Positions 1 to 64,000 of a stretch of 64,000 nt of DNA are shown here, one piece after another. Every line of letters begins with the position of its first letter. The first letter of the stretch is position 1. Source of the DNA: Microbulbifer sp. ALW1. GTDB lineage: Bacteria > Pseudomonadota > Gammaproteobacteria > Pseudomonadales > Cellvibrionaceae. Location of the stretch: contig NZ_CP047569.1 of assembly GCF_009903625.1 (NCBI RefSeq), forward strand, positions 4,324,501 through 4,388,500. The letters run 5' to 3'. The notes under the pieces are model-generated. The model was not told the origin of the DNA. It was given only the letters and a program-made list of their open reading frames with translations, and did no database searches. The position numbers and the translations under genes were made by a program.

Positions 1-665
1 ATGGTGGCGGCGCGACGGATGGCTTCTTCCGGATCCAGGGTACCGTTGGTCTCCAGGTCCAGAACCAGCTTGTCCAGGTCGGTGCGCTGCTCTACACGAG
101 CCGCTTCGACGCTGTAAGAAACGCGACGAACCGGGCCGAAAGAGGCGTCCAGCTGCAGGCGGCCAATGGCGCGGGTCTCTTCTTCGTCTTCGCGACGGGC
201 GTCGGCGGGCTGGTAGCCACGGCCGCGCGCAACGGTCAGACGCAGGTTGAGTTCCACATCGCCAGTAATGTTGGCGATCACGTGCTCAGGGTTCACGATT
301 TCGATGTCGTGATCCACCTGGATGTCCCCAGCGGTAACCGCACCCGGGCCTTTCTTGCTCAGGCTCAGTACTGCCTGGTCCTTGCCGTGCATCACCACCG
401 CAATTTCCTTCAGGTTGAGCAGGATTTCAATTACGTCTTCCTGCACACCTTCGATTGCGCTGTACTCGTGCTCAACACCGTCAATCTCGACTTCAGTGAC
501 GGCGCAGCCCGGCATAGAGGACAGCAGGATGCGGCGCAGTGCGTTGCCGAGAGTGTGGCCAAAGCCACGCTCCAGCGGTTCCAGAACCACTTTGGCGTGG
601 TTCTGGTTGTACTCGGTGACGTCAATACGACGAGGTGTCAAAAACTCGTTGACAGCAGTCTGCAT
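1..665 (-). CDS. rpoA: RNA polymerase alpha subunit, N-terminal two thirds (partial)
   Basis: This is the alpha subunit of RNA polymerase, which dimerises to nucleate assembly of beta and beta-prime. The first 221 residues are visible. They cover the N-terminal dimerisation domain, including the conserved [17 protein letters not shown] helix at residues 34-50. The linker and the DNA- and activator-binding C-terminal domain lie beyond the left edge (E. coli alpha has 329 residues). I chose the ATG at 665 over the one at 671 because AGGT sits 6 nt upstream of 665 and [12 protein letters not shown] aligns with the E. coli N-terminus. It lies 45 bp after rpsD as a late gene of the alpha operon. 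Confidence 0.97.
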
Positions 666-710
666 AGCCATACCTGTATTACAGTTTTATTCCTTAAATG
701 GAACAGAGCC

Positions 711-1331
711 TTACTTGGAGTAGAGTTCCACGATAAGGTTTTCATTGATCTCTGCCGGCAGATCCACGCGATCCGGAACACGCTTGAAGGTACCTTCGAG
801 CTTGCTCGCATTCACGTCTACCCACTCAACGTCACCGCGCTGTGCAGCGAGGGAAACGGAGTTCTGGATACGCATCTGCTTTTTGGCTTTCTCGCGGATA
901 GCGATGACGTCGCCTTCTTTCACCTGGAAAGAAGGGATATTCACAGCGCTACCGTTAACCAGAATCGCCTTGTGAGATACCAGCTGACGCGCTTCTGCAC
1001 GAGTAGAGCCGAAGCCCATGCGGTAAACCACGTTGTCGAGACGCTTTTCCAGCAGTTGCAGCAGGTTTTCACCAGTTGCACCTTTCAGGCGCGCTGCTTC
1101 CTTATAGTAGTTACGGAACTGCTTTTCCAGCACGCCGTAGATACGACGTACTTTTTGTTTTTCACGCAGCTGAACGCCGTAGTCGGACAGGCGACCGCGA
1201 CCGGCGCCATGAACGCCAGGCTTGGTTTCCGCGCGGCACTTTGACTCGTGCGGGCGAACGCCACTTTTCAGCTGAAGATCGGTACCTTCCCGACGGGAAA
1301 GCTTACATTTTGGTCCAATATAACGTGCCAT
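711..1331 (-). CDS. rpsD: 30S ribosomal protein S4
   Basis: S4 is a primary binder of the 5' domain of 16S rRNA and starts 30S assembly. The 206 residues equal the E. coli length. The N-terminus [19 protein letters not shown] is the family signature, and the S4 RNA-binding fold covers roughly residues 97-160. Only Cys9 and Cys32 are present in the N-terminal region, so this is the form without a four-cysteine zinc site. It lies between rpsK (15 bp) and rpoA in the alpha operon. In E. coli S4 is the translational repressor of this operon; whether it does so here depends on the leader before rpsM. Confidence 0.98.
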
Positions 1332-1346
1332 TTCGTCAACCCCCTC

Positions 1347-1736
1347 TTACACGCGACGTTTCTTGGGCGGACGACAACCATTATGCGGGATCGGCGTCAC
1401 GTCGGTGATGTTGGTGATCTTGTAGCCGCAGTTGTTCAGTGCGCGAACAGCAGATTCGCGACCGGGGCCAGGGCCCTTCACTTCGACATCAAGGTTTTTC
1501 AGGCCATATTCCTGAGCAGCAGTACCTGCGCGCTCAGCGGCAACCTGGGCTGCGAAAGGGGTACTCTTACGAGAACCGCGGAAACCGGAGCCACCAGCGG
1601 TAGCCCAGCTCAGAGTATTACCCTGGCGATCAGTGATCGTCACGATCGTGTTGTTGAACGATGCGTGGATGTGGGCAATACCGTCGACAACGGTCTTTTT
1701 GACCTTTTTGCGAACAGTAGTTTTTGGCTTAGCCAT
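1347..1736 (-). CDS. rpsK: 30S ribosomal protein S11
   Basis: S11 forms part of the 30S platform and contacts mRNA near the E site. The 129 residues match the E. coli protein. The basic N-terminus [16 protein letters not shown] and the C-terminus [11 protein letters not shown] are the conserved ends of the family, with the [14 protein letters not shown] segment near residues 23-32 (here [11 protein letters not shown]). It is the second gene of the alpha operon, 64 bp after rpsM and 15 bp before rpsD. Confidence 0.98.
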
Positions 1737-1800
1737 ACCTGTATCCTAAATCCTGTAACCAAGCTCCTGTTAAGGGAGCGTGTAAAGACTTGCTCGACTC

Positions 1801-2157
1801 TTACTTGCGAATCGGCTTACGCGGACCCTTACGGGTACGGGCGTTAGTCTTGGTGCGCTGACCGCGAAGCGGCAGACTGCGACGATGGCGCAGACCGCGG
1901 AAGCAACCCAGGTCCATCAAACGCTTGATGTTCATGGATACTTCACGACGAAGATCACCTTCAACGGTGAACTTGGCGACTTCGCCACGCACCGATTCCA
2001 GTTGGTCTTCGGAAAGATCGCGGATCTTGGTGGATTCAGCGATACCAGTCGCTGCCAGAATAGACTTAGCCGTGGTGCGACCGATCCCGAAAATGTGGGT
2101 CAGGGAGATCACGGCGTGCTTGTGGTCTGGTACGTTTACACCAGCAATACGTGCCAT
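1801..2157 (-). CDS. rpsM: 30S ribosomal protein S13
   Basis: S13 sits in the 30S head and makes bridges to the 50S and contacts with P-site tRNA. The start was moved to the ATG at 2157, giving 118 residues beginning [14 protein letters not shown] as in other bacteria. An in-frame ATG further upstream would add five residues with no family support. A GGAG lies just upstream of the chosen ATG. The helix-two turns-helix DNA/RNA-binding fold and the basic tail [13 protein letters not shown] are intact. It is the first gene of the alpha operon and follows a 386 bp gap that holds the operon's promoter and leader. Confidence 0.97.
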
Positions 2158-2543
2158 AGAGGCATACTCCACGTATTGTGAACCGGCTCATCTTGGTAAT
2201 AGGCGCGGCTCAATTCTCGATACGGCGCTGACAGCGATTAAAAAGCCATCGGCGCCACCAAAAAGGCGCGCAAGAATAGCTTTTCAAACACCAAATTGCA
2301 ATAGCCCACCGTCCCAGGGCCTAAACCCGGGGATGGCAGACGACAGTCAACGCCCCCTTTTTGAAGCCAGGAGTTTAACTCCCGACCTCCACCGCCTACC
2401 TCATGGTTTGCGGTGCTGCCTTTTAACACGGGGCTGTGCCAAGAGGCAAATTCTTTAATGAACAATTGGTGCCAACCTCATCCCGGAGAGAGCACCTGAC
2501 TCACCATCCATGGTAAGTCCCGGGAATCAGCAATGACTGCTGA
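2158..2543 (-). other. spc/alpha intercistronic region (leader of rpsM)
   Basis: This is a 386 bp gap between rpmJ and rpsM with no convincing gene. A 7-bp inverted repeat (AATCAGC/GCTGATT, 2525-2545) overlaps the rpmJ stop and may mark the end of the spc transcript, although no T tract follows. The promoter candidate at 2273-2301 comes next. The leader then holds a GCGCC/GGCGC stem followed by a T5 run near 2230-2260, resembling a weak attenuator. E. coli S4 binds a pseudoknot in the equivalent leader, and I could not recognise that fold here. Confidence 0.5.
2273..2301 (-). promoter_or_regulatory. candidate sigma-70 promoter for the alpha operon
   Basis: On the minus strand TTGCAA is followed after exactly 17 nt by TATTCT, each matching four of six consensus positions. 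Transcription would begin near 2266 and give a leader of about 109 nt before rpsM. The position fits the place where E. coli has its alpha operon leader. The match is by eye and unscored. Confidence 0.45.
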
Positions 2544-2660
2544 TTAGCCCTGCCGCTGCTTGTGACGCGGCTCGGCGCTGCAGATTACCCGCAGAACGCC
2601 TTTGCGACGTACGATTTTGCAGTTACGGCAGATCTTTTTAACAGAAGCGCGTACTTTCAT
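2544..2660 (-). CDS. rpmJ: 50S ribosomal protein L36 (zinc-binding form)
   Basis: This short gene encodes 38 residues: [15 protein letters not shown] followed by [19 protein letters not shown] and the tail QRQG. It is the zinc-ribbon form of L36, with Cys11, Cys14, Cys27 and His32 as ligands. L36 organises 23S rRNA helices near the peptidyl transferase region. It ends the spc operon 39 bp after secY, the position it holds in E. coli. Because this is the Zn form, a second zinc-free copy could exist elsewhere in the genome. Confidence 0.97.
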
Positions 2661-2699
2661 GACCTTACCTCAATTCATTCCTGCTGCGGCGGCTACCGG

Positions 2700-4046
2700 T
2701 TAACGGCGGCCGTAGCCTTGCAGATTCGCCTTTTTCATCAACCCTTCGTACTGGTGGGACAGCAAATGCGACTGCACCTGCGCCATGAAGTCCATCACTA
2801 CGACCACTACGATCAGCAGAGAAGTACCCCCCAAGTAAAAGGGAATGTTCAGCCCAACTACCAGGAACTGCGGCAGCAGGGATACCAATGCGATGTATAC
2901 GGCACCCACCAGGGTCAGACGAGTCAGAACGCTGTCGATATAACGTGCGGTCTGTTCGCCGGGGCGAATACCGGGCACATAGGCACCGGATTTTTTCAGG
3001 TTGTCTGCAACTTCATTGGGGTTGAACATCAACGCCGTATAGAAGAAGCAGAAGAAGCCGATCAGCAGCGCGAACAGGATAATGTTCAGCGGCTGGCCCG
3101 GGCCCAACTGCAGTGCCATCCACTGCAGAATCTGCGCGCCGATGCCTTCACCACCCTGGCCGAACCACTGCGCTAGAGTCGCAGGGAACAGCAGGATACT
3201 GCTGGCGAAGATCACCGGGATAACACCGGCCATATTCACCTTCAGTGGCAAGTGGCTGGACTGCGCAGCCGGCGCCTGGGAGTAACGACCGGCCTGACGA
3301 CGCGCGTGATTGATGGTGATGCGGCGTTGACCGCGCTCCATAACCACGACGAAGTACACGACAGCAATCGCTACAAAACCAATCGCAAGCAGCATCAGAA
3401 TATGCAGCTCACCCTGGCGCGCCTGCTCAAAAGCCTGACCAATGGCACTGGGCAGTCCCGCAACAATACCGGCGAAGATCAGCATGGAAATACCATTGCC
3501 AACACCGCGCTCGGTAATCTGCTCGCCCAGCCACATCATGAACACAGCGCCGGTTACCAGTGACACTACGGCCACGAAGTAAAATCCGAACGCCGGCTCA
3601 GCGGAATAAGCCAGGTTTTGACCGGCCAGACCAAACGTCATCCCGATACCCTGGATGAGTGCAAGCACTACAGTCAGGTAACGGGTGTACTGATTGATCT
3701 TACGCCGTCCTGCATCACCTTCTTTCTTCAACGCCTCCAGAGAAGGCGTTACCGCGGTCATCAACTGCATGATGATGGACGCGGAGATGTAAGGCATGAT
3801 GCCGAGGGCCAGAATACTCATCCGCTCCAGTGCGCCACCGGAGAACATGTTGAACAGGCCAAGGATGGTTCCCTGGTTCTGATTAAACAGGTTCGCCAGT
3901 TTTTCCGGATCAATACCGGGCACTGGAATGTGGGTCCCTATGCGATAAACAAGAATCGCGAGAAACAGAAAACGAAGGCGAGCCCAAAGCTCGCCTAATC
4001 CCTTGCCGTTACCCAGGGAGTTAACACCAGATCCTGGTCGTGCCAT
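2700..4046 (-). CDS. secY: preprotein translocase channel subunit SecY
   Basis: SecY forms the channel of the SecYEG translocon in the inner membrane. It is required for export of, among others, the secreted proteins encoded in the middle of this window. The 448 residues (E. coli 443) contain ten hydrophobic segments. They begin [20 protein letters not shown] and include the TM1/plug region with [10 protein letters not shown] and the conserved cytoplasmic loop [15 protein letters not shown] before TM9. It lies 12 bp after rplO and before rpmJ in the spc operon. Nothing in the sequence looks altered. Confidence 0.98.
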
Positions 4047-4058
4047 TGGGGCCTCGAT

Positions 4059-4493
4059 TTAGTCTTCTACTTTTCCGCCAGCAGCTTCGATGGCTGCTTT
4101 AGCACCCTTGGTGACGCCCAGACCTTTCACGGTAACCGCTTTGGTCAGCTCACCAGACAGGAACACTTTGGCGCGTTTAATGTGGCCGCCGATGATATCG
4201 GCATTTTTCAGCGCTGCCAAATCAATAGTGTCACCTTCTACCTTCGCCAGCTCCGCCAGACGCACTTCCGCAACAAAGCGGCCAACGCGAGAGGTGAAAC
4301 CGTACTTCGGCAGACGCTTCTGCAAAGGCATCTGACCGCCTTCGAAGCCCGGACGAACGCTACCACCGGAACGGGCCTTTTGACCCTTGTGACCACGGCC
4401 ACCGGTTTTACCCAGACCGCTACCGATGCCGCGACCAACGCGCTTGGCGCTGTGCTTGTGACCCTCAGCGGGAGACAGTTCATTCAAACGCAT
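4059..4493 (-). CDS. rplO: 50S ribosomal protein L15
   Basis: L15 is a late-assembly protein that threads a long glycine- and arginine-rich N-terminal extension into 23S rRNA. The 144 residues equal the E. coli protein. The N-terminus [20 protein letters not shown] and the [20 protein letters not shown] stretch are typical. The gene starts a single base after the rpmD stop, so translation is probably coupled. The next gene is secY, an arrangement conserved across bacteria. Confidence 0.98.
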
Positions 4494-4494
4494 G

Positions 4495-4680
4495 TTACGC
4501 CTCCTCTACTTTTACGAGGTAGTTCACTTTGTTGATCATGCCGCGCACAGAGGGAGTGTCTTCCACTTCCACAGTGTGACCAATGCGGCGCAGACCCAGA
4601 CCAGCAACACATGCCTGATGATTTTTCAGACGACCGTTGATGCTTTTAACCTGGGTTACTTTGATGGTCTTTTTAGCCAT
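4495..4680 (-). CDS. rpmD: 50S ribosomal protein L30
   Basis: L30 is a small 50S protein. The 61 residues begin [20 protein letters not shown] and are close to the 59-residue E. coli protein, with the conserved [21 protein letters not shown] core. It lies 66 bp after rpsE, an unusually long spacing inside this operon that holds a GC-rich hairpin, and one base before rplO. Confidence 0.97.
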
Positions 4681-4709
4681 GACTCATTCACTCAAAGCAA
4701 GTTCAGAAC

Positions 4710-4738
4710 GGGCCGCAGCGGTATTACTGCCGCGGCCC
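4710..4738 (-). repeat. GC-rich hairpin between rpsE and rpmD
   Basis: The arms GGGCCGC and GCGGCCC form a perfect 7-bp inverted repeat with a 15-nt loop in the 66-bp gap. There is no T tract, so an RNA processing or stabilising role is more likely than termination. This is inference. Confidence 0.5.
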
Positions 4739-4746
4739 AAACCGAA

Positions 4747-5256
4747 TCAGTTCAGGATTTCTTCCACAGACTTGCCACGCTTCGCGGCAACGTCTTCAGG
4801 ACTGCTCATCTGGTCCAGTGCACTGAAAGTAGCGCGAACGACGTTTACCGGATTGGTAGAGCCGTAGCACTTGGCCAGTACGTTATGAACGCCAGCCATT
4901 TCAAGCACGGAGCGCATGGCACCACCGGCGATAACACCGGTACCCTGGGAAGCGGGCTGCATGTAAACCTTGGAACCACCGTGGCGACCGTTGGTAGCGT
5001 ACTGAATGGTGTCACCGTTCAGGTCTACCTGGATCATGTTGCGACGCGCAGCTTCCATTGCCTTTTGAATGGCAACAGGCACTTCGCGAGCCTTACCACG
5101 ACCAAAGCCAACGCGGCCATTGCCATCGCCAACCACAGTCAGTGCGGTGAACGCAAAGATACGACCACCCTTTACAGTTTTGGCAACACGGTTGACCTGG
5201 ACCAGCTTTTCCTGGAGGCCTTCGTCATTGCCTTTTTCGACTTTATCTCTAGCCAT
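4747..5256 (-). CDS. rpsE: 30S ribosomal protein S5
   Basis: S5 helps form the mRNA entry site and affects decoding accuracy. The 169 residues compare with 167 in E. coli. The double-stranded-RNA-binding-like N-terminal domain carries [20 protein letters not shown], the basic loop where spectinomycin-resistance changes map, followed by [19 protein letters not shown]. The S5 C-terminal fold with [13 protein letters not shown] is intact. It lies 10 bp after rplR in the spc operon. Confidence 0.98.
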
Positions 5257-5266
5257 AACTCAACCC

Positions 5267-5617
5267 TTAGAATTTCAGACCGGCTTCACGGGCAGCGTCT
5301 GCCAGGGCCTTAACACGGCCGTGGTATTTGAAACCGCTACGATCGAAGGCTACCGTTTCAACGCCAGCGGCTTTCGCGCGCTCAGCGATCAGGGTACCAA
5401 CGGCTGTCGCAGCGTCGACGTTACCGGTTTTGCTTTCACGCAGGTCCTTATCCAGAGTAGAGGCAGAAGCCAATACCTTGTCGCCATCGGCGGTCAGGAT
5501 CTGTGCGTAAATGTGGCGAGGTGTGCGGTTCACTGTCAGGCGAACGGCGCCCAGCTCACGCATTTTGGCGCGGGCACGACGTGCACGACGCAAGCGAGAT
5601 TGCTTTTTAACGTTCAT
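5267..5617 (-). CDS. rplR: 50S ribosomal protein L18
   Basis: L18 binds 5S rRNA and joins the central protuberance. The 116 residues (E. coli 117) begin with a basic tail [19 protein letters not shown] and end [20 protein letters not shown]. It lies 9 bp after rplF and 10 bp before rpsE, in the standard spc order. Confidence 0.97.
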
Positions 5618-5626
5618 ATCTATGCC

Positions 5627-6160
5627 TTACTTCTTCTTAGCCTCTTTGCGATACACGCGTTCGTCGGCGTAGCGGACACCCTTACCTTTGTAGGGCTCCG
5701 GCGGACGGAATGCGCGGATCTCAGCGGCTACTTGACCTAACAGCTGCTTGTCGCTGCTCTTCAGTACGATTTCAGTCTGGCTCGGGGTTTCGGCGCTAAC
5801 GCCTTCCGGCAGGTCGTAATCTACCGGGTGGGAGAAACCGAGAGTCAGGTTTACGGTCTTACCTGCTGCTTTCGCACGGTAACCAACACCGTTCAGCTGC
5901 AGTTTCTTTTCGAAACCCTGACTGACACCGACCACCATATTGTTAACCAGTGCACGGGTTGTACCCGCCAGTGCACGCGCCTGCTTGGAGCCATTGCGCG
6001 CGGCAAAGGTCAGCTGGCTCTCTTCCTGCTTCACTTCCACATCGGAGTGGATGTTGAAGCTCAGATTGCCGTTACCGCCTTTTACGGCGATATCCTGACC
6101 CTTCAGGTCAACAGAAACACCAGCGGGGATGCTTACTGGACTATTTGCTACTCGAGACAT
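5627..6160 (-). CDS. rplF: 50S ribosomal protein L6
   Basis: L6 lies near the factor-binding region of the 50S subunit. The 177 residues equal E. coli L6. Two repeated L6 domains cover about residues 1-82 and 83-177. The C-terminal signature [20 protein letters not shown] marks the conserved 23S rRNA-binding segment. It is 12 bp after rpsH and 9 bp before rplR. Confidence 0.98.
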
Positions 6161-6172
6161 TTCAACCCCCGC

Positions 6173-6565
6173 TTAGAATACGGTGCAGAGCACTTCGCCA
6201 CCGACACCAGCCTGACGAGCGGCACGGTCAGTCATCACACCCTGAGAGGTGGAGACGATCGCGACACCCAGGCCACCGCGTACGGTAGGCAGAGCTTTCT
6301 TACCAGCGTAAGAACGCAGACCCGGACGGGAAACCCGATCCAGCTCAGCGATTACTGGTTTGCCCTGAAAGTATTTCAGTTCAATAGTCAGCTCAGGCTT
6401 GCCACCTTCGCTAACGCTTACTTCAGTGATGTAACCTTCGCTCTTCAGAACTTCAGCTACCGCCACTTTCAATTTGGATGAAGGCATGGAAACGCTGCCC
6501 TTTCCGCGGCCCAGGGCGTTGCGGATGCGGGTCAGCATATCTGCCAACGGATCTTGCATACTCAT
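6173..6565 (-). CDS. rpsH: 30S ribosomal protein S8
   Basis: S8 is a primary binder of the 16S central domain. The 130 residues equal E. coli S8, beginning [16 protein letters not shown], with the conserved C-terminal motif [18 protein letters not shown]. In E. coli S8 also represses translation of the spc operon at a site near rplX-rplE. I did not identify that site here. It lies 24 bp after rpsN. Confidence 0.98.
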
Positions 6566-6589
6566 TACTTAAGACTCCTCAAGCCAACC

Positions 6590-6895
6590 TTACCAGCTGG
6601 ACTTAACCAGGCCGGGGACATCACCACGCATGGCTGCTTCACGCAGCTTGTTACGGCACAGGCCGAATTTGCGGTAGACAGCGTGGGGGCGACCAGTGAT
6701 ACGACAGCGACGTTGCTGACGTACCGGGCTTGCATCGCGCGGCAGTTTCTGCAGCTTGAGTTGAGCCTCCCACTGCTCCTCTTCGGAAGCAGTGGCACTG
6801 GCGATGATCGCCTTCAGCTCTTGACGCTTTTCAGCGTACTTAGCTGCGGTTCGAGCGCGCTTGTTCTCACGCGCAATCATGGATTTCTTCGCCAT
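6590..6895 (-). CDS. rpsN: 30S ribosomal protein S14 (zinc-free form)
   Basis: S14 is a late-joining protein of the 30S head. At 101 residues it is the long form found in most proteobacteria and lacks the CxxC...CxxC zinc site of the short form. The C-terminus reads [20 protein letters not shown] and then [19 protein letters not shown]. It is 9 bp after rplE and 24 bp before rpsH. Confidence 0.98.
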
Positions 6896-6904
6896 GGAAT
6901 CCTC

Positions 6905-7444
6905 TTAACCCTTGAAAGGGAAGTTGAACGCTTTCAGCAGTGCACGACCTTGATCGTCGTTAGCTGCTGTAGTGGTAATACAAATATCCAGACCGCGGAT
7001 TTTGTCTACTTTGTCGTAGTCAATCTCCGGGAAGATGATTTGTTCTGTAACACCCATCGAGAAGTTTCCACGACCGTCGAACTGCTTCGGGCTGATGCCA
7101 CGGAAGTCGCGGATACGCGGAATCGCGATACCGATCAGACGCTCCAGGAACTCATACATGCGCTCGCCGCGCAGAGTTACCTTACAGCCGATCGGCCATT
7201 CTTCACGGATTTTGAAACCCGCGATGGACTTACGCGCCTTGGTCACGATGGGTTTTTGACCGGTGATTGCTGTCATATCAGTAACAGCGTGTTCCAGTAC
7301 CTTCTTATCACCAACAGCTTCGCCGACACCCATGTTGACGGTGATCTTGGTGATGCGCGGCACGGACATCACATTCTCGAGGCCAAGCTCTTCTTTCAGC
7401 TTGGGCGCGAGTTCTTTGCTATAGAGCTCTTTAAGCCTTGCCAT
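6905..7444 (-). CDS. rplE: 50S ribosomal protein L5
   Basis: L5 binds 5S rRNA and contacts P-site tRNA from the central protuberance. The 179 residues equal E. coli L5. Family landmarks are the N-terminus [20 protein letters not shown], the loop [20 protein letters not shown] and [20 protein letters not shown]. It lies 18 bp after rplX in the spc operon. Confidence 0.98.
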
Positions 7445-7462
7445 GATATCTACCTGACCTAC

Positions 7463-7780
7463 TTATGCGTCAACGGCATCGCCGCTGGATTTGAAGACGC
7501 GAATCTTAGTGCCGTCTTCCAGTACTTTGAAGCCTACCCGGTCAGCTTTATTAGTTGACGGATTGAAAATGGCCACGTTGGAAGCCTGGATAGCGGCTTC
7601 CTTCTCAACGATGCCACCTGCAACGCCCAGCTGGGGGTTCGGTTTCTGGTGTTTTTTGATCATCTGAACACCGGCAACAATCAGGCGACCGTCGTTCAGC
7701 ACCTTACGTACGGTGCCGCGCTTGCCCTTGTCGCGACCGGCGATAACGATCACTTCGTCGTCACGCTTGATCTTGCGCAT
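7463..7780 (-). CDS. rplX: 50S ribosomal protein L24
   Basis: L24 is an assembly-initiating protein that binds the 5' end of 23S rRNA near the exit tunnel. The 105 residues (E. coli 104) begin [20 protein letters not shown], the KOW motif (residues 6-33) that binds RNA. It lies between rplN (20 bp) and rplE (18 bp). Confidence 0.98.
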
Positions 7781-7800
7781 AACTCTTCTCCGCTCGTGGC

Positions 7801-8169
7801 TTAGATTACTTCGGGAGCCAGTGAGATGATCTTCATGAACTTCTCACCACGCAGCTCGCGGGTAACCGGGCCAAAAATACGGGTGCCGACCGGAGCATGG
7901 TTCTGGTTCAGCAGCACCGCTGCGTTATCGTCAAATTTGATCAGGGAGCCATCCGGGCGGCGCACACCTTTCTTGGTGCGAACCACTACCGCATTCATTA
8001 CCTGACCCTTCTTTACCTTACCGCGAGGAATTGCTTCCTTAACGGTCACCTTAATGATGTCGCCAACGCCAGCGTAGCGACGGTGGGAGCCGCCCAGCAC
8101 CTTGATGCACATGACACGGCGAGCCCCACTGTTATCGGCTACTTCTAAGTAGGATTCTGCTTGAATCAT
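7801..8169 (-). CDS. rplN: 50S ribosomal protein L14
   Basis: L14 sits at the subunit interface, making bridges to 16S rRNA. The 122 residues begin [20 protein letters not shown], the family signature, with the conserved motif [20 protein letters not shown]. It is the first gene of the spc group. The 49-bp gap from rpsQ is one of the larger ones in this stretch, but I could not read a promoter in it. Confidence 0.98.
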
Positions 8170-8218
8170 TGTTCCTCTCCGAAAACCTGTTTAGGTCTTC
8201 ACAGTCAATGGGCCAGGG

Positions 8219-8482
8219 TTAAACCTTCGCCGCACGCTCTACAATTTTCTGCAAGGACCAGGACTTGCTCTTGGACAGCGGACGAGATTCTTCGATGGTT
8301 ACGACATCGCCGATGCCGCACTCATTGTTTTCGTCGTGTGCCTTGAGCTTGGTGGACTTGCTCACGATTTTGCCGTAGATCGGGTGCTTAACACGGCGCT
8401 CGATCAAAACGGTGATGGTTTTATCCATCTTGTCACTCACGACCTTGCCGGTCAGAGTCCGCTTCAGTTGTGCTTCAGCCAT
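8219..8482 (-). CDS. rpsQ: 30S ribosomal protein S17
   Basis: S17 is a primary binder of the 16S 5' domain. The 87 residues carry an OB fold, with [20 protein letters not shown] at the N-terminus and the conserved [18 protein letters not shown] near the end. It is the last S10-operon gene, 2 bp after rpmC. Confidence 0.98.
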
Positions 8483-8484
8483 GA

Positions 8485-8676
8485 TTAATTACCTGCCTTC
8501 TCGGTCAACACAGTCTTAATGCGAGCAATGTCGCGACGAGTCTGCTTCAGCAGATGAGTCTGGTTCAGCTGACCGGTGGACTTCTGCATGCGCAGCTTGA
8601 ATTGTGCTTCAAGCTGGCTCAGCAGTTCCTGGTTCAGTTCTTCAACAGACTTTGAGCGTAGATCTGCAGTCTTCAT
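8485..8676 (-). CDS. rpmC: 50S ribosomal protein L29
   Basis: L29 is a two-helix protein at the tunnel exit, near the SRP and trigger factor docking site. The 63 residues equal E. coli L29, with [20 protein letters not shown] and the end [17 protein letters not shown]. Its ATG shares one base with the rplP stop codon (TAATG), so translation is probably coupled. Confidence 0.97.
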
Positions 8677-9089
8677 TACATCACCGAACGCTTAACGAAA
8701 GTTGTCTTTACAGGCAGCTTGGCCGCGGCGAGCTCGAAAGCTTCACGGGCCAATTCTTCGGAAACACCCTCCATCTCGTAGAGGACCTTGCCTGGCTGAA
8801 TCTGGGCAACCCAGTACTCAACGCCACCCTTACCTTTACCCATCCGAACCTCGAGAGGCTTGTTGGTGATGGGCTTGTCCGGAAACACACGAATCCAGAT
8901 TTTACCGCCACGCTTAACGTGACGAGTCATTGCGCGACGAGCCGCTTCGATCTGGCGCGCAGTAATGCGTCCACGACCGATGGCCTTAAGGCCGAACTCG
9001 CCAAAGCTCACTTTAGAGCCGCGCTGGGAAAGACCGCGGTTGCGACCCTTCTGTACCTTGCGGAATTTTGTACGCTTCGGTTGTAGCAT
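8676..9089 (-). CDS. rplP: 50S ribosomal protein L16
   Basis: L16 lies beside the A site of the 50S and is needed for peptidyl transferase maturation. The 137 residues begin [20 protein letters not shown]. The conserved loop [19 protein letters not shown] contains the arginine that is hydroxylated in E. coli L16. It overlaps rpmC by one base and is 11 bp after rpsC. Confidence 0.98.
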
Positions 9090-9100
9090 CTGCGCACCCC

Positions 9101-9781
9101 TTACTTAGCAGCTTTCTTGCGAGTCTTCGCTGGCTTCTCTTCGGGGATTTCGTCACCGATGACTTCGCCTTTGAAGATCCAAACTTTCACACCGATGATG
9201 CCGTAGGTAGTACTGGCTTCATAAGTGCCGTAGTCGATGTTGGCACGCAGAGTGTGCAGCGGCACACGGCCTTCACGGTACCATTCGGTACGGGCAATCT
9301 CGGCACCGCCAAGACGACCACTTACCTGAATCTTGATACCTTCAGCGCCCTGGCGCATAGCGTTCTGTACGGCGCGCTTCATAGCACGACGGAACATAAC
9401 GCGACGCTCCAGCTGCTGGGCAACGTTCTGGGCAACCAGGGTTGCGTCCAGATCAGGCTTGCGCACTTCTTCGATGTCGATGTGCACGGGCACACCCATC
9501 TGCTTGCTCACCTCGTTGCGCAGACGCTCTACGTCTTCACCTTTCTTACCGATCACGATACCCGGACGCGCAGTGTGAATGGTCACACGAGCGGTATTGG
9601 CCGGACGTTCGATCTCGATGCGGCTCACGGAAGCGTGGGCCAGTTTTTTGCGAATGAATTCGCGAACTTTCAGATCCGTGTACAGCTTGTCTGCGTACTC
9701 GTCGCTGCCGGCATACCAAACAGAGGTATGCTTTTTAACGATACCCAGACGAATGCCGGTAGGATGTACTTTTTGTCCCAT
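9101..9781 (-). CDS. rpsC: 30S ribosomal protein S3
   Basis: S3 forms part of the mRNA entry tunnel and its helicase face. The 226 residues (E. coli 233) begin [20 protein letters not shown]. The KH domain (about residues 40-110) carries [20 protein letters not shown], with the GxxG loop in the form GKKG. The C-terminal S3 domain is complete and ends in a lysine-rich tail. It is in the normal position between rplV and rplP. Confidence 0.98.
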
Positions 9782-9800
9782 GGTTTTCTCGCCTGCTCTC

Positions 9801-10133
9801 TTATTTCTCGGCTACTTTCACAGTAATGTGACAAGTACGCTTAAGAATACGATCGGCACGACCCTTGGCACGCGGCTTAATGCGTTTCATGGTCATACCC
9901 TCATCCACGAAGATGGTGGAAACCTTCAGCTCGTCAACATCGGCACCTTCATTGTGCTCGGCGTTGGCGATTGCAGATTCCAGAACCTTCTTGACGATCG
10001 CAGCACCCTTCTTGTGGCTGAAAGCCAGGATGTCCAGGGCTTCCTCGACACCTTTGCCGCGAATCTGATCAGCTACCAGACGCGCTTTCTGTGCCGACAG
10101 ACGAGCACCGCGTAATTTTGCTTGTACTTCCAT
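9801..10133 (-). CDS. rplV: 50S ribosomal protein L22
   Basis: L22 lines the nascent-peptide exit tunnel with a long beta-hairpin. The 110 residues equal E. coli L22, with the N-terminus [20 protein letters not shown] and hairpin residues [20 protein letters not shown]. Tunnel-narrowing macrolide-resistance changes are not apparent. It is 15 bp after rpsS. Confidence 0.98.
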
Positions 10134-10148
10134 CTTTAATACCTCGGC

Positions 10149-10427
10149 TTAGCGCTTCTTCGCTTTCTTGTCCGCGGCGTGGCCACGGTAAGTGCGGGTA
10201 GCAGCGAATTCACCCAGCTTGTGACCAACCATTTCTTCGTTGACCAGCACGGGTACGTGTTGACGACCGTTGTGAACAGCAATCGTCAGGCCCACCATTT
10301 CCGGCATAATCATGGAACGGCGAGACCAGGTTTTAATCGGCCGGCGATCATTGGCTTCGATCGCTGCCTCCACCTTTTTGATCAGATGCAGATCAATAAA
10401 GGGACCTTTCTTTAATGAGCGTGGCAC
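10149..10427 (-). CDS. rpsS: 30S ribosomal protein S19
   Basis: S19 binds the 30S head with S13 and contacts A-site tRNA. The 92 residues equal E. coli S19. The N-terminus [20 protein letters not shown] and the motif [20 protein letters not shown] are diagnostic. It is 39 bp after rplB. Confidence 0.98.
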
Positions 10428-10466
10428 TTTAGATTCCTCTTTAGATGCTCACACATCGCGCGCGGC

Positions 10467-11291
10467 TTACTTGCCGCGACGACGTACAATCATGTTGTCG
10501 GTGCGCTTGTTCTTACGCGTTTTCTTACCCTTGGTCGGAACACCCCAAGGCGTCACAGGGTGACGGCCACCGGAGGTACGACCTTCACCACCGCCGTGCG
10601 GGTGGTCTACCGGGTTCATCGCCACACCGCGAACGGTAGGACGAACACCGCGCCAGCGTTTGGCACCAGCTTTACCCAGCTTGCGCAGGCTGTGTTCGGA
10701 GTTGCTCACTTCACCCAGGGTGGCGCGGCACTCGGACAGAACTTTACGCATTTCGCCAGAGCGCAGACGGATAGTCGCGTACTGACCTTCACGGGCAACC
10801 AGCTGTACAGAAGCACCGGCAGAGCGGGCCAACTGAGCACCTTTACCAGGCTTCAGCTCGATACCATGAATCACGGAACCAACCGGGATGTTGCGCAGCG
10901 GCAGGGTGTTACCTACAGCGATAGGCGCAGCGTCGCCAGACTGGATCTTGGCACCAGCCTTCAGGCCTTTCGGTGCAATGATGTAACGACGCTCACCGTC
11001 GGCGTAGCACACCAGAGCGATGTGGGCACTGCGGTTAGGATCGTATTCCAGACGCTCAACAGTGGCTGGAATGCCATCTTTATTGCGCTTGAAATCCACT
11101 ACGCGGTAGTGATGCTTGTGACCACCACCGATATGACGGGTGGTAATGCGACCGTTGTTGTTACGACCACCAGTCTTGGATTTCTTCTCAACCAGCGGCG
11201 CGTAAGGCGCACCCTTGTGCAGGTCGGAGTTAACAACCTTAACCAGGTGACGACGGCCGGCAGAGGTCGGTTTTGCTTTTACAATAGCCAT
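10467..11291 (-). CDS. rplB: 50S ribosomal protein L2
   Basis: L2 is among the most conserved 50S proteins and is needed for subunit association and peptidyl transferase activity. The 274 residues (E. coli 273) include the loop [20 protein letters not shown], whose histidine lies near the catalytic centre, and the basic C-terminus. It lies between rplW (14 bp) and rpsS (39 bp). Confidence 0.99.
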
Positions 11292-11305
11292 TGCAACTTT
11301 CCCCT

Positions 11306-11602
11306 TTACTCAGCAGCTTCGAAGTTGATGTCGCTGCCTTCGGCCAGACGAACGTAGGCTTTTTTCCAATCGTTGCGTACGCCCATGCCGTAGCGGGTAC
11401 GCTTGGTTTTGCCTTTAACGTTCACGGTGCGAACCTGCTCAACAGAAACGTTAAACAGTTTCTCAACCGCAGCCTTAACTTCGGCTTTGGTGGCATCGGT
11501 GGTTACTTTGAAAACTACCTGGTTGGCGGTGTCCGCCAGCACAGCTGCCTTCTCAGAAATTACCGGACCCAGCAATACTTTGTAGATACGCTCTTGGTTC
11601 AT
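11306..11602 (-). CDS. rplW: 50S ribosomal protein L23
   Basis: L23 is at the tunnel exit and is the main docking site for trigger factor and SRP. The 98 residues (E. coli 100) begin [20 protein letters not shown]. The loop [20 protein letters not shown] reaches into the tunnel. The start overlaps the rplD stop by four bases (ATGA), so translation is coupled. Confidence 0.98.
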
Positions 11603-12213
11603 CCCAGCACCTCATCAATTTTCTTCAGTGCAGAAACGGTAACCACGACCTTGTCAAAGCGAATCAGGCTTACCGGATCGATTGCCTGTACGTCGCGAAC
11701 ATCGATCTTGTGCAGATTGCGCGCGGCCAGGTAGAGGTTTTCGTTAACCTCTTCGGTCACGATCAACGCTTCAGAAAGATCGTACTGTGCCAGCTTGGTT
11801 ACCAGCTGCTTGGTCTTCGGCGCTTCCACGTCGAAGGACTCAACTACAACCAGACGCTCCTGACGAGCCAGCTCGGAGAGAATGCAGCGCAGTGCAGCGC
11901 GGTACATTTTCTTGTTCAGCTTAACGCTGTGATCACGCGGTTCAGCAGCGAAGGTTACGCCACCAGAACGCCACAGCGGGCTGCGGATAGTACCGGCACG
12001 TGCGCGGCCAGTACCTTTTTGGCGCCACGGCTTTTTGCCGCCGCCGGAAACCGCAGCGCGGTTTTTCTGAGCCTTGGTACCCTGACGAGCGCCAGCCATG
12101 TAGGCGACAACTGCCTGGTGCACCAGGTCCTGATTGAACTCACGACCGAAAGCCACTTCAGAAACTGCAACAGTGCCCTTAGCGCCTTCAGGAGTAGCGA
12201 TATTCAGTTCCAT
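11599..12213 (-). CDS. rplD: 50S ribosomal protein L4
   Basis: L4 lines the upper exit tunnel. In E. coli it also represses the S10 operon by both transcription attenuation and translation inhibition through the rpsJ leader. The 204 residues compare with 201 in E. coli. The tunnel-loop segment [20 protein letters not shown] is intact. It overlaps rplW by four bases and follows rplC by 18 bp. Confidence 0.98.
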
Positions 12214-12231
12214 ATCTATTTCCCCTCAGAC

Positions 12232-12867
12232 TTAGGCTTTAACTGCCGGACGAACGATTACGTTACCGCCGGGCGCGCCAGGAACGGCACCTTTTACCAG
12301 CAGCAGATTGCGTTCGGCGTCCACACGAACCACTTCCAGGTTTTGCGTGGTAACACGCTCGGCACCCATGTGACCGGCCATTTTCTTGCCTTTCCACACG
12401 CGGCCAGGAGTCTGGCACTGACCGATAGAACCGGGAGCGCGGTGAGACAGAGAGTTACCGTGAGTAGCGTCCTGGGTACGGAAATTCCAGCGCTTAACGC
12501 CGCCCTGGAAACCTTTACCTTTGGAAGTGCCGGTTACGTCGATCTTCTGACCGGCTTCAAAGCCAGCAACAGTGATTTCAGAACCGATTTCGAAGGACTC
12601 TTCAGAACCGTCAGTACGCAGTTCGAAAAGAGCAGAGCCAGCCTCAGTATTGGCTTTGGCGAAGTGGCCCGCTTGGGGCTTGGAGACACGGGAAGCCTTA
12701 CGGGAACCCACAGTTACTTGAACCGCGGAATAGCCATCAGTTTCCAGAGTTTTCACCTGAGTGACGCGGTTTGGAGCTACCTCGATAACAGTTACCGGGA
12801 TAGACGCGCCATCTTCAGTGAAGATGCGAGTCATGCCGCTTTTGCGGCCGACAATACCTATAGTCAT
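12232..12867 (-). CDS. rplC: 50S ribosomal protein L3
   Basis: L3 initiates 50S assembly and reaches towards the peptidyl transferase centre. The 211 residues begin [20 protein letters not shown]. The extension loop carries [20 protein letters not shown], including the glutamine methylated by PrmB in E. coli. It follows rpsJ by 110 bp, and that gap holds a long hairpin. Confidence 0.98.
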
Positions 12868-12930
12868 CTTTTCAACCTCTCAGTGCACGGGGCTTTAACC
12901 CACTGCGGCCGCCCAATTTCAGAGCGTTAC

Positions 12931-12965
12931 ACTACCCGAACCTTTTTCGTTCGGGATTCGGTAGT
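12931..12965 (-). repeat. hairpin between rpsJ and rplC
   Basis: CCCGAAC and GTTCGGG (12935-12955) are perfect 7-bp arms around a 7-nt loop. An outer ACTAC/GTAGT pair (12931-12935 and 12961-12965) extends the structure. On the minus strand no T tract follows, so processing or partial termination is possible. Which of these it does cannot be told by eye. Confidence 0.55.
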
Positions 12966-12977
12966 TAATTTGAAGTG

Positions 12978-13289
12978 TCAGCCGAGACTAATCTGAACCT
13001 CTACACCGGCCGCCAGATCGAGCTTCATCAGCGCGTCAACGGTTTTTTCGGTGGGTTCTACGATGTCCAGCAAACGCTTGTGAGTACGAATTTCGTACTG
13101 GTCACGCGCATCTTTGTTGACGTGCGGAGAAATCAGTACGGTGTACTTCTCTTTGCGAGTCGGCAGCGGAATGGGACCGCGTACTTGAGCGCCAGTGCGC
13201 TTGGCCGTCTCTACGATCTCCTGGGTAGACGTATCAATCAGTTTGTGATCGAACGCCTTCAGGCGAATTCGAATGCGTTGACCCTGCAT
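12978..13289 (-). CDS. rpsJ: 30S ribosomal protein S10
   Basis: S10 acts in the 30S head and, as NusE, in transcription antitermination. I placed the start at the ATG at 13289, giving 103 residues (the E. coli length) that begin [19 protein letters not shown]. An upstream in-frame start would add five residues. GGAG lies 9 nt before the chosen ATG. It is the first gene of the S10 operon. Normally tuf lies upstream in many gammaproteobacteria, but here the neighbour is a divergent YbaK-like gene at the edge of the accessory region. Confidence 0.97.
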
Positions 13290-13323
13290 GGAATCAAACT
13301 CCAATCATTAAAGCTAAAGAACG

Positions 13324-13358
13324 TCCTTTTACACAGCCCCGAGGGCGGGCGAAAAGGA
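13324..13358 (-). promoter_or_regulatory. S10 operon leader hairpin
   Basis: TCCTTTT (13324-13330) and AAAAGGA (13352-13358) pair perfectly and enclose a GC-rich inner stem. The structure begins at the predicted transcription start. In E. coli the S10 leader is the target of L4, so this is a candidate control element by position only. Confidence 0.45.
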
Positions 13359-13364
13359 GCGCGA

Positions 13365-13393
13365 AGTCTACGGGCGAAGTTTTGATCTGTCAA
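13365..13393 (-). promoter_or_regulatory. rpsJp: sigma-70 promoter of the S10 operon
   Basis: On the minus strand the -35 is a perfect TTGACA (13388-13393). A 17-nt spacer follows, then -10 TAGACT (13365-13370, four of six). Transcription would start near 13358, 69 nt before rpsJ. This promoter makes the S10 operon independent of tuf, from which it is separated by 35 kb. Confidence 0.75.
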
Positions 13394-13497
13394 CCGCATT
13401 CTGGACCGCCAAATCAGGCTCAGGGCCTTCGGCATCGACGGGCGCGAAACTAGACTAAAGGAAAGCACATAGCATGCGTCATACAGGAGGGCCCGCT

Positions 13498-13974
13498 ATG
13501 ACCATGGCCTCCACAGTCAGTCAATACCTGAACGACCGCTCGGCCGCCTACCGGGTAATTCCGCACCCCCACAGTGCCACCAGCCGGGAAACGGCGCACA
13601 AGGCGGACGTCCGTGAGGATCGCGTTGCCAAGGCGATTTTGCTGCGTGATGAACAGGGTATGGTGATGGTGATCATTCCCGCAAGCGCCAGCCTCGATAT
13701 GCGGGCGGTATACGACGAAACCGGGCGCAACCACCTGGAGATGGTGCCTGAAAGCGATTTCGGCAGCGTCTTCCTCGATTGTGAGGTGGGCGCACTACCG
13801 CCGCTGGGGCCAGCCTACGGCATACCCACTCTGGTCGACAGTAGCCTTGGCCGCAGCGATACGGTTTACCTGGAGTCCGGTGACCACGAGTCCCTGGTCG
13901 CCATGGACGGTCAGGAGTTCGATCGCCTGTTATCGAGCTGCAGACACTGTGACCTTAGCCGCGACTGGTATTGA
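13498..13974 (+). CDS. YbaK/ProX-type aminoacyl-tRNA deacylase domain protein
   Basis: This is a single YbaK/aminoacyl-tRNA-deacylase domain protein of 158 residues. Relatives remove wrongly attached amino acids from tRNA in trans; substrate specificity cannot be told here. Visible signatures are the N-terminal helix and strand with YRVIPHPHSATSRETAH, then the segment DRVAKAILLRDEQGMVMVII containing the lysine conserved in this fold. The region PPLGPAYGIPTLVDSSL contains the family GxxPP-like glycine/proline turn. I chose the ATG at 13498 because AGGAGG lies 7 nt upstream; an earlier in-frame ATG at 13474 has no such site. It is divergent from rpsJ and convergent with the TpsB gene. Confidence 0.8.
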   Translation: MTMASTVSQYLNDRSAAYRVIPHPHSATSRETAHKADVREDRVAKAILLRDEQGMVMVIIPASASLDMRAVYDETGRNHLEMVPESDFGSVFLDCEVGALPPLGPAYGIPTLVDSSLGRSDTVYLESGDHESLVAMDGQEFDRLLSSCRHCDLSRDWY

Positions 13975-13992
13975 TTGATCAGTCAGTGTTTG

Positions 13993-14022
13993 GCCCCGGG
14001 CCACTTATGTGGAGCCCGGGGC
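13993..14022 (+). terminator. intrinsic terminator after the YbaK-like gene
   Basis: GCCCCGGGC (13993-14001) and GCCCGGGGC (14014-14022) form a 9-bp GC-rich stem with a 12-nt loop, followed by the short pyrimidine run TTCCTT. It lies between two convergent genes and could serve both. Confidence 0.65.
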
Positions 14023-14066
14023 TTCCTTGTATAAGGTGGAAAGATAAGGAAGAGCCTTTTCGCAGC

Positions 14067-15752
14067 TCAGTAACGGATATTCATCCGCGCGTAAAATACG
14101 TGCCCGTCCTGATTCGGTGTGGCCTCTTTTTTCGCTTCCGCCGCCGATAGCGTTACTCCCCAGTTACTACCGGCGACACTGAGCCCCAAGCCCGCGGCCG
14201 CCAGCGGCGTTTGTAACTTACCGCCGGCAGTATCGCCTGGATCCAGGGAAGAGGCTTCGCCATAGTCGTAGAACAGATAGGGTTCCACTGCAACGCCCCA
14301 TGGGCGCCAAGCATCGTAGTGCACTTCCAGCTGGCCATACCATCCCCGGTCTCCACTGACCGCACTTGGCAGGTAGCCACGAATGCTCGTTGGGCCGCCA
14401 AGCGCAAATGACAGGGAGCCCGGCAGTTGCTGGCCGTCACTATATTGCCACTGCGACAGGAACAGGCCGTAGAGACCGCTATCCCGGTAGCGGAAATAGC
14501 CAGTCAGGCCACCATTAAACAGGGTTTCCCGGGTCGCCTGTCGAGCGGTGGCGACGTCGGACTTGTCGTCAAAATCGGTAAGGGACACCATCTGACGACC
14601 ACTCAACTGCCACTGGCGCCCTACCCAGTTCAGACTCACGCCCAACTGTGCCTGGGTTATCGCATCGTCACTGAAAACAACACCGGCGATCTCGGTGGTC
14701 GACCGCGTGTAACCCGCTGCGCCCAGCGCACTGATCCACAACTGTTCGCCGGACCAGGCAAGCCAGGAGGACTCCAACCCCACCCTGTAGGAATCCCCGG
14801 CCACATTACTGGTGGCAAAGTCACCCTCGGTCAGGTCGGTACGGGTTAGCGAACCGCTGCCGCCGACTCGCCAGCGAGAGCCGCCGAGGGGACGGTTGTA
14901 ACTGAGACTCAGGGACTGGGCGCCTTCGCTGCCGGAAAGATACGCGATTGAGCGGTCACCATCCGACAGCAGGTGCTGGTGCCGGTACATGAAGCCGAGC
15001 TCCTCGCGCCCCGAGCTTTCATAGCCGTAATTATCGGTAAAAGCCTGAAAGAATCCGCGTTCGGGCTCCTGGACTGTGACCACGATATCGGTCAAACCGA
15101 AGGACTCACCGCGACGTAATTCGGCGCGAATACGCTCGTCATTGACCCGATTGAACTCCAGGATGTCCGCCTGCAGGCGCGGCATATCGACGGTTTCCTG
15201 TCCCCGGTGGGCCTCCATCCAGCGGGCCAGGAAGGCTTCCGAGGTGTATTCGTTGCCTTCAAACCGGATAGCGCCGAGCCTCCCCTCAATCAGGCGAATG
15301 ACCACCACACCTTCTTGTACTTCCTGCTGCGGCAGCACCGCCACTGCGGTATAGACGCCCTGCTCGCGGTAGCTGCGATTGACCGCCTCTACTATTTCCA
15401 TCAACTGGCTATGCGCGACCTGCTGACCCAGGTAGGGCGTGACTATGTCCCGCAACTGCTGCTCGCTTAAAAGCTCCGACGGGCTGAAACGGACACTGCG
15501 CAGTTCAAATACCGGGCCTTCAAGATCGCGCGAGTCACCCAACACTTCGATCTCTTCTAACGTTGCCGGCATCGGCGGTGTCGGCCGCTCCAACAGCAGT
15601 TGTTCGCGACGGCGAATTTCTGTTGCCTGGGCACCAGCATCCGCCCCCGGAACAAGCGCCGGCACACCGCCATCTGTCTGCGCCCACACACCCGGCGCAC
15701 CGAATATGCCCGCCAGCACGACCGTGAGCACTTTAGAATCAAACCTTGCCAC
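14067..15752 (-). CDS. TpsB-type outer-membrane transporter (ShlB/FhaC/HecB family)
   Basis: This is the outer-membrane pore of a two-partner secretion system and exports the giant protein encoded just upstream. The 561 residues begin with a signal peptide (about residues 1-24, cleavage after VWA). A proline-rich stretch and helix follow, then POTRA-type domains (roughly 75-230) and a 16-strand-like beta-barrel to the C-terminus. The family barrel motif GGPTSIRGYLP is present in the last third, and the protein ends in an aromatic residue (NIRY), as barrel proteins do. The start is a GTG at 15752, the first start after an in-frame stop, with GGGGAG 12 nt upstream. It lies 68 bp after the exoprotein stop, probably in one transcript. 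Confidence 0.93.
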   Translation of the reverse strand: MARFDSKVLTVVLAGIFGAPGVWAQTDGGVPALVPGADAGAQATEIRRREQLLLERPTPPMPATLEEIEVLGDSRDLEGPVFELRSVRFSPSELLSEQQLRDIVTPYLGQQVAHSQLMEIVEAVNRSYREQGVYTAVAVLPQQEVQEGVVVIRLIEGRLGAIRFEGNEYTSEAFLARWMEAHRGQETVDMPRLQADILEFNRVNDERIRAELRRGESFGLTDIVVTVQEPERGFFQAFTDNYGYESSGREELGFMYRHQHLLSDGDRSIAYLSGSEGAQSLSLSYNRPLGGSRWRVGGSGSLTRTDLTEGDFATSNVAGDSYRVGLESSWLAWSGEQLWISALGAAGYTRSTTEIAGVVFSDDAITQAQLGVSLNWVGRQWQLSGRQMVSLTDFDDKSDVATARQATRETLFNGGLTGYFRYRDSGLYGLFLSQWQYSDGQQLPGSLSFALGGPTSIRGYLPSAVSGDRGWYGQLEVHYDAWRPWGVAVEPYLFYDYGEASSLDPGDTAGGKLQTPLAAAGLGLSVAGSNWGVTLSAAEAKKEATPNQDGHVFYARMNIRY

Positions 15753-15820
15753 GTTGTTTTACATCTCCCCGGCCGGCTACAAACGGCCGGCACTGAATTT
15801 TTCTAATGATTAAGCGGCGA

Positions 15821-18800
15821 TCAGTCGCGCATGGCCAGCGCGCCATCCATGGCAACCTCGGCGTAACCGGGCTCCTCAACTTCCGGGTCCAGCTCGCTGT
15901 ATTCGTCTGGATCCAACCAGTCCACCGGCTGCCAGAAGTATTCCTCAGCGTTGAGGAAGTCCAGCGGATGACTGAACCAGAGACGCTGCAGGTCACGCCC
16001 TTCCGCGCGCTCCCCCTGAATCGAGTTTTCCAACTGGTATTCGATAGACAGACGAGAGAAGCCGGGCTCACCCTCAACATATTCGCCTTCCTTGCCCTGA
16101 TAAGTCAGCACTACCGGGTCGCGGTAACGGGTAACCTGGGCATTGGTGAGCAACAGATTGTCCCGCGTATCCAACCAGAACTCTCCGTAGGGGGTTACCA
16201 GCTGACCGCTGACGCCCTGGGGCGAAAGGTCGACATTGTTCAGGGACAACGTCAGCTCACCACTGGTCATATCCAGCGCAGAGTAGACTTCCGCACTTTC
16301 CAGGCGGAGGTCACCACTGGTGGCTATGGCGCCGTAGTCGGTGAACAGGCGGTCAATAGTGAGGCGACTGGTGTTATCCACATTCACCCCGACCCACTGC
16401 GCCGCTGCACCATCGATACCGGTTAACGTCAGGAAGGTTTCCGCACTGCCCTGGCTATCCACGTTGATATCAATACTGGGGCCCCGGACCTCCAGCGGGC
16501 CGGACGTGGTCAGGTTTACCTGATTCAGCTGAACGCCTTCGCCACCAATAAAGGTGCCCTGCGGGACCGTCAGCTGGTTAGCCAGCAGGAAGCCATCTAT
16601 CCACAGGTGCGGCGTGCCAATCAATTCCTCGATATCCACGTCGCCAAACGCGCGAATCCGCACGTCCCCATTTTGCGCAGACAGCAGTTCTGCGTGGGCG
16701 TCATTCAGCAGGATCAGGTTGATGTCACCATCATCACTGACGGCGGACAGCCAGGGCAGATCCATCACCAGAGGGGCACCGATACCGGTAGCGGCGCTGA
16801 AGTAGCCGCGGCCACCGATAACGCCCTGTAAGTGCAGGTCGGAGTCACTGCGCCCGAGTATGCTGCCTTCGGTGCTCAGGTCGAAGGCGTAGTCGCCACT
16901 CCAGCTGCTACTGAGTGAGGACAGCAACATGTCTTCACGGCTGTGAACCCGAAGCGCACCCTGAGCCTCCATTCGACTGCCTGCGCCCATGGTCCAGCGG
17001 TTGGTGTCGATATCGACCGCACCACCGACCTTGACGAGCGTGGACGCGGCCTGACTGATATCGCCAGCCGCGCTCAGAGTCAAAGCACCACCGGTGTAAA
17101 TGTTGCGTTGCAGTGCAACATCGCCACCACTTTGCAACAACAGATCGCCGCCCAGGTTGAGCTGCTGCAGCTCCGCGTCGCCATCCAGTGCTACACGGCC
17201 ACTGCCAACCACTTGCAGGCGAGCGTCGCTGGCCATCTGCCAACTGTCTGCCCGCGCAGCAAAATCCCCGTGCACCACGAGGCGCTGCCCTTCAGCCTGA
17301 ACCAGAGCCGCTGCGGCATCCACTTCCAGGCTGGCAAAGACCTCTGCCCGCTCATTGAGCTGTACGCCAGCGCCGCTAACCAGGCTCGCGTCACCACTGC
17401 CGATAAACTGGGCAAGCACAATATCGCCAGCACTGTCGATTTCAGTGGTACCGCCAACCTGTAACAGGCTGCCAGCCCCCATTTGCCAACTGGCTAACTG
17501 CGCAACAAGGCTGCCGGCATTATTCAGTTGGCGACCTTCCTGCAGCAACAGAGTGCCATCTGCGCTGATTGCACTATTGCCACCAATGGTCACATCGCTG
17601 AACAGCGCCACATCGCCGCCAGCAACCAGTGACAGATCACCGTCCAGCGACAGGTCGCTGTTCAGGGTCCAGCTGCCGCCGCTGACAATATCGGCACTGC
17701 CGGCGAGATCCAGCGTGTGCAGTACCTGTCCATCGCGAGTGCGAATGATGGTATCGCCCAACACTTCCAGTAGAGCCTCGTCGCCCATCTCAAAGCGCTG
17801 CCCGTCCAGAGTGAAATCACCGTTTGTATGCATAGTGCGTGCGGCCGCAAGTGACACAGCGCCCTCTGCATTCAGCTGAATATCCCCCGCTGCGGTCACG
17901 TTATCCCGCAAGGCAATAGCGCCGCTGGCACTCAGCAATGAAAGTGCATCGCTCGCCGCCAGGGTATACAGGGAAATATCACCATCACTTTCCAGTGCGA
18001 AATGACCACCGCTCTGCAACAGACTGTTATCGCCCGCATACCAGCTGGCCGCCGCCACAACAACATCCCCAGCGCTGACAAACTGCGTCAGTGCCGACTG
18101 CGCCACATCACCACGGAGAGTGAAATCAGCACTTGCAACGGTGACGTCATCGACCAGCGTCAAGTTGTCGCCATCGACGATGGTTAGCGATCCGCTGAAG
18201 TCTGCAGTTTCGCTAAAGGTGATATCGCCACCGGCAGTCAGCTCGCTGTTGCCACCGATGGTCAGCAGTGCGAATTCTTGTGTTGCATCGGTCTCGGCGG
18301 TGAAGTCGCCGATCAGATTCAGCTGAGCACCACTGCCCATGGTGAAGCCGTTGCCGTTAAGGATCAGACTCGCACCGCCCTGCAGCAAGGCTGCGTCATT
18401 CATGGCGATGGCGTCGACAGCCTGCAAGGTAACGGTATCTGCAGCGATCAGAGATTCGCGCAGAGCAATGCCGGCACCGCTGTCGAGCGCCACGGTGCCG
18501 CTACTAGAAAGCTGCGCCATATCCATACCGGCGGCTGTGGTGATCGCCAGAGCACCGCCGGTTTGCAGCAGTGCACCGTCACCCATACTCCAGCTGTTAG
18601 CAGAAGCCAGCAGATCGCCATCAAGCGCGAAGGTTTGTGCCGCTGTCTGCGATACATCTCCGCGCAAAGTCAGATCTGCGCTTGCCGCGTTGACGTCACC
18701 GATCAGCATCAGGCTGTCACCGTCGACGATGGTCAGAGCACCGGTCAGGTCTGCAGTTTCATTGAATGCGATGTCGCCACCGGCAGTGAGCTGGGCATTA

Positions 18801-21800
18801 CCGCCAATGGTCAGCAGTGCGAAGTCTTGTTCTACATCGGTCTCGGCGGTGAAGTCGCCGACCAGAATCAGCTGAGCACCACTGCCCATGGTGAAGCTGT
18901 TGCCGTTAAGTACCAGGCTCGCACCGCCCTGCAGCAGCGCCACGTCACTCATGGCGATAGCGTCTACTGCCTGCAGGGTAATGCTATCTACTGCGACCAG
19001 GGATTCACGGAGAGCAACACCAGCACCGCTGTTGAGCGCAACGGTGGTGCCGCTATTCAGCTGCGCCAGATCCATACCGGCTGCCGTGGTAATCGCCAGA
19101 GCACCACCGGTTTGCAGCAGAGCACCTTCACCCATGCTCCAGCTGTTAGCGGAAGCCAGCAGATCGCCATCAAGCGCGAAAGTTTGTGCCGCAGACTGGG
19201 TGACATCGCCGCGCAGGGTGAGATCAGCGCTTGCCGCGTTGACGTCACCGACCAGTGCCAGATTGTTGCCATCAACGATGGTCAGGGCACCAGTCAGATC
19301 TGCGGTTTCATTGAACGCGATATCGCCACCGGCAGTAAGCTGGGTGTTGCCACCAACAGTCAGCAGCGCAAGCTGTTGGTCGGCAGCAGTTTCGGCGGTG
19401 AAAGCGCCGACCAGGTTCAGCTGAGCGCTGTTGCCCATGGTGAAGCTGTTGCCGTTGAGGATCAGATTCGCACCGCCCTGCAGCAGCGCCGCGTCACTCA
19501 TGGTGATAGCGTCGGCTGCCTGCAGGATTATGTTATCGACTGCGATCAAGGATTCGCGCAGAGCAATACCGGCACCACTGTTGAGAATGACGGTAGCGCC
19601 GCTAGCCAGCTGCGCCAGATCCATTTCCGTTACGGTGGTGATTGCCACAGCACCACCACTTTGCAGCAACGCGCCGTCACCCATGCTCCAGCTGTTAGCG
19701 GAAGCCTGCAGATTGCCATCAAGCGCGAAGGTTTGTGCCGCTGTCTGCGATACATCTCCGCGCAAAGTCAGATCTGCACCTGCCGCGTTGACGTCACCGA
19801 TCAGCACCAGATTGTTGCCATCGACGATGGTCAGGGCACCAGTCAAATCTGCAGTTTCATTGAATGCGATATCGTCACCGGCGGTGAGCTGGGTATTGCC
19901 ACCAACGGTCAGCAGTGCGAAGTCTTGTTCAGCATCGGTCTCTGCAGTGAGGCCACCGACCAGATTCAGCTGAGCGCTGCTGCCCATGGTGAAGCTGTTG
20001 CCGTTAAGCACAAGGTTCGCACCGCCCTGCAGCAGAGCAGCGTCATTCATGGCGATAGCGTCTACTGCCTGCAGGGTAACGCTGTCTGCGGCGATCAGGG
20101 ATTCGCGCAGAGCAATACCGGCACCGCTGTTGAGAATGACGGTAGTACCGCTAGCCAGCTGCGCCAGATCCATTCCCGTTACAGTGGTGATTGCCGTAGA
20201 ACCACCGATTTGCAGCAGAGCACCTTCACCCATGCTCCAGCTGTTCGCGGAAGCCAGCAGGTCGCCATCAAGCGCGAAGGTTTGTGCCGCAGTCTGCGAT
20301 ACCTTACCGCGCAGAGTCAGATCAGCGCTTGCCGCGTTGACGTCACCGACCAGCACCAGGCTGTCACCGTCGACGATGGCCAGAGCACCGGTCAGGTCTG
20401 CGGTTTCATTGAACGCGATATCGCCACCGGCAGTGAGCTGGGCATTGCCACCAACGGTCAGCAGCGCGAAGTCTTGTTCTGCATCAGTACCGACAGTGAA
20501 GTCGCCGACCAGATTCAGCTGAGCGCTGCTACCCATGATGAAGCTGTTGCCGTTAAGCACCAGGTTCGCACCGCCCTGCAGCAGAGCAGCGTCATTCATG
20601 GCGATGGTGTCTACTGCCTGCAGGTTAACGCTGTCTGCGGCGATCAGGGATTCGCGCAGAGCAATACCGGCACCGCTGTTGAGCGCAACGGTGGCGCCGC
20701 TATTCAGCTCCGCCAGATCCATACCAGCTGCCGTGGTGATCGCCAGAGCACCACCGGTTTGCAGCAGTGCGCCGTCACCCATGCTCCAGCTGTTACCGGA
20801 AGCCAGCAGGTCGCCATCGAGCGCAAAACTTTGTGCTGCAGACTGGATGACATCGCCACGCAGGGTGAGATCAGCGCTTGCCGCATTAACGTTGCCGACC
20901 AGCACCAGGCTGTCACCGTCGACGATGGCCAGAGCACCGGTCAGGTCTGCGGTTTCATTGAACGCGATATCGCCACCGGCAGTGAGCTGGGTATTGCCAC
21001 CAACAGTCAGCAGCGCAAAGCTTTGTTCAGCATCAGTATCGGCTGTGAAGTTGCCGACCAGGTTCAGCTGAGCACCACTGCCCATGGTGAAGCTGTTACC
21101 GTTGAGGATCAGGTTCGCACCGCCCTGTAACAGTGCAGCGTCACTCATGAAAATGGCGTCGACTGCCTGCAGGGTAACGCTATCTGCTGTGATCAAGGAT
21201 TCGCGCAGAGCAATACCGGCACCGCTGTTGAGAATGACGGTAGTACCGCTAGCCAGCTGCGCCAGATCCATTCCCGTTACAGTGGTGATTGCCGTAGAAC
21301 CACCGGTTTGCAGCAGAGCACCTTCACCCATGCTCCAGCTATTGGCGGAAGCCAGCAGGTCGCCATCGAACGCAAAGGTTTGTGCCGCAGACTGGGTGAC
21401 ATCGCCACGCAGGGCGAGATCAGCGCTTGCCGCACTAACGTCACCGACCAGCACCAGGCTGTCACCGTCGACGATGGCCAGAGCACCGGCCAGGTCTGCG
21501 GTTTCATTGAATGTGATATCGCCACCGGCAGTGAGCTGGGTATTGCCACCAACGGTCAGCAGCGCGAAGTCTTGTTCAGCATCAGTACCGACAGTGAAGT
21601 CGCCGACCAGATTCAGCTGAGCGCTGCTGCCCATGGTGAAGCTGTTACCGTTGAGGATCAGGTTCGCACCGCCCTGTAGCAGCGCCGCGTCACTCATGGC
21701 GATAGCGTCGACTGCCTGCAGGGTAACGCTGTCTGCTGTGATCAAGGATTCGCGCAGAGCAATACCGGTACCGCTGTTGAGCGCAACGGTAGCACCGCTA

Positions 21801-24800
21801 TCCAACTGCGCCAGATCCATACCAGCTGCCGTGGTGATCGCAAGAGTGCCACCGGTTTGCAGCAACGCACCGTCGCCCATGCTCCAGCTATTGGAAGAGG
21901 CTAGCAGGTCGCCAGCGAGCGCGAAGGTTTGTGCTGCAGACTGGGTGACGTCACCGCTCAGGGTGAAATCAGCGCTTGCCGCATTGACGTCACCGACCAG
22001 CATCAGGTTGTCACCGTCGACGATGGCCAGAGCACCGGTCAGGTCTGCGGTTTCATTGAATGCGATATCGCCACCGGCGGTCAGCTGGGTATTGCCACCA
22101 ACAGTCAGCAGCGCAAAGCGTTGTTCAGCATCGGTCTCGGCAGTGAAGTCGCCGACCAGATCCAATTGAGCACCACTGCCCATGGTGAAGCTGTTGCCGT
22201 TGAGAATCAGGTTCGCACCGCCCTGCAACAGACCAGCGTCACTCATAGCAATGGCATCGACTGCCTGCAGGGTTATGTTATCGGCTGCGATCAAGGATTC
22301 ACGCAGAGCAATTCCAGCACCGCTATCGAGCGCAACGGTGGCGCCGCTATTCAGCTGCGCCAGATCCATACCGGCTGCCGTGGTGATCGCCAGAGCACCA
22401 CCGGATTGCAGCAGTGCATTGTCATTCATTCTCCAGCTGTTCGCGGAGGCATCCAGCACGCCGCTGATGGCAAAGACTTGCGCCGCAGATTGAGAAATGT
22501 CACCGCGCAAACTCAGGTCGGCATCGGCCGAACTCAGGGTTCCCACAGCAACATCACCGATAAGAGACAGGTTGCCGCCGTCGGTGATTGTCAGAGCACC
22601 ACCGAAATCCGCCGTATCGTTGAAATAAATATCGCCACCGGCCGTCAGCAGCGAAGCGCCCTCGATATCCAGTAGTGCGAATTGCTGATCGCCCGCGGTG
22701 GCCGCCTCGAAGTCACCGGCTACCTGCAGGCTGGCTGCCGCATCCATAACCAGACTGGCGGCATCCACAAACAGGTTAGCGTTGGTGGTCAATGCATTGT
22801 TAAACGCCAGATCGCCACCGGCGTTGAGCGCAATCCCGCTCGCACTATCAATATTGTCCAGCGTCATGTTGCCGCTAGTGGTGAGCTGTACTGAACCCGC
22901 GAGGGACTGCAGCCGAGCACCGGCACCCATGCTCCAGCTATCGGCACTGCCGATCACATTGCCGTAACTTACGAGAGACTGGCCCGCAGACTGACTGACC
23001 GCGCCGCGGGCAGTCAGGTCGACGCCGCCGACAGAGATCGCGTTGCCAACCGCCACATCCCCGACGAAAGACACATCTGCGGCATCAGTAATCAGCAGGC
23101 CCCCGGCAATATTGCCGGTCTCGCTGAATGTCATATTACCGAGACTGCTCAGAGTGACATCGTCACCGGCAACCAGCTGGGCGAAGCGGATACTGTCGGC
23201 AGATTGCAATTGCAGCTTGCCGCGCGTACGTACCAGGCTACTGCTACCCGCATTGAAGCTGCCCAGGGTTGCCGTTGTGCCCGCAATACCACGCAGCGCG
23301 CCGAAAATATCAAACAGCACATCGTCTGCGACCATCACCGCGCCATCGGCTTCCAGCAACATGTCGGCGCCGCTCACCGCGGAGCCCACGGTGGTGGTGT
23401 TCTGGAAATTGAGATCGCCGCCGGCATCTATGGTGAGAGCGGCAGCGGTGGTCAGCAATCCAAAGCTGCTGTCATCGGACAGGGTAAATTCTGCCGAGCT
23501 ACCGCTCTGCAGCAGGCTGGTTGCATCGGCGTTCCAGGCGGAAGCCACAACCGTCATCGCATCGGAGCTGGTGAGCTGCTGGCCAGCGGCTTGTGAAACC
23601 ACACCGTCGACATCGATCAACAGATAATTGGCCGCGGCGGAACCCACACCTACACTGCCGTTAAATGCCAAATCGGCAGCGCCGGAAATATCCAGGAAGC
23701 CACCGATATCCGTACTGTCATTGAAGGCAATGTCGTCACCGGCAATCACCGTCATGTCACCGCCGACCGTAAGCTCTGCAAATTCCTGGCCCGCCAGCGT
23801 TTCCACTCCGACGTCGCCGTCCACCATCAGGTGACTGCCCACCCCCATATTCCAGCTGTTGGCTTGTGCCAGGGTGCCGCCAATTCCGCGCAGGCTTCCC
23901 GCCACGTCCAGCAGCACGGCGTCTACTACCGTCACGTCACCGCCGGTATTCAGCGCAAGGTCGCTACCTACAGTGGTGTCGGCGAGGAATGTCACATCGC
24001 CATCACTGTCAACCTGCAACGTACCGATAATATTCAGTGCACCGAATTCTGCACCGCTCATACCGAGATCAAAAGCAGCACCATTCGCAGAAATAAGCTG
24101 GCTATTTACATCCGCCAACAGGCCAGTGGCGGTCACATTGATCGAGCCCGCGTCGACCGTACTTGCATCCGCCAGGGTAAACAGATTGCCATTGCTCACC
24201 AGGAAGGCACCGCTGCTATAGGCGCTGCCCCCCAGTGCCACATTGCCGCTGCCGCCATTCAATGCAATGGAAACCGCGCGCGCGCCTGCGCTGCCAATAT
24301 CGCCCTGCACTTCCAGTCCATCGTTCGCATCGAGCGAGACCGCAGCACTGCCGAACAGATTACCGGTAACGAGGATGGCGTTACCTTCCAGGTCGATATT
24401 CCCCGCATTGACGCTGCCGAGTGTCAGCATCGCCTGCGCATCGGCAAACACATTGGCTGCGTTCAACTGCGCCGCATTGATGCTGCCACTGACGTTATCG
24501 ATCAGGTTCAGTGCAGTAAGACTGATATCGCCACCGGCAATCAGCGTCTGCAGATCCAGGCTGTCGATTGCCGTCAGGGTCATGTCGCCCTCGGAACGCA
24601 GCTCGGTTGCCGCAGCCATCGCCATGCTCTGGGCATCCGCCAGCAGGCGGGCGCTACCACCACTGGACGCGCTGGTATAGGCCACGTCCACGTCGCCATT
24701 GAATTGCAGATGGCCACTCGCCACCAGGTCCAGTTCACCACTGGTGGTGACGTTACCCAGAGTCATGCCGCCCGCCGTCGCGTCGAAATCGCCGCTGCCG

Positions 24801-27800
24801 ATGGTGATGTCGTGGGTATCGAGAGTGATGTTGTCCGCTTCGAATTTCGCCAGGCCGTTGACCTCAACGATGCCGGTAACTGAAGTGAAAATATCACCCG
24901 CGGCATACAGGTCGAGTGCGTCTGCGCGCAAGTCGCCAAACAGCACCAGATCGCCGCTGGCATCGATGCTCATGACGCCGGTGGTCCCGCCGGCAATTGC
25001 CGCTTCCGAGGTGTCGGCGATATTCAGCCAGGCATCGCCGGCACCGAAGGCCAACTGGCCGCCGCCGGACATTCGCAGGTTCAATGCCTGTGTGGAAGAG
25101 CCAAGATTGTGGTCTGTGTAAAGGCCGAGACGGCTGCCGGAGATTACGCTCTCGCTATCGAGACCGACAATGTCGTCACTGCTCACCATCCAGATGCGAT
25201 CACCGGCACTGACCGCATCGACGACGAGGTCGGCGCCTGTCTGGGTCACATAGAGGCTGCCGGCAGCGCCAGCCTGGCGCAGCACGCCGGAAAGCTGCAG
25301 TTTGAGATTGCTGCTGCCCGCGCCGATATCCCCCTGGGTATTGGCGATATACAAATCCCGCGCGGAAATATTGAAGCCCGATGATGCTGCACTGATGGAA
25401 CCGTTCACTGCCAGGCGCACATCACTGGTACTTGAAGTGATATTGCCGATAGTTAGACCGCTGGCAGATTCGATATAGATTTCGTCGCTCGCGCTGACAT
25501 TCAGTTCACCGGTGGTATCGATCTTGATCGGATCCACCTGCGACACGCTGAAGGTCACCAGATCGCCGTTTTCGGTTGTTTCGATATCGCCGGGGCCCGC
25601 TTCCAACAGCGCGATTTTCTGCGCGTCGGTAATCACCGGATTGTTGCGATCGATGGAGAACACCAGGTCCGCGAGATCCTGGCCCACACTACCGCCGTTG
25701 ACGGCGATATGCAGGTTCGGCGCAACGATATTGGCTTCACGGCTCGACAACGTAGCCTGGGCATCCGCATTCAGCGCTGCCGCGTTGATGCTGATATCCA
25801 ACTGGCTCTGGCTCCACTGGGAGCCCTCGGTGAGACCGGCATACCAGCTGGAAGTGTCGTCGATCTCCAACGTAAAACTGCTGTCGTAGCTGCTGGTGAA
25901 CAGGTCGCCGTAGTCGTACCCCTCAAGCGTGCCTTTCTGCTCCAAACCGATGGCATCGGCGGCATCGGCATAGGTATCCGGTGCCGCGACCTGATCGGCA
26001 AACCAGTCTTCCAGACCGAAGAATTCCGCCTTCGCCGCCGCAGTCGCTTCCGCATCGGTGGAAACACCGTAGCGGGATTTGAAGCTGTCCATAAACGCCG
26101 CGTTGATGGTGAAACCCGCTTCACTATCGTCATCCAGGCGCTGCTTGATCAACCAGTAGGTGTGGTAGTTACCAGTGAACTGGTTCTCGTAGCCGGTAAC
26201 GGCCACTTCACCCGCACTGCCGTCCTGAATGCCAAGGCGATCCCATACGGATTGCAGGTAGGCCAGTTCCTCATCGGATTTCTCGTTCTGGCCGATACCG
26301 TTCAACAGGCTGCCGTTACCGAGGCCGATGACCACATCCTCACTGGCAGAAATGGTGTTCACGGCGAGGTCGCCCACGGCCTGATAAATCGCAATATCGT
26401 CCGCGGCTTCCAGGGTGACTTCGTTGACGTCCACATTGATGTAGTCGTAAGTCGCGCTGTCGCCGATGGTACCGACACTGCCAATGCTGCCGGAATAGCT
26501 CACCAGGTTCAGGGTATCGCCCTGAATATGAACGCCGCTGCCGACGCCGCTCAATCCCTTGTCCACAGAGCCGACGATGTCGTACTGCGCAGCAAAGCGC
26601 TCCAGATTCACCGCACCGGATTTACCGGTGATATCGAAATACAGAGAGCCGCCGTTGGCATCCAGCGATACGGTTCCGGTGGTGATGTTAAGCGGATCTT
26701 CCAGCGTGCCCAGGTCACCCTGCCCGGCATACAGGCGCAGGATATCGGCATTGAACGAGGCGCCGGTGCCGGTGGTCAGGCTGGCACTGGTGTTGATGTC
26801 GGTGGTACCCAGCGGGTTGTAGATGTTGCCGTTGATGATCACGCCGGCGCTGGAATCGATATCGATACTGCCGGTGCCGACACCGGTAAACGAAATACCG
26901 ATGGTGTTATCCGCCTTCACAAAGGTGTGCGCGGACATGCCCAGCTCGTAGGGGATATAGGTGCCCGGGTCGGTATTGGTCCAGTTGGAGCCGTAGTAAT
27001 CCGAGTAGCTGTAACCGATGCCCCACCGGTAGCGGCTGATACTGGTGGCAGAAAGCTCCTGCTGGATAAAGTCGGTGGCAGAGCCATTGGTACAGGCGCC
27101 CCGGAAGGCGCTGCAGCTGGTGTAATAGCTGGCACCCAGATTCCACTCCAGCGCGCCGCCGGCGCCGGTGCCCTGCCAGGTGCCCACGGTGTCGGGGTAC
27201 TTGGCCAGGTAGCCATCCGGGAAGTCAACGTAAGAGCGGCTGACGGAAGCGTCTTCGCGCATGTAATACAACTGGCCGGCGAGCGGGTTATAGGTGGTGC
27301 TGGAAGTCGTACCGGTACCACCGCTGGCGCCCAGGTAGGTGCCGTCTTCCCAGCTGGCGGCATAGGAAGTGGTTTCGTACTCCTGGATCTGGCCGCCAGG
27401 GCTGTGCACGTACCAGTGGCTGAAGTAGTCATTACTACCGCCGCCTTGACTACGCATGTTCTTGCGGAAGTTGTGATCGGTAATGCGCACGATACCCACG
27501 GCATCGTCGCCCGCATCCAGGCTGTTGATCACCAGTTGGGTATTCGAGTAGTTATCGATGTCGATCTGGCCGAGGCCGTCGCGCACCAGGATCTTGCCGT
27601 CTTCACTGGTGGAAGAAACCATCGCGTTGATCGACAGGTAGCCGCCACCGGATACCGGCACATCGTCCACCAGCAACTGCTTGCTGGCCACATCGTAGGT
27701 CAGGGTGATGCCCTCGGCACCGCTGATCTTGCTGACCTGCGGATCGATGTAGATATAGCGATCTTCGAACGGCGTTTGAAAGTAGTTGATGTAATTCGGG

Positions 27801-30800
27801 TTATTCACACGCAGCCGGCCGCCGGGGGTCAATGCGATCTGGTCACCGTCGGACAGGCCGGCATAGCGGATGTACTCAGCGATGGCCGCATCGAAACCAC
27901 TGCCCACCGTGACCGACCAATTATTTTCGGTGCCCACTTCAATGGTGCCATTGATGTCCACCCGTCTGGCATTGATCACCACCTTCTCGCCAACAATGGT
28001 GGCACCGGGCGCACCAAGGTCGCTTTTCACCGATGAGTAGCTAGCGCTCTGAATCAGATTGCCCGTTTTGTCGTACACCGGCTGGAATTTCCAGTGGCGT
28101 CCGCCGCGGCTGGAGCTGTCGGACTTGAACTTCAAATCCACCGCGTCACCGCCGCCGTATTCCTGGGAGTCACTGAAGCCCCAGTTGAAGAACACGTGTA
28201 TCCAGTCGTAGTCGGCGTTGTCGTCCGAAGGATTGTCGAAGTAGCTGTGTTCGTTGTTGTAAGCAGTGCCGCCAATATGACATTCGTTAGCGGTGGCGCA
28301 CGCATAGAACCAGTTGTTGAACTCGTTGATGCCCACGGCATCGATATCCGCTTCGTAGCGATCGCTGATCCAGTAATGCACGAAGTCATATGCATTGGTG
28401 GGCTTCCACTTGTCGGTGAAGTTCACCAGCGAAGCTGGAGAGCGCCCATAGGAAACATCCGCATTGCCGGCGTTTACCACCAGCGAGCCTCTCTCCACAG
28501 TGATATTGATGGTATTGGCAGAAACCGCCGACTGCTGTAGCAGGTCGCCCTCTTTCAGGGTGATATCTACCGTGGACAGCAGGTTGGTGATGTTGCCGTC
28601 GACGATCACATCGGAATTCAGGTAATTCGTGCCCGACGGATTGTGGGTGATATGAATACCGGAGCTGACGCCGGTAGTGGTGCTGTTTTCCTCGGTGATA
28701 TAGCTGCTGTCGAGGCTGGCACCGCCGGTGACGTACACATTGCCGCCAGTCTGGTTGGCAATATACAGGTTGCCCACCAACAGGTGCTGGTCGTCGCGGT
28801 TGTTGATATCGATATAGGCATCGCCGCGCGCGGTGACCATGGGGTTATTGCCAAAACCACCCTGCAGGTCGATGGCATCCGCCACCAGGCTCACGTTGCC
28901 CGCAGACGCCGCGATACCGGTCACCGAGATCACATTGTTTTCCTGCTCGGACAGATCGCTCAGGATCACGTTCAGGTTGGCGATCTCGGTCTTCAGCGCA
29001 TTGATTTCATCCAGGTAGGGATTTTCACCGCTGTCACCGCTGGTACTGGTGCCACCGACACTGCCGCTGCCGCCAGTGCCACTGTCGTCGCTGCCATCGG
29101 TGGCGGTACCGGTTGTAGTGGTGGTATCAGCGGTCCAGTTTTCGTATTCATCCACCAGCGTCTGCAGCTCGTCGATATAGGCCTGCAGGCTGGCGCGGGA
29201 GGAGTATTTGTCCGACAGCTGCTCCGCCACACCGTAGCCGGCAAGCTGGGAAGTGATATTGCCGCTGTCGTCGATATCCACCCACTGATAGGCGTTCTGA
29301 CCGGCGACAATATTGCCGGAACCCTCGAATACCAGGGTGGAATTGGCGTTGGTATCGCTGGAGCCGAAAGTGGTTTCGGTAGAGAAGAGCTCGAGATAAG
29401 GGTTGCGCTCGACGCCGTCGGCATTGGCGTATAGCGAGCCCTCGTTGGCCTCGACGTTTACATGGCCATCGCTGCCGACATCGATATCGTCGCCCAGGAT
29501 CACCTTGTTGGTGAGATTGATATCCGCGTTGGCCGAATTGCCCGCGGGAATAGGTACCGCGGTCCAGTTGTACACATTGGTGCGCGCGTCGGCGGACAGC
29601 TGGTTTTCCGCCAGATAGTTGGAGCCGCGCCCGGCATAAATACCGATATCGCCGTAGCCGTTGATGATAACGTCTTGCCCGATATCCACCTTGTTGGTGA
29701 CGGTGATATCCACATCGGACACACCGCCGGCCACACCGGCAATCGCCCACACCGTGGTCTCGGCCTGGGCGGTGGCGGTACCCGTGGTATAGGTGCCAAT
29801 ACCGATCTCACCCACCGGGTTGTAGATCAGCGCATTGTCACCGATGTTCACCGTGTTGCTGGTGGTGGCGTCGATATCGGATTCGGAACCCGCGCCCTGC
29901 AGCGCGCCGCCAACTTTCAATACCGAGGCGTCGTAAACGTTGAAGCGCGAGTGGGCGTCGATAAAGATGCCGTGATCGTACTCGCTGTCGAGCCAGGCCA
30001 GGTCACTGATGGCCAGCACGGCGTTTTCGCCGATGGAAACCGTGGCGTCGATACCGGTGAGATCCTGATTGGAAATGGCCGCGGAACCGTTGGCGGCACC
30101 GCCGGCACCGGCATTGATGCTGGTCTCGAAGCCGGATGCCGCCGGGCTCTGGATTTGCATCGCGGTGTTGTCGGCTTCGATATCGATTTGCAGCGCTTCG
30201 AAGCTGACGTTCTGGCCCAGGGTTACTTCGGCGTCATTGTCGATATCCGAGTTGGACACGGCGCCGGAGCCGCCGACCACCGAGACGGTGGTGGAGTCGG
30301 TGCCGGCAAAGAACTGGCTCTCGTGCGCGGCGGACAGGCGCACCTCGCCTCCCATGAGCGGCACGGCAGTATAGCCGGAAGCCCAGTCCGCAATTTCAAC
30401 GCTAGCAGCCTTGTTATCGCTGGAATTGTTGTAGCTGTTGGCGTTCGAGACCGCTGCGGAACCGGCGTAGTAACCGCCACCACCCGCGGTGGTGAAGCTC
30501 TGGTTCTCGTCGTAGTTGTAGGCGTCGAGAATAAAATCGCCGAGACGCAGGGTGGCGTTGGAGATCGGGTTGGAGCCGTATTCCACCCGCGCCGAGGTGC
30601 TCGACTCGGCGGTGGAGAAATTGAAACCACCGGCGTACAGGCCCACGAAATAGCCATCGGCATCCGCGTACTGCACCGCGGTATTGCGCGCGTAGACACC
30701 GAAATCATTATCCGGAATACGCACGCCGTCGCCAACTTTGGCCACTGCCTGCGAGCGGTTCTCCGCCAGCGCTTCGGAACCCGCGACACCGGCCAGCAGG

Positions 30801-33800
30801 CCGCCGGATGCCGCAAACGCATTGGCGTCGGCGCTCACGTAATCATCGTCCGAACCATCGCCGGTTTCCGCGCGCATGGTCACGGTGCCTTCACCGGTGA
30901 AGTAGGTGCCGTCGGCGGCTTCTGCCACAGCGGTGGCATCGGCAATAGCGTAGGAGAAAGAGCCCCCCATGGAGCCACCCACGGCCACGGTCACGCCGTA
31001 GGCTCGTGAGAAGACTTCCGGTACTGCCTGGGCATCAATATTGACCGCGCCGCTACCCGCAGAAATGGTGCCGTATACCGTGGCATTGACGTTGGACTCG
31101 TCACGCGCATCGGTAATCACACCCTGCACGCCAGCGAGCAGGCCGCCCGCCAAGGCGAAGGCACTGGTTTTTACCAGACCGCCACTATAGGCATCGAGGT
31201 CGATATTGTTGTAACCGTCGATGCTGTGGCCGGTCGCACCCAGCCAGGCATCCACGTCGCTGTTCTTCTCGGCAAAACCGATCGACACACCGATCGCCGC
31301 AGCACCAACACTGACACTGAGCGAGCCATCGGTGGGGTCGCCCGGCTTACCGGCATCCAGGTCGCCCACTCTGAGTTCGGTGGTGTCGCGTGCCGATACT
31401 GAGAGATCGCCGGTGTCATCACCGGCCGCCGACGTCACGCCCGCCACGGTGCGCAGTTCACTGCGCAAATCGTTATAGCTGATCGCAACGCCAGTGCCGC
31501 CGCCGCTGATGACGAAGGATTTCATTTCGCCTGCAGCATCGTCATCGGACACGTCCATCACCTGCGCGTCCACGGTGACGTTGTTGGCGGAGAGATCGGT
31601 GTCCACGGTGGCGATGGTCATGTCGTACAGACGGGTGACACCCACCGCACCGCCGATAGCGATACTGCCAAGGGAAGCCGCGCCCAGGCCCTGATAAGTG
31701 TGCAGCAGCGTCTGTGCGTCCACATCCAGGGTGTCCGCATTGATAGCGCCGCCGGAGATGCGCGCGGCCACCACACTCTCACCACTCAGCTTCAGCGAAT
31801 TGCCGGATTCGGTGCTGGTGGCGGTGCTGGGTGCAGAAGTGCTCTCGATGGTGGTACCGCTCTCTTCCTCAATCGCGGCGATATCCGCGCTGGAGAGATG
31901 CGGGTTGTAGGCCGCGGTGTCTTCCGCCATCACGCTGTTCGCAGACTGGCGCGAGGGATCGAATTCGTCTTCGGCATTGGTGCCGTCGTCGGTGGTGGTA
32001 TCGCCCTGGCCGAATAGCGCCACACCAATACTTACCGCCGCGCCCACATTGGTGGAAGCGCCGCCGGCAATGGAGATCATCCAGGCTTCGCGCTGGGCAG
32101 TGGCATCCATATCCAGCAGCGCAGTGTCGATTTCCGAACCAACCACTTCCGAGTACACCTGGCTGCGGCCCAGTACCACGTTGGCCACGGCGCCGACACC
32201 GACGCTGTTGCCGACACCGATGCCCAGGGTTTCCTGGTCGACATCGAGAATTTCCTGCGCATTGACCACGACGCTGGTGGCATCGCTGCTGCCGTCCTGC
32301 CCGATGATCTGGGTAGTGAAGTAGTCGTCGGTGCTGTCGGCGGCGGTACCGTTATCGTGCAGCAGCCCGTGTACCGCCGCTCGGGTCTCGCCTTTGAATT
32401 CGGTGACGTTGATCATCGCCGCCACACCGACACCGGTGCTGACACCCGCGCCGAGGGAGTAGCTGTTGACGCTCTCCAGGCGGTCCGCATCCACGGTCAC
32501 ATTGTCGGCCTTGATCAGGGTACTGTCGGCATCGGCGCTATCGTCCAGGTCGTTACCGATCAACGCGGTGCTGTTGCCGCCGAGAATATTCACCGCGAGG
32601 CCAATACCCACACCCACGTTGGTGCCAATACCGGCGGAGCCCGCCGCAGAGTTCACATCCTGGCGACGCTCTGCATTCACCACCACATCGCCGGCGGTGA
32701 CGGTGCTGTCGTGCAGCCATGCCTTGGTGCCGCCCTTCATCAGGTTGATGGTGACCGACGCGGTACCACCAATACCGCCCTCGCCGCCGACACCCGCGGC
32801 GACACCGGCGGAAACCGCCTGCGCCAGCTGGGTGGAGTTGGCCTCCAGGGTCAGTTCGTCAGCATTGACGGTGGAATTGTCGATCTCCGCACTGGCGGAC
32901 TTGCCCATGTGGTTGGTGGTGAAACCGCCCACACCGGAACCACCGAGCGATACTGCGATACCGGCGGAAACGCCCAGACCGTAGTCGTGGCTGGAACCGC
33001 GCACCGTGACATCGGCGCCGTCCTGATTGGAAACGCCGCTGTTGATAGTGGCATTCTTGATATAGGCATCGGTGCTGGACTCGAACACATTGGTGGCCAC
33101 GTTGGCGGTGATCGCCACGTTCTTGCCACCGGAGCCGCCCACAGTAATCGCCTGCTGTTTCACAAAACTGGTGGCATTGACACCAATGCCGGTGATGGCC
33201 TGCGTCCCCTCTTTCAGGTTCTGCGAACCAAACGCCGTGGTGAGGTCATCCATGGACACATCGCCGTTACCCACCGCGCTGGAATTGCCGTCGCTGTCCT
33301 CATCCGTGGCGGAAAGGTCCGGCAACGCCGTCATGCCAGAGAGCTCACCGTCGAGAATATTGAAGGTGCCCGCGAGACCCAGGGCCTTGACGGTGGCATC
33401 TTCGATATACGCCTGGGTCTTGCCGTATTCCACTGCGGTGGAAATGGCGATGGCGCCGGCGCCACCGTTCAGGCCCACGCCCACGGCGCCACTGCCTACC
33501 AGGTTTTCGGTATTGGCCAGGGCTTCCACGCCCACGTTGCCGTAGGCATTGATTTTCGCCTTGTCGGCAATACGCGCGGTGACATTGCCGTCCACCACAC
33601 CGGTGCCGACAGAGGGCGCAACGGAAACCTGCTTGGATGCCGCCACACCGGCATCGATGGTGAGCAGCCAGTTGTCACGCAGCGCTTCCACATAAACGTG
33701 CTTGGCGTTGAGTACGGTGCTTAAGTCAGAACTATCGTCGCCGAGAATTTCACTGGTGACATCACTGTCGACACGGTTCACCGCCGCGGCGATACCGCCG

Positions 33801-36800
33801 GCGGAACCGCTGGCAGAGCCGGCGCCCATCCAGGCGGTGGAGACACTGTCGGTGTAGTCCGCGGACTGCACGCGAATGGTGCCGCCGGTGCTGCTGGCGG
33901 AGCCCAGTGCGTTGCTACCCACATTCTTGATCGCCGCCTGCACCGTCTGATCCAGATCGGTAACGCTGAGGGCACCGGCAAAGGCCAGGCCGGAGCTGCC
34001 GGTGGAAGCACCGATACCGATGGCATTACCAACCAGCAGGTTGGCGTCGCCGTCGGAACCGCTGGATGCTTTGACGGTAACATCGCCGGAAGCTTCCAGG
34101 TCGATATTGCCAATGCGCGCCAGTGTTTCGTGGCCACTGTCACCGATCAGGTTGAGCGCGACCGCAAGACCGGCGGCAAAGCCGGTGCCGGAAGAAATTG
34201 CCACGGAGCCGGCCACATTGACCAGGTCCATATCGTTCTGCGCAATCACCGACACATCGTCGGCGTACACGGTGCCATTTTTGTAACCGTCCCAGTCGCC
34301 CAGTTCCGCGCGCACGATATTGTTCAGGCTATTCACCGCCACCGAGCCGACGCCCGAGTACTTGCCGGTGGCGACACCGAGGCCCGCGGCCACGGTATAC
34401 AGCAGCGCCTCATCGCGCGCAGACACATCGATGCTGCTGGCGGCGCTAGTGCTGGTGTTGATGGTGGCGTTTTTGATGATCGCGGTTTTTTCCGTCTGCA
34501 CATCCGCGTGCGCATAGGACAGGCCGAGGTTGGAACCGCCCGCCTGCAACACGCCGGCTACGGCGATAATGCGTTCGCCTTCACTGCCGTAGCTGTAGGC
34601 AGAACCGGTGCCGTCGTCACTGGTGTGGATCTCGGAATTATCGAACGCCGCAGCGCCGCTGAAATCGAAGTCTTCGTTGACCGAACTGGAACCGAGGGAG
34701 TCCAGAATCGCGTCCAGGCTGCCGACCTTGGTACCCGCCACATTGACCGCTACCGTATCCGCACCGGTAATGGTGACGTCCTCAAGACGCGCCTTGGTGT
34801 CGCCCTTGATGGAGCCGATGGCAAAGCTGCCCATAAAGCCGAAAGAGTTTTCAGCGTTATTGTTGTAGCCAACGCCGGCGGCGCCAATACCTATGCGCTG
34901 CAGGCCACGAGCGCTGATGTCGATGGTGTCGAAGTTGTAAATGGCACTGTTAGTAAAGAAAGCATCGTCCGCGTGGGTAACGACCGCTTCCACCGACTTG
35001 CCGCTGTACACGTCTTCGTCGTAAGCGGAAGACAACACATTGTTGCCGTCCGGGTTAGAGTCACCAATCAGGTTCGCGGGGTCGTCGATATCCGCAAAGG
35101 TGATGGCGAGGCCGAAACCGGTTTTGCCGCCGCCGTACAGGGTACCGCCGCCCACACCGATATCGGTGTTGTTGTAAGCACTTACTTCGAAATCGTTGTC
35201 GCCATCACCACTGCCGCTGACGGTGCTGCCTTCCATGCGCGCGGAAGTGCCGTCGCGCACCTGGGCACCGGAAACGGACACGCCGGCGGAGGTGGATTTA
35301 CCACCGGCGCTTGGCGTATCGATGGCCAGGGCCAGGCCTATGGAGGTGAGCTCACCCCCATGCAGCGCCTGAATGGATAAATCATCGACGTTGCGCACAT
35401 CGGACTCGATCAGCCACGCCAGCGCATCGTTGAAGCTGATCTGGTAGGCAATGGCGCCGGCCATGGCGCTGGAGGTCGGCGTGGACGCGGACTTGGACAG
35501 GTTCAGTGCCGCAGAGCCGGACGCAGAGACGGAAATGATTTTCTGCAGGGCCTGGATATCCAGGTCCAGCTCCTCGCCCGTGTGCCCCTTGATGGTGGCG
35601 CCGTCGACGATGGCTTTCGCATCGAGGTTGGATACGGTCACGGTAACACTACCAGCACCGGCAAGGCTGGTCTGGTCGGAGTCCACCGAGGCGGTACCAT
35701 TGTCACCGGAGCTGGAACTGTCGTTGCTGCCGCTCTGGGAAGCGGAGTCCACTGAGCTGCTACTGGAGCCGGAATTGGCTTCACTCTGGGAGCTGGCCGT
35801 GTTGCTTTCCAGATCTCCGGACCAGCCACCAAACTTGCCACCGTACCAGCTTTCGAATTTTTCACCGATACCGGGTTCACCGGTGTCTTCCGTCAGCAGC
35901 GCACCGGCCACCGCGACACTGCCGGTGGAGCCACTGGATTTACCCCGCACTTCCACATTGCGCGCAATGATCGCGGGCGAGCTCGGCTGGGAAGGATTGG
36001 TGGGCGCGGACGGATCCGGCTGGGATCCATTTTTGAAGCCGACTTTTGCTTCTTCTTTGGAGTTGTCGCCGATAAACGCCTTGGTATCGCCCTGGGTGAT
36101 ATTCGCGGCGATCGCCACACCCACGGCGCTTTCACCAGCGGTCCAGTTCACCGCACCTGCTGCCGCCCAGTTACCCATCTGGTGGTCGGCAGTAATGATC
36201 AGGTCATCTGCGCTCACATAGGCGTTATTGGAAAGGGAAGCGTGGGTCAGTGCTTCGCTGTTCAGAATCGCGATCACACCATTGAAGCCGGTGCCGGTCC
36301 CCATGCCGGAAGACGGTGTCACCACAAAGTGGCGCTCGTCGGTTTCCGAAGTGACCTTCACATCGCCTGCGGCCGTAATGCTGGCATCGCCGATACCGGC
36401 GACCGCCTGGGTGGCCTGCTGCACGAAGGTAATGCTGCCGCCGATGGACTTGCCGTCGTCATTGGTGCCATTACCGTTCGGCAGAATACCCAGGGTGCCG
36501 ATATTGCCGGCCACATGGGCACTTTCAATCAGATTGTAGGCGCGCACCGCCACCGAGCTGTCAAAGTCGTATTTATAGGTAACGTCTTTGAAGGGTTCGA
36601 AATCGCTGAAAATACCGGGGCTGGTGAGACTGGAGTCGAGGTTGTAGGAAACACTCCAGTCGCTGGTGCCGGTGGTGGTGATCTCAACGCCGTCACCGAT
36701 CCACGCCTTGGTATTGATATCGTTCCACTGCACATTCACCGAACCGCCGTAGGCTTCCTTATCCGCCGCGGCGCCGGCATTGGCGAAGGTGGTGAGAATG

Positions 36801-39800
36801 TTATTCTGGAGACCGCCGGTACCATTGAATTTGCTGATAACGTCGGACAGGGACTCCCAGCGATCGTAGGTAGAAACGATCGGCATTTTCTGTTCGGAAA
36901 CCACACCCAGGTTTTGCGCCTTGATAGTGGTGTAGTCACCCACTTCTGCGACCGCATCGCCCTCGTGGATCGCGAAGTTGACGGCGAGCGCCGCGCTCTT
37001 TTCCGCGGCGTTGGTCTGCTGCGCGCCGGCACTGCCGTCTTTGGGGGAGGTCACCGCAGTTTCTGCTGAGGTGCGGTAACCGCCCTGGTCGCCACCCACG
37101 GCGCCGCGGCCATCACCGCCGATCACCGCGTCGTTGTCGGTACCGAGATCGGTGGCCGCCGCTACCAGCACATTGCCGCTGGCATCAATGGTCGGGGCAT
37201 CGCTCTGGCCGCTGGCGTTGGTGCCGAGGTAGGCGTAGGCCTCTTTGTCCGAAAGGTTGAGAGAGAAGGACAGACCGCCCTTCCAGTCCACTTTGCCGGA
37301 GGAATCACTGGATGCACTGGAGTCCACACCGCCGGGCAGATATTTGGTCAGCAGGCTGGACACACCGCCCTGCACTTTCCCCATGCCGGCCACCAGTTTG
37401 GAACCGATAGTGCGCGTGAGAATGCTACCGCCCACCGCGACGCCGGAGTGCACCCGCTGCTCCACGGTGCGATCGAGAGCCACTACGGTGACGTCGCCCA
37501 CCTGATCGGCGCTGCTGCCGAGATCCGCGCCCATTTCTGCGGTGGCACTGGAATCGAAGTCGCCCACCGCCACGGCGATGCCATAGCGCGTATTGGAAAG
37601 TCCGTAGACCGAAGCCGAGGTGTAAAAGCGGTTGAGGTTTTCTGCGGCCAGCAGCAGGTTGTCGGCATCCAGGGTAGCGCCGGTTTCAATCACCGCCTTG
37701 GCGTCGACATCCGCCTCACCCACTGCGACGGCAGCCACTACCTTGTTGGATTTGTCAGCTTCCAGCACGAATGCGCTGGAGGAAACATAGGCTTCGTTGT
37801 GCGCGGTCACCGCCAGGTCGCCACCGGCGCTGATGGTCGCACCGGATTTGACGGTGGTGGTACTGGTGGCATCACCGCTGACGTAAATACCGGCGAGCGC
37901 TGCGGTCAACACGTCGGCGCCCATGACCAGCGCCATGGCCTCGGCCACCGAGTGCGAATCCGCAGACAGGGTGACGTTACCGGCGGCGGTGATATTGGCA
38001 CCGCTGTTGACGGTGACGGTCGCGTCGGAATCGGCCTCCATATAGTTGAAATCCACACCCGCGAGCGCGGCCACGGTTTTCAGGCCGAGGGTAGTGCCAA
38101 TTTCTTCGTAGATGGAACTGGTCGACGAACTGTAGGCTTTAGCCGTAACGTTATTGGCTTCGATGGTGCCGGACAGGTCGATGCTGGTTTCGGCCCTGGC
38201 TTTGCCATAGCCCACCGCATCGGTTTCACTCGCGGTCAGGTTCACGTCACCGTCGGTGGTACTGCTGTCGCCATCCACCGTATCCAGAACACCGGTGCTG
38301 GCGAGGCTAATGTTTTTACCTTTCAGGTCGATGTTACCGACGGTACTGCCGCTACCAGCAGTGCTGGTGAGGCTGCCCGCGACAGTAATCGTGTCAGCCT
38401 CCACCGAGATACCTGCAGCGGTAACCGAGGCCGTGGACTCAATGGTGACACTGTCGGCGACAAACTTCAGCAGGCCGCCGTAGAGAATATCTTCGGCCCA
38501 GCTCAGGGATGAATCACTGTTCAGGGTCAGAGCGCTGGCATTGAGGCCGGTCAGGTCCAGGGTGTCATCGATATTTGCGGTCAGCAGAATCGATTCGGAC
38601 GCGTTGAAGGTACCGCTGTTGTAAAAACTATCGACGTCGAGGGAAATATTGTCCGCGTCCAGGGTGGTACCGGAGGTTACCGTGAGACTGCTGCCATTGA
38701 AGCTGATGTCTTTGCCGGTGAAATTGAAGTCCGTTCCGCTGCTATTCCAGACAATATCGTCCGAGTCATAGCCGGTTACCGCGGTGCCAGACAACACTAT
38801 GTCGTTGTCGGTACTAATGGCCAACATGCTGTAGTTCAACATGGAAAGAATGCCATAGTCGGCATCCTTCACCAGGCTGATGGTGCCAAAAGTAGAGGCA
38901 TCGCTGTCGCCGGCATCAGCAGTTACCGTGCCTTCAACAATGGTATCGCCAGATTCGAGGGTGACGTTGGCAGCCGTCACCGATGCATTTTTGGTAACGG
39001 TAATACCCGCAGCGGTAAGACTGAGGTCACCATCAAAGTCCACGTCGGCCGCTAACTTAAAGTCATCGACCCCGGCATTTTTGTATTCGGTATCCGCGGC
39101 ATTTTTCGCAAATACCATATTGTTGGACGTGGTGAGCGAGAGGCCGTCGGCAGAAATCTTGGCAAAATCAAAAGCCAGGGTGGCACCGGACAGGCCGACC
39201 TGACCGAGAGTGGTGCCATCACCTGCAGCCTTGAGCCAGGCATCCGCTTGTACACCATTGGTCGCTGTCAGGGTGATATCTACTGCGGTTACATCAATAC
39301 CCGCATCGATATCGTCGGCATTGACCTCCAGTGCAAAGCCCAGGTCAACCGCACCACCAGTCTCTTCCCACACAATGTCGCCGGCACTGACGGTCAGACT
39401 CGCGGCATTGTCGGTAATGTAGAAATCGTTCACGGTATCGACACGCACGATTGCCGCGGTGATATTGCCGAGATCATCGTAGTCGGCGTCGCCATCCAGC
39501 AGCACCGTGCCGGTGCTGCCGTCGGCAGTGGCATCCGCAGAAAGACTGCCATTAATCGCGATATCACTCGCGTGCAGACTGACATCGGAGCCGGAAACAA
39601 CGTTGCCTGCTGCGATCGATATACTGCCACCGGTGATATCCAGCTGATCGTAGGTATCGAGATTACCCACGATCACCAGGTCACCGGTGCCCGCAGACTC
39701 TGCCAACACCACCGCGCCGCTGCCGCCGTCAATTTTGGCGGAGGCACTGTCGATATCAATCAGACCCGCGGTCGCGGTACTGCCATCGTCGGTACCCAGC

Positions 39801-40851
39801 GCCGTCATATTGCCGCTAATGGTAACTTGTGTATCGGCGGTAATATTGACGTTGCTCGCCAGCACTTCACCGGCAAGATTAATGCTGTCACCAATAAAGG
39901 TGGCCACTGTCTCGACGTCGTTGGCCGTTACCGAGTCGCGGGTATCGATAGTTGCCGCACTCGCCACATCAATGGTGTCGGCACTGATGGTAATACCACC
40001 GTCGGCCAGCAGATCACCGGCCAGGGAAATGTCCGTGGTAACGCCGGCACCCGCGGCACCAATATAAATACTGCCACCATCCTGCTGCAGCTCGGTGGGT
40101 GCGCTGGCATCGCCCACATTGACCTTCGCCGCATCGACATAAATGGCCTGGATAGCGTTACCCGCGGTCAGTACCGCTCCGCTATCCACCACCACCTGAT
40201 TACCGCGGATATCGACTCCGCTGGCCGTGTTGATTTTGCCGGAAACAGTAACCAGACCACTGGAGGAAACCGCATAGGAATTATCGTCGAGCGCAGTGAT
40301 TCCATCATCGGAAAATGCCGGCGTACTCAGATCCAGCCAGCTGTCGATTTCACTCTGGGAAGGGGTTTTTACCGAGAACTGCCCCACGTTGATAATCCCG
40401 GACGGGCCTACCAGAAAACCATAAGAGCTGGCGAATACCACATTGCCGCCCAGGGTCCCATCCTGGTAGCTGTTCAGTACACCATGCACTTCCGGGCGGC
40501 TATTGCGTACGATGTTCACCAGCTGGTCGATATCCTTGTCCAGCTCCAGGTTGACGGTATTCAGATCCCCCACCACGAAGTCATTGAAAACGTTGACTCC
40601 GACACTACCGTTTTTGTATTTACTGGTGACCTTCTGGACGTTGCTCCCCAGATCCTCAACATCCGTAAACTTATCCACAGCGTCGATATTGTGGGTCGCC
40701 GCAAATAGATTGACCGCCCCCCCGAAAGCAACGCACCCAGAGTTACCGTTTTGCCTGTATGCGTGCGCTTTCTCCAGTTTGGTTCAGCGCTCTGAGTGCG
40801 AGTGGCATAGCGAATGGCACGGGCAAGCAGTTGGTGGCGAAAGGGCTTCAT
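15821..40851 (-). CDS. giant two-partner-secretion exoprotein (filamentous haemagglutinin / LktA-type adhesin), frameshifted in the signal peptide
   Basis: This is a secreted, surface-type beta-helical giant. Uninterrupted coding runs from a GTG at 40678 for 8,285 residues but then lacks a signal peptide. An ATG at 40851 with AAGGA 8 nt upstream starts MKPFRHQLLARAIRYATR and a hydrophobic GKTVTLGALLSGG. It is out of frame until one base is added in a G7 run (40717-40723), giving AVNLFAATHNIDAVDKFTD and 8,343 residues. In the 8,285-residue numbering the TPS secretion domain covers about 1-170 (GGNVVFASSYGFLVGPSGII). Beta-helix repeats follow, with a Ser-rich linker near 1613-1680, an acidic coiled-coil-like insert near 3813-3920, non-repetitive inserts near 4080-4560 and 4790-5000, and 183-residue tandem repeats near 6078-7517. 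No C-terminal toxin or barrel is seen. The N-terminus resembles the leukotoxin LktA family of filamentous adhesins, from memory. It lies between SapC and TpsB genes. Confidence 0.9.
18130..22445 (-). repeat. about eight tandem 549-bp coding repeats
   Basis: Matching positions recur every 549 bp (for example 18339, 18888, 19986, 20535, 21084, 21633 and 22182; the unit near 19437 also fits). Each unit encodes 183 residues, with landmarks FTMGSGAQLNLVGDFTA, LTAGGDIAFNETADLTGAL, ANSWSMGDGALLQ and AGIALRESLIAADS. Central units differ by only a few residues, while units at both ends are more diverged. The period is a multiple of three, so gain or loss of units keeps the frame. Confidence 0.95.
40717..40723 (-). 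repeat. G7 homopolymer in the exoprotein signal-peptide codons
   Basis: Seven C on the plus strand (seven G in the coding strand) lie after the codons for LGALLS. With seven the ATG frame runs into an unrelated frame and stops at 40561. With eight it joins the 8,285-codon frame exactly. A tract of this kind can vary by slipped-strand mispairing, and it is also a common place for sequencing error. Confidence 0.85.
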
Positions 40852-40950
40852 GTGTATGGTCCTTGAAAACAGCTGGGAGTGTTTTCGTCGTTTTAATTTT
40901 TTTAATGACCGCCAAATGAACGGCCATGTTTATTTCCTTGCTAAAACAGC

Positions 40951-40988
40951 AAAGCAGTCGCGCCGAAACTACGGCTCACGACTGCTTT
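40951..40988 (-). terminator. strong hairpin between the SapC and exoprotein genes
   Basis: AAAGCAGTCG (40951-40960) and CGACTGCTTT (40979-40988) are perfect 10-bp arms, with a nested GCCG/CGGC pair inside. The minus-strand side ends in CTGCTTTGCTGTTTT, a broken T-rich tail. It could terminate the SapC transcript partly, so that less of the 25-kb gene is transcribed, or act as an attenuator or processing site. Confidence 0.6.
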
Positions 40989-41043
40989 CGACCGGGGTGG
41001 AGACACTAAACCCCGGGTATATATTGCCGAAACGCCGGCGTTT

Positions 41044-41796
41044 TTAATTCAGCGTACCGGCCTCGGCTCGCTCTTTCGCTTCCTCGACGGCATTGGCCTT
41101 CAGCTGCTGCCTGGAGAGCTGCCGCAAGGCACCAAGGGAGTGGAGATGGGCATAAACCCAGGCCAATTGACCACTTTTAAACCAGGCCTGTACCTGCTCG
41201 GACTCCACCTGTAACAGCTTGGCCTCATCCACCACGTGTAATCCTTCAAGACGTACCGGCTTGCCATCGCCAGCCATTACCTGGATATCAAAGGGTTTGA
41301 ACAATTCCTGCTCAGCCAGCGCCGCGCAGAACTCATGGGTAGCCTTGTAGGACTTGTCGAAGTTGGTGAGAAACTGCAATACGTTGTTCAGGGTCTCGCT
41401 GTTTTCCCCCTGCTCATCAAACAGCGGCTGACCGTCTTCTTCAGAAAACTGGTCACTCGTCTCATCAAAACAGACGGTCTGGTTATCGGTCATGGCGAAG
41501 GGGTAGCGACGGATAAAGGCCGGTACATAATTGCCCTGCCATACACCGTCCTCGTCAACCTGGGCGTGCTGGTTATTGCGCAGGGACAGCAAGGCCAGGG
41601 GAAAGTACTGACCACTTTCACTGCGACTGAAAAAAATTGGCAGGTCCCGGCTGGCTTCAAAGAACTCGATACCGGTAAGCGGGACAGAATTGATCTCGCG
41701 GGAAAAACGGAATTTATCACTCGGGGAAAACTTCAGGCTGCGGTGATTCTCACGGTTCAGGGCAACCGGCTTGCGATAAAACAGCAATTCACTCAT
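41044..41796 (-). CDS. SapC family protein
   Basis: This is a 250-residue soluble-looking protein of the SapC family, named after a gene in the Campylobacter fetus S-layer locus; its molecular role is not established. Family features visible are the N-terminal region with LNRENHRSLKFSPSDKF, the EFFEASRDLPIFFS segment and the GVWQGNYVPAFIRRYPFAM motif. No signal peptide or membrane segment is seen. I prefer the ATG at 41796 (a TTG lies one codon before), with GAGAA about 8 nt upstream. It is the first gene before the giant exoprotein, 192 bp upstream of its ATG and on the same strand, so a role in making or exporting that protein is an inference from position. Confidence 0.85.
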   Translation of the reverse strand: MSELLFYRKPVALNRENHRSLKFSPSDKFRFSREINSVPLTGIEFFEASRDLPIFFSRSESGQYFPLALLSLRNNQHAQVDEDGVWQGNYVPAFIRRYPFAMTDNQTVCFDETSDQFSEEDGQPLFDEQGENSETLNNVLQFLTNFDKSYKATHEFCAALAEQELFKPFDIQVMAGDGKPVRLEGLHVVDEAKLLQVESEQVQAWFKSGQLAWVYAHLHSLGALRQLSRQQLKANAVEEAKERAEAGTLN

Positions 41797-41851
41797 CAAT
41801 GTATTCTCAAAATCTTAGATATATAGTTTTTGTAACCATCCCGCGGAGATA

Positions 41852-41872
41852 CCACATATCAGGGCTATGTGG
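41852..41872 (-). repeat. dyad upstream of the SapC gene
   Basis: CCACATA and TATGTGG are perfect 7-bp arms with a 7-nt centre, 56 bp upstream of the SapC start. This could be an operator or a 5'-UTR hairpin. The 142-bp region contains no sigma-70 promoter that I would defend. Confidence 0.4.
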
Positions 41873-41941
41873 CGGGGAAAACTTTATGTGACAAATTTAA
41901 CGCCTTTAACGTGAACCGATAAGAATTATTTTCAACCGTAA

Positions 41942-42280
41942 TCACCTTAAGGCAGCTAAGTCACGAAGACACCCGTAATCCGATGGCAAATGGGGAAAAG
42001 CCTGATGATGGATGGCCCCGCTCTTAAAGGCATCCAGCGCACCTGTATAGCCATAAGACTCAGCAATTTCGTTGGTCGCAGGGTAATCTCCGGAAGTAAA
42101 TGCACGCTGCGCAAATTCAGTATCGCCCCACCCCGCAGAAAAAATTAGACGATCGACCAACTCAATGCGTGCACTGAGAAAAACAAACAAAAAAACTGCC
42201 CCTCCGAGTGCCCCCGCAGCCAGAAACTGCCTTAACATAGCGCTTAGCTCACTGTTTGCTCCTGAATCCACTCTTGTCAC
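41942..42280 (-). CDS. small predicted membrane protein of unknown function
   Basis: I do not recognise this protein. The longest form has 112 residues from a GTG at 42280. A form of 98 residues from the ATG at 42238 (MLRQFLAAGALGGAVFLFVF) is equally possible, and neither has a strong ribosome site. It has one hydrophobic segment near the N-terminus followed by about 75 polar residues, which would face the periplasm. It lies 145 bp upstream of the SapC gene on the same strand and is divergent from the sigma factor gene. A small bitopic partner of the sigma/kinase pair or of the adhesin is possible, but nothing in the sequence shows this. Confidence 0.5.
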   Translation of the reverse strand: MTRVDSGANSELSAMLRQFLAAGALGGAVFLFVFLSARIELVDRLIFSAGWGDTEFAQRAFTSGDYPATNEIAESYGYTGALDAFKSGAIHHQAFPHLPSDYGCLRDLAALR

Positions 42281-42399
42281 TGCGAGGCGTTACCAAGCCA
42301 CCTTTCGACGAGCCCTTGGAGATAATTACGGAACGGCAACAGTATTCCCCTCACGTAGAGAGAAATATTTTTAAATTTTCTCTGAAATAACTAGAACAG

Positions 42400-42430
42400 C
42401 TCCGGAAACAAAAAAACCGGAGTGCTTTTT
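42400..42430 (+). promoter_or_regulatory. terminator-like hairpin just before the sigma factor gene
   Basis: CTCCGG (42400-42405) and CCGGAG (42417-42422) pair around an A-rich 11-nt loop and are followed by TGCTTTTT. The element ends 11 nt before the sigma factor ATG. The only SD-like GGAG nearby is inside the stem. It may attenuate transcription or limit translation. Confidence 0.5.
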
Positions 42431-42441
42431 GATCAACCACT

Positions 42442-42975
42442 ATGTCCCAGCACGAACAATTACCCGAACTGACCGGGCAGCTTTATGAGGAACTGCGCCG
42501 ATGTGCAAGGCGCATCCTCGGCAATCAGCCTGATGGCCTCACCCTGCAGACGACGGATGTGGTGCACGAGGCCTGCCTGCGGTTAATGGAGTCCCCCGCA
42601 CAGTTTGAAAGCCGCACCCACCTCTACCGCTGCGCGGCCAAGGCCATGCGACACCTGCTGGTGGATCACGCCCGGGCCAAATCCGCACAAAAGCGCAGTG
42701 GCCAGCATATGCGTACTATCTGGATGGACAGCCTGCTCGGGGATATTGATGTGAACCTTGGGCTAATGACCATTGACCAGACGCTGACCGAAATGTCGCA
42801 AATTAGTGATCGCCTGGAAAGTATTGCGGAACTGCACTACCTCGCCGGTTTTACCCAGAGCAAAGTGGCTGAGATTATGGAAATCAGTGTGGCTACCGTG
42901 GAGCGGGAGCTGAAGTTTGTTCGCGCCTTCCTCACCGACCGCCTGCAAGAGCAGCACCACCCGACCTGCGCCTGA
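42442..42975 (+). CDS. ECF-type RNA polymerase sigma factor of the kinase-linked kind (ECF43-like)
   Basis: This is a 177-residue alternative sigma factor with only regions 2 and 4. Region 2 spans about residues 10-80. Where canonical ECF factors have an acidic DAED-type motif, this one reads LQTTDVVHEACLRL (35-48), with Thr37 and Thr38 replacing acidic or neutral residues. Another Thr lies at 59. The segment AAKAMRHLLVDHARAKSAQK (65-84) is typical of this branch, and the region 4 helix-turn-helix is FTQSKVAEIMEISVATVERE. In Vibrio parahaemolyticus a member of this type (EcfP) becomes active when its neighbour kinase (PknT) phosphorylates a threonine, so the same logic is likely here. No anti-sigma gene is recognised. 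The kinase gene follows after 6 bp. Confidence 0.85.
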   Translation: MSQHEQLPELTGQLYEELRRCARRILGNQPDGLTLQTTDVVHEACLRLMESPAQFESRTHLYRCAAKAMRHLLVDHARAKSAQKRSGQHMRTIWMDSLLGDIDVNLGLMTIDQTLTEMSQISDRLESIAELHYLAGFTQSKVAEIMEISVATVERELKFVRAFLTDRLQEQHHPTCA

Positions 42976-42981
42976 GAATAT

Positions 42982-45813
42982 ATGCCGATTAACAATATCC
43001 GACTGAATGTCATCAAAGACCTGTTCGACCGCTGCTGTGAGTCACCCGCGAGCGATCGCTCTCAGATTCTGCAAGCCAGCGATGCCAGCCCGGAAGAAAT
43101 TGCGGAAGTACAGCGCTTGCTGGCCTGTCACGACAGTGCCGACAGCAGCGGAAGCCAGACCAATATCATCGGACAACAACTGAAAACTCTCAGCCAGAGC
43201 CTGCCCAGCGGGCAACTGCTGGGGGCATACGCCATCGAAGAGGAAATCGGCCGCGGCGGCATGGGAATCGTATTCCGCGCGAAACGGGCGGACGGGAACT
43301 ACGACCAGCAAGTAGCAATCAAGATAGCGCCCAGTTTTGCCAGTAGCGAAGAACTGAAGCACTTCCATCAGGAAAGACAGATTCTGGCGAAACTGCAACA
43401 TCCGAACATTGCCACTCTTCTAGACGGCGGCAGCACTAATGACAACCGCCCCTACCTCGTCATGGAGTACGTGGAAGGTCACCCGATCCACGAGTATTGT
43501 CGGATCAACAAGTTAGGCCTGCGAGCCCGCTTGCGCCTGTTCGCTGCCGTTTGTGAAGCGGTCGGCTACGCCCACAGCCATCTGATCATTCACCGGGACA
43601 TAAAGCCGGATAATGTACTGGTGACCGACAAAGGCCAGGTCAAGCTACTCGATTTCGGTATTGGCAAGGCCTTGCAGGTCGATGGCGAGCGCACCCAAGC
43701 CACGGCATTGAAAGGCATGACGCTGGCCTACGCCAGCCCCGAACAAATACGCGGCGAACGCACCACCACCGCAACGGATGTCTACGGCCTGGGCGCCCTG
43801 CTGTATTGCCTCCTGACCGAGCAATCCCCCCACCGCTTTGGCGATAACAGCGCCGAAAAAGCAATCCAGGCAATCTGCCATACAACCCCCACTGCCCCCA
43901 GCCGCGCACTGCCGGATTCAGCCACCTTCACCGAGCGCCGCTTACTCCGCGGAGATCTGGACAATATATCCAGCAAGGCGTTGCGCAAGGAGCCGGAACT
44001 TCGCTATGCCAGTGCCAGTGAGCTGCAACGGGACATTGAACGCTACCTGCGCCGGGAACCAGTCCTGGCCACGCCGCCCAGTTTCCTATACCGCGCCGGA
44101 AGGTTGATCTCCCGCTATCCAGTAGCATCAGCGCTCTCGCTTTCCGTATTCATTACCGTTGCCCTGGGCTTCGGCGCAGCCCTGTACCTGGCCAGCAAAC
44201 TGCGCGCCGAGCGAGACAATCTACTAATTGCGCAGGCGGAAACTGAAAAGCAGGCGCAAACTGCCGAAAGAACAGCACAGCTACTTACCGACATGTTTAG
44301 CGCAGCCTCGCCCGCCAACGCACAGGGGCGAACCATTGATGTTGATGAACTTCTCCAGATCGCCGTCGCCAACACCAGAAACTCCCTTGAAACTTCACCT
44401 GAAGTTCGCACGCAACTTCTGAAAACGCTTGCGCAGGTTAAATTTAATACAGGGAAGTATCTGGACGCGGTAGAACTCCAGAAAGAGGCCATGTCACTGT
44501 CTGAATCCGATCAGACTCAGGATCCAGCGGCTCTCGCAGGAGACCTGTCAGCTCTCGGCGAGTTTTACCGCGAAGCCGATGAACTGCAGTTGTCACTCGA
44601 AACGCTAGCAGCTTCAGCGGAACTTATTAGCGACCTGGAAGTTCCACTGCTTCTCGCCCAGACCAAGATGCGAACTGGCCTGACGCTGTTACAAATGGGT
44701 AAGCCACAGGAAGCCCTCCATTACTTCGATACCGCAATCCCACTCTGGGAGATATCACCAGAACAGAATCCCGAGCTTGGCATTAATATTCGCCACAACC
44801 TTGCCATCACCTACTATGATCTTGCTGACTTCTCTGCGGCTGCTGAGCTGGAGGAAGAGGTTCTACGAAATAAAGCCGAACTGTACGGTGACTCACATCC
44901 CAAGACTCTGGATAGTTACCAATTCCTCGGCCAATGCTATATGCGTATCAATCGATGGGGCGATGCGAAACTGCAATTGGAACACGCCTACAAAGTTGGC
45001 AAGGAAATCTTCTCCGGTGATCAAGTTACTCTCCGGTTAACTGGCCGTAAATACGCAAACCTGCTGCGTCGACTCGGTTATTACAATCAATCAATCCAGA
45101 TTCTCACAGAGCTGATCAACTCCGACTCCCAGAATCAAGAGACCACAGCCCAGCTGCTTAACAGTCGAGGGTACGCCTACTTTGAAATGGGCCAAATGGA
45201 AAAGTCCAGGGAGGACCTGGATAAGTCGGTAGCCATTTTATCGGGGTTCCTGCCGGAGAGTTCGTCCAAAAGCTTCCTCGCCAGGGCCAACCTCGGCGAA
45301 ACTATGACGCGCACCGGAGACAGAGATGCAGGCATTGCGTTGATAGAAAAAATCCACCACTTAAATGCCGAACAATATGGTGAGGATGATTATGGAATTG
45401 CGGCCATCTATTTTCGCTATGCGCGAATTGCACTACATGAAGGCCGGCTAGACGAAGCACAGCAATTCACTGATAAAGCCAGAGCCATCAACAAAAAGTA
45501 TTACGACCGGAATCATCCCTTACAACTTGAACTGGATGAGGTCGACATCGGCGTAGACATAGCCTTGGGTAACCTTGAATTAGCACGGAACAAGTCCGAA
45601 AAACTTATTAAACGAATCGGCGAAATTTTCCCCGACGATGCACCAGTACTGGCACAGAATAAGTCAGTGTACGGAGAAATAATCTGGCAACTCGGGGATC
45701 GCCTCAAAGGCGCGCAGCTGATTATTGAGAGCTCAAAAAAGCTGAATCCCATTCTGGCAATTAACTCGGAAAAATACTTACAGTTACAAGCGCGCCTGAA
45801 GCTTGTTCAGTAA
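42982..45813 (+). CDS. membrane Ser/Thr protein kinase with periplasmic TPR region
   Basis: This is a 943-residue transmembrane kinase. The kinase domain covers about residues 83-355 and has all key residues: GRGGMG loop 90-95, Lys114, Glu131, HRDIKPDN 204-211, DFG 224-226 and the activation segment ending SPE 252-254. A basic stretch and one transmembrane helix (about 382-404) follow. The remaining 540 residues are helical with tetratricopeptide-like repeats (for example LLQMGKPQEALHYFDTAIPL and AYFEMGQMEKSREDLDKSV) and would lie in the periplasm as a sensor. It starts 6 bp after the sigma factor stop and is probably co-transcribed with it. The likely substrate is that sigma factor (inference). 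The 3' third is more AT-rich than the kinase part. Confidence 0.9.
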   Translation: MPINNIRLNVIKDLFDRCCESPASDRSQILQASDASPEEIAEVQRLLACHDSADSSGSQTNIIGQQLKTLSQSLPSGQLLGAYAIEEEIGRGGMGIVFRAKRADGNYDQQVAIKIAPSFASSEELKHFHQERQILAKLQHPNIATLLDGGSTNDNRPYLVMEYVEGHPIHEYCRINKLGLRARLRLFAAVCEAVGYAHSHLIIHRDIKPDNVLVTDKGQVKLLDFGIGKALQVDGERTQATALKGMTLAYASPEQIRGERTTTATDVYGLGALLYCLLTEQSPHRFGDNSAEKAIQAICHTTPTAPSRALPDSATFTERRLLRGDLDNISSKALRKEPELRYASASELQRDIERYLRREPVLATPPSFLYRAGRLISRYPVASALSLSVFITVALGFGAALYLASKLRAERDNLLIAQAETEKQAQTAERTAQLLTDMFSAASPANAQGRTIDVDELLQIAVANTRNSLETSPEVRTQLLKTLAQVKFNTGKYLDAVELQKEAMSLSESDQTQDPAALAGDLSALGEFYREADELQLSLETLAASAELISDLEVPLLLAQTKMRTGLTLLQMGKPQEALHYFDTAIPLWEISPEQNPELGINIRHNLAITYYDLADFSAAAELEEEVLRNKAELYGDSHPKTLDSYQFLGQCYMRINRWGDAKLQLEHAYKVGKEIFSGDQVTLRLTGRKYANLLRRLGYYNQSIQILTELINSDSQNQETTAQLLNSRGYAYFEMGQMEKSREDLDKSVAILSGFLPESSSKSFLARANLGETMTRTGDRDAGIALIEKIHHLNAEQYGEDDYGIAAIYFRYARIALHEGRLDEAQQFTDKARAINKKYYDRNHPLQLELDEVDIGVDIALGNLELARNKSEKLIKRIGEIFPDDAPVLAQNKSVYGEIIWQLGDRLKGAQLIIESSKKLNPILAINSEKYLQLQARLKLVQ

Positions 45814-45854
45814 CCGTACCAAAGTGGTTCCGCAACTTTCAATGCAATTAACAT

Positions 45855-45889
45855 AAAAAAAGCCGCAGTGTTTCCACTGCGGCTTTTTT
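45855..45889 (+). terminator. bidirectional intrinsic terminator after the kinase gene
   Basis: AGCCGCAGTG and CACTGCGGCT pair around a short loop, with A6-7 before and T6 after, so it works in either direction. It ends the sigma/kinase transcript and also lies 22 bp beyond the stop of the tuf remnant on the other strand. Confidence 0.9.
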
Positions 45890-45910
45890 GCTTCAGATCA
45901 GGAGTGAAAA

Positions 45911-46100
45911 TTACTCGATGATCTTGGCTACAACGCCAGCACCAACGGCACGGCCACCTTCGCAAATCGCGAAGCGCAGACCGTCTTCCATGACGATCGG
46001 AGCAATCAGGGTAACGGTCATTTGAACGTTATCACCCGGCATTACCATCTCGGCACCTTCCGGCAGCTCACATGCACCAGTTACGTCGGTGGTACGGAAA
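45911..46100 (-). pseudogene. tuf: truncated tuf: last 62 codons of a second EF-Tu gene
   Basis: About 190 bp match the 3' end of the complete tuf gene at 48356 almost base for base, from the codons for [15 protein letters not shown] to the stop. The frame is open, but four residues differ from the intact copy (Thr to Ala, Ala to Val, Arg to Cys, Thr to Ala). Similarity stops sharply at 46100, so domains 1, 2 and most of 3 are missing. It keeps the same orientation as tuf and a terminator of its own. It is a relic of a duplicated or displaced tuf. Confidence 0.93.
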
Positions 46101-46451
46101 AGCTTCGGTAGCCACTTGAACTCCTATTTTGTAGCACACTTTCATCGATAATTACCGGCGAGCAGCATGGCATACGCTGTTCCCAGACTACTCGTGATTG
46201 CGAGCGACTATTGACTCCGCTACAGCTTACTGAAGCAGACCAACTAGAAAGAACGCCGCGTAGGATACCGGTTTACCACGGGGATTTGCAGCACCTGACT
46301 TCTCGAACTCACACTTACGATAAAATTCACCCATCGCCAAAAAAGCTCGACCAATCAGCGAGCAGCATAATATATAACATAATAAAAGAAGCCATTGGAT
46401 GCACGATCATCAAAGGGCTTCTTTATTATTCTCACCGATTACAACTCCGGT
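46101..46451 (-). other. gene-poor spacer with the GDPD terminator
   Basis: This is 351 bp between the tuf remnant and the phosphodiesterase gene. I find no recognisable gene. An inverted repeat AAAGAAGCC (46385-46393) / GGCTTCTTT (46416-46424) lies 27 bp after the phosphodiesterase stop. On the minus strand it ends GGCTTCTTTTATT, so it is a plausible terminator for that gene. The rest is AT-rich and without structure that I can see. Confidence 0.55.
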
Positions 46452-47996
46452 TCAGTGATGCCCCCAACGCTGAACATTTACCTGCTGTATTTTCCCGGAA
46501 AAGAAAAATCGTTGATTTGACCAACCCTGTGGATCAGCACCTATAACGATAGGCGAATTATTTTTCGTAACCTCTCCATCTACAACGGGGGGCGTACCTA
46601 CCTCTTTTCCGTCCACCCACATTCTAACGCCACCACTGCCATCGTAGACGCCAACTATTTGATAGGTATCTGTCCCATTAAAATTTTGCTGTGGATATTT
46701 AACGTAATGATACGCACCATTAACGTGCACACCAAATCGTAAATAGCCGCCACTTAATTCAAGCGCAAAGCCTCCAGTATCGGCTTTGCTGACGATCGCC
46801 TGTGTGGGACTTCCCGAAAACGAATCAAAGTTAACTACAGCATGCACTAAAAAACCCTCACCTGAATTATTGTCTCCATCGTGCAGTCGCACAAAGTGAG
46901 CATTATTCTTATCAAAAATTAATGAACCGCCAAACCGATCTTCACCAATGGCCCCAAGCCACTCCCAACTGGGATGCCCGTTGCTAAAGCGGTAAATCTG
47001 CCGGCTCGCAGTCTGATCCACATAATTCAGATAGTTGCTATTAGTATAATTTTGACCTGCCATATTCAGATGTAGAATATTGGTTGGATCGGATATCACC
47101 GACCTGGCAATTCGGATATTCGTTTCCCGACTTCTCTCCCATTGCCCTTTATTTTGGTCTATGGTCAAGGCATCTACACTCTCCCGAAAGATTGCCGCAA
47201 AAACTTCCGAGTAATCTCTTATTGTCCACAGGTTTACCGCCAAACCTAACGACTTAGCGTACTCAATAAGACTCGCAATATTTTTGGTTTGAAAATTGAG
47301 CTCCACCATTTCATATCCATTCGACTTAACCCTGGCGATATCTTTCTGCCAAGCTTCAAGTTTTCCGCAAGCCTCAGAATTTTCACAAAGCTCAACATCT
47401 GGCTCAAAATTAGTACGGTAAGCTCGACTTAACTTGACTCGCGATTGCTTTTGAGCAGTCAATCCGGACAAGGCAGTTTTAATTTCTTTCAAAGTATCTA
47501 AATGAAAAGATCGAATAACCACTATTTTCCCTGACTCCAGATAGCCAAGATCGTTTAGTGTGCCGATCAGAAGGTTGGCATAGTGATCACCTACGTTTGG
47601 TCCAAGTTTCGACTTCAACTCTATAAACGGTACTTGGGAACCATTTCTGAAAGCAGAATCCTGAAACACCAGTTCAAAATCCGGGCCTAGGTACTCAGGG
47701 TCCTCAGTTTCAGAGGAACCCTTAGGGATACCATCATGCCTTACTACCCAGCTGTTATTATGCGCCACCATATCTATTTCTATTAGATCGGCACCTGCAG
47801 CCTGACCACTATGAATATATGAAAGCGTTTCCTCTAAACTTAAAACTTTATTATCTATGGCGTAACAGTTATGGCAGGAAATCGCCACTTTATTCCCCAA
47901 TTGTGTCCGGAGAAAATTACGACTGCTTCCAGACCAAAAATCAGCATGCGATACCTGAAAAGACACCAACAAGATAAAAAATAAAAGAAATCTCAC
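46452..47996 (-). CDS. secreted glycerophosphodiester phosphodiesterase with C-terminal LamG-like domain
   Basis: This is an exported enzyme-like protein of 514 residues. The GTG at 47996 has AAGGAG 6 nt upstream and gives a clean signal peptide (1-18, MRFLLFFILLVSFQVSHA). Starts further upstream would bury it. The GDPD barrel (about 36-310) has the expected catalytic set: His42, Glu73 and Asp75 (LIEID), His87 (VVRHD), then Glu126 and Lys128 (IELKSK). The usual HRG after the first histidine reads HNC instead. Residues about 335-510 look like a concanavalin/LamG fold (VGVYDGSGGVRMWVDGKEV), which could bind sugar or cell surface. Base composition is visibly AT-rich compared with the neighbours, pointing to transfer. 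It lies between tuf and a tuf fragment. Confidence 0.8.
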   Translation of the reverse strand: MRFLLFFILLVSFQVSHADFWSGSSRNFLRTQLGNKVAISCHNCYAIDNKVLSLEETLSYIHSGQAAGADLIEIDMVAHNNSWVVRHDGIPKGSSETEDPEYLGPDFELVFQDSAFRNGSQVPFIELKSKLGPNVGDHYANLLIGTLNDLGYLESGKIVVIRSFHLDTLKEIKTALSGLTAQKQSRVKLSRAYRTNFEPDVELCENSEACGKLEAWQKDIARVKSNGYEMVELNFQTKNIASLIEYAKSLGLAVNLWTIRDYSEVFAAIFRESVDALTIDQNKGQWERSRETNIRIARSVISDPTNILHLNMAGQNYTNSNYLNYVDQTASRQIYRFSNGHPSWEWLGAIGEDRFGGSLIFDKNNAHFVRLHDGDNNSGEGFLVHAVVNFDSFSGSPTQAIVSKADTGGFALELSGGYLRFGVHVNGAYHYVKYPQQNFNGTDTYQIVGVYDGSGGVRMWVDGKEVGTPPVVDGEVTKNNSPIVIGADPQGWSNQRFFFSGKIQQVNVQRWGHH

Positions 47997-48355
47997 ATTT
48001 AACTCCTTGTCATAATTATTTTGATTACTAACACGGGGACCCAGCCGGCAGCGCAGCATCTAGTTGAAACTATCTTGTTCACGAGATAGCTCCCGAATCA
48101 ACTGCTGGACTTTAAATTTAGGGGAAGTGACATCTATGAACTTCGAAACCACCCGATGTAATTAAATGGACACCCATACCCTAAAAAGAATACCACGTTG
48201 ATCCAGCTGCTATTAGGCCGCCATTGACCAGAATCAGAATTGCGTGCAAAAAAAAACCGCGATGTCACCATCGCGGTTTTTTATTAGATCTATCGGTCAA
48301 TCACTTCGCCCCTTCCCCCCCACACAAGAAGGTACAGGAGTGAGGGGCTCGAAGA
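47997..48355 (-). other. AT-rich spacer with possible insertion-sequence remnant
   Basis: This is 359 bp between tuf and the phosphodiesterase gene, containing the tuf terminator. On the minus strand around 48060-48200 there is a TGGGTGTCCAT stretch of the type seen at ends of some IS3-like elements. An open fragment then ends KVQQLIRELSREQDSFN at a stop at 48060. I cannot assign it to a family, and it may be coincidence. No complete gene is present. Confidence 0.3.
48248..48283 (-). terminator. intrinsic terminator after tuf
   Basis: AACCGCGATG and CATCGCGGTT form a 10-bp stem with a very short loop, flanked by A and T runs, 72 bp beyond the tuf stop. It ends the str operon here, so transcription is not expected to continue to rpsJ. 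Confidence 0.9.
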
Positions 48356-49579
48356 TTACTCGATGATCTTGGCTACAACGCCAGCACCAACGGTACGGCC
48401 ACCTTCGCGAATCGCGAAGCGCAGACCGTCTTCCATGGCGATCGGAGCGATCAGGGTAACGGTCATTTGAACGTTATCGCCCGGCATTACCATCTCGGTA
48501 CCTTCCGGCAGTTCACACGCACCAGTTACGTCGGTGGTACGGAAGTAGAACTGCGGACGGTAGCCCTTGAAGAACGGGGTGTGACGGCCACCTTCGTCCT
48601 TAGACAGTACGTACACTTCCGCTTCGAACTTGGTGTGCGGAGTGATGGAACCCGGCTTCGCCAGTACCTGACCACGCTCTACTTCGTCACGCTTGGTGCC
48701 GCGCAGCAGGGCGCCGATGTTCTCACCAGCACGACCTTCGTCGAGCAGCTTGCGGAACATTTCCACACCAGTACAGGTAGTAGAAGTGGTTTCTTTGATA
48801 CCAACGATCTGGATTTCGTCACCAGTGCGAACGATACCACGCTCTACACGGCCGGTTACTACGGTACCGCGACCAGAGATGGAGAACACGTCTTCGATCG
48901 GCATCAGGAACGGCTGATCGATAGCACGCTCAGGCTCAGGGATGTAGGCGTCCAGGGTTTCTACCAGCTTCTTAACAGCGCTGGTGCCCATTTCGTCTGC
49001 ATCTTCACCGTTCAGTGCCATCAGGGCAGAACCAGCGATGATCGGAGTGTCGTCACCCGGGAATTCGTATTGATCCAGCAGCTCGCGCAGCTCCATCTCT
49101 ACCAGTTCCATCATCTCGGCGTATTCTTCAGAACCAGCGCCGCCACAGTCTTCTGCCAGCAGGTCAGCTTTGTTCAGGAATACTACGATGTAAGGTACAC
49201 CTACCTGACGGGACAGCAGGATGTGCTCACGGGTCTGCGGCATAGGGCCGTCAGTCGCGCCACATACCAGGATAGCGCCGTCCATCTGAGCAGCACCGGT
49301 AATCATGTTTTTAACGTAGTCGGCGTGGCCCGGGCAGTCTACGTGTGCGTAGTGGCGGGTCGGGGACTCGTATTCAACGTGAGAGGTGGCGATGGTGATA
49401 CCGCGCTCACGCTCTTCCGGTGCATTGTCGATACCGTCGAAGGCAACGGCAGCGCCGCCCCATACTTCGGAACATACGCGGGTCAGCGCAGCAGTCAGGG
49501 TGGTTTTACCGTGGTCAACGTGACCGATGGTGCCCACGTTTACGTGGGGCTTGGAACGTTCAAACTTTTCTTTTCCCAT
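48356..49579 (-). CDS. tuf: translation elongation factor Tu
   Basis: EF-Tu brings aminoacyl-tRNA to the ribosome as a ternary complex with GTP. The 407 residues compare with 394 in E. coli; the extra length includes an acidic insert with [15 protein letters not shown] in domain 1. GTP-binding motifs are intact: GHVDHGKT at 19-26, DCPGHADY and NKAD. It is the last gene of rpsL-rpsG-fusA-tuf and is followed by a strong terminator. A degraded 3' fragment of a second copy lies 2.4 kb downstream. Another full tuf may exist elsewhere in the genome. Confidence 0.98.
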
Positions 49580-49621
49580 TTTCAGGATCCTCTAACTAAA
49601 AAGTTTTAAAGGTACTAAAGC

Positions 49622-51727
49622 TTAAGCTTTGTTCTTGGCGATGATTTCGTCAGCGACGTTTTTCGGCGCTTCCGCGTACTTCTCGAATTCCATGGTGTAG
49701 GTCGCACGGCCCTGGGTAGCAGAACGCAGGTCAGTGGCGTAACCGAACATCTCGGCCAGCGGCACTTCCGCATTCACAATCTTACCAGAGGCAGAATCTT
49801 CCATACCCTGGATCAGGCCGCGACGACGGTTGAGGTCACCAACCACGTCACCCATGTTCTCTTCCGGAGTAACCACTTCCACTTTCATGACCGGCTCGAG
49901 CAGTACCGCGCCGCCGACCTGGGCCAGCTTCTTGGTTGCCATAGAACCGGCGATCTTGAACGCCATTTCGTTGGAGTCCACATCGTGGAAGGAGCCATCG
50001 TACAGGGTAGCCTTCAGGCCCAGCAGTGGGTAGCCGGCAAGTACACCGTTTTTCATCTGCTCTTCGATACCCTTGGCTACCGCAGGAATGTATTCCTTCG
50101 GTACCACACCACCAACGATGGCGTTTTCGAAGACCAGCTTCTCTTCAGAAGTGTCTTCAGCCGGCTCGAATTTCACCCATACGTGACCGTACTGACCGCG
50201 ACCACCGGACTGACGAACGAACTTGCCTTCGATCTCAGAGGTGTTGCGGATAGCTTCACGGTAGGCTACCTGCGGCTTACCGATGTTGGCTTCTACGCTG
50301 AACTCGCGACGCATACGGTCGACGATGATGTCCAGGTGCAGCTCACCCATACCGGAGATGATGGTCTGGCCAGTCTCTTCGTCGGTCTTCACGCGGAAAG
50401 ACGGGTCTTCCTGAGCCAGCTTGCCCAGTGCGATACCCATTTTTTCCTGGTCCGGCTTGGACTTAGGCTCTACCGCTACGGAGATTACCGGCTCCGGGAA
50501 CTCCATGCGCTCGAGAACGATCTTGGCGTCTTCGGCACACAGGGTGTCACCAGTGGTCACGTCTTTCAGGCCGATCGCAGCAGCGATGTCGCCTGCCAGT
50601 ACTTCTTTGATCTCTTTACGGTCGTTGGAGTGCATCTGCACCATACGGCCGACGCGCTCTTTCTTCATCTTCACGGAGTTGTATACCGCGGTGCCGCTCT
50701 CCAGCTTACCGGAGTAAACGCGGAAGAAGGTCAGAGTACCAACGAAGGGGTCGGTAGCGATTTTGAACGCCAGTGCAGCGAACGGCGCATTGTCGTCGGC
50801 TTCACGGGTTTCAACGGTTTCGCCGTCTTCCAGAGTACCTTCGATCGCCTTAACTTCGGTCGGCGCCGGCAGGTATTCGATAACCGCGTCCAGCATGGCC
50901 TGTACGCCCTTGTTCTTGAACGCAGAGCCGCCCAGAACCGGTACGATTTCGTTAGCCAGGGTACGCTGACGGATAGCTGCCTTGATCTCTTCTTCGGTCA
51001 GCTCACCTTCTTCCAGGTATTTTTCCATCAACTCTTCGTTGGCTTCCGCAGCCGCTTCAACCAGGAACTCGCGCATTTCTTCGCACTCGTCCTGCATTTC
51101 CGCCGGGATATCGCCGTATTCGAAAGTCATGCCCATGTCTTCTTCGTTCCACAGGATGGCTTTCATTTTCAGCAGGTCGACAACGCCCTTGAACTCGTCT
51201 TCAGAACCGATGGTCATCTGCAGCGGTACTGCAGTGGCGTTCAGACGGGTTTTCAGCTGGCCTACAACCTTGCGGAAGTCGGCACCAGCGCGGTCCATTT
51301 TGTTTACAAATACCATGCGCGGAACCTGGTACTTGTTGGCCTGGCGCCATACGGTTTCGGTCTGCGGCTGTACGCCGGAAGAACCACACAGTACGACCAC
51401 GGCACCGTCGAGAACACGCAGGGAGCGTTCTACTTCAATGGTGAAGTCAACGTGTCCGGGGGTGTCGATGATGTTTACACGGTGCTGCGGGAACTGCTGC
51501 TGCATACCAGCCCAGAAACAGGTGGTCGCTGCGGAAGTAATGGTAATACCACGCTCCTGCTCCTGCTCCATCCAGTCCATGGTTGCGGCGCCTTCGTGCA
51601 CCTCACCGATTTTGTGGGACAGACCAGTGTAGAAGAGTACGCGCTCGGTGGTAGTGGTTTTACCGGCGTCTACGTGGGCGCAGATACCGATATTGCGATA
51701 GCGTTCGATAGGCGTTTTACGTGCCAC
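49622..51727 (-). CDS. fusA: translation elongation factor G
   Basis: EF-G is the GTPase that drives translocation and, with RRF, ribosome recycling. The 701 residues contain the G domain with [13 protein letters not shown] (17-29), DTPGHVDF and NKMDR, then domains II-V to the end. The start is a GTG at 51727 that gives the conserved [20 protein letters not shown]. It lies between rpsG (112 bp, with a hairpin) and tuf (42 bp). Confidence 0.98.
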
Positions 51728-51751
51728 AGTTGTATCCTCGATATAACGGCA

Positions 51752-51788
51752 AAAGGCAGCGCGGAGTTTTACCTTCCTTGCTGCCTTT
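51752..51788 (-). repeat. hairpin between rpsG and fusA
   Basis: AAAGGCAGC and GCTGCCTTT are perfect 9-bp arms with a 19-nt loop, 25 bp before the fusA start. On the minus strand only TTT follows, so partial termination or an RNA processing site is possible. In E. coli the S7 translational target is in the rpsL-rpsG gap, so this is not that element by position. Confidence 0.5.
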
Positions 51789-51839
51789 CGGTTTTAATTT
51801 CCGATGGAAATAATCATCAGACTTAGAAGCGTCACTATC

Positions 51840-52310
51840 TTAGAAACGATAGTGAGAGAACGCTTTGTTGGCTTCCGCCATACGGTGCACGTCTTCACGC
51901 TTCTTGACCGCGCCGCCCTTGTTCTGGGAAGCATCGATCATTTCATTGGCCAGACGCTGGGCCATGGACTTCTCGCCGCGCTTACGGGAGAAATCTACCA
52001 GCCAGCGCATTGCCAGCGCGGTACGACGTGCGGGACGCACTTCTACCGGCACCTGGTAAGTAGCACCACCAACGCGACGGGATTTTACTTCCACCATCGG
52101 GGCGATGTTTTCCAGGGACTCTTCAAAAATTTCAATCGGATCTTTGTTCAGCTTTTCTGAAACCAGATCCAGTGCACCGTAAACGATGCTCTCTGCCACG
52201 GACTTCTTACCAGAGATCATGACATGGTTCATGAACTTGGCCAGGGTCACGTTCCCAAACTTGGGATCGGGCAGTACTTCGCGCTTGGCGACTACACGTC
52301 TTCTTGGCAT
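51840..52310 (-). CDS. rpsG: 30S ribosomal protein S7
   Basis: S7 nucleates assembly of the 30S head and contacts E-site tRNA. The 156 residues begin [20 protein letters not shown] and keep the conserved [19 protein letters not shown]. It is second in the str operon, 127 bp after rpsL. In E. coli S7 represses the operon from the rpsL-rpsG gap. Confidence 0.98.
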
Positions 52311-52437
52311 GGGATTGCCTCTCTTCAGGGTTACTCCGAGACGCCGCCGTATTAACTAACAAATAGTAATTACAACTCGGCGAGCTCAGCCTTACTCCGG
52401 TTATTCGTTAAACCGAAACGCAAATTGACCTTAGGGA

Positions 52438-52812
52438 TTAACCCTTAGGACGCTTGGCACCGTACTTAGAACGGCCCTGCTTGCGATCGTTTACGCCGGC
52501 ACAGTCAAGTGCACCGCGTACAGTGTGGTAGCGCACACCCGGCAGGTCTTTTACACGACCGCCGCGAATCAGCACCACGCTGTGCTCCTGCAGGTTGTGG
52601 CCTTCACCGCCGATGTACGAAGTTACTTCGTAACCGTTGGTCAGGCGCACACGACAAACTTTACGCAGCGCAGAGTTTGGTTTCTTCGGTGTAGTGGTGT
52701 ACACACGAGTGCAAACTCCACGACGCTGCGGGCTGGCTTGCAGTGCAGGTACGTCGCTTTTTTCAACTTTGCGTTTTCTCGGCTTACGAACCAACTGGTT
52801 GATCGTTGCCAT
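52438..52812 (-). CDS. rpsL: 30S ribosomal protein S12
   Basis: S12 sits at the decoding centre and governs accuracy. The 124 residues equal the E. coli protein. The segment [19 protein letters not shown] has the streptomycin-sensitive lysines unchanged. The loop [19 protein letters not shown] contains the aspartate that is methylthiolated in E. coli. It is first in the str operon, with a promoter and a terminator-like leader element upstream. Confidence 0.98.
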
Positions 52813-52835
52813 TAAAAATCACTCCAAAATAAAAC

Positions 52836-52862
52836 GCCCCCACCATCTACAGCAGTGAGGGC
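52836..52862 (-). promoter_or_regulatory. attenuator-like hairpin in the rpsL leader
   Basis: GCCCTCAC and GTGGGGGC on the minus strand pair over 8 bp (one G-U) with an 11-nt loop, then GTTTTATTTT. It ends about 23 nt before the rpsL ATG. The shape is that of an intrinsic terminator inside the leader, so transcription attenuation of the str operon is possible. Confidence 0.5.
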
Positions 52863-52931
52863 CTATCGTCAGTGCATGACCGCCTTTCGCCCGAGGACAA
52901 AAAACAGCCTTACCCCATTAGCGGGGGCCGC

Positions 52932-52960
52932 ATTCTATAAGCGACGGCACCCCTAGTCAA
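52932..52960 (-). promoter_or_regulatory. rpsLp: sigma-70 promoter of the str operon
   Basis: On the minus strand TTGACT (52955-52960, five of six) is followed after 17 nt by TAGAAT (52932-52937, five of six). Transcription would start near 52925 and give a leader of about 113 nt before rpsL. Confidence 0.8.
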
Positions 52961-53014
52961 TCACCTGCCGAAGTAAACACTAACTCCGGCTTATGATTGC
53001 TATCCGGAACTAAC

Positions 53015-53045
53015 CAGGAGGAACGACTTTTCAGTCAACCTCCTG
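53015..53045 (-). terminator. terminator-like hairpin after rpoC
   Basis: CAGGAGG (53015-53021) and CCTCCTG (53039-53045) pair, with a nested GACT/AGTC stem inside, 25 bp beyond the rpoC stop. The T tract is weak (GTTAGTTCC), so termination may be incomplete. Confidence 0.6.
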
Positions 53046-53070
53046 ATCAGACCACTCCGTTCTATCGACC

Positions 53071-57303
<4,233 letters not shown>

Positions 57304-57330
57304 GGCCTTTCCTCCACTAGGGGGTAGTCA

Positions 57331-57395
57331 TTCCGGCCAACTGCCTTTGGGGCCGGAAGTGCCGGTGGTGGTGATTCGCAATCGCCGCCACCGGC
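57331..57395 (-). repeat. two successive hairpins between rpoB and rpoC
   Basis: TTCCGGCC/GGCCGGAA (57331-57358) is a perfect 8-bp stem. Directly beside it, 57361-57376 and 57380-57395 form a 16-nt arm pair with two mismatched or wobble positions and a 3-nt loop. Neither has a T tract. Their likely role is RNA stability or processing of the rpoBC message. Confidence 0.6.
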
Positions 57396-57426
57396 CTCTG
57401 TCTACTAAATCCGATTGATACCAGTG

Positions 57427-60400
57427 TTACTCGTTTTCCAGCTCGAAGTTCATACCCAGCGAGCGGATTTCCTTAACCAGTACGTTGAAGGATTCGGGCA
57501 TGCCCGGCTCCATGCGGTGGTCGCCATCCACGATGTTTTTATACATCTTGGTACGACCTTCAACGTCATCGGATTTGACCGTGAGCATTTCCTGCAGGGT
57601 GTAGGCGGCACCGTATGCTTCCAGTGCCCACACCTCCATCTCACCGAATCGCTGACCACCGAACTGCGCCTTACCACCCAGCGGCTGCTGGGTAACCAGG
57701 CTGTAGGAACCGGTAGAACGCGCGTGCATCTTGTCGTCTACCAGGTGGTTCAGCTTCAGCATGTACATGTAGCCCACGGTGACCGGACGCTCGAAAGAGT
57801 CACCAGTACGGCCGTCGAACAGGGTGATCTGACCGGAATCCGGAATGTCCGCCAGACGCAGCAGTTTCTTGATTTCAGGCTCTGCCGCACCGTCGAATAC
57901 CGGAGTCGCCATCGGCACACCGCGACGCAGGTTTTCGGCCATGGCCAGAACTTCCTGGTCCGTCAGCTCGTTCAGGTCTTCAACACGGCCACCGGTGGAG
58001 TTGTACACCTCTTCCAGGAAGCCGCGTACTTTCTCCGCTTCCTGCTTTTCTTTGACCATGCGATCGATCTTCACGCCGAGACCTTTCGCCGCCATGCCCA
58101 GGTGCATTTCCAGTACCTGACCGACGTTCATACGAGACGGTACACCCAGCGGGTTCAGAACCACGTCCACCGGCTCACCGTTTTCGTCGTACGGCATGTC
58201 TTCAACCGGCTTGATCACGGAGATAACACCTTTGTTACCGTGACGGCCGGCCATCTTGTCACCGGGCTGGATGCGACGTTTGATCGCCAGGTACACCTTG
58301 ACGATTTTCAGTACGCCCGGTGCCAGGTCGTCGCCGGATTCCAGCTTTTTCTTCTTGTCTTCGAACTGCTCGTCCAGTAGCTTGCGGCGCTCTTTCAGCT
58401 GGGCTTCGGCTTTTTCCAACTGCTCGTTCAGGCTCTCTTCGGCCATGCGCAGCTTGAACCAGTCTTCGCGCGGCAGCGCGGACAGGGTTTCAGCATTCAG
58501 CACGTCACCTTTCTTGACGCCCTTGCCACCGGCCACTGCCTGACCTTCCAGTGCCGCTGCCAAACGCTCGAAAGTCGCGCCCTCAACGATACGGTACTCT
58601 TCGTTCAGGTCCTTGCGCACTTCGTCCAGCTGGGCTTTTTCGATCGCCAGGGAACGCTGGTCTTTCTGCAGACCGTCGCGGGTGAAGACCTGGACGTCGA
58701 TCACGGTACCGCGGGTGCCGGAAGGCGCGCGCAGTGAGGTGTCTTTAACGTCGGAGGCCTTCTCACCGAAGATCGCACGCAGCAGTTTTTCTTCCGGAGT
58801 CAGCTGGGCTTCACCTTTCGGGGTGACCTTACCGACCAGAATGTCGCCAGCGCCCACTTCCGCACCGATGTACACGATGCCGGACTCGTCCAGCTTGTTC
58901 AGCGCAGACTCGCCCACGTTGGGGATATCCGCGGTGATTTCCTCACTGCCCAGCTTGGTGTCACGGGCAATACAGGTCAGTTCCTGGATGTGGATGGTGG
59001 TGAAGCGGTCTTCCTGTACCACGCGCTCGGATACGAGGATGGAGTCCTCGAAGTTGTAGCCGTTCCAGGGCATGAACGCGATGCGCATGTTCTGGCCCAG
59101 TGCCAGCTCACCCAGGTCAACGGACGGGCCGTCGGCCAGGATATCGCCACGCTCAACCACGTCACCGGTCTTCACGATCGGGCGCTGGTTGATACAGGTG
59201 TTCTGGTTGGAACGGGTGTACTTGGTCAGACCGTACAGATCCACACCCGCATCACCGGCTTCTACTTCATCGTCCGCCACGCGAACAACAACACGGCTGG
59301 CGTCAACACGCTCGATCACACCGCCGCGCTTCGCTACCACACACACGCCGGAGTCGCGCGCTACGGTGCGCTCCATGCCGGTACCTACCAGCGGCTTTTC
59401 AGCACGCAGGGTGGGGACCGCCTGACGCTGCATGTTCGATCCCATCAATGCGCGGTTGGCGTCATCGTGTTCCAGGAACGGGATCATGGCCGCAGCAACG
59501 GATACCACCTGACGGGCGGACACGTCCATGTACTGGATTTCGTCCGGGGTCTTCAGGGTAAATTCGTACTGGTAACGCACGCTGACCAGGTCATCGGTAA
59601 AGCGACCGTTCTCGTCCACCGCAGCGGAAGCCTGTGCAACCACGTAGTTGGCTTCGTTGATCGCAGACAGGTATTCGATCTGGTCGGTCACCTGGCCGTC
59701 GACAACCTTGCGGTACGGGCTTTCCAGGAAGCCGTAGTGGTTGGCGCGGGCATAGGTCGCCAGGGAGTTGATCAGACCGATGTTCGGCCCTTCCGGCGTT
59801 TCAATCGGACATACGCGGCCGTAGTGGGTCGGGTGCACGTCGCGCACCTCGAAGCCCGCGCGCTCGCGGGTCAGACCACCCGGGCCAAGAGCCGATACAC
59901 GGCGCTTGTGGGTAACTTCTGACAGCGGGTTGTTCTGGTCCATAAACTGGGACAGCTGGGAAGAGCCAAAGAACTCTTTTACCGCAGCGGCAACCGGCTT
60001 GGCGTTGATCAGATCCTGCGGCATCAGGCCTTCGGATTCCGCCATGGACAGACGCTCTTTCACCGCGCGCTCGACACGTACCAGACCCACACGGAACTGG
60101 TTTTCGGCCATTTCGCCCACGGAACGTACGCGACGATTACCCAGGTGGTCGATATCGTCGACCATACCGCGACCGTTGCGGATCTCGATCAGGGTTTTCA
60201 GAACATCGACGATGTCGTCTTTGCTCAGGGTGCCTTCACCGGTTTCGTCTTCGCGACTCAAACGGCGGTTGAACTTCATACGACCAACTGCAGACAGGTC
60301 GTAACGCTCGTCGGAGAAGAACAGATTCTCGAACAGGGATTCCGCAGATTCCTTGGTGGGCGGCTCGCCCGGGCGCATCATGCGGTAGATTTCTACCAGT

Positions 60401-61500
60401 GCTTCCAGCTGGGTGCGGGAAGGATCAGCGCGCAGGGTGTCGGAAACGAACGGACCGCAGTCGAGGTCGTTGGTGTACAGGGTCTCGATGTCTTTGACAT
60501 TCATGACCTTGAGCTTGGCAACCACTTCATCAGTGATTTCGCTATTCGCCTCTACCGCCACTTCACCGGTGGACTCATCGATGATGTCCTGGGCCAGAAC
60601 ACGGCCGTTCAGGTAGGTCAGCGGTGCTTCCAGGGTTTCCACACCAGCCTTTTCCAGCTGACGGATGTGGCGCGGGGTAATACGACGCCCCTCTTCCACG
60701 ATCACTTTGCCCTTGCCGTCCTTGATGTCGAAGGAGGCAACATCACCGCGCAGGCGCGACGGGATCAGCTCCAGGCTGACAGTGTCGTCATTCAGGGTGA
60801 ACTTGCTGGTGTCGAAGAACATTTCCAGCATTTCCTGGGAGCTGTATCCCAGGGCGCGCAGCAGAATAGTCGCCGGCAATTTACGACGACGGTCGATACG
60901 CACGTAGACCAGATCTTTCGGGTCGAATTCGAAATCGAGCCAGGAACCGCGGTAAGGAATTACCCGCGCGGCGTACAGCAGCTTACCGGAAGAGTGGGTC
61001 TTGCCCTTGTCGTGATCGAAGAATACACCCGGGGAGCGGTGCAGCTGGGATACGATTACACGCTCGGTACCGTTAATAACGAAGGTACCGTTTTCGGTCA
61101 TGAGCGGAATTTCGCCCATGTACACTTCCTGCTCTTTAATGTCCTTGATGGACTTATTGGCAGATTCTTTATCGTAAATGATCAGGCGTACACGCACACG
61201 CAGCGGGCAAGCGTAAGTCACGCCACGCAGGGTACATTCCTTCACATCAAATGCCGGCTTGCCGAGGGTATAGCTCACATATTCGAGCGCGGCGTTACCG
61301 GAATAGCTAACAATTGGAAATACAGACTTGAACGCCGCCTGCAGACCGATATCCAGGCGCTCGTCTGGGCGCGTGTCGGCCTGAGTAAATTTGCGATACG
61401 AGTCCAGCTGTATCGCAAGCAGGAAAGGTACGTCCATGACCTTAGGCAATTTGCCAAAATCCTTGCGGATACGTTTTTTCTCAGTGTATGAGTAAGCCAT
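57427..61500 (-). CDS. rpoB: RNA polymerase beta subunit
   Basis: This is the beta subunit of RNA polymerase, 1,357 residues (E. coli 1,342), beginning [20 protein letters not shown]. The rifampicin-binding region near 514-545 reads [20 protein letters not shown] then [10 protein letters not shown], which is the sensitive wild-type pattern. The C-terminal clamp segment [20 protein letters not shown] is conserved. It follows rplL after 284 bp, which hold two strong hairpins, and precedes rpoC. Confidence 0.99.
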
Positions 61501-61701
61501 TCATATTCCCCAGCTTGATCAATGACAAGACTTCAGTAGAGATGCGGTCAGATTTCTGACAGTACGCAACCCGTCCGGGCGGGAAGTCTCTGCACAATGC
61601 ACTACGCTTTTAACAGGCGGTTAAAAACCATACTGCCCTGTGCGCAAACTTCACGATTTGGACCGTTTTTCAGCATTCAAAAGCCCGATGCTGCAAACGG
61701 C

Positions 61702-61767
61702 AAAAAGGCCGGCGGACAAAAGTCCACCAGCCTTTCCGCCAGCCCCACGAATTGCGGTTGCTGGCGG
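61702..61767 (-). terminator. attenuator region between rplL and rpoB
   Basis: Read on the minus strand, a CCGCCAGC/GCTGGCGG stem (61736-61743 and 61760-61767) is followed at once by a long imperfect stem GGCTGGTGGAC/GTCCGCCGGCC that ends in TTTTT (61702-61734). E. coli has a partial terminator and an RNase III site at this place, which lower rpoBC expression relative to the L7/L12 gene. The same function is likely here. Confidence 0.8.
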
Positions 61768-61784
61768 TGATGTGTAAAACCGAA

Positions 61785-62153
61785 TTACTTCAGTTCTACG
61801 GTAGCGCCAGCTTCTTCCAGCTCTTTTTTGGCTGCTTCAGCGTCGTCTTTGGACAGAGCTTCTTTAACGGTGCTCGGAGCGCCGTCAACCAGAGCTTTCG
61901 CTTCTTTCAGACCCAGACCAGTGATGCTGCGAACCGCTTTGATCACGTTCACTTTCTTGTCGCCAGCGGAAGCCAGAACGAGGTCGAAAGAGTCTTTCTC
62001 TTCAGCTGCAGCTTCGCCGCCAGCCGGGCCAGCCATAACTGCAGCAGCTGCGGTTACGCCGAACTTCTCTTCCATAGCTTCGATCAGCTCAACAACGTCC
62101 TTAACAGACATTTCAGCGATCGCATTGATGATATCTTCTTTAGTCAGAGACAT
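61785..62153 (-). CDS. rplL: 50S ribosomal protein L7/L12
   Basis: This is the stalk protein, present in several copies per ribosome, which recruits translation GTPases. The 122 residues have the N-terminal dimerisation helices ([20 protein letters not shown]), an alanine/glycine-rich hinge (about 36-52) and the C-terminal factor-binding domain with [20 protein letters not shown]. It follows rplJ by 86 bp. Confidence 0.98.
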
Positions 62154-62239
62154 GAGTTAGTACCTGATTTCGTGTGAGCAGGAAACTGCTCGTATATTCA
62201 TTAAAAAGTGAAAACTGCCGCTTCGCGTTTGCGAAACCC

Positions 62240-62734
62240 TTATGCAGCTTCCTGCTCTTTTTGGTCGCGAACGGCCGCAATAGTGCGAACCAGTTTGCCA
62301 GCAGAGGCTTCTTTCATGCAGCTCATCAGCTTCGCGATTGCTTCATCGTAAGTCGGCAGGCTTGCCAACAAAGCGATGTCAGTCGCTACGCCTTCGAAGG
62401 CGGCACCTTTCAGTTCCAGCTTGTCGTTGCCCTTGGCGAACTCTTTCAGGATGCGCGCGCCGGCACCCGGATGTTCGTTGGAAAAGGCAATGATGCTGGG
62501 ACCGACGAATTTCTCGATGAGACATTCGAATTCGGTACCGGCCAGAGCGCGACGCGCCAGAGTATTGCGGACGACTTTCAACCAAACGCCGTTCTCGCGA
62601 GCCTCTTTGCGCAGGGCAGTCATGTCATTCACGGTTACGCCACGGGAATCCGCAACGACCGCAGACAGAGCACCCTCAGCAGCCTGCTGGACTTCCGCGA
62701 CAATCGCTTTCTTGTCTACGAGTCCAATAGCCAT
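62240..62734 (-). CDS. rplJ: 50S ribosomal protein L10
   Basis: L10 is the base of the stalk that binds L7/L12 dimers and 23S rRNA. I start it at the ATG at 62734 (164 residues, [18 protein letters not shown]), which matches the family N-terminus and has AGGAG 7 nt upstream. An earlier in-frame ATG would add 13 unrelated residues. The C-terminal helix that holds L7/L12 is present. In E. coli L10 in complex with L7/L12 represses its own operon through the leader; a structured leader is also seen here. Confidence 0.97.
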
Positions 62735-62741
62735 AGTGTCA

Positions 62742-62823
62742 CTCCTGGATTTGAAAAAAGATCGGGACATCATGACCCCGATCCGTTCCGGTGCTTAAAG
62801 CTCAAATCCAGTAAAAATACTGG
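62742..62823 (-). promoter_or_regulatory. rplJ leader with terminator hairpin and alternative pairing
   Basis: On the minus strand GATCGGG/CCCGATC (62760-62783) is a perfect stem with a 10-nt loop and six T, a textbook intrinsic terminator, ending 20 nt before the rplJ ATG. It is flanked by CTGGATTTG and CAAATCCAG, whose pairing would cover part of the AGGAG site. The upstream arm of that pair overlaps a separate CCAGTA/TACTGG hairpin (62808-62823), so the two folds exclude each other. Confidence 0.65.
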
Positions 62824-63051
62824 TTTGGGCACACCGTCTGCGTAGGCTCGCTCTCCTCGGTTTGACACCGAATGACCAACCTGGTCGGAGAATGGATTAA
62901 GCAGCGCGCATTTAAACCTCAAATACTCGCCACACCTACGGTCTTTGACGACCCGCCACCCTGCCTGGAATAAAACCCGGGTAAAGTGGCGAACCCCAAA
63001 GTTCTTTTTACTGAACGTTGTTAACCTTCAGAGAATTCAATTCTCGGAAGA
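62824..63051 (-). other. rplA-rplJ intercistronic region, upstream part
   Basis: Together with the element above this makes a 317-bp gap without a gene. A CGCCAC/GTGGCG pair (62954-62991) may be part of an L10-binding leader. A near-perfect palindrome GAGAATT-AATTCTC with a one-base centre (63031-63045) lies 6 bp after the rplA stop. I could not read a convincing promoter for rplJ here. Confidence 0.45.
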
Positions 63052-63750
63052 TTATTTAACGTCCAGAGTAGCCTGGTCGATGGTCAGACCCGGGCCCATG
63101 GTAGTGCTCAGGGTGATCTTTTTCAGATACACGCCCTTCGCGGAAGCCGGCTTGGCCTTTTTCAGGTCAGCTACCAGTGCTTCCAGGTTTTCTTTCAGTG
63201 CATTGGCGTCAAAGCCAACTTTACCGATACCGCCGTGAATGATGCCGCCTTTGTCAGCGCGGAAACGCACCTGACCAGCCTTGGCATTCTTAACCGCAGT
63301 CGCAACGTCCGGGGTTACGGTTCCGGTCTTCGGGTTCGGCATCAGGCCGCGCGGGCCGAGGATCTGACCCAGCTGACCAACAACGCGCATAGCATCCGGA
63401 GAAGCTACAACCACGTCGAAATCCATCTTGCCCGCTTTAACTTCAGCGGCCAGCTCATCCATACCTACCAGGTCGGCACCAGCTTCTTTAGCGGCGTCGG
63501 CGTTGGCACCCTGGGTGAACACGGCAACACGAACGGTTTTACCAGTACCGTGCGGCAGAGTGGTGGCACCGCGAACAGCCTGGTCGGACTTACGCGGATC
63601 GATGCCGAGGTTGATGGAGGCATCAACAGTCTCTGCGAACTTCACGTTGGAGAATTCTTTCAGCAGCGCTACAGCTTCGTCGAAACCGTATGCTTTACCC
63701 GCTTCCAGTTTTTCAGCGATTGCGCGCTGACGTTTGGTCAATTTAGCCAC
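63052..63750 (-). CDS. rplA: 50S ribosomal protein L1
   Basis: L1 forms the mobile stalk that guides E-site tRNA out. The 232 residues (E. coli 234) begin [20 protein letters not shown] and contain the signature [20 protein letters not shown]. The start is a GTG directly after the rplK stop codon, with GGAGG inside the end of rplK, so translation is coupled. In E. coli L1 represses the rplKA message. Confidence 0.98.
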
Positions 63751-64000
63751 TTACAGACCCTCCACTTCGATACCGGCACTGCGCGCAGAACCCGCGATGG
63801 TGCGCACCGCTGCGTCCATATCGGAAGCAGTCAGGTCAGCTTTTTTCATTTCCACGATCTCTTCGATCTGAGCGCGGGTCACTTTACCAACTTTGTCGGT
63901 ATTCGGACGGCCGGAACCGCTCTTGATCTTGGCAGCCTTGCGCAGCAGTACAGCGGCGGGCGGCGACTTCATGATGAAGGTGAAGGAGCGATCGCTGTAT
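63751..64000 (-). CDS. rplK: 50S ribosomal protein L11, C-terminal part (partial)
   Basis: L11 forms the GTPase-associated centre with 23S rRNA and is needed for the stringent response. The last 82 residues are visible, from [20 protein letters not shown] to the end GIEVEGL. They include the RNA-binding C-terminal domain with [20 protein letters not shown]. The start is beyond the right edge of the window; the full protein is usually about 142 residues. It ends immediately before rplA. Confidence 0.97.

What the first reader, a model, noticed from the sequence alone, without database searches (positions are those of the whole stretch)
40561..40851. Signal peptide of the giant exoprotein is cut off by one base in a G7 tract: phase variation or sequence error
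The ATG at 40851 has a good ribosome site and starts a typical long TpsA signal sequence, but it is out of frame with the 8,285-codon body. Adding one G to the seven-G run at 40717-40723 joins both parts exactly: 25,032 bases, 8,344 codons. The joined h-region reads TVTLGALLSGGAVNLFAA. As written, the exoprotein would not be exported. Short poly-G runs near the 5' end of surface protein genes are a classical place for ON/OFF switching by slipped-strand mispairing. A homopolymer sequencing error is the main alternative.
Basis: partly seen in the sequence, partly recalled or inferred. Interest (0 to 1): 0.8.

Follow-up and report, generated by a model that had tools for sequence, protein, structure and literature searches.

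The report
Likely run-length error breaks adhesin gene
The one-base frame break at the start of this giant surface-protein gene of a marine bacterium is likely a run-length error in the genome record rather than an on/off switch, because the same record also breaks three other conserved genes at runs of G while the five close relatives found to carry the gene read it in one frame.

Summary
The ATG at 40851 opens a 96-residue frame with a signal-like start; the 8,285-codon body lies in another frame; a G7 tract (40717-40723) sits at the change. The body starts with an LktA-type filamentous adhesin domain and has a TpsB partner. In 5 of 5 other Microbulbifer genomes with the gene, one frame runs from the matching ATG into the body, and the matching spot is no long G run.

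What decides it: in 464 kb compared with the syntenic M. agarilyticus genome, this record has three more frame breaks, all at G runs of 6-8: in the only MurJ locus above cut-off, an M24 aminopeptidase and an alpha/beta hydrolase. A living cell with murJ broken is unlikely. I read the giant-gene break as the same artefact (0.8). A real recent mutation is possible (0.13): 86 other G/C runs of 7-8 showed no confirmed break. Phase variation has no direct support: the tract is short and not conserved, the genome has no G run of 9 or more, and no second isolate was found. Raw reads would settle it.

The parts
40860..40864 (-). AAGGA, likely ribosome-binding site of the signal frame
   Evidence: read; the whole ATG-proximal stretch is conserved in the 5 relatives
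40561..40851 (-). 96-residue frame from ATG 40851 with the signal-sequence start MKPFRHQLLARAIR
   Evidence: homologous to the N-termini of the 5 relatives and of P0001, P0003 and P0004
40717..40723 (-). G7 tract at which the frame changes
   Evidence: only G/C run of 7 or more in the gene region
15821..40678 (-). body of the giant exoprotein, 8,285 codons, open throughout
   Evidence: purifying selection in the parts compared
40178..40633 (-). LktA-family filamentous adhesin N-terminal domain (NF012204)
   Evidence: 142.3 bits against a cut-off of 60, residues 16-167 of the body
14067..15752 (-). TpsB-type outer-membrane transporter (POTRA_2 and ShlB domains), likely partner

Best explanation
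The frame break at the G7 tract (40717-40723) is likely a homopolymer-length error of this genome record, and the living strain would then make the giant LktA-type exoprotein with its signal peptide attached. Shown: the two frames are offset by one base; the 5 relatives' copies are in one frame; the same record has three other one-base offsets at G runs in conserved genes, all of the same sense modulo 3. Inferred: that the four share one technical cause, and that the protein is exported through Sec and the neighbouring TpsB.
For: Relatives in one frame, 5 of 5. Three further breaks in 464 kb of this record against syntenic G008, at G6, G6 and G8, in MurJ (the only locus of PF03023 above cut-off in the genome, its two parts reported as two open frames), an M24 aminopeptidase and an alpha/beta hydrolase. 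In matched coding stretches 3 of 41 G/C runs of 6 or more are broken here and 0 of 23 in G008; the giant gene was left out of that count. All four offsets have the same sense modulo 3 (worked out; 1 in 8 by chance). Lowest ratio of eight- to seven-base G/C runs and the only absence of nine-base runs among 25 Microbulbifer genomes. Body open over 24.9 kb and under purifying selection. The giant protein of this genome is not among the listed hits while its TpsB is, which fits a gene annotated as broken.
Against: A coding-phase survey of 86 other G/C runs of 7-8 in this genome (of 109) found 39 with unchanged phase and no confirmed break; the 8 flagged were set aside by eye, not by homology; 21 were called on one side only and 18 on neither. 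A-run ratios are ordinary. MurJ is not indispensable everywhere (B. subtilis: PMC12096821, title). In the long-read assembly study A and T runs erred more than G and C (PMC12007338, passages). Raw reads and sequencing method are unknown.
Confidence: 0.8

Rival explanations
1. The break is a real, recent slippage mutation at the G tract that switched the gene off in the sequenced stock, for example during laboratory culture; the body looks intact because the event is young.
For: No confirmed break at 86 other G/C runs of 7-8, so most such runs are recorded well; the gene is a large surface-protein gene, a kind often lost in culture (recalled).
Against: The same record breaks murJ and two other conserved genes at G runs, where real loss is unlikely.
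Confidence: 0.13
2. ON/OFF phase variation by slipped-strand mispairing at the tract, with the OFF state recorded.
For: The tract lies in the signal-coding stretch and is the only G/C run of 7 or more in 25 kb; GGG makes up 38 of 1,018 glycine codons of the body and no GGG-GGG pair occurs among its 139 Gly-Gly pairs, so the tandem is unusual, though this is post hoc. fhaB of B. pertussis is a precedent (PMC7446907, PMC1891110, passages).
Against: Tract not present at that spot in 5 of 5 relatives; length 7 only; no run of 9 or more in the genome; no second isolate found.
Confidence: 0.05
3. Recoding: the ribosome or RNA polymerase slips at the tract and makes some full-length protein from the recorded sequence.
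For: The ATG frame reads G GGG GGG across the tract, the form of a -1 slippery heptamer (rule recalled); the RNA downstream folds slightly better than shuffles (-29.8 against -24.35 kcal/mol, z -1.88, 7 of 200 as good).
Against: None of the 5 relatives has the site or needs a shift; the folding signal is weak.
Confidence: 0.02

Closest known systems
Gene-fragmenting homopolymer errors of long-read assemblies (PMC12007338, passages read)
   Same: one-base offsets at homopolymers that break conserved genes; deletion errors reported at runs of two to eight
   Different: there A and T runs erred most; here the three confirmed breaks are at G runs; the sequencing method of this record is unknown
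fhaB of Bordetella pertussis, a phase-variable TpsA gene (PMC7446907 and PMC1891110, passages)
   Same: G tract inside a filamentous-haemagglutinin-type gene; lineage-specific tract (10 in B. pertussis, 3 and 2 in sister species)
   Different: tract of 10 with variants of 9 and 11 found mixed in isolates, well inside the gene; here 7, in the signal stretch, one record, no variation seen
LktA-family filamentous adhesins of other Microbulbifer
   Same: N-terminal domain 80-91% identical; same neighbours, SapC gene and TpsB, in G008
   Different: their signal and body are in one frame; the four top full-length proteins listed have 6,771-7,326 residues against 8,285 codons in the body here

Membership tests
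Homopolymer-length artefact of a genome record | frame break at a homopolymer in a gene that is intact in relatives | tested here: met
Homopolymer-length artefact of a genome record | same kind of break in other conserved genes of the same record | tested here: met
   three genes in 464 kb; but none confirmed at 86 runs of 7-8 elsewhere
Homopolymer-length artefact of a genome record | raw reads disagree with the recorded run length | not testable with these tools
   no reads held
LktA-family filamentous adhesin (NF012204) with two-partner secretion | NF012204 N-terminal domain | tested here: met
   142.3 bits, cut-off 60
LktA-family filamentous adhesin (NF012204) with two-partner secretion | TpsB partner gene beside it | tested here: met
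   14067-15752, POTRA_2 and ShlB
LktA-family filamentous adhesin (NF012204) with two-partner secretion | signal sequence in frame with the body | tested here: not met
   not in this record; in frame in the 5 other Microbulbifer and, by eye, in 9 more distant loci
Phase-variable contingency locus | tract length varies within or between isolates | not testable with these tools
   no reads and no second isolate
Phase-variable contingency locus | long, hypermutable tract | tested here: inconclusive
   7 bases; fhaB has 10; no run of 9 or more in the genome
Programmed -1 frameshift | slippery site conserved in relatives | tested here: not met
Programmed -1 frameshift | stimulatory structure downstream | tested here: inconclusive
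   z -1.88, 7 of 200 shuffles as good

The most novel reading that the evidence does not exclude
A young contingency switch in the making: in one free-living marine Microbulbifer lineage, two rare GGG codons in the signal peptide of an adhesin of over 8,000 residues created a G tract at which slippage turns export of the whole fibre on and off.
Probability: 0.05. Interest if true: 0.5.

Novelty: not a real feature. Interest (0 to 1): 0.1.

Why it matters
A tract in the right place can look like phase variation when the record itself is at fault, and there is a cheap test: look for breaks at the same kind of run in conserved genes of the same record. It also flags this assembly: at 3 breaks in 464 kb about 30 genes of the genome might be falsely broken (extrapolation). 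If the break were real, it would be an early stage of a switch in a giant adhesin of an environmental bacterium.

Tried and rejected
Phase variation as the main reading: dropped, tract absent in relatives and short. Programmed frameshift: dropped, not conserved. Old pseudogene: dropped, body open and constrained. GTG 40678 as the true start: unlikely, it leaves no signal sequence, and I saw no ribosome site ahead of it by eye. My own first reading, that G runs in this record are sound because the first 66 surveyed runs showed no break, was overturned by homology.

Rows dropped: of 6 sites flagged in own DNA, three were dropped (a 5' extension of EF-Tu, identified; a frame on the other strand at the right end of the window; a 97-residue frame). 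The 4 sites flagged in G008 were judged by eye and not pursued: a frame antisense to the region of window 6554-7558, an 81-residue frame over what looks like a tRNA, a 97-residue frame, and one N-terminal difference at a T6. Of 8 phase switches among 87 G/C runs of 6 or more in the 464 kb, 3 are the confirmed breaks, 4 are gene borders, a gene end or one continuous frame, and 1 (own 4581144) is unresolved. The phase test called the giant gene's own site on one side only, so it misses some. One search had a second G344 match above cut-off without a locus; it was not examined. Some database homologues are annotated from starts inside or after the signal (P0006, P0009, P0014, P0020); their DNA was not examined, except that L014, from the strain that P0009 is named for, has an in-frame signal, and G008, the likely source of P0002, is open to the matching ATG.

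Led nowhere: Tandem Repeats Finder on the gene, periods up to 500; plasmid search; papers on the family name (1 listed, unrelated by title) and on Microbulbifer with phase variation (2 listed, unrelated by title); promoter scan.

Full report
What is there. On the minus strand an ATG at 40851, with AAGGA at 40860-40864, opens a frame of 96 residues that starts MKPFRHQLLARAIR and closes at 40561. The 8,285-codon body (15821-40678) is open in another frame; stop to stop it reaches up to 40783, and its first ATG/GTG/TTG is the GTG at 40678. A G7 tract at 40717-40723 lies where the frames change over; it is the only G or C run of 7 or more in the 25,031-base gene region. The body begins with the NF012204 domain, 'leukotoxin LktA family filamentous adhesin' (142.3 bits, cut-off 60). 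A TpsB-type gene follows and a SapC gene lies upstream. The window lies in a single-contig genome of 4,682,287 bases. Its genus is Microbulbifer, because three same-genus genomes have contigs of the same length as named M. mangrovi and M. agarilyticus contigs; G008 has the contig length given for P0002 of M. agarilyticus.

Relatives. Of 48 genus genomes, 6 including this one have the family above cut-off. In the 5 others one frame runs from the matching ATG through the signal stretch into the body; at the matching spot none has a run of 5 or more G, though three have a G5 about 16 bases further upstream. Nine more distant loci also show an in-frame start and a hydrophobic stretch ahead of the domain, as judged by eye. 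So of 15 loci examined only this one is broken. In the protein collection the best full-length hits to residues 1-180 of the body are 82% identical, and short proteins reach 65%. The TpsB is listed at 100% on one contig, of this genome's length, while the giant protein of this genome is not listed; it may have been annotated as broken, which is an inference. No second isolate could be examined.

Selection. The body codons up to the end of the M. mangrovi contig (917 aligned) give dN 0.063, dS 0.693, ratio 0.091. The first 1,500 and last 1,000 codons against G008 give 0.188 and 0.131, TpsB 0.084 and the RpoB-like gene 0.054 (Nei-Gojobori; the dS values of the giant gene and TpsB against G008 are 1.5-2.2, near saturation). 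With the uninterrupted frame this speaks against an old pseudogene.

G runs in the record. The genome has 124 positions of seven G or C, 15 of eight and none of nine. Among 25 Microbulbifer genomes it has the lowest eight-to-seven ratio (0.12; the next is 0.17) and is the only one without a nine-mer (no formal test). A-run ratios are ordinary. I fetched 80 stretches around listed runs. A codon-based phase test of the 86 runs in them gave 39 with the same phase on both sides, 8 with a switch, 21 called on one side and 18 on neither. The 8 were put down by eye to gene borders or a continuous frame. Taken alone this spoke for a sound assembly, and it still counts against my reading.

Homology told otherwise. 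I compared 464 kb of this genome around and including the window with 480 kb of G008. In the window the long conserved minus-strand genes, EF-G-, RpoC- and RpoB-like by size and place (names recalled), match in one frame each. But G008 genes used as queries show three clear breaks in this genome: MurJ at 4296624-4296629 (G6), an M24 aminopeptidase at 4246981-4246986 (G6) and an alpha/beta hydrolase at 4398510-4398517 (G8) (families from the intact G008 genes). The phase test flags all three. MurJ is the only locus above cut-off for its family in the genome and is reported as two open frames; a third match is below cut-off. In matched coding stretches 3 of 41 G/C runs of 6 or more are broken here and 0 of 23 in G008 (which left out genes of 4,000 residues or more, so also the giant gene). 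All three offsets and that of the giant gene have the same sense modulo 3 (worked out by hand). One flagged site stays unresolved.

Reading. Loss of MurJ is unlikely in a living Gram-negative cell. The abstract beginnings seen describe MurJ as the lipid II flippase of peptidoglycan synthesis (PMC4990322, PMC9973255); that it is essential in E. coli I recall. It is not essential in B. subtilis (PMC12096821, title). The simplest account is that some G runs are recorded with a wrong length. Homopolymer indels are the typical error of long-read data (PMC12007338, passages; there A and T runs erred more). A survey of frame transitions says singletons are likely indel mutations or sequencing errors, and expects sequencing errors for one category of them, which I take to be those with one hit across the break (its definition lay outside the passages; PMC3711429). 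That this genome was sequenced with long reads is not known. I give 0.8 to the artefact.

Phase variation. The precedent in a TpsA gene is fhaB of B. pertussis: 10 G, with 9 and 11 mixed in isolates (PMC7446907, passages), and 3 and 2 in sister species (PMC1891110, passage). Lack of conservation alone therefore does not exclude a switch. But nothing here shows variation and the tract is short. The tandem GGG codons are unusual for this gene (38 of 1,018 glycines are GGG; no such pair among 139 Gly-Gly pairs of the body) and remain the one point in favour, noted after the fact.

Recoding. The ATG frame reads G GGG GGG across the tract, but none of the 5 relatives has this and the downstream fold is only weakly better than shuffles.

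Noticed in passing
G000:C1 4296624-4296629 (L149), 4246981-4246986 (L147), 4398510-4398517 (L151), all outside the window: Three conserved genes (MurJ, an M24 aminopeptidase, an alpha/beta hydrolase) are split by one-base offsets at G runs in this record; a fourth flagged site at 4581144 is unresolved.
   Followed up: partly
45914-46120 (-): A 69-residue fragment of the C-terminal domain of EF-Tu (PF03143) lies apart from the full tuf gene at 48356-49579.
   Followed up: partly
18278-22169: The far part of the giant gene holds repeats of about 549 bases, seen as antisense frames of about 178 residues at regular spacing and as 183-residue units matching several places.
   Followed up: no
42442-45813 (+): An ECF sigma factor gene is followed by a Ser/Thr protein kinase with TPR repeats, divergent from the SapC and adhesin genes.
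   Followed up: no
G023 and G020 (other Microbulbifer genomes): G023 has 667 nine-base G/C positions, far above the other Microbulbifer genomes listed; G020 has a run of 21 G at C4:454728-454748. Either unusual poly-G biology or assembly artefact.
   Followed up: no
G000:C1 326993-327745 (L001): A second, separate gene with the general TPS domain PF05860 (59 bits, open frame of 4,099 residues) lies elsewhere in this genome.
   Followed up: no
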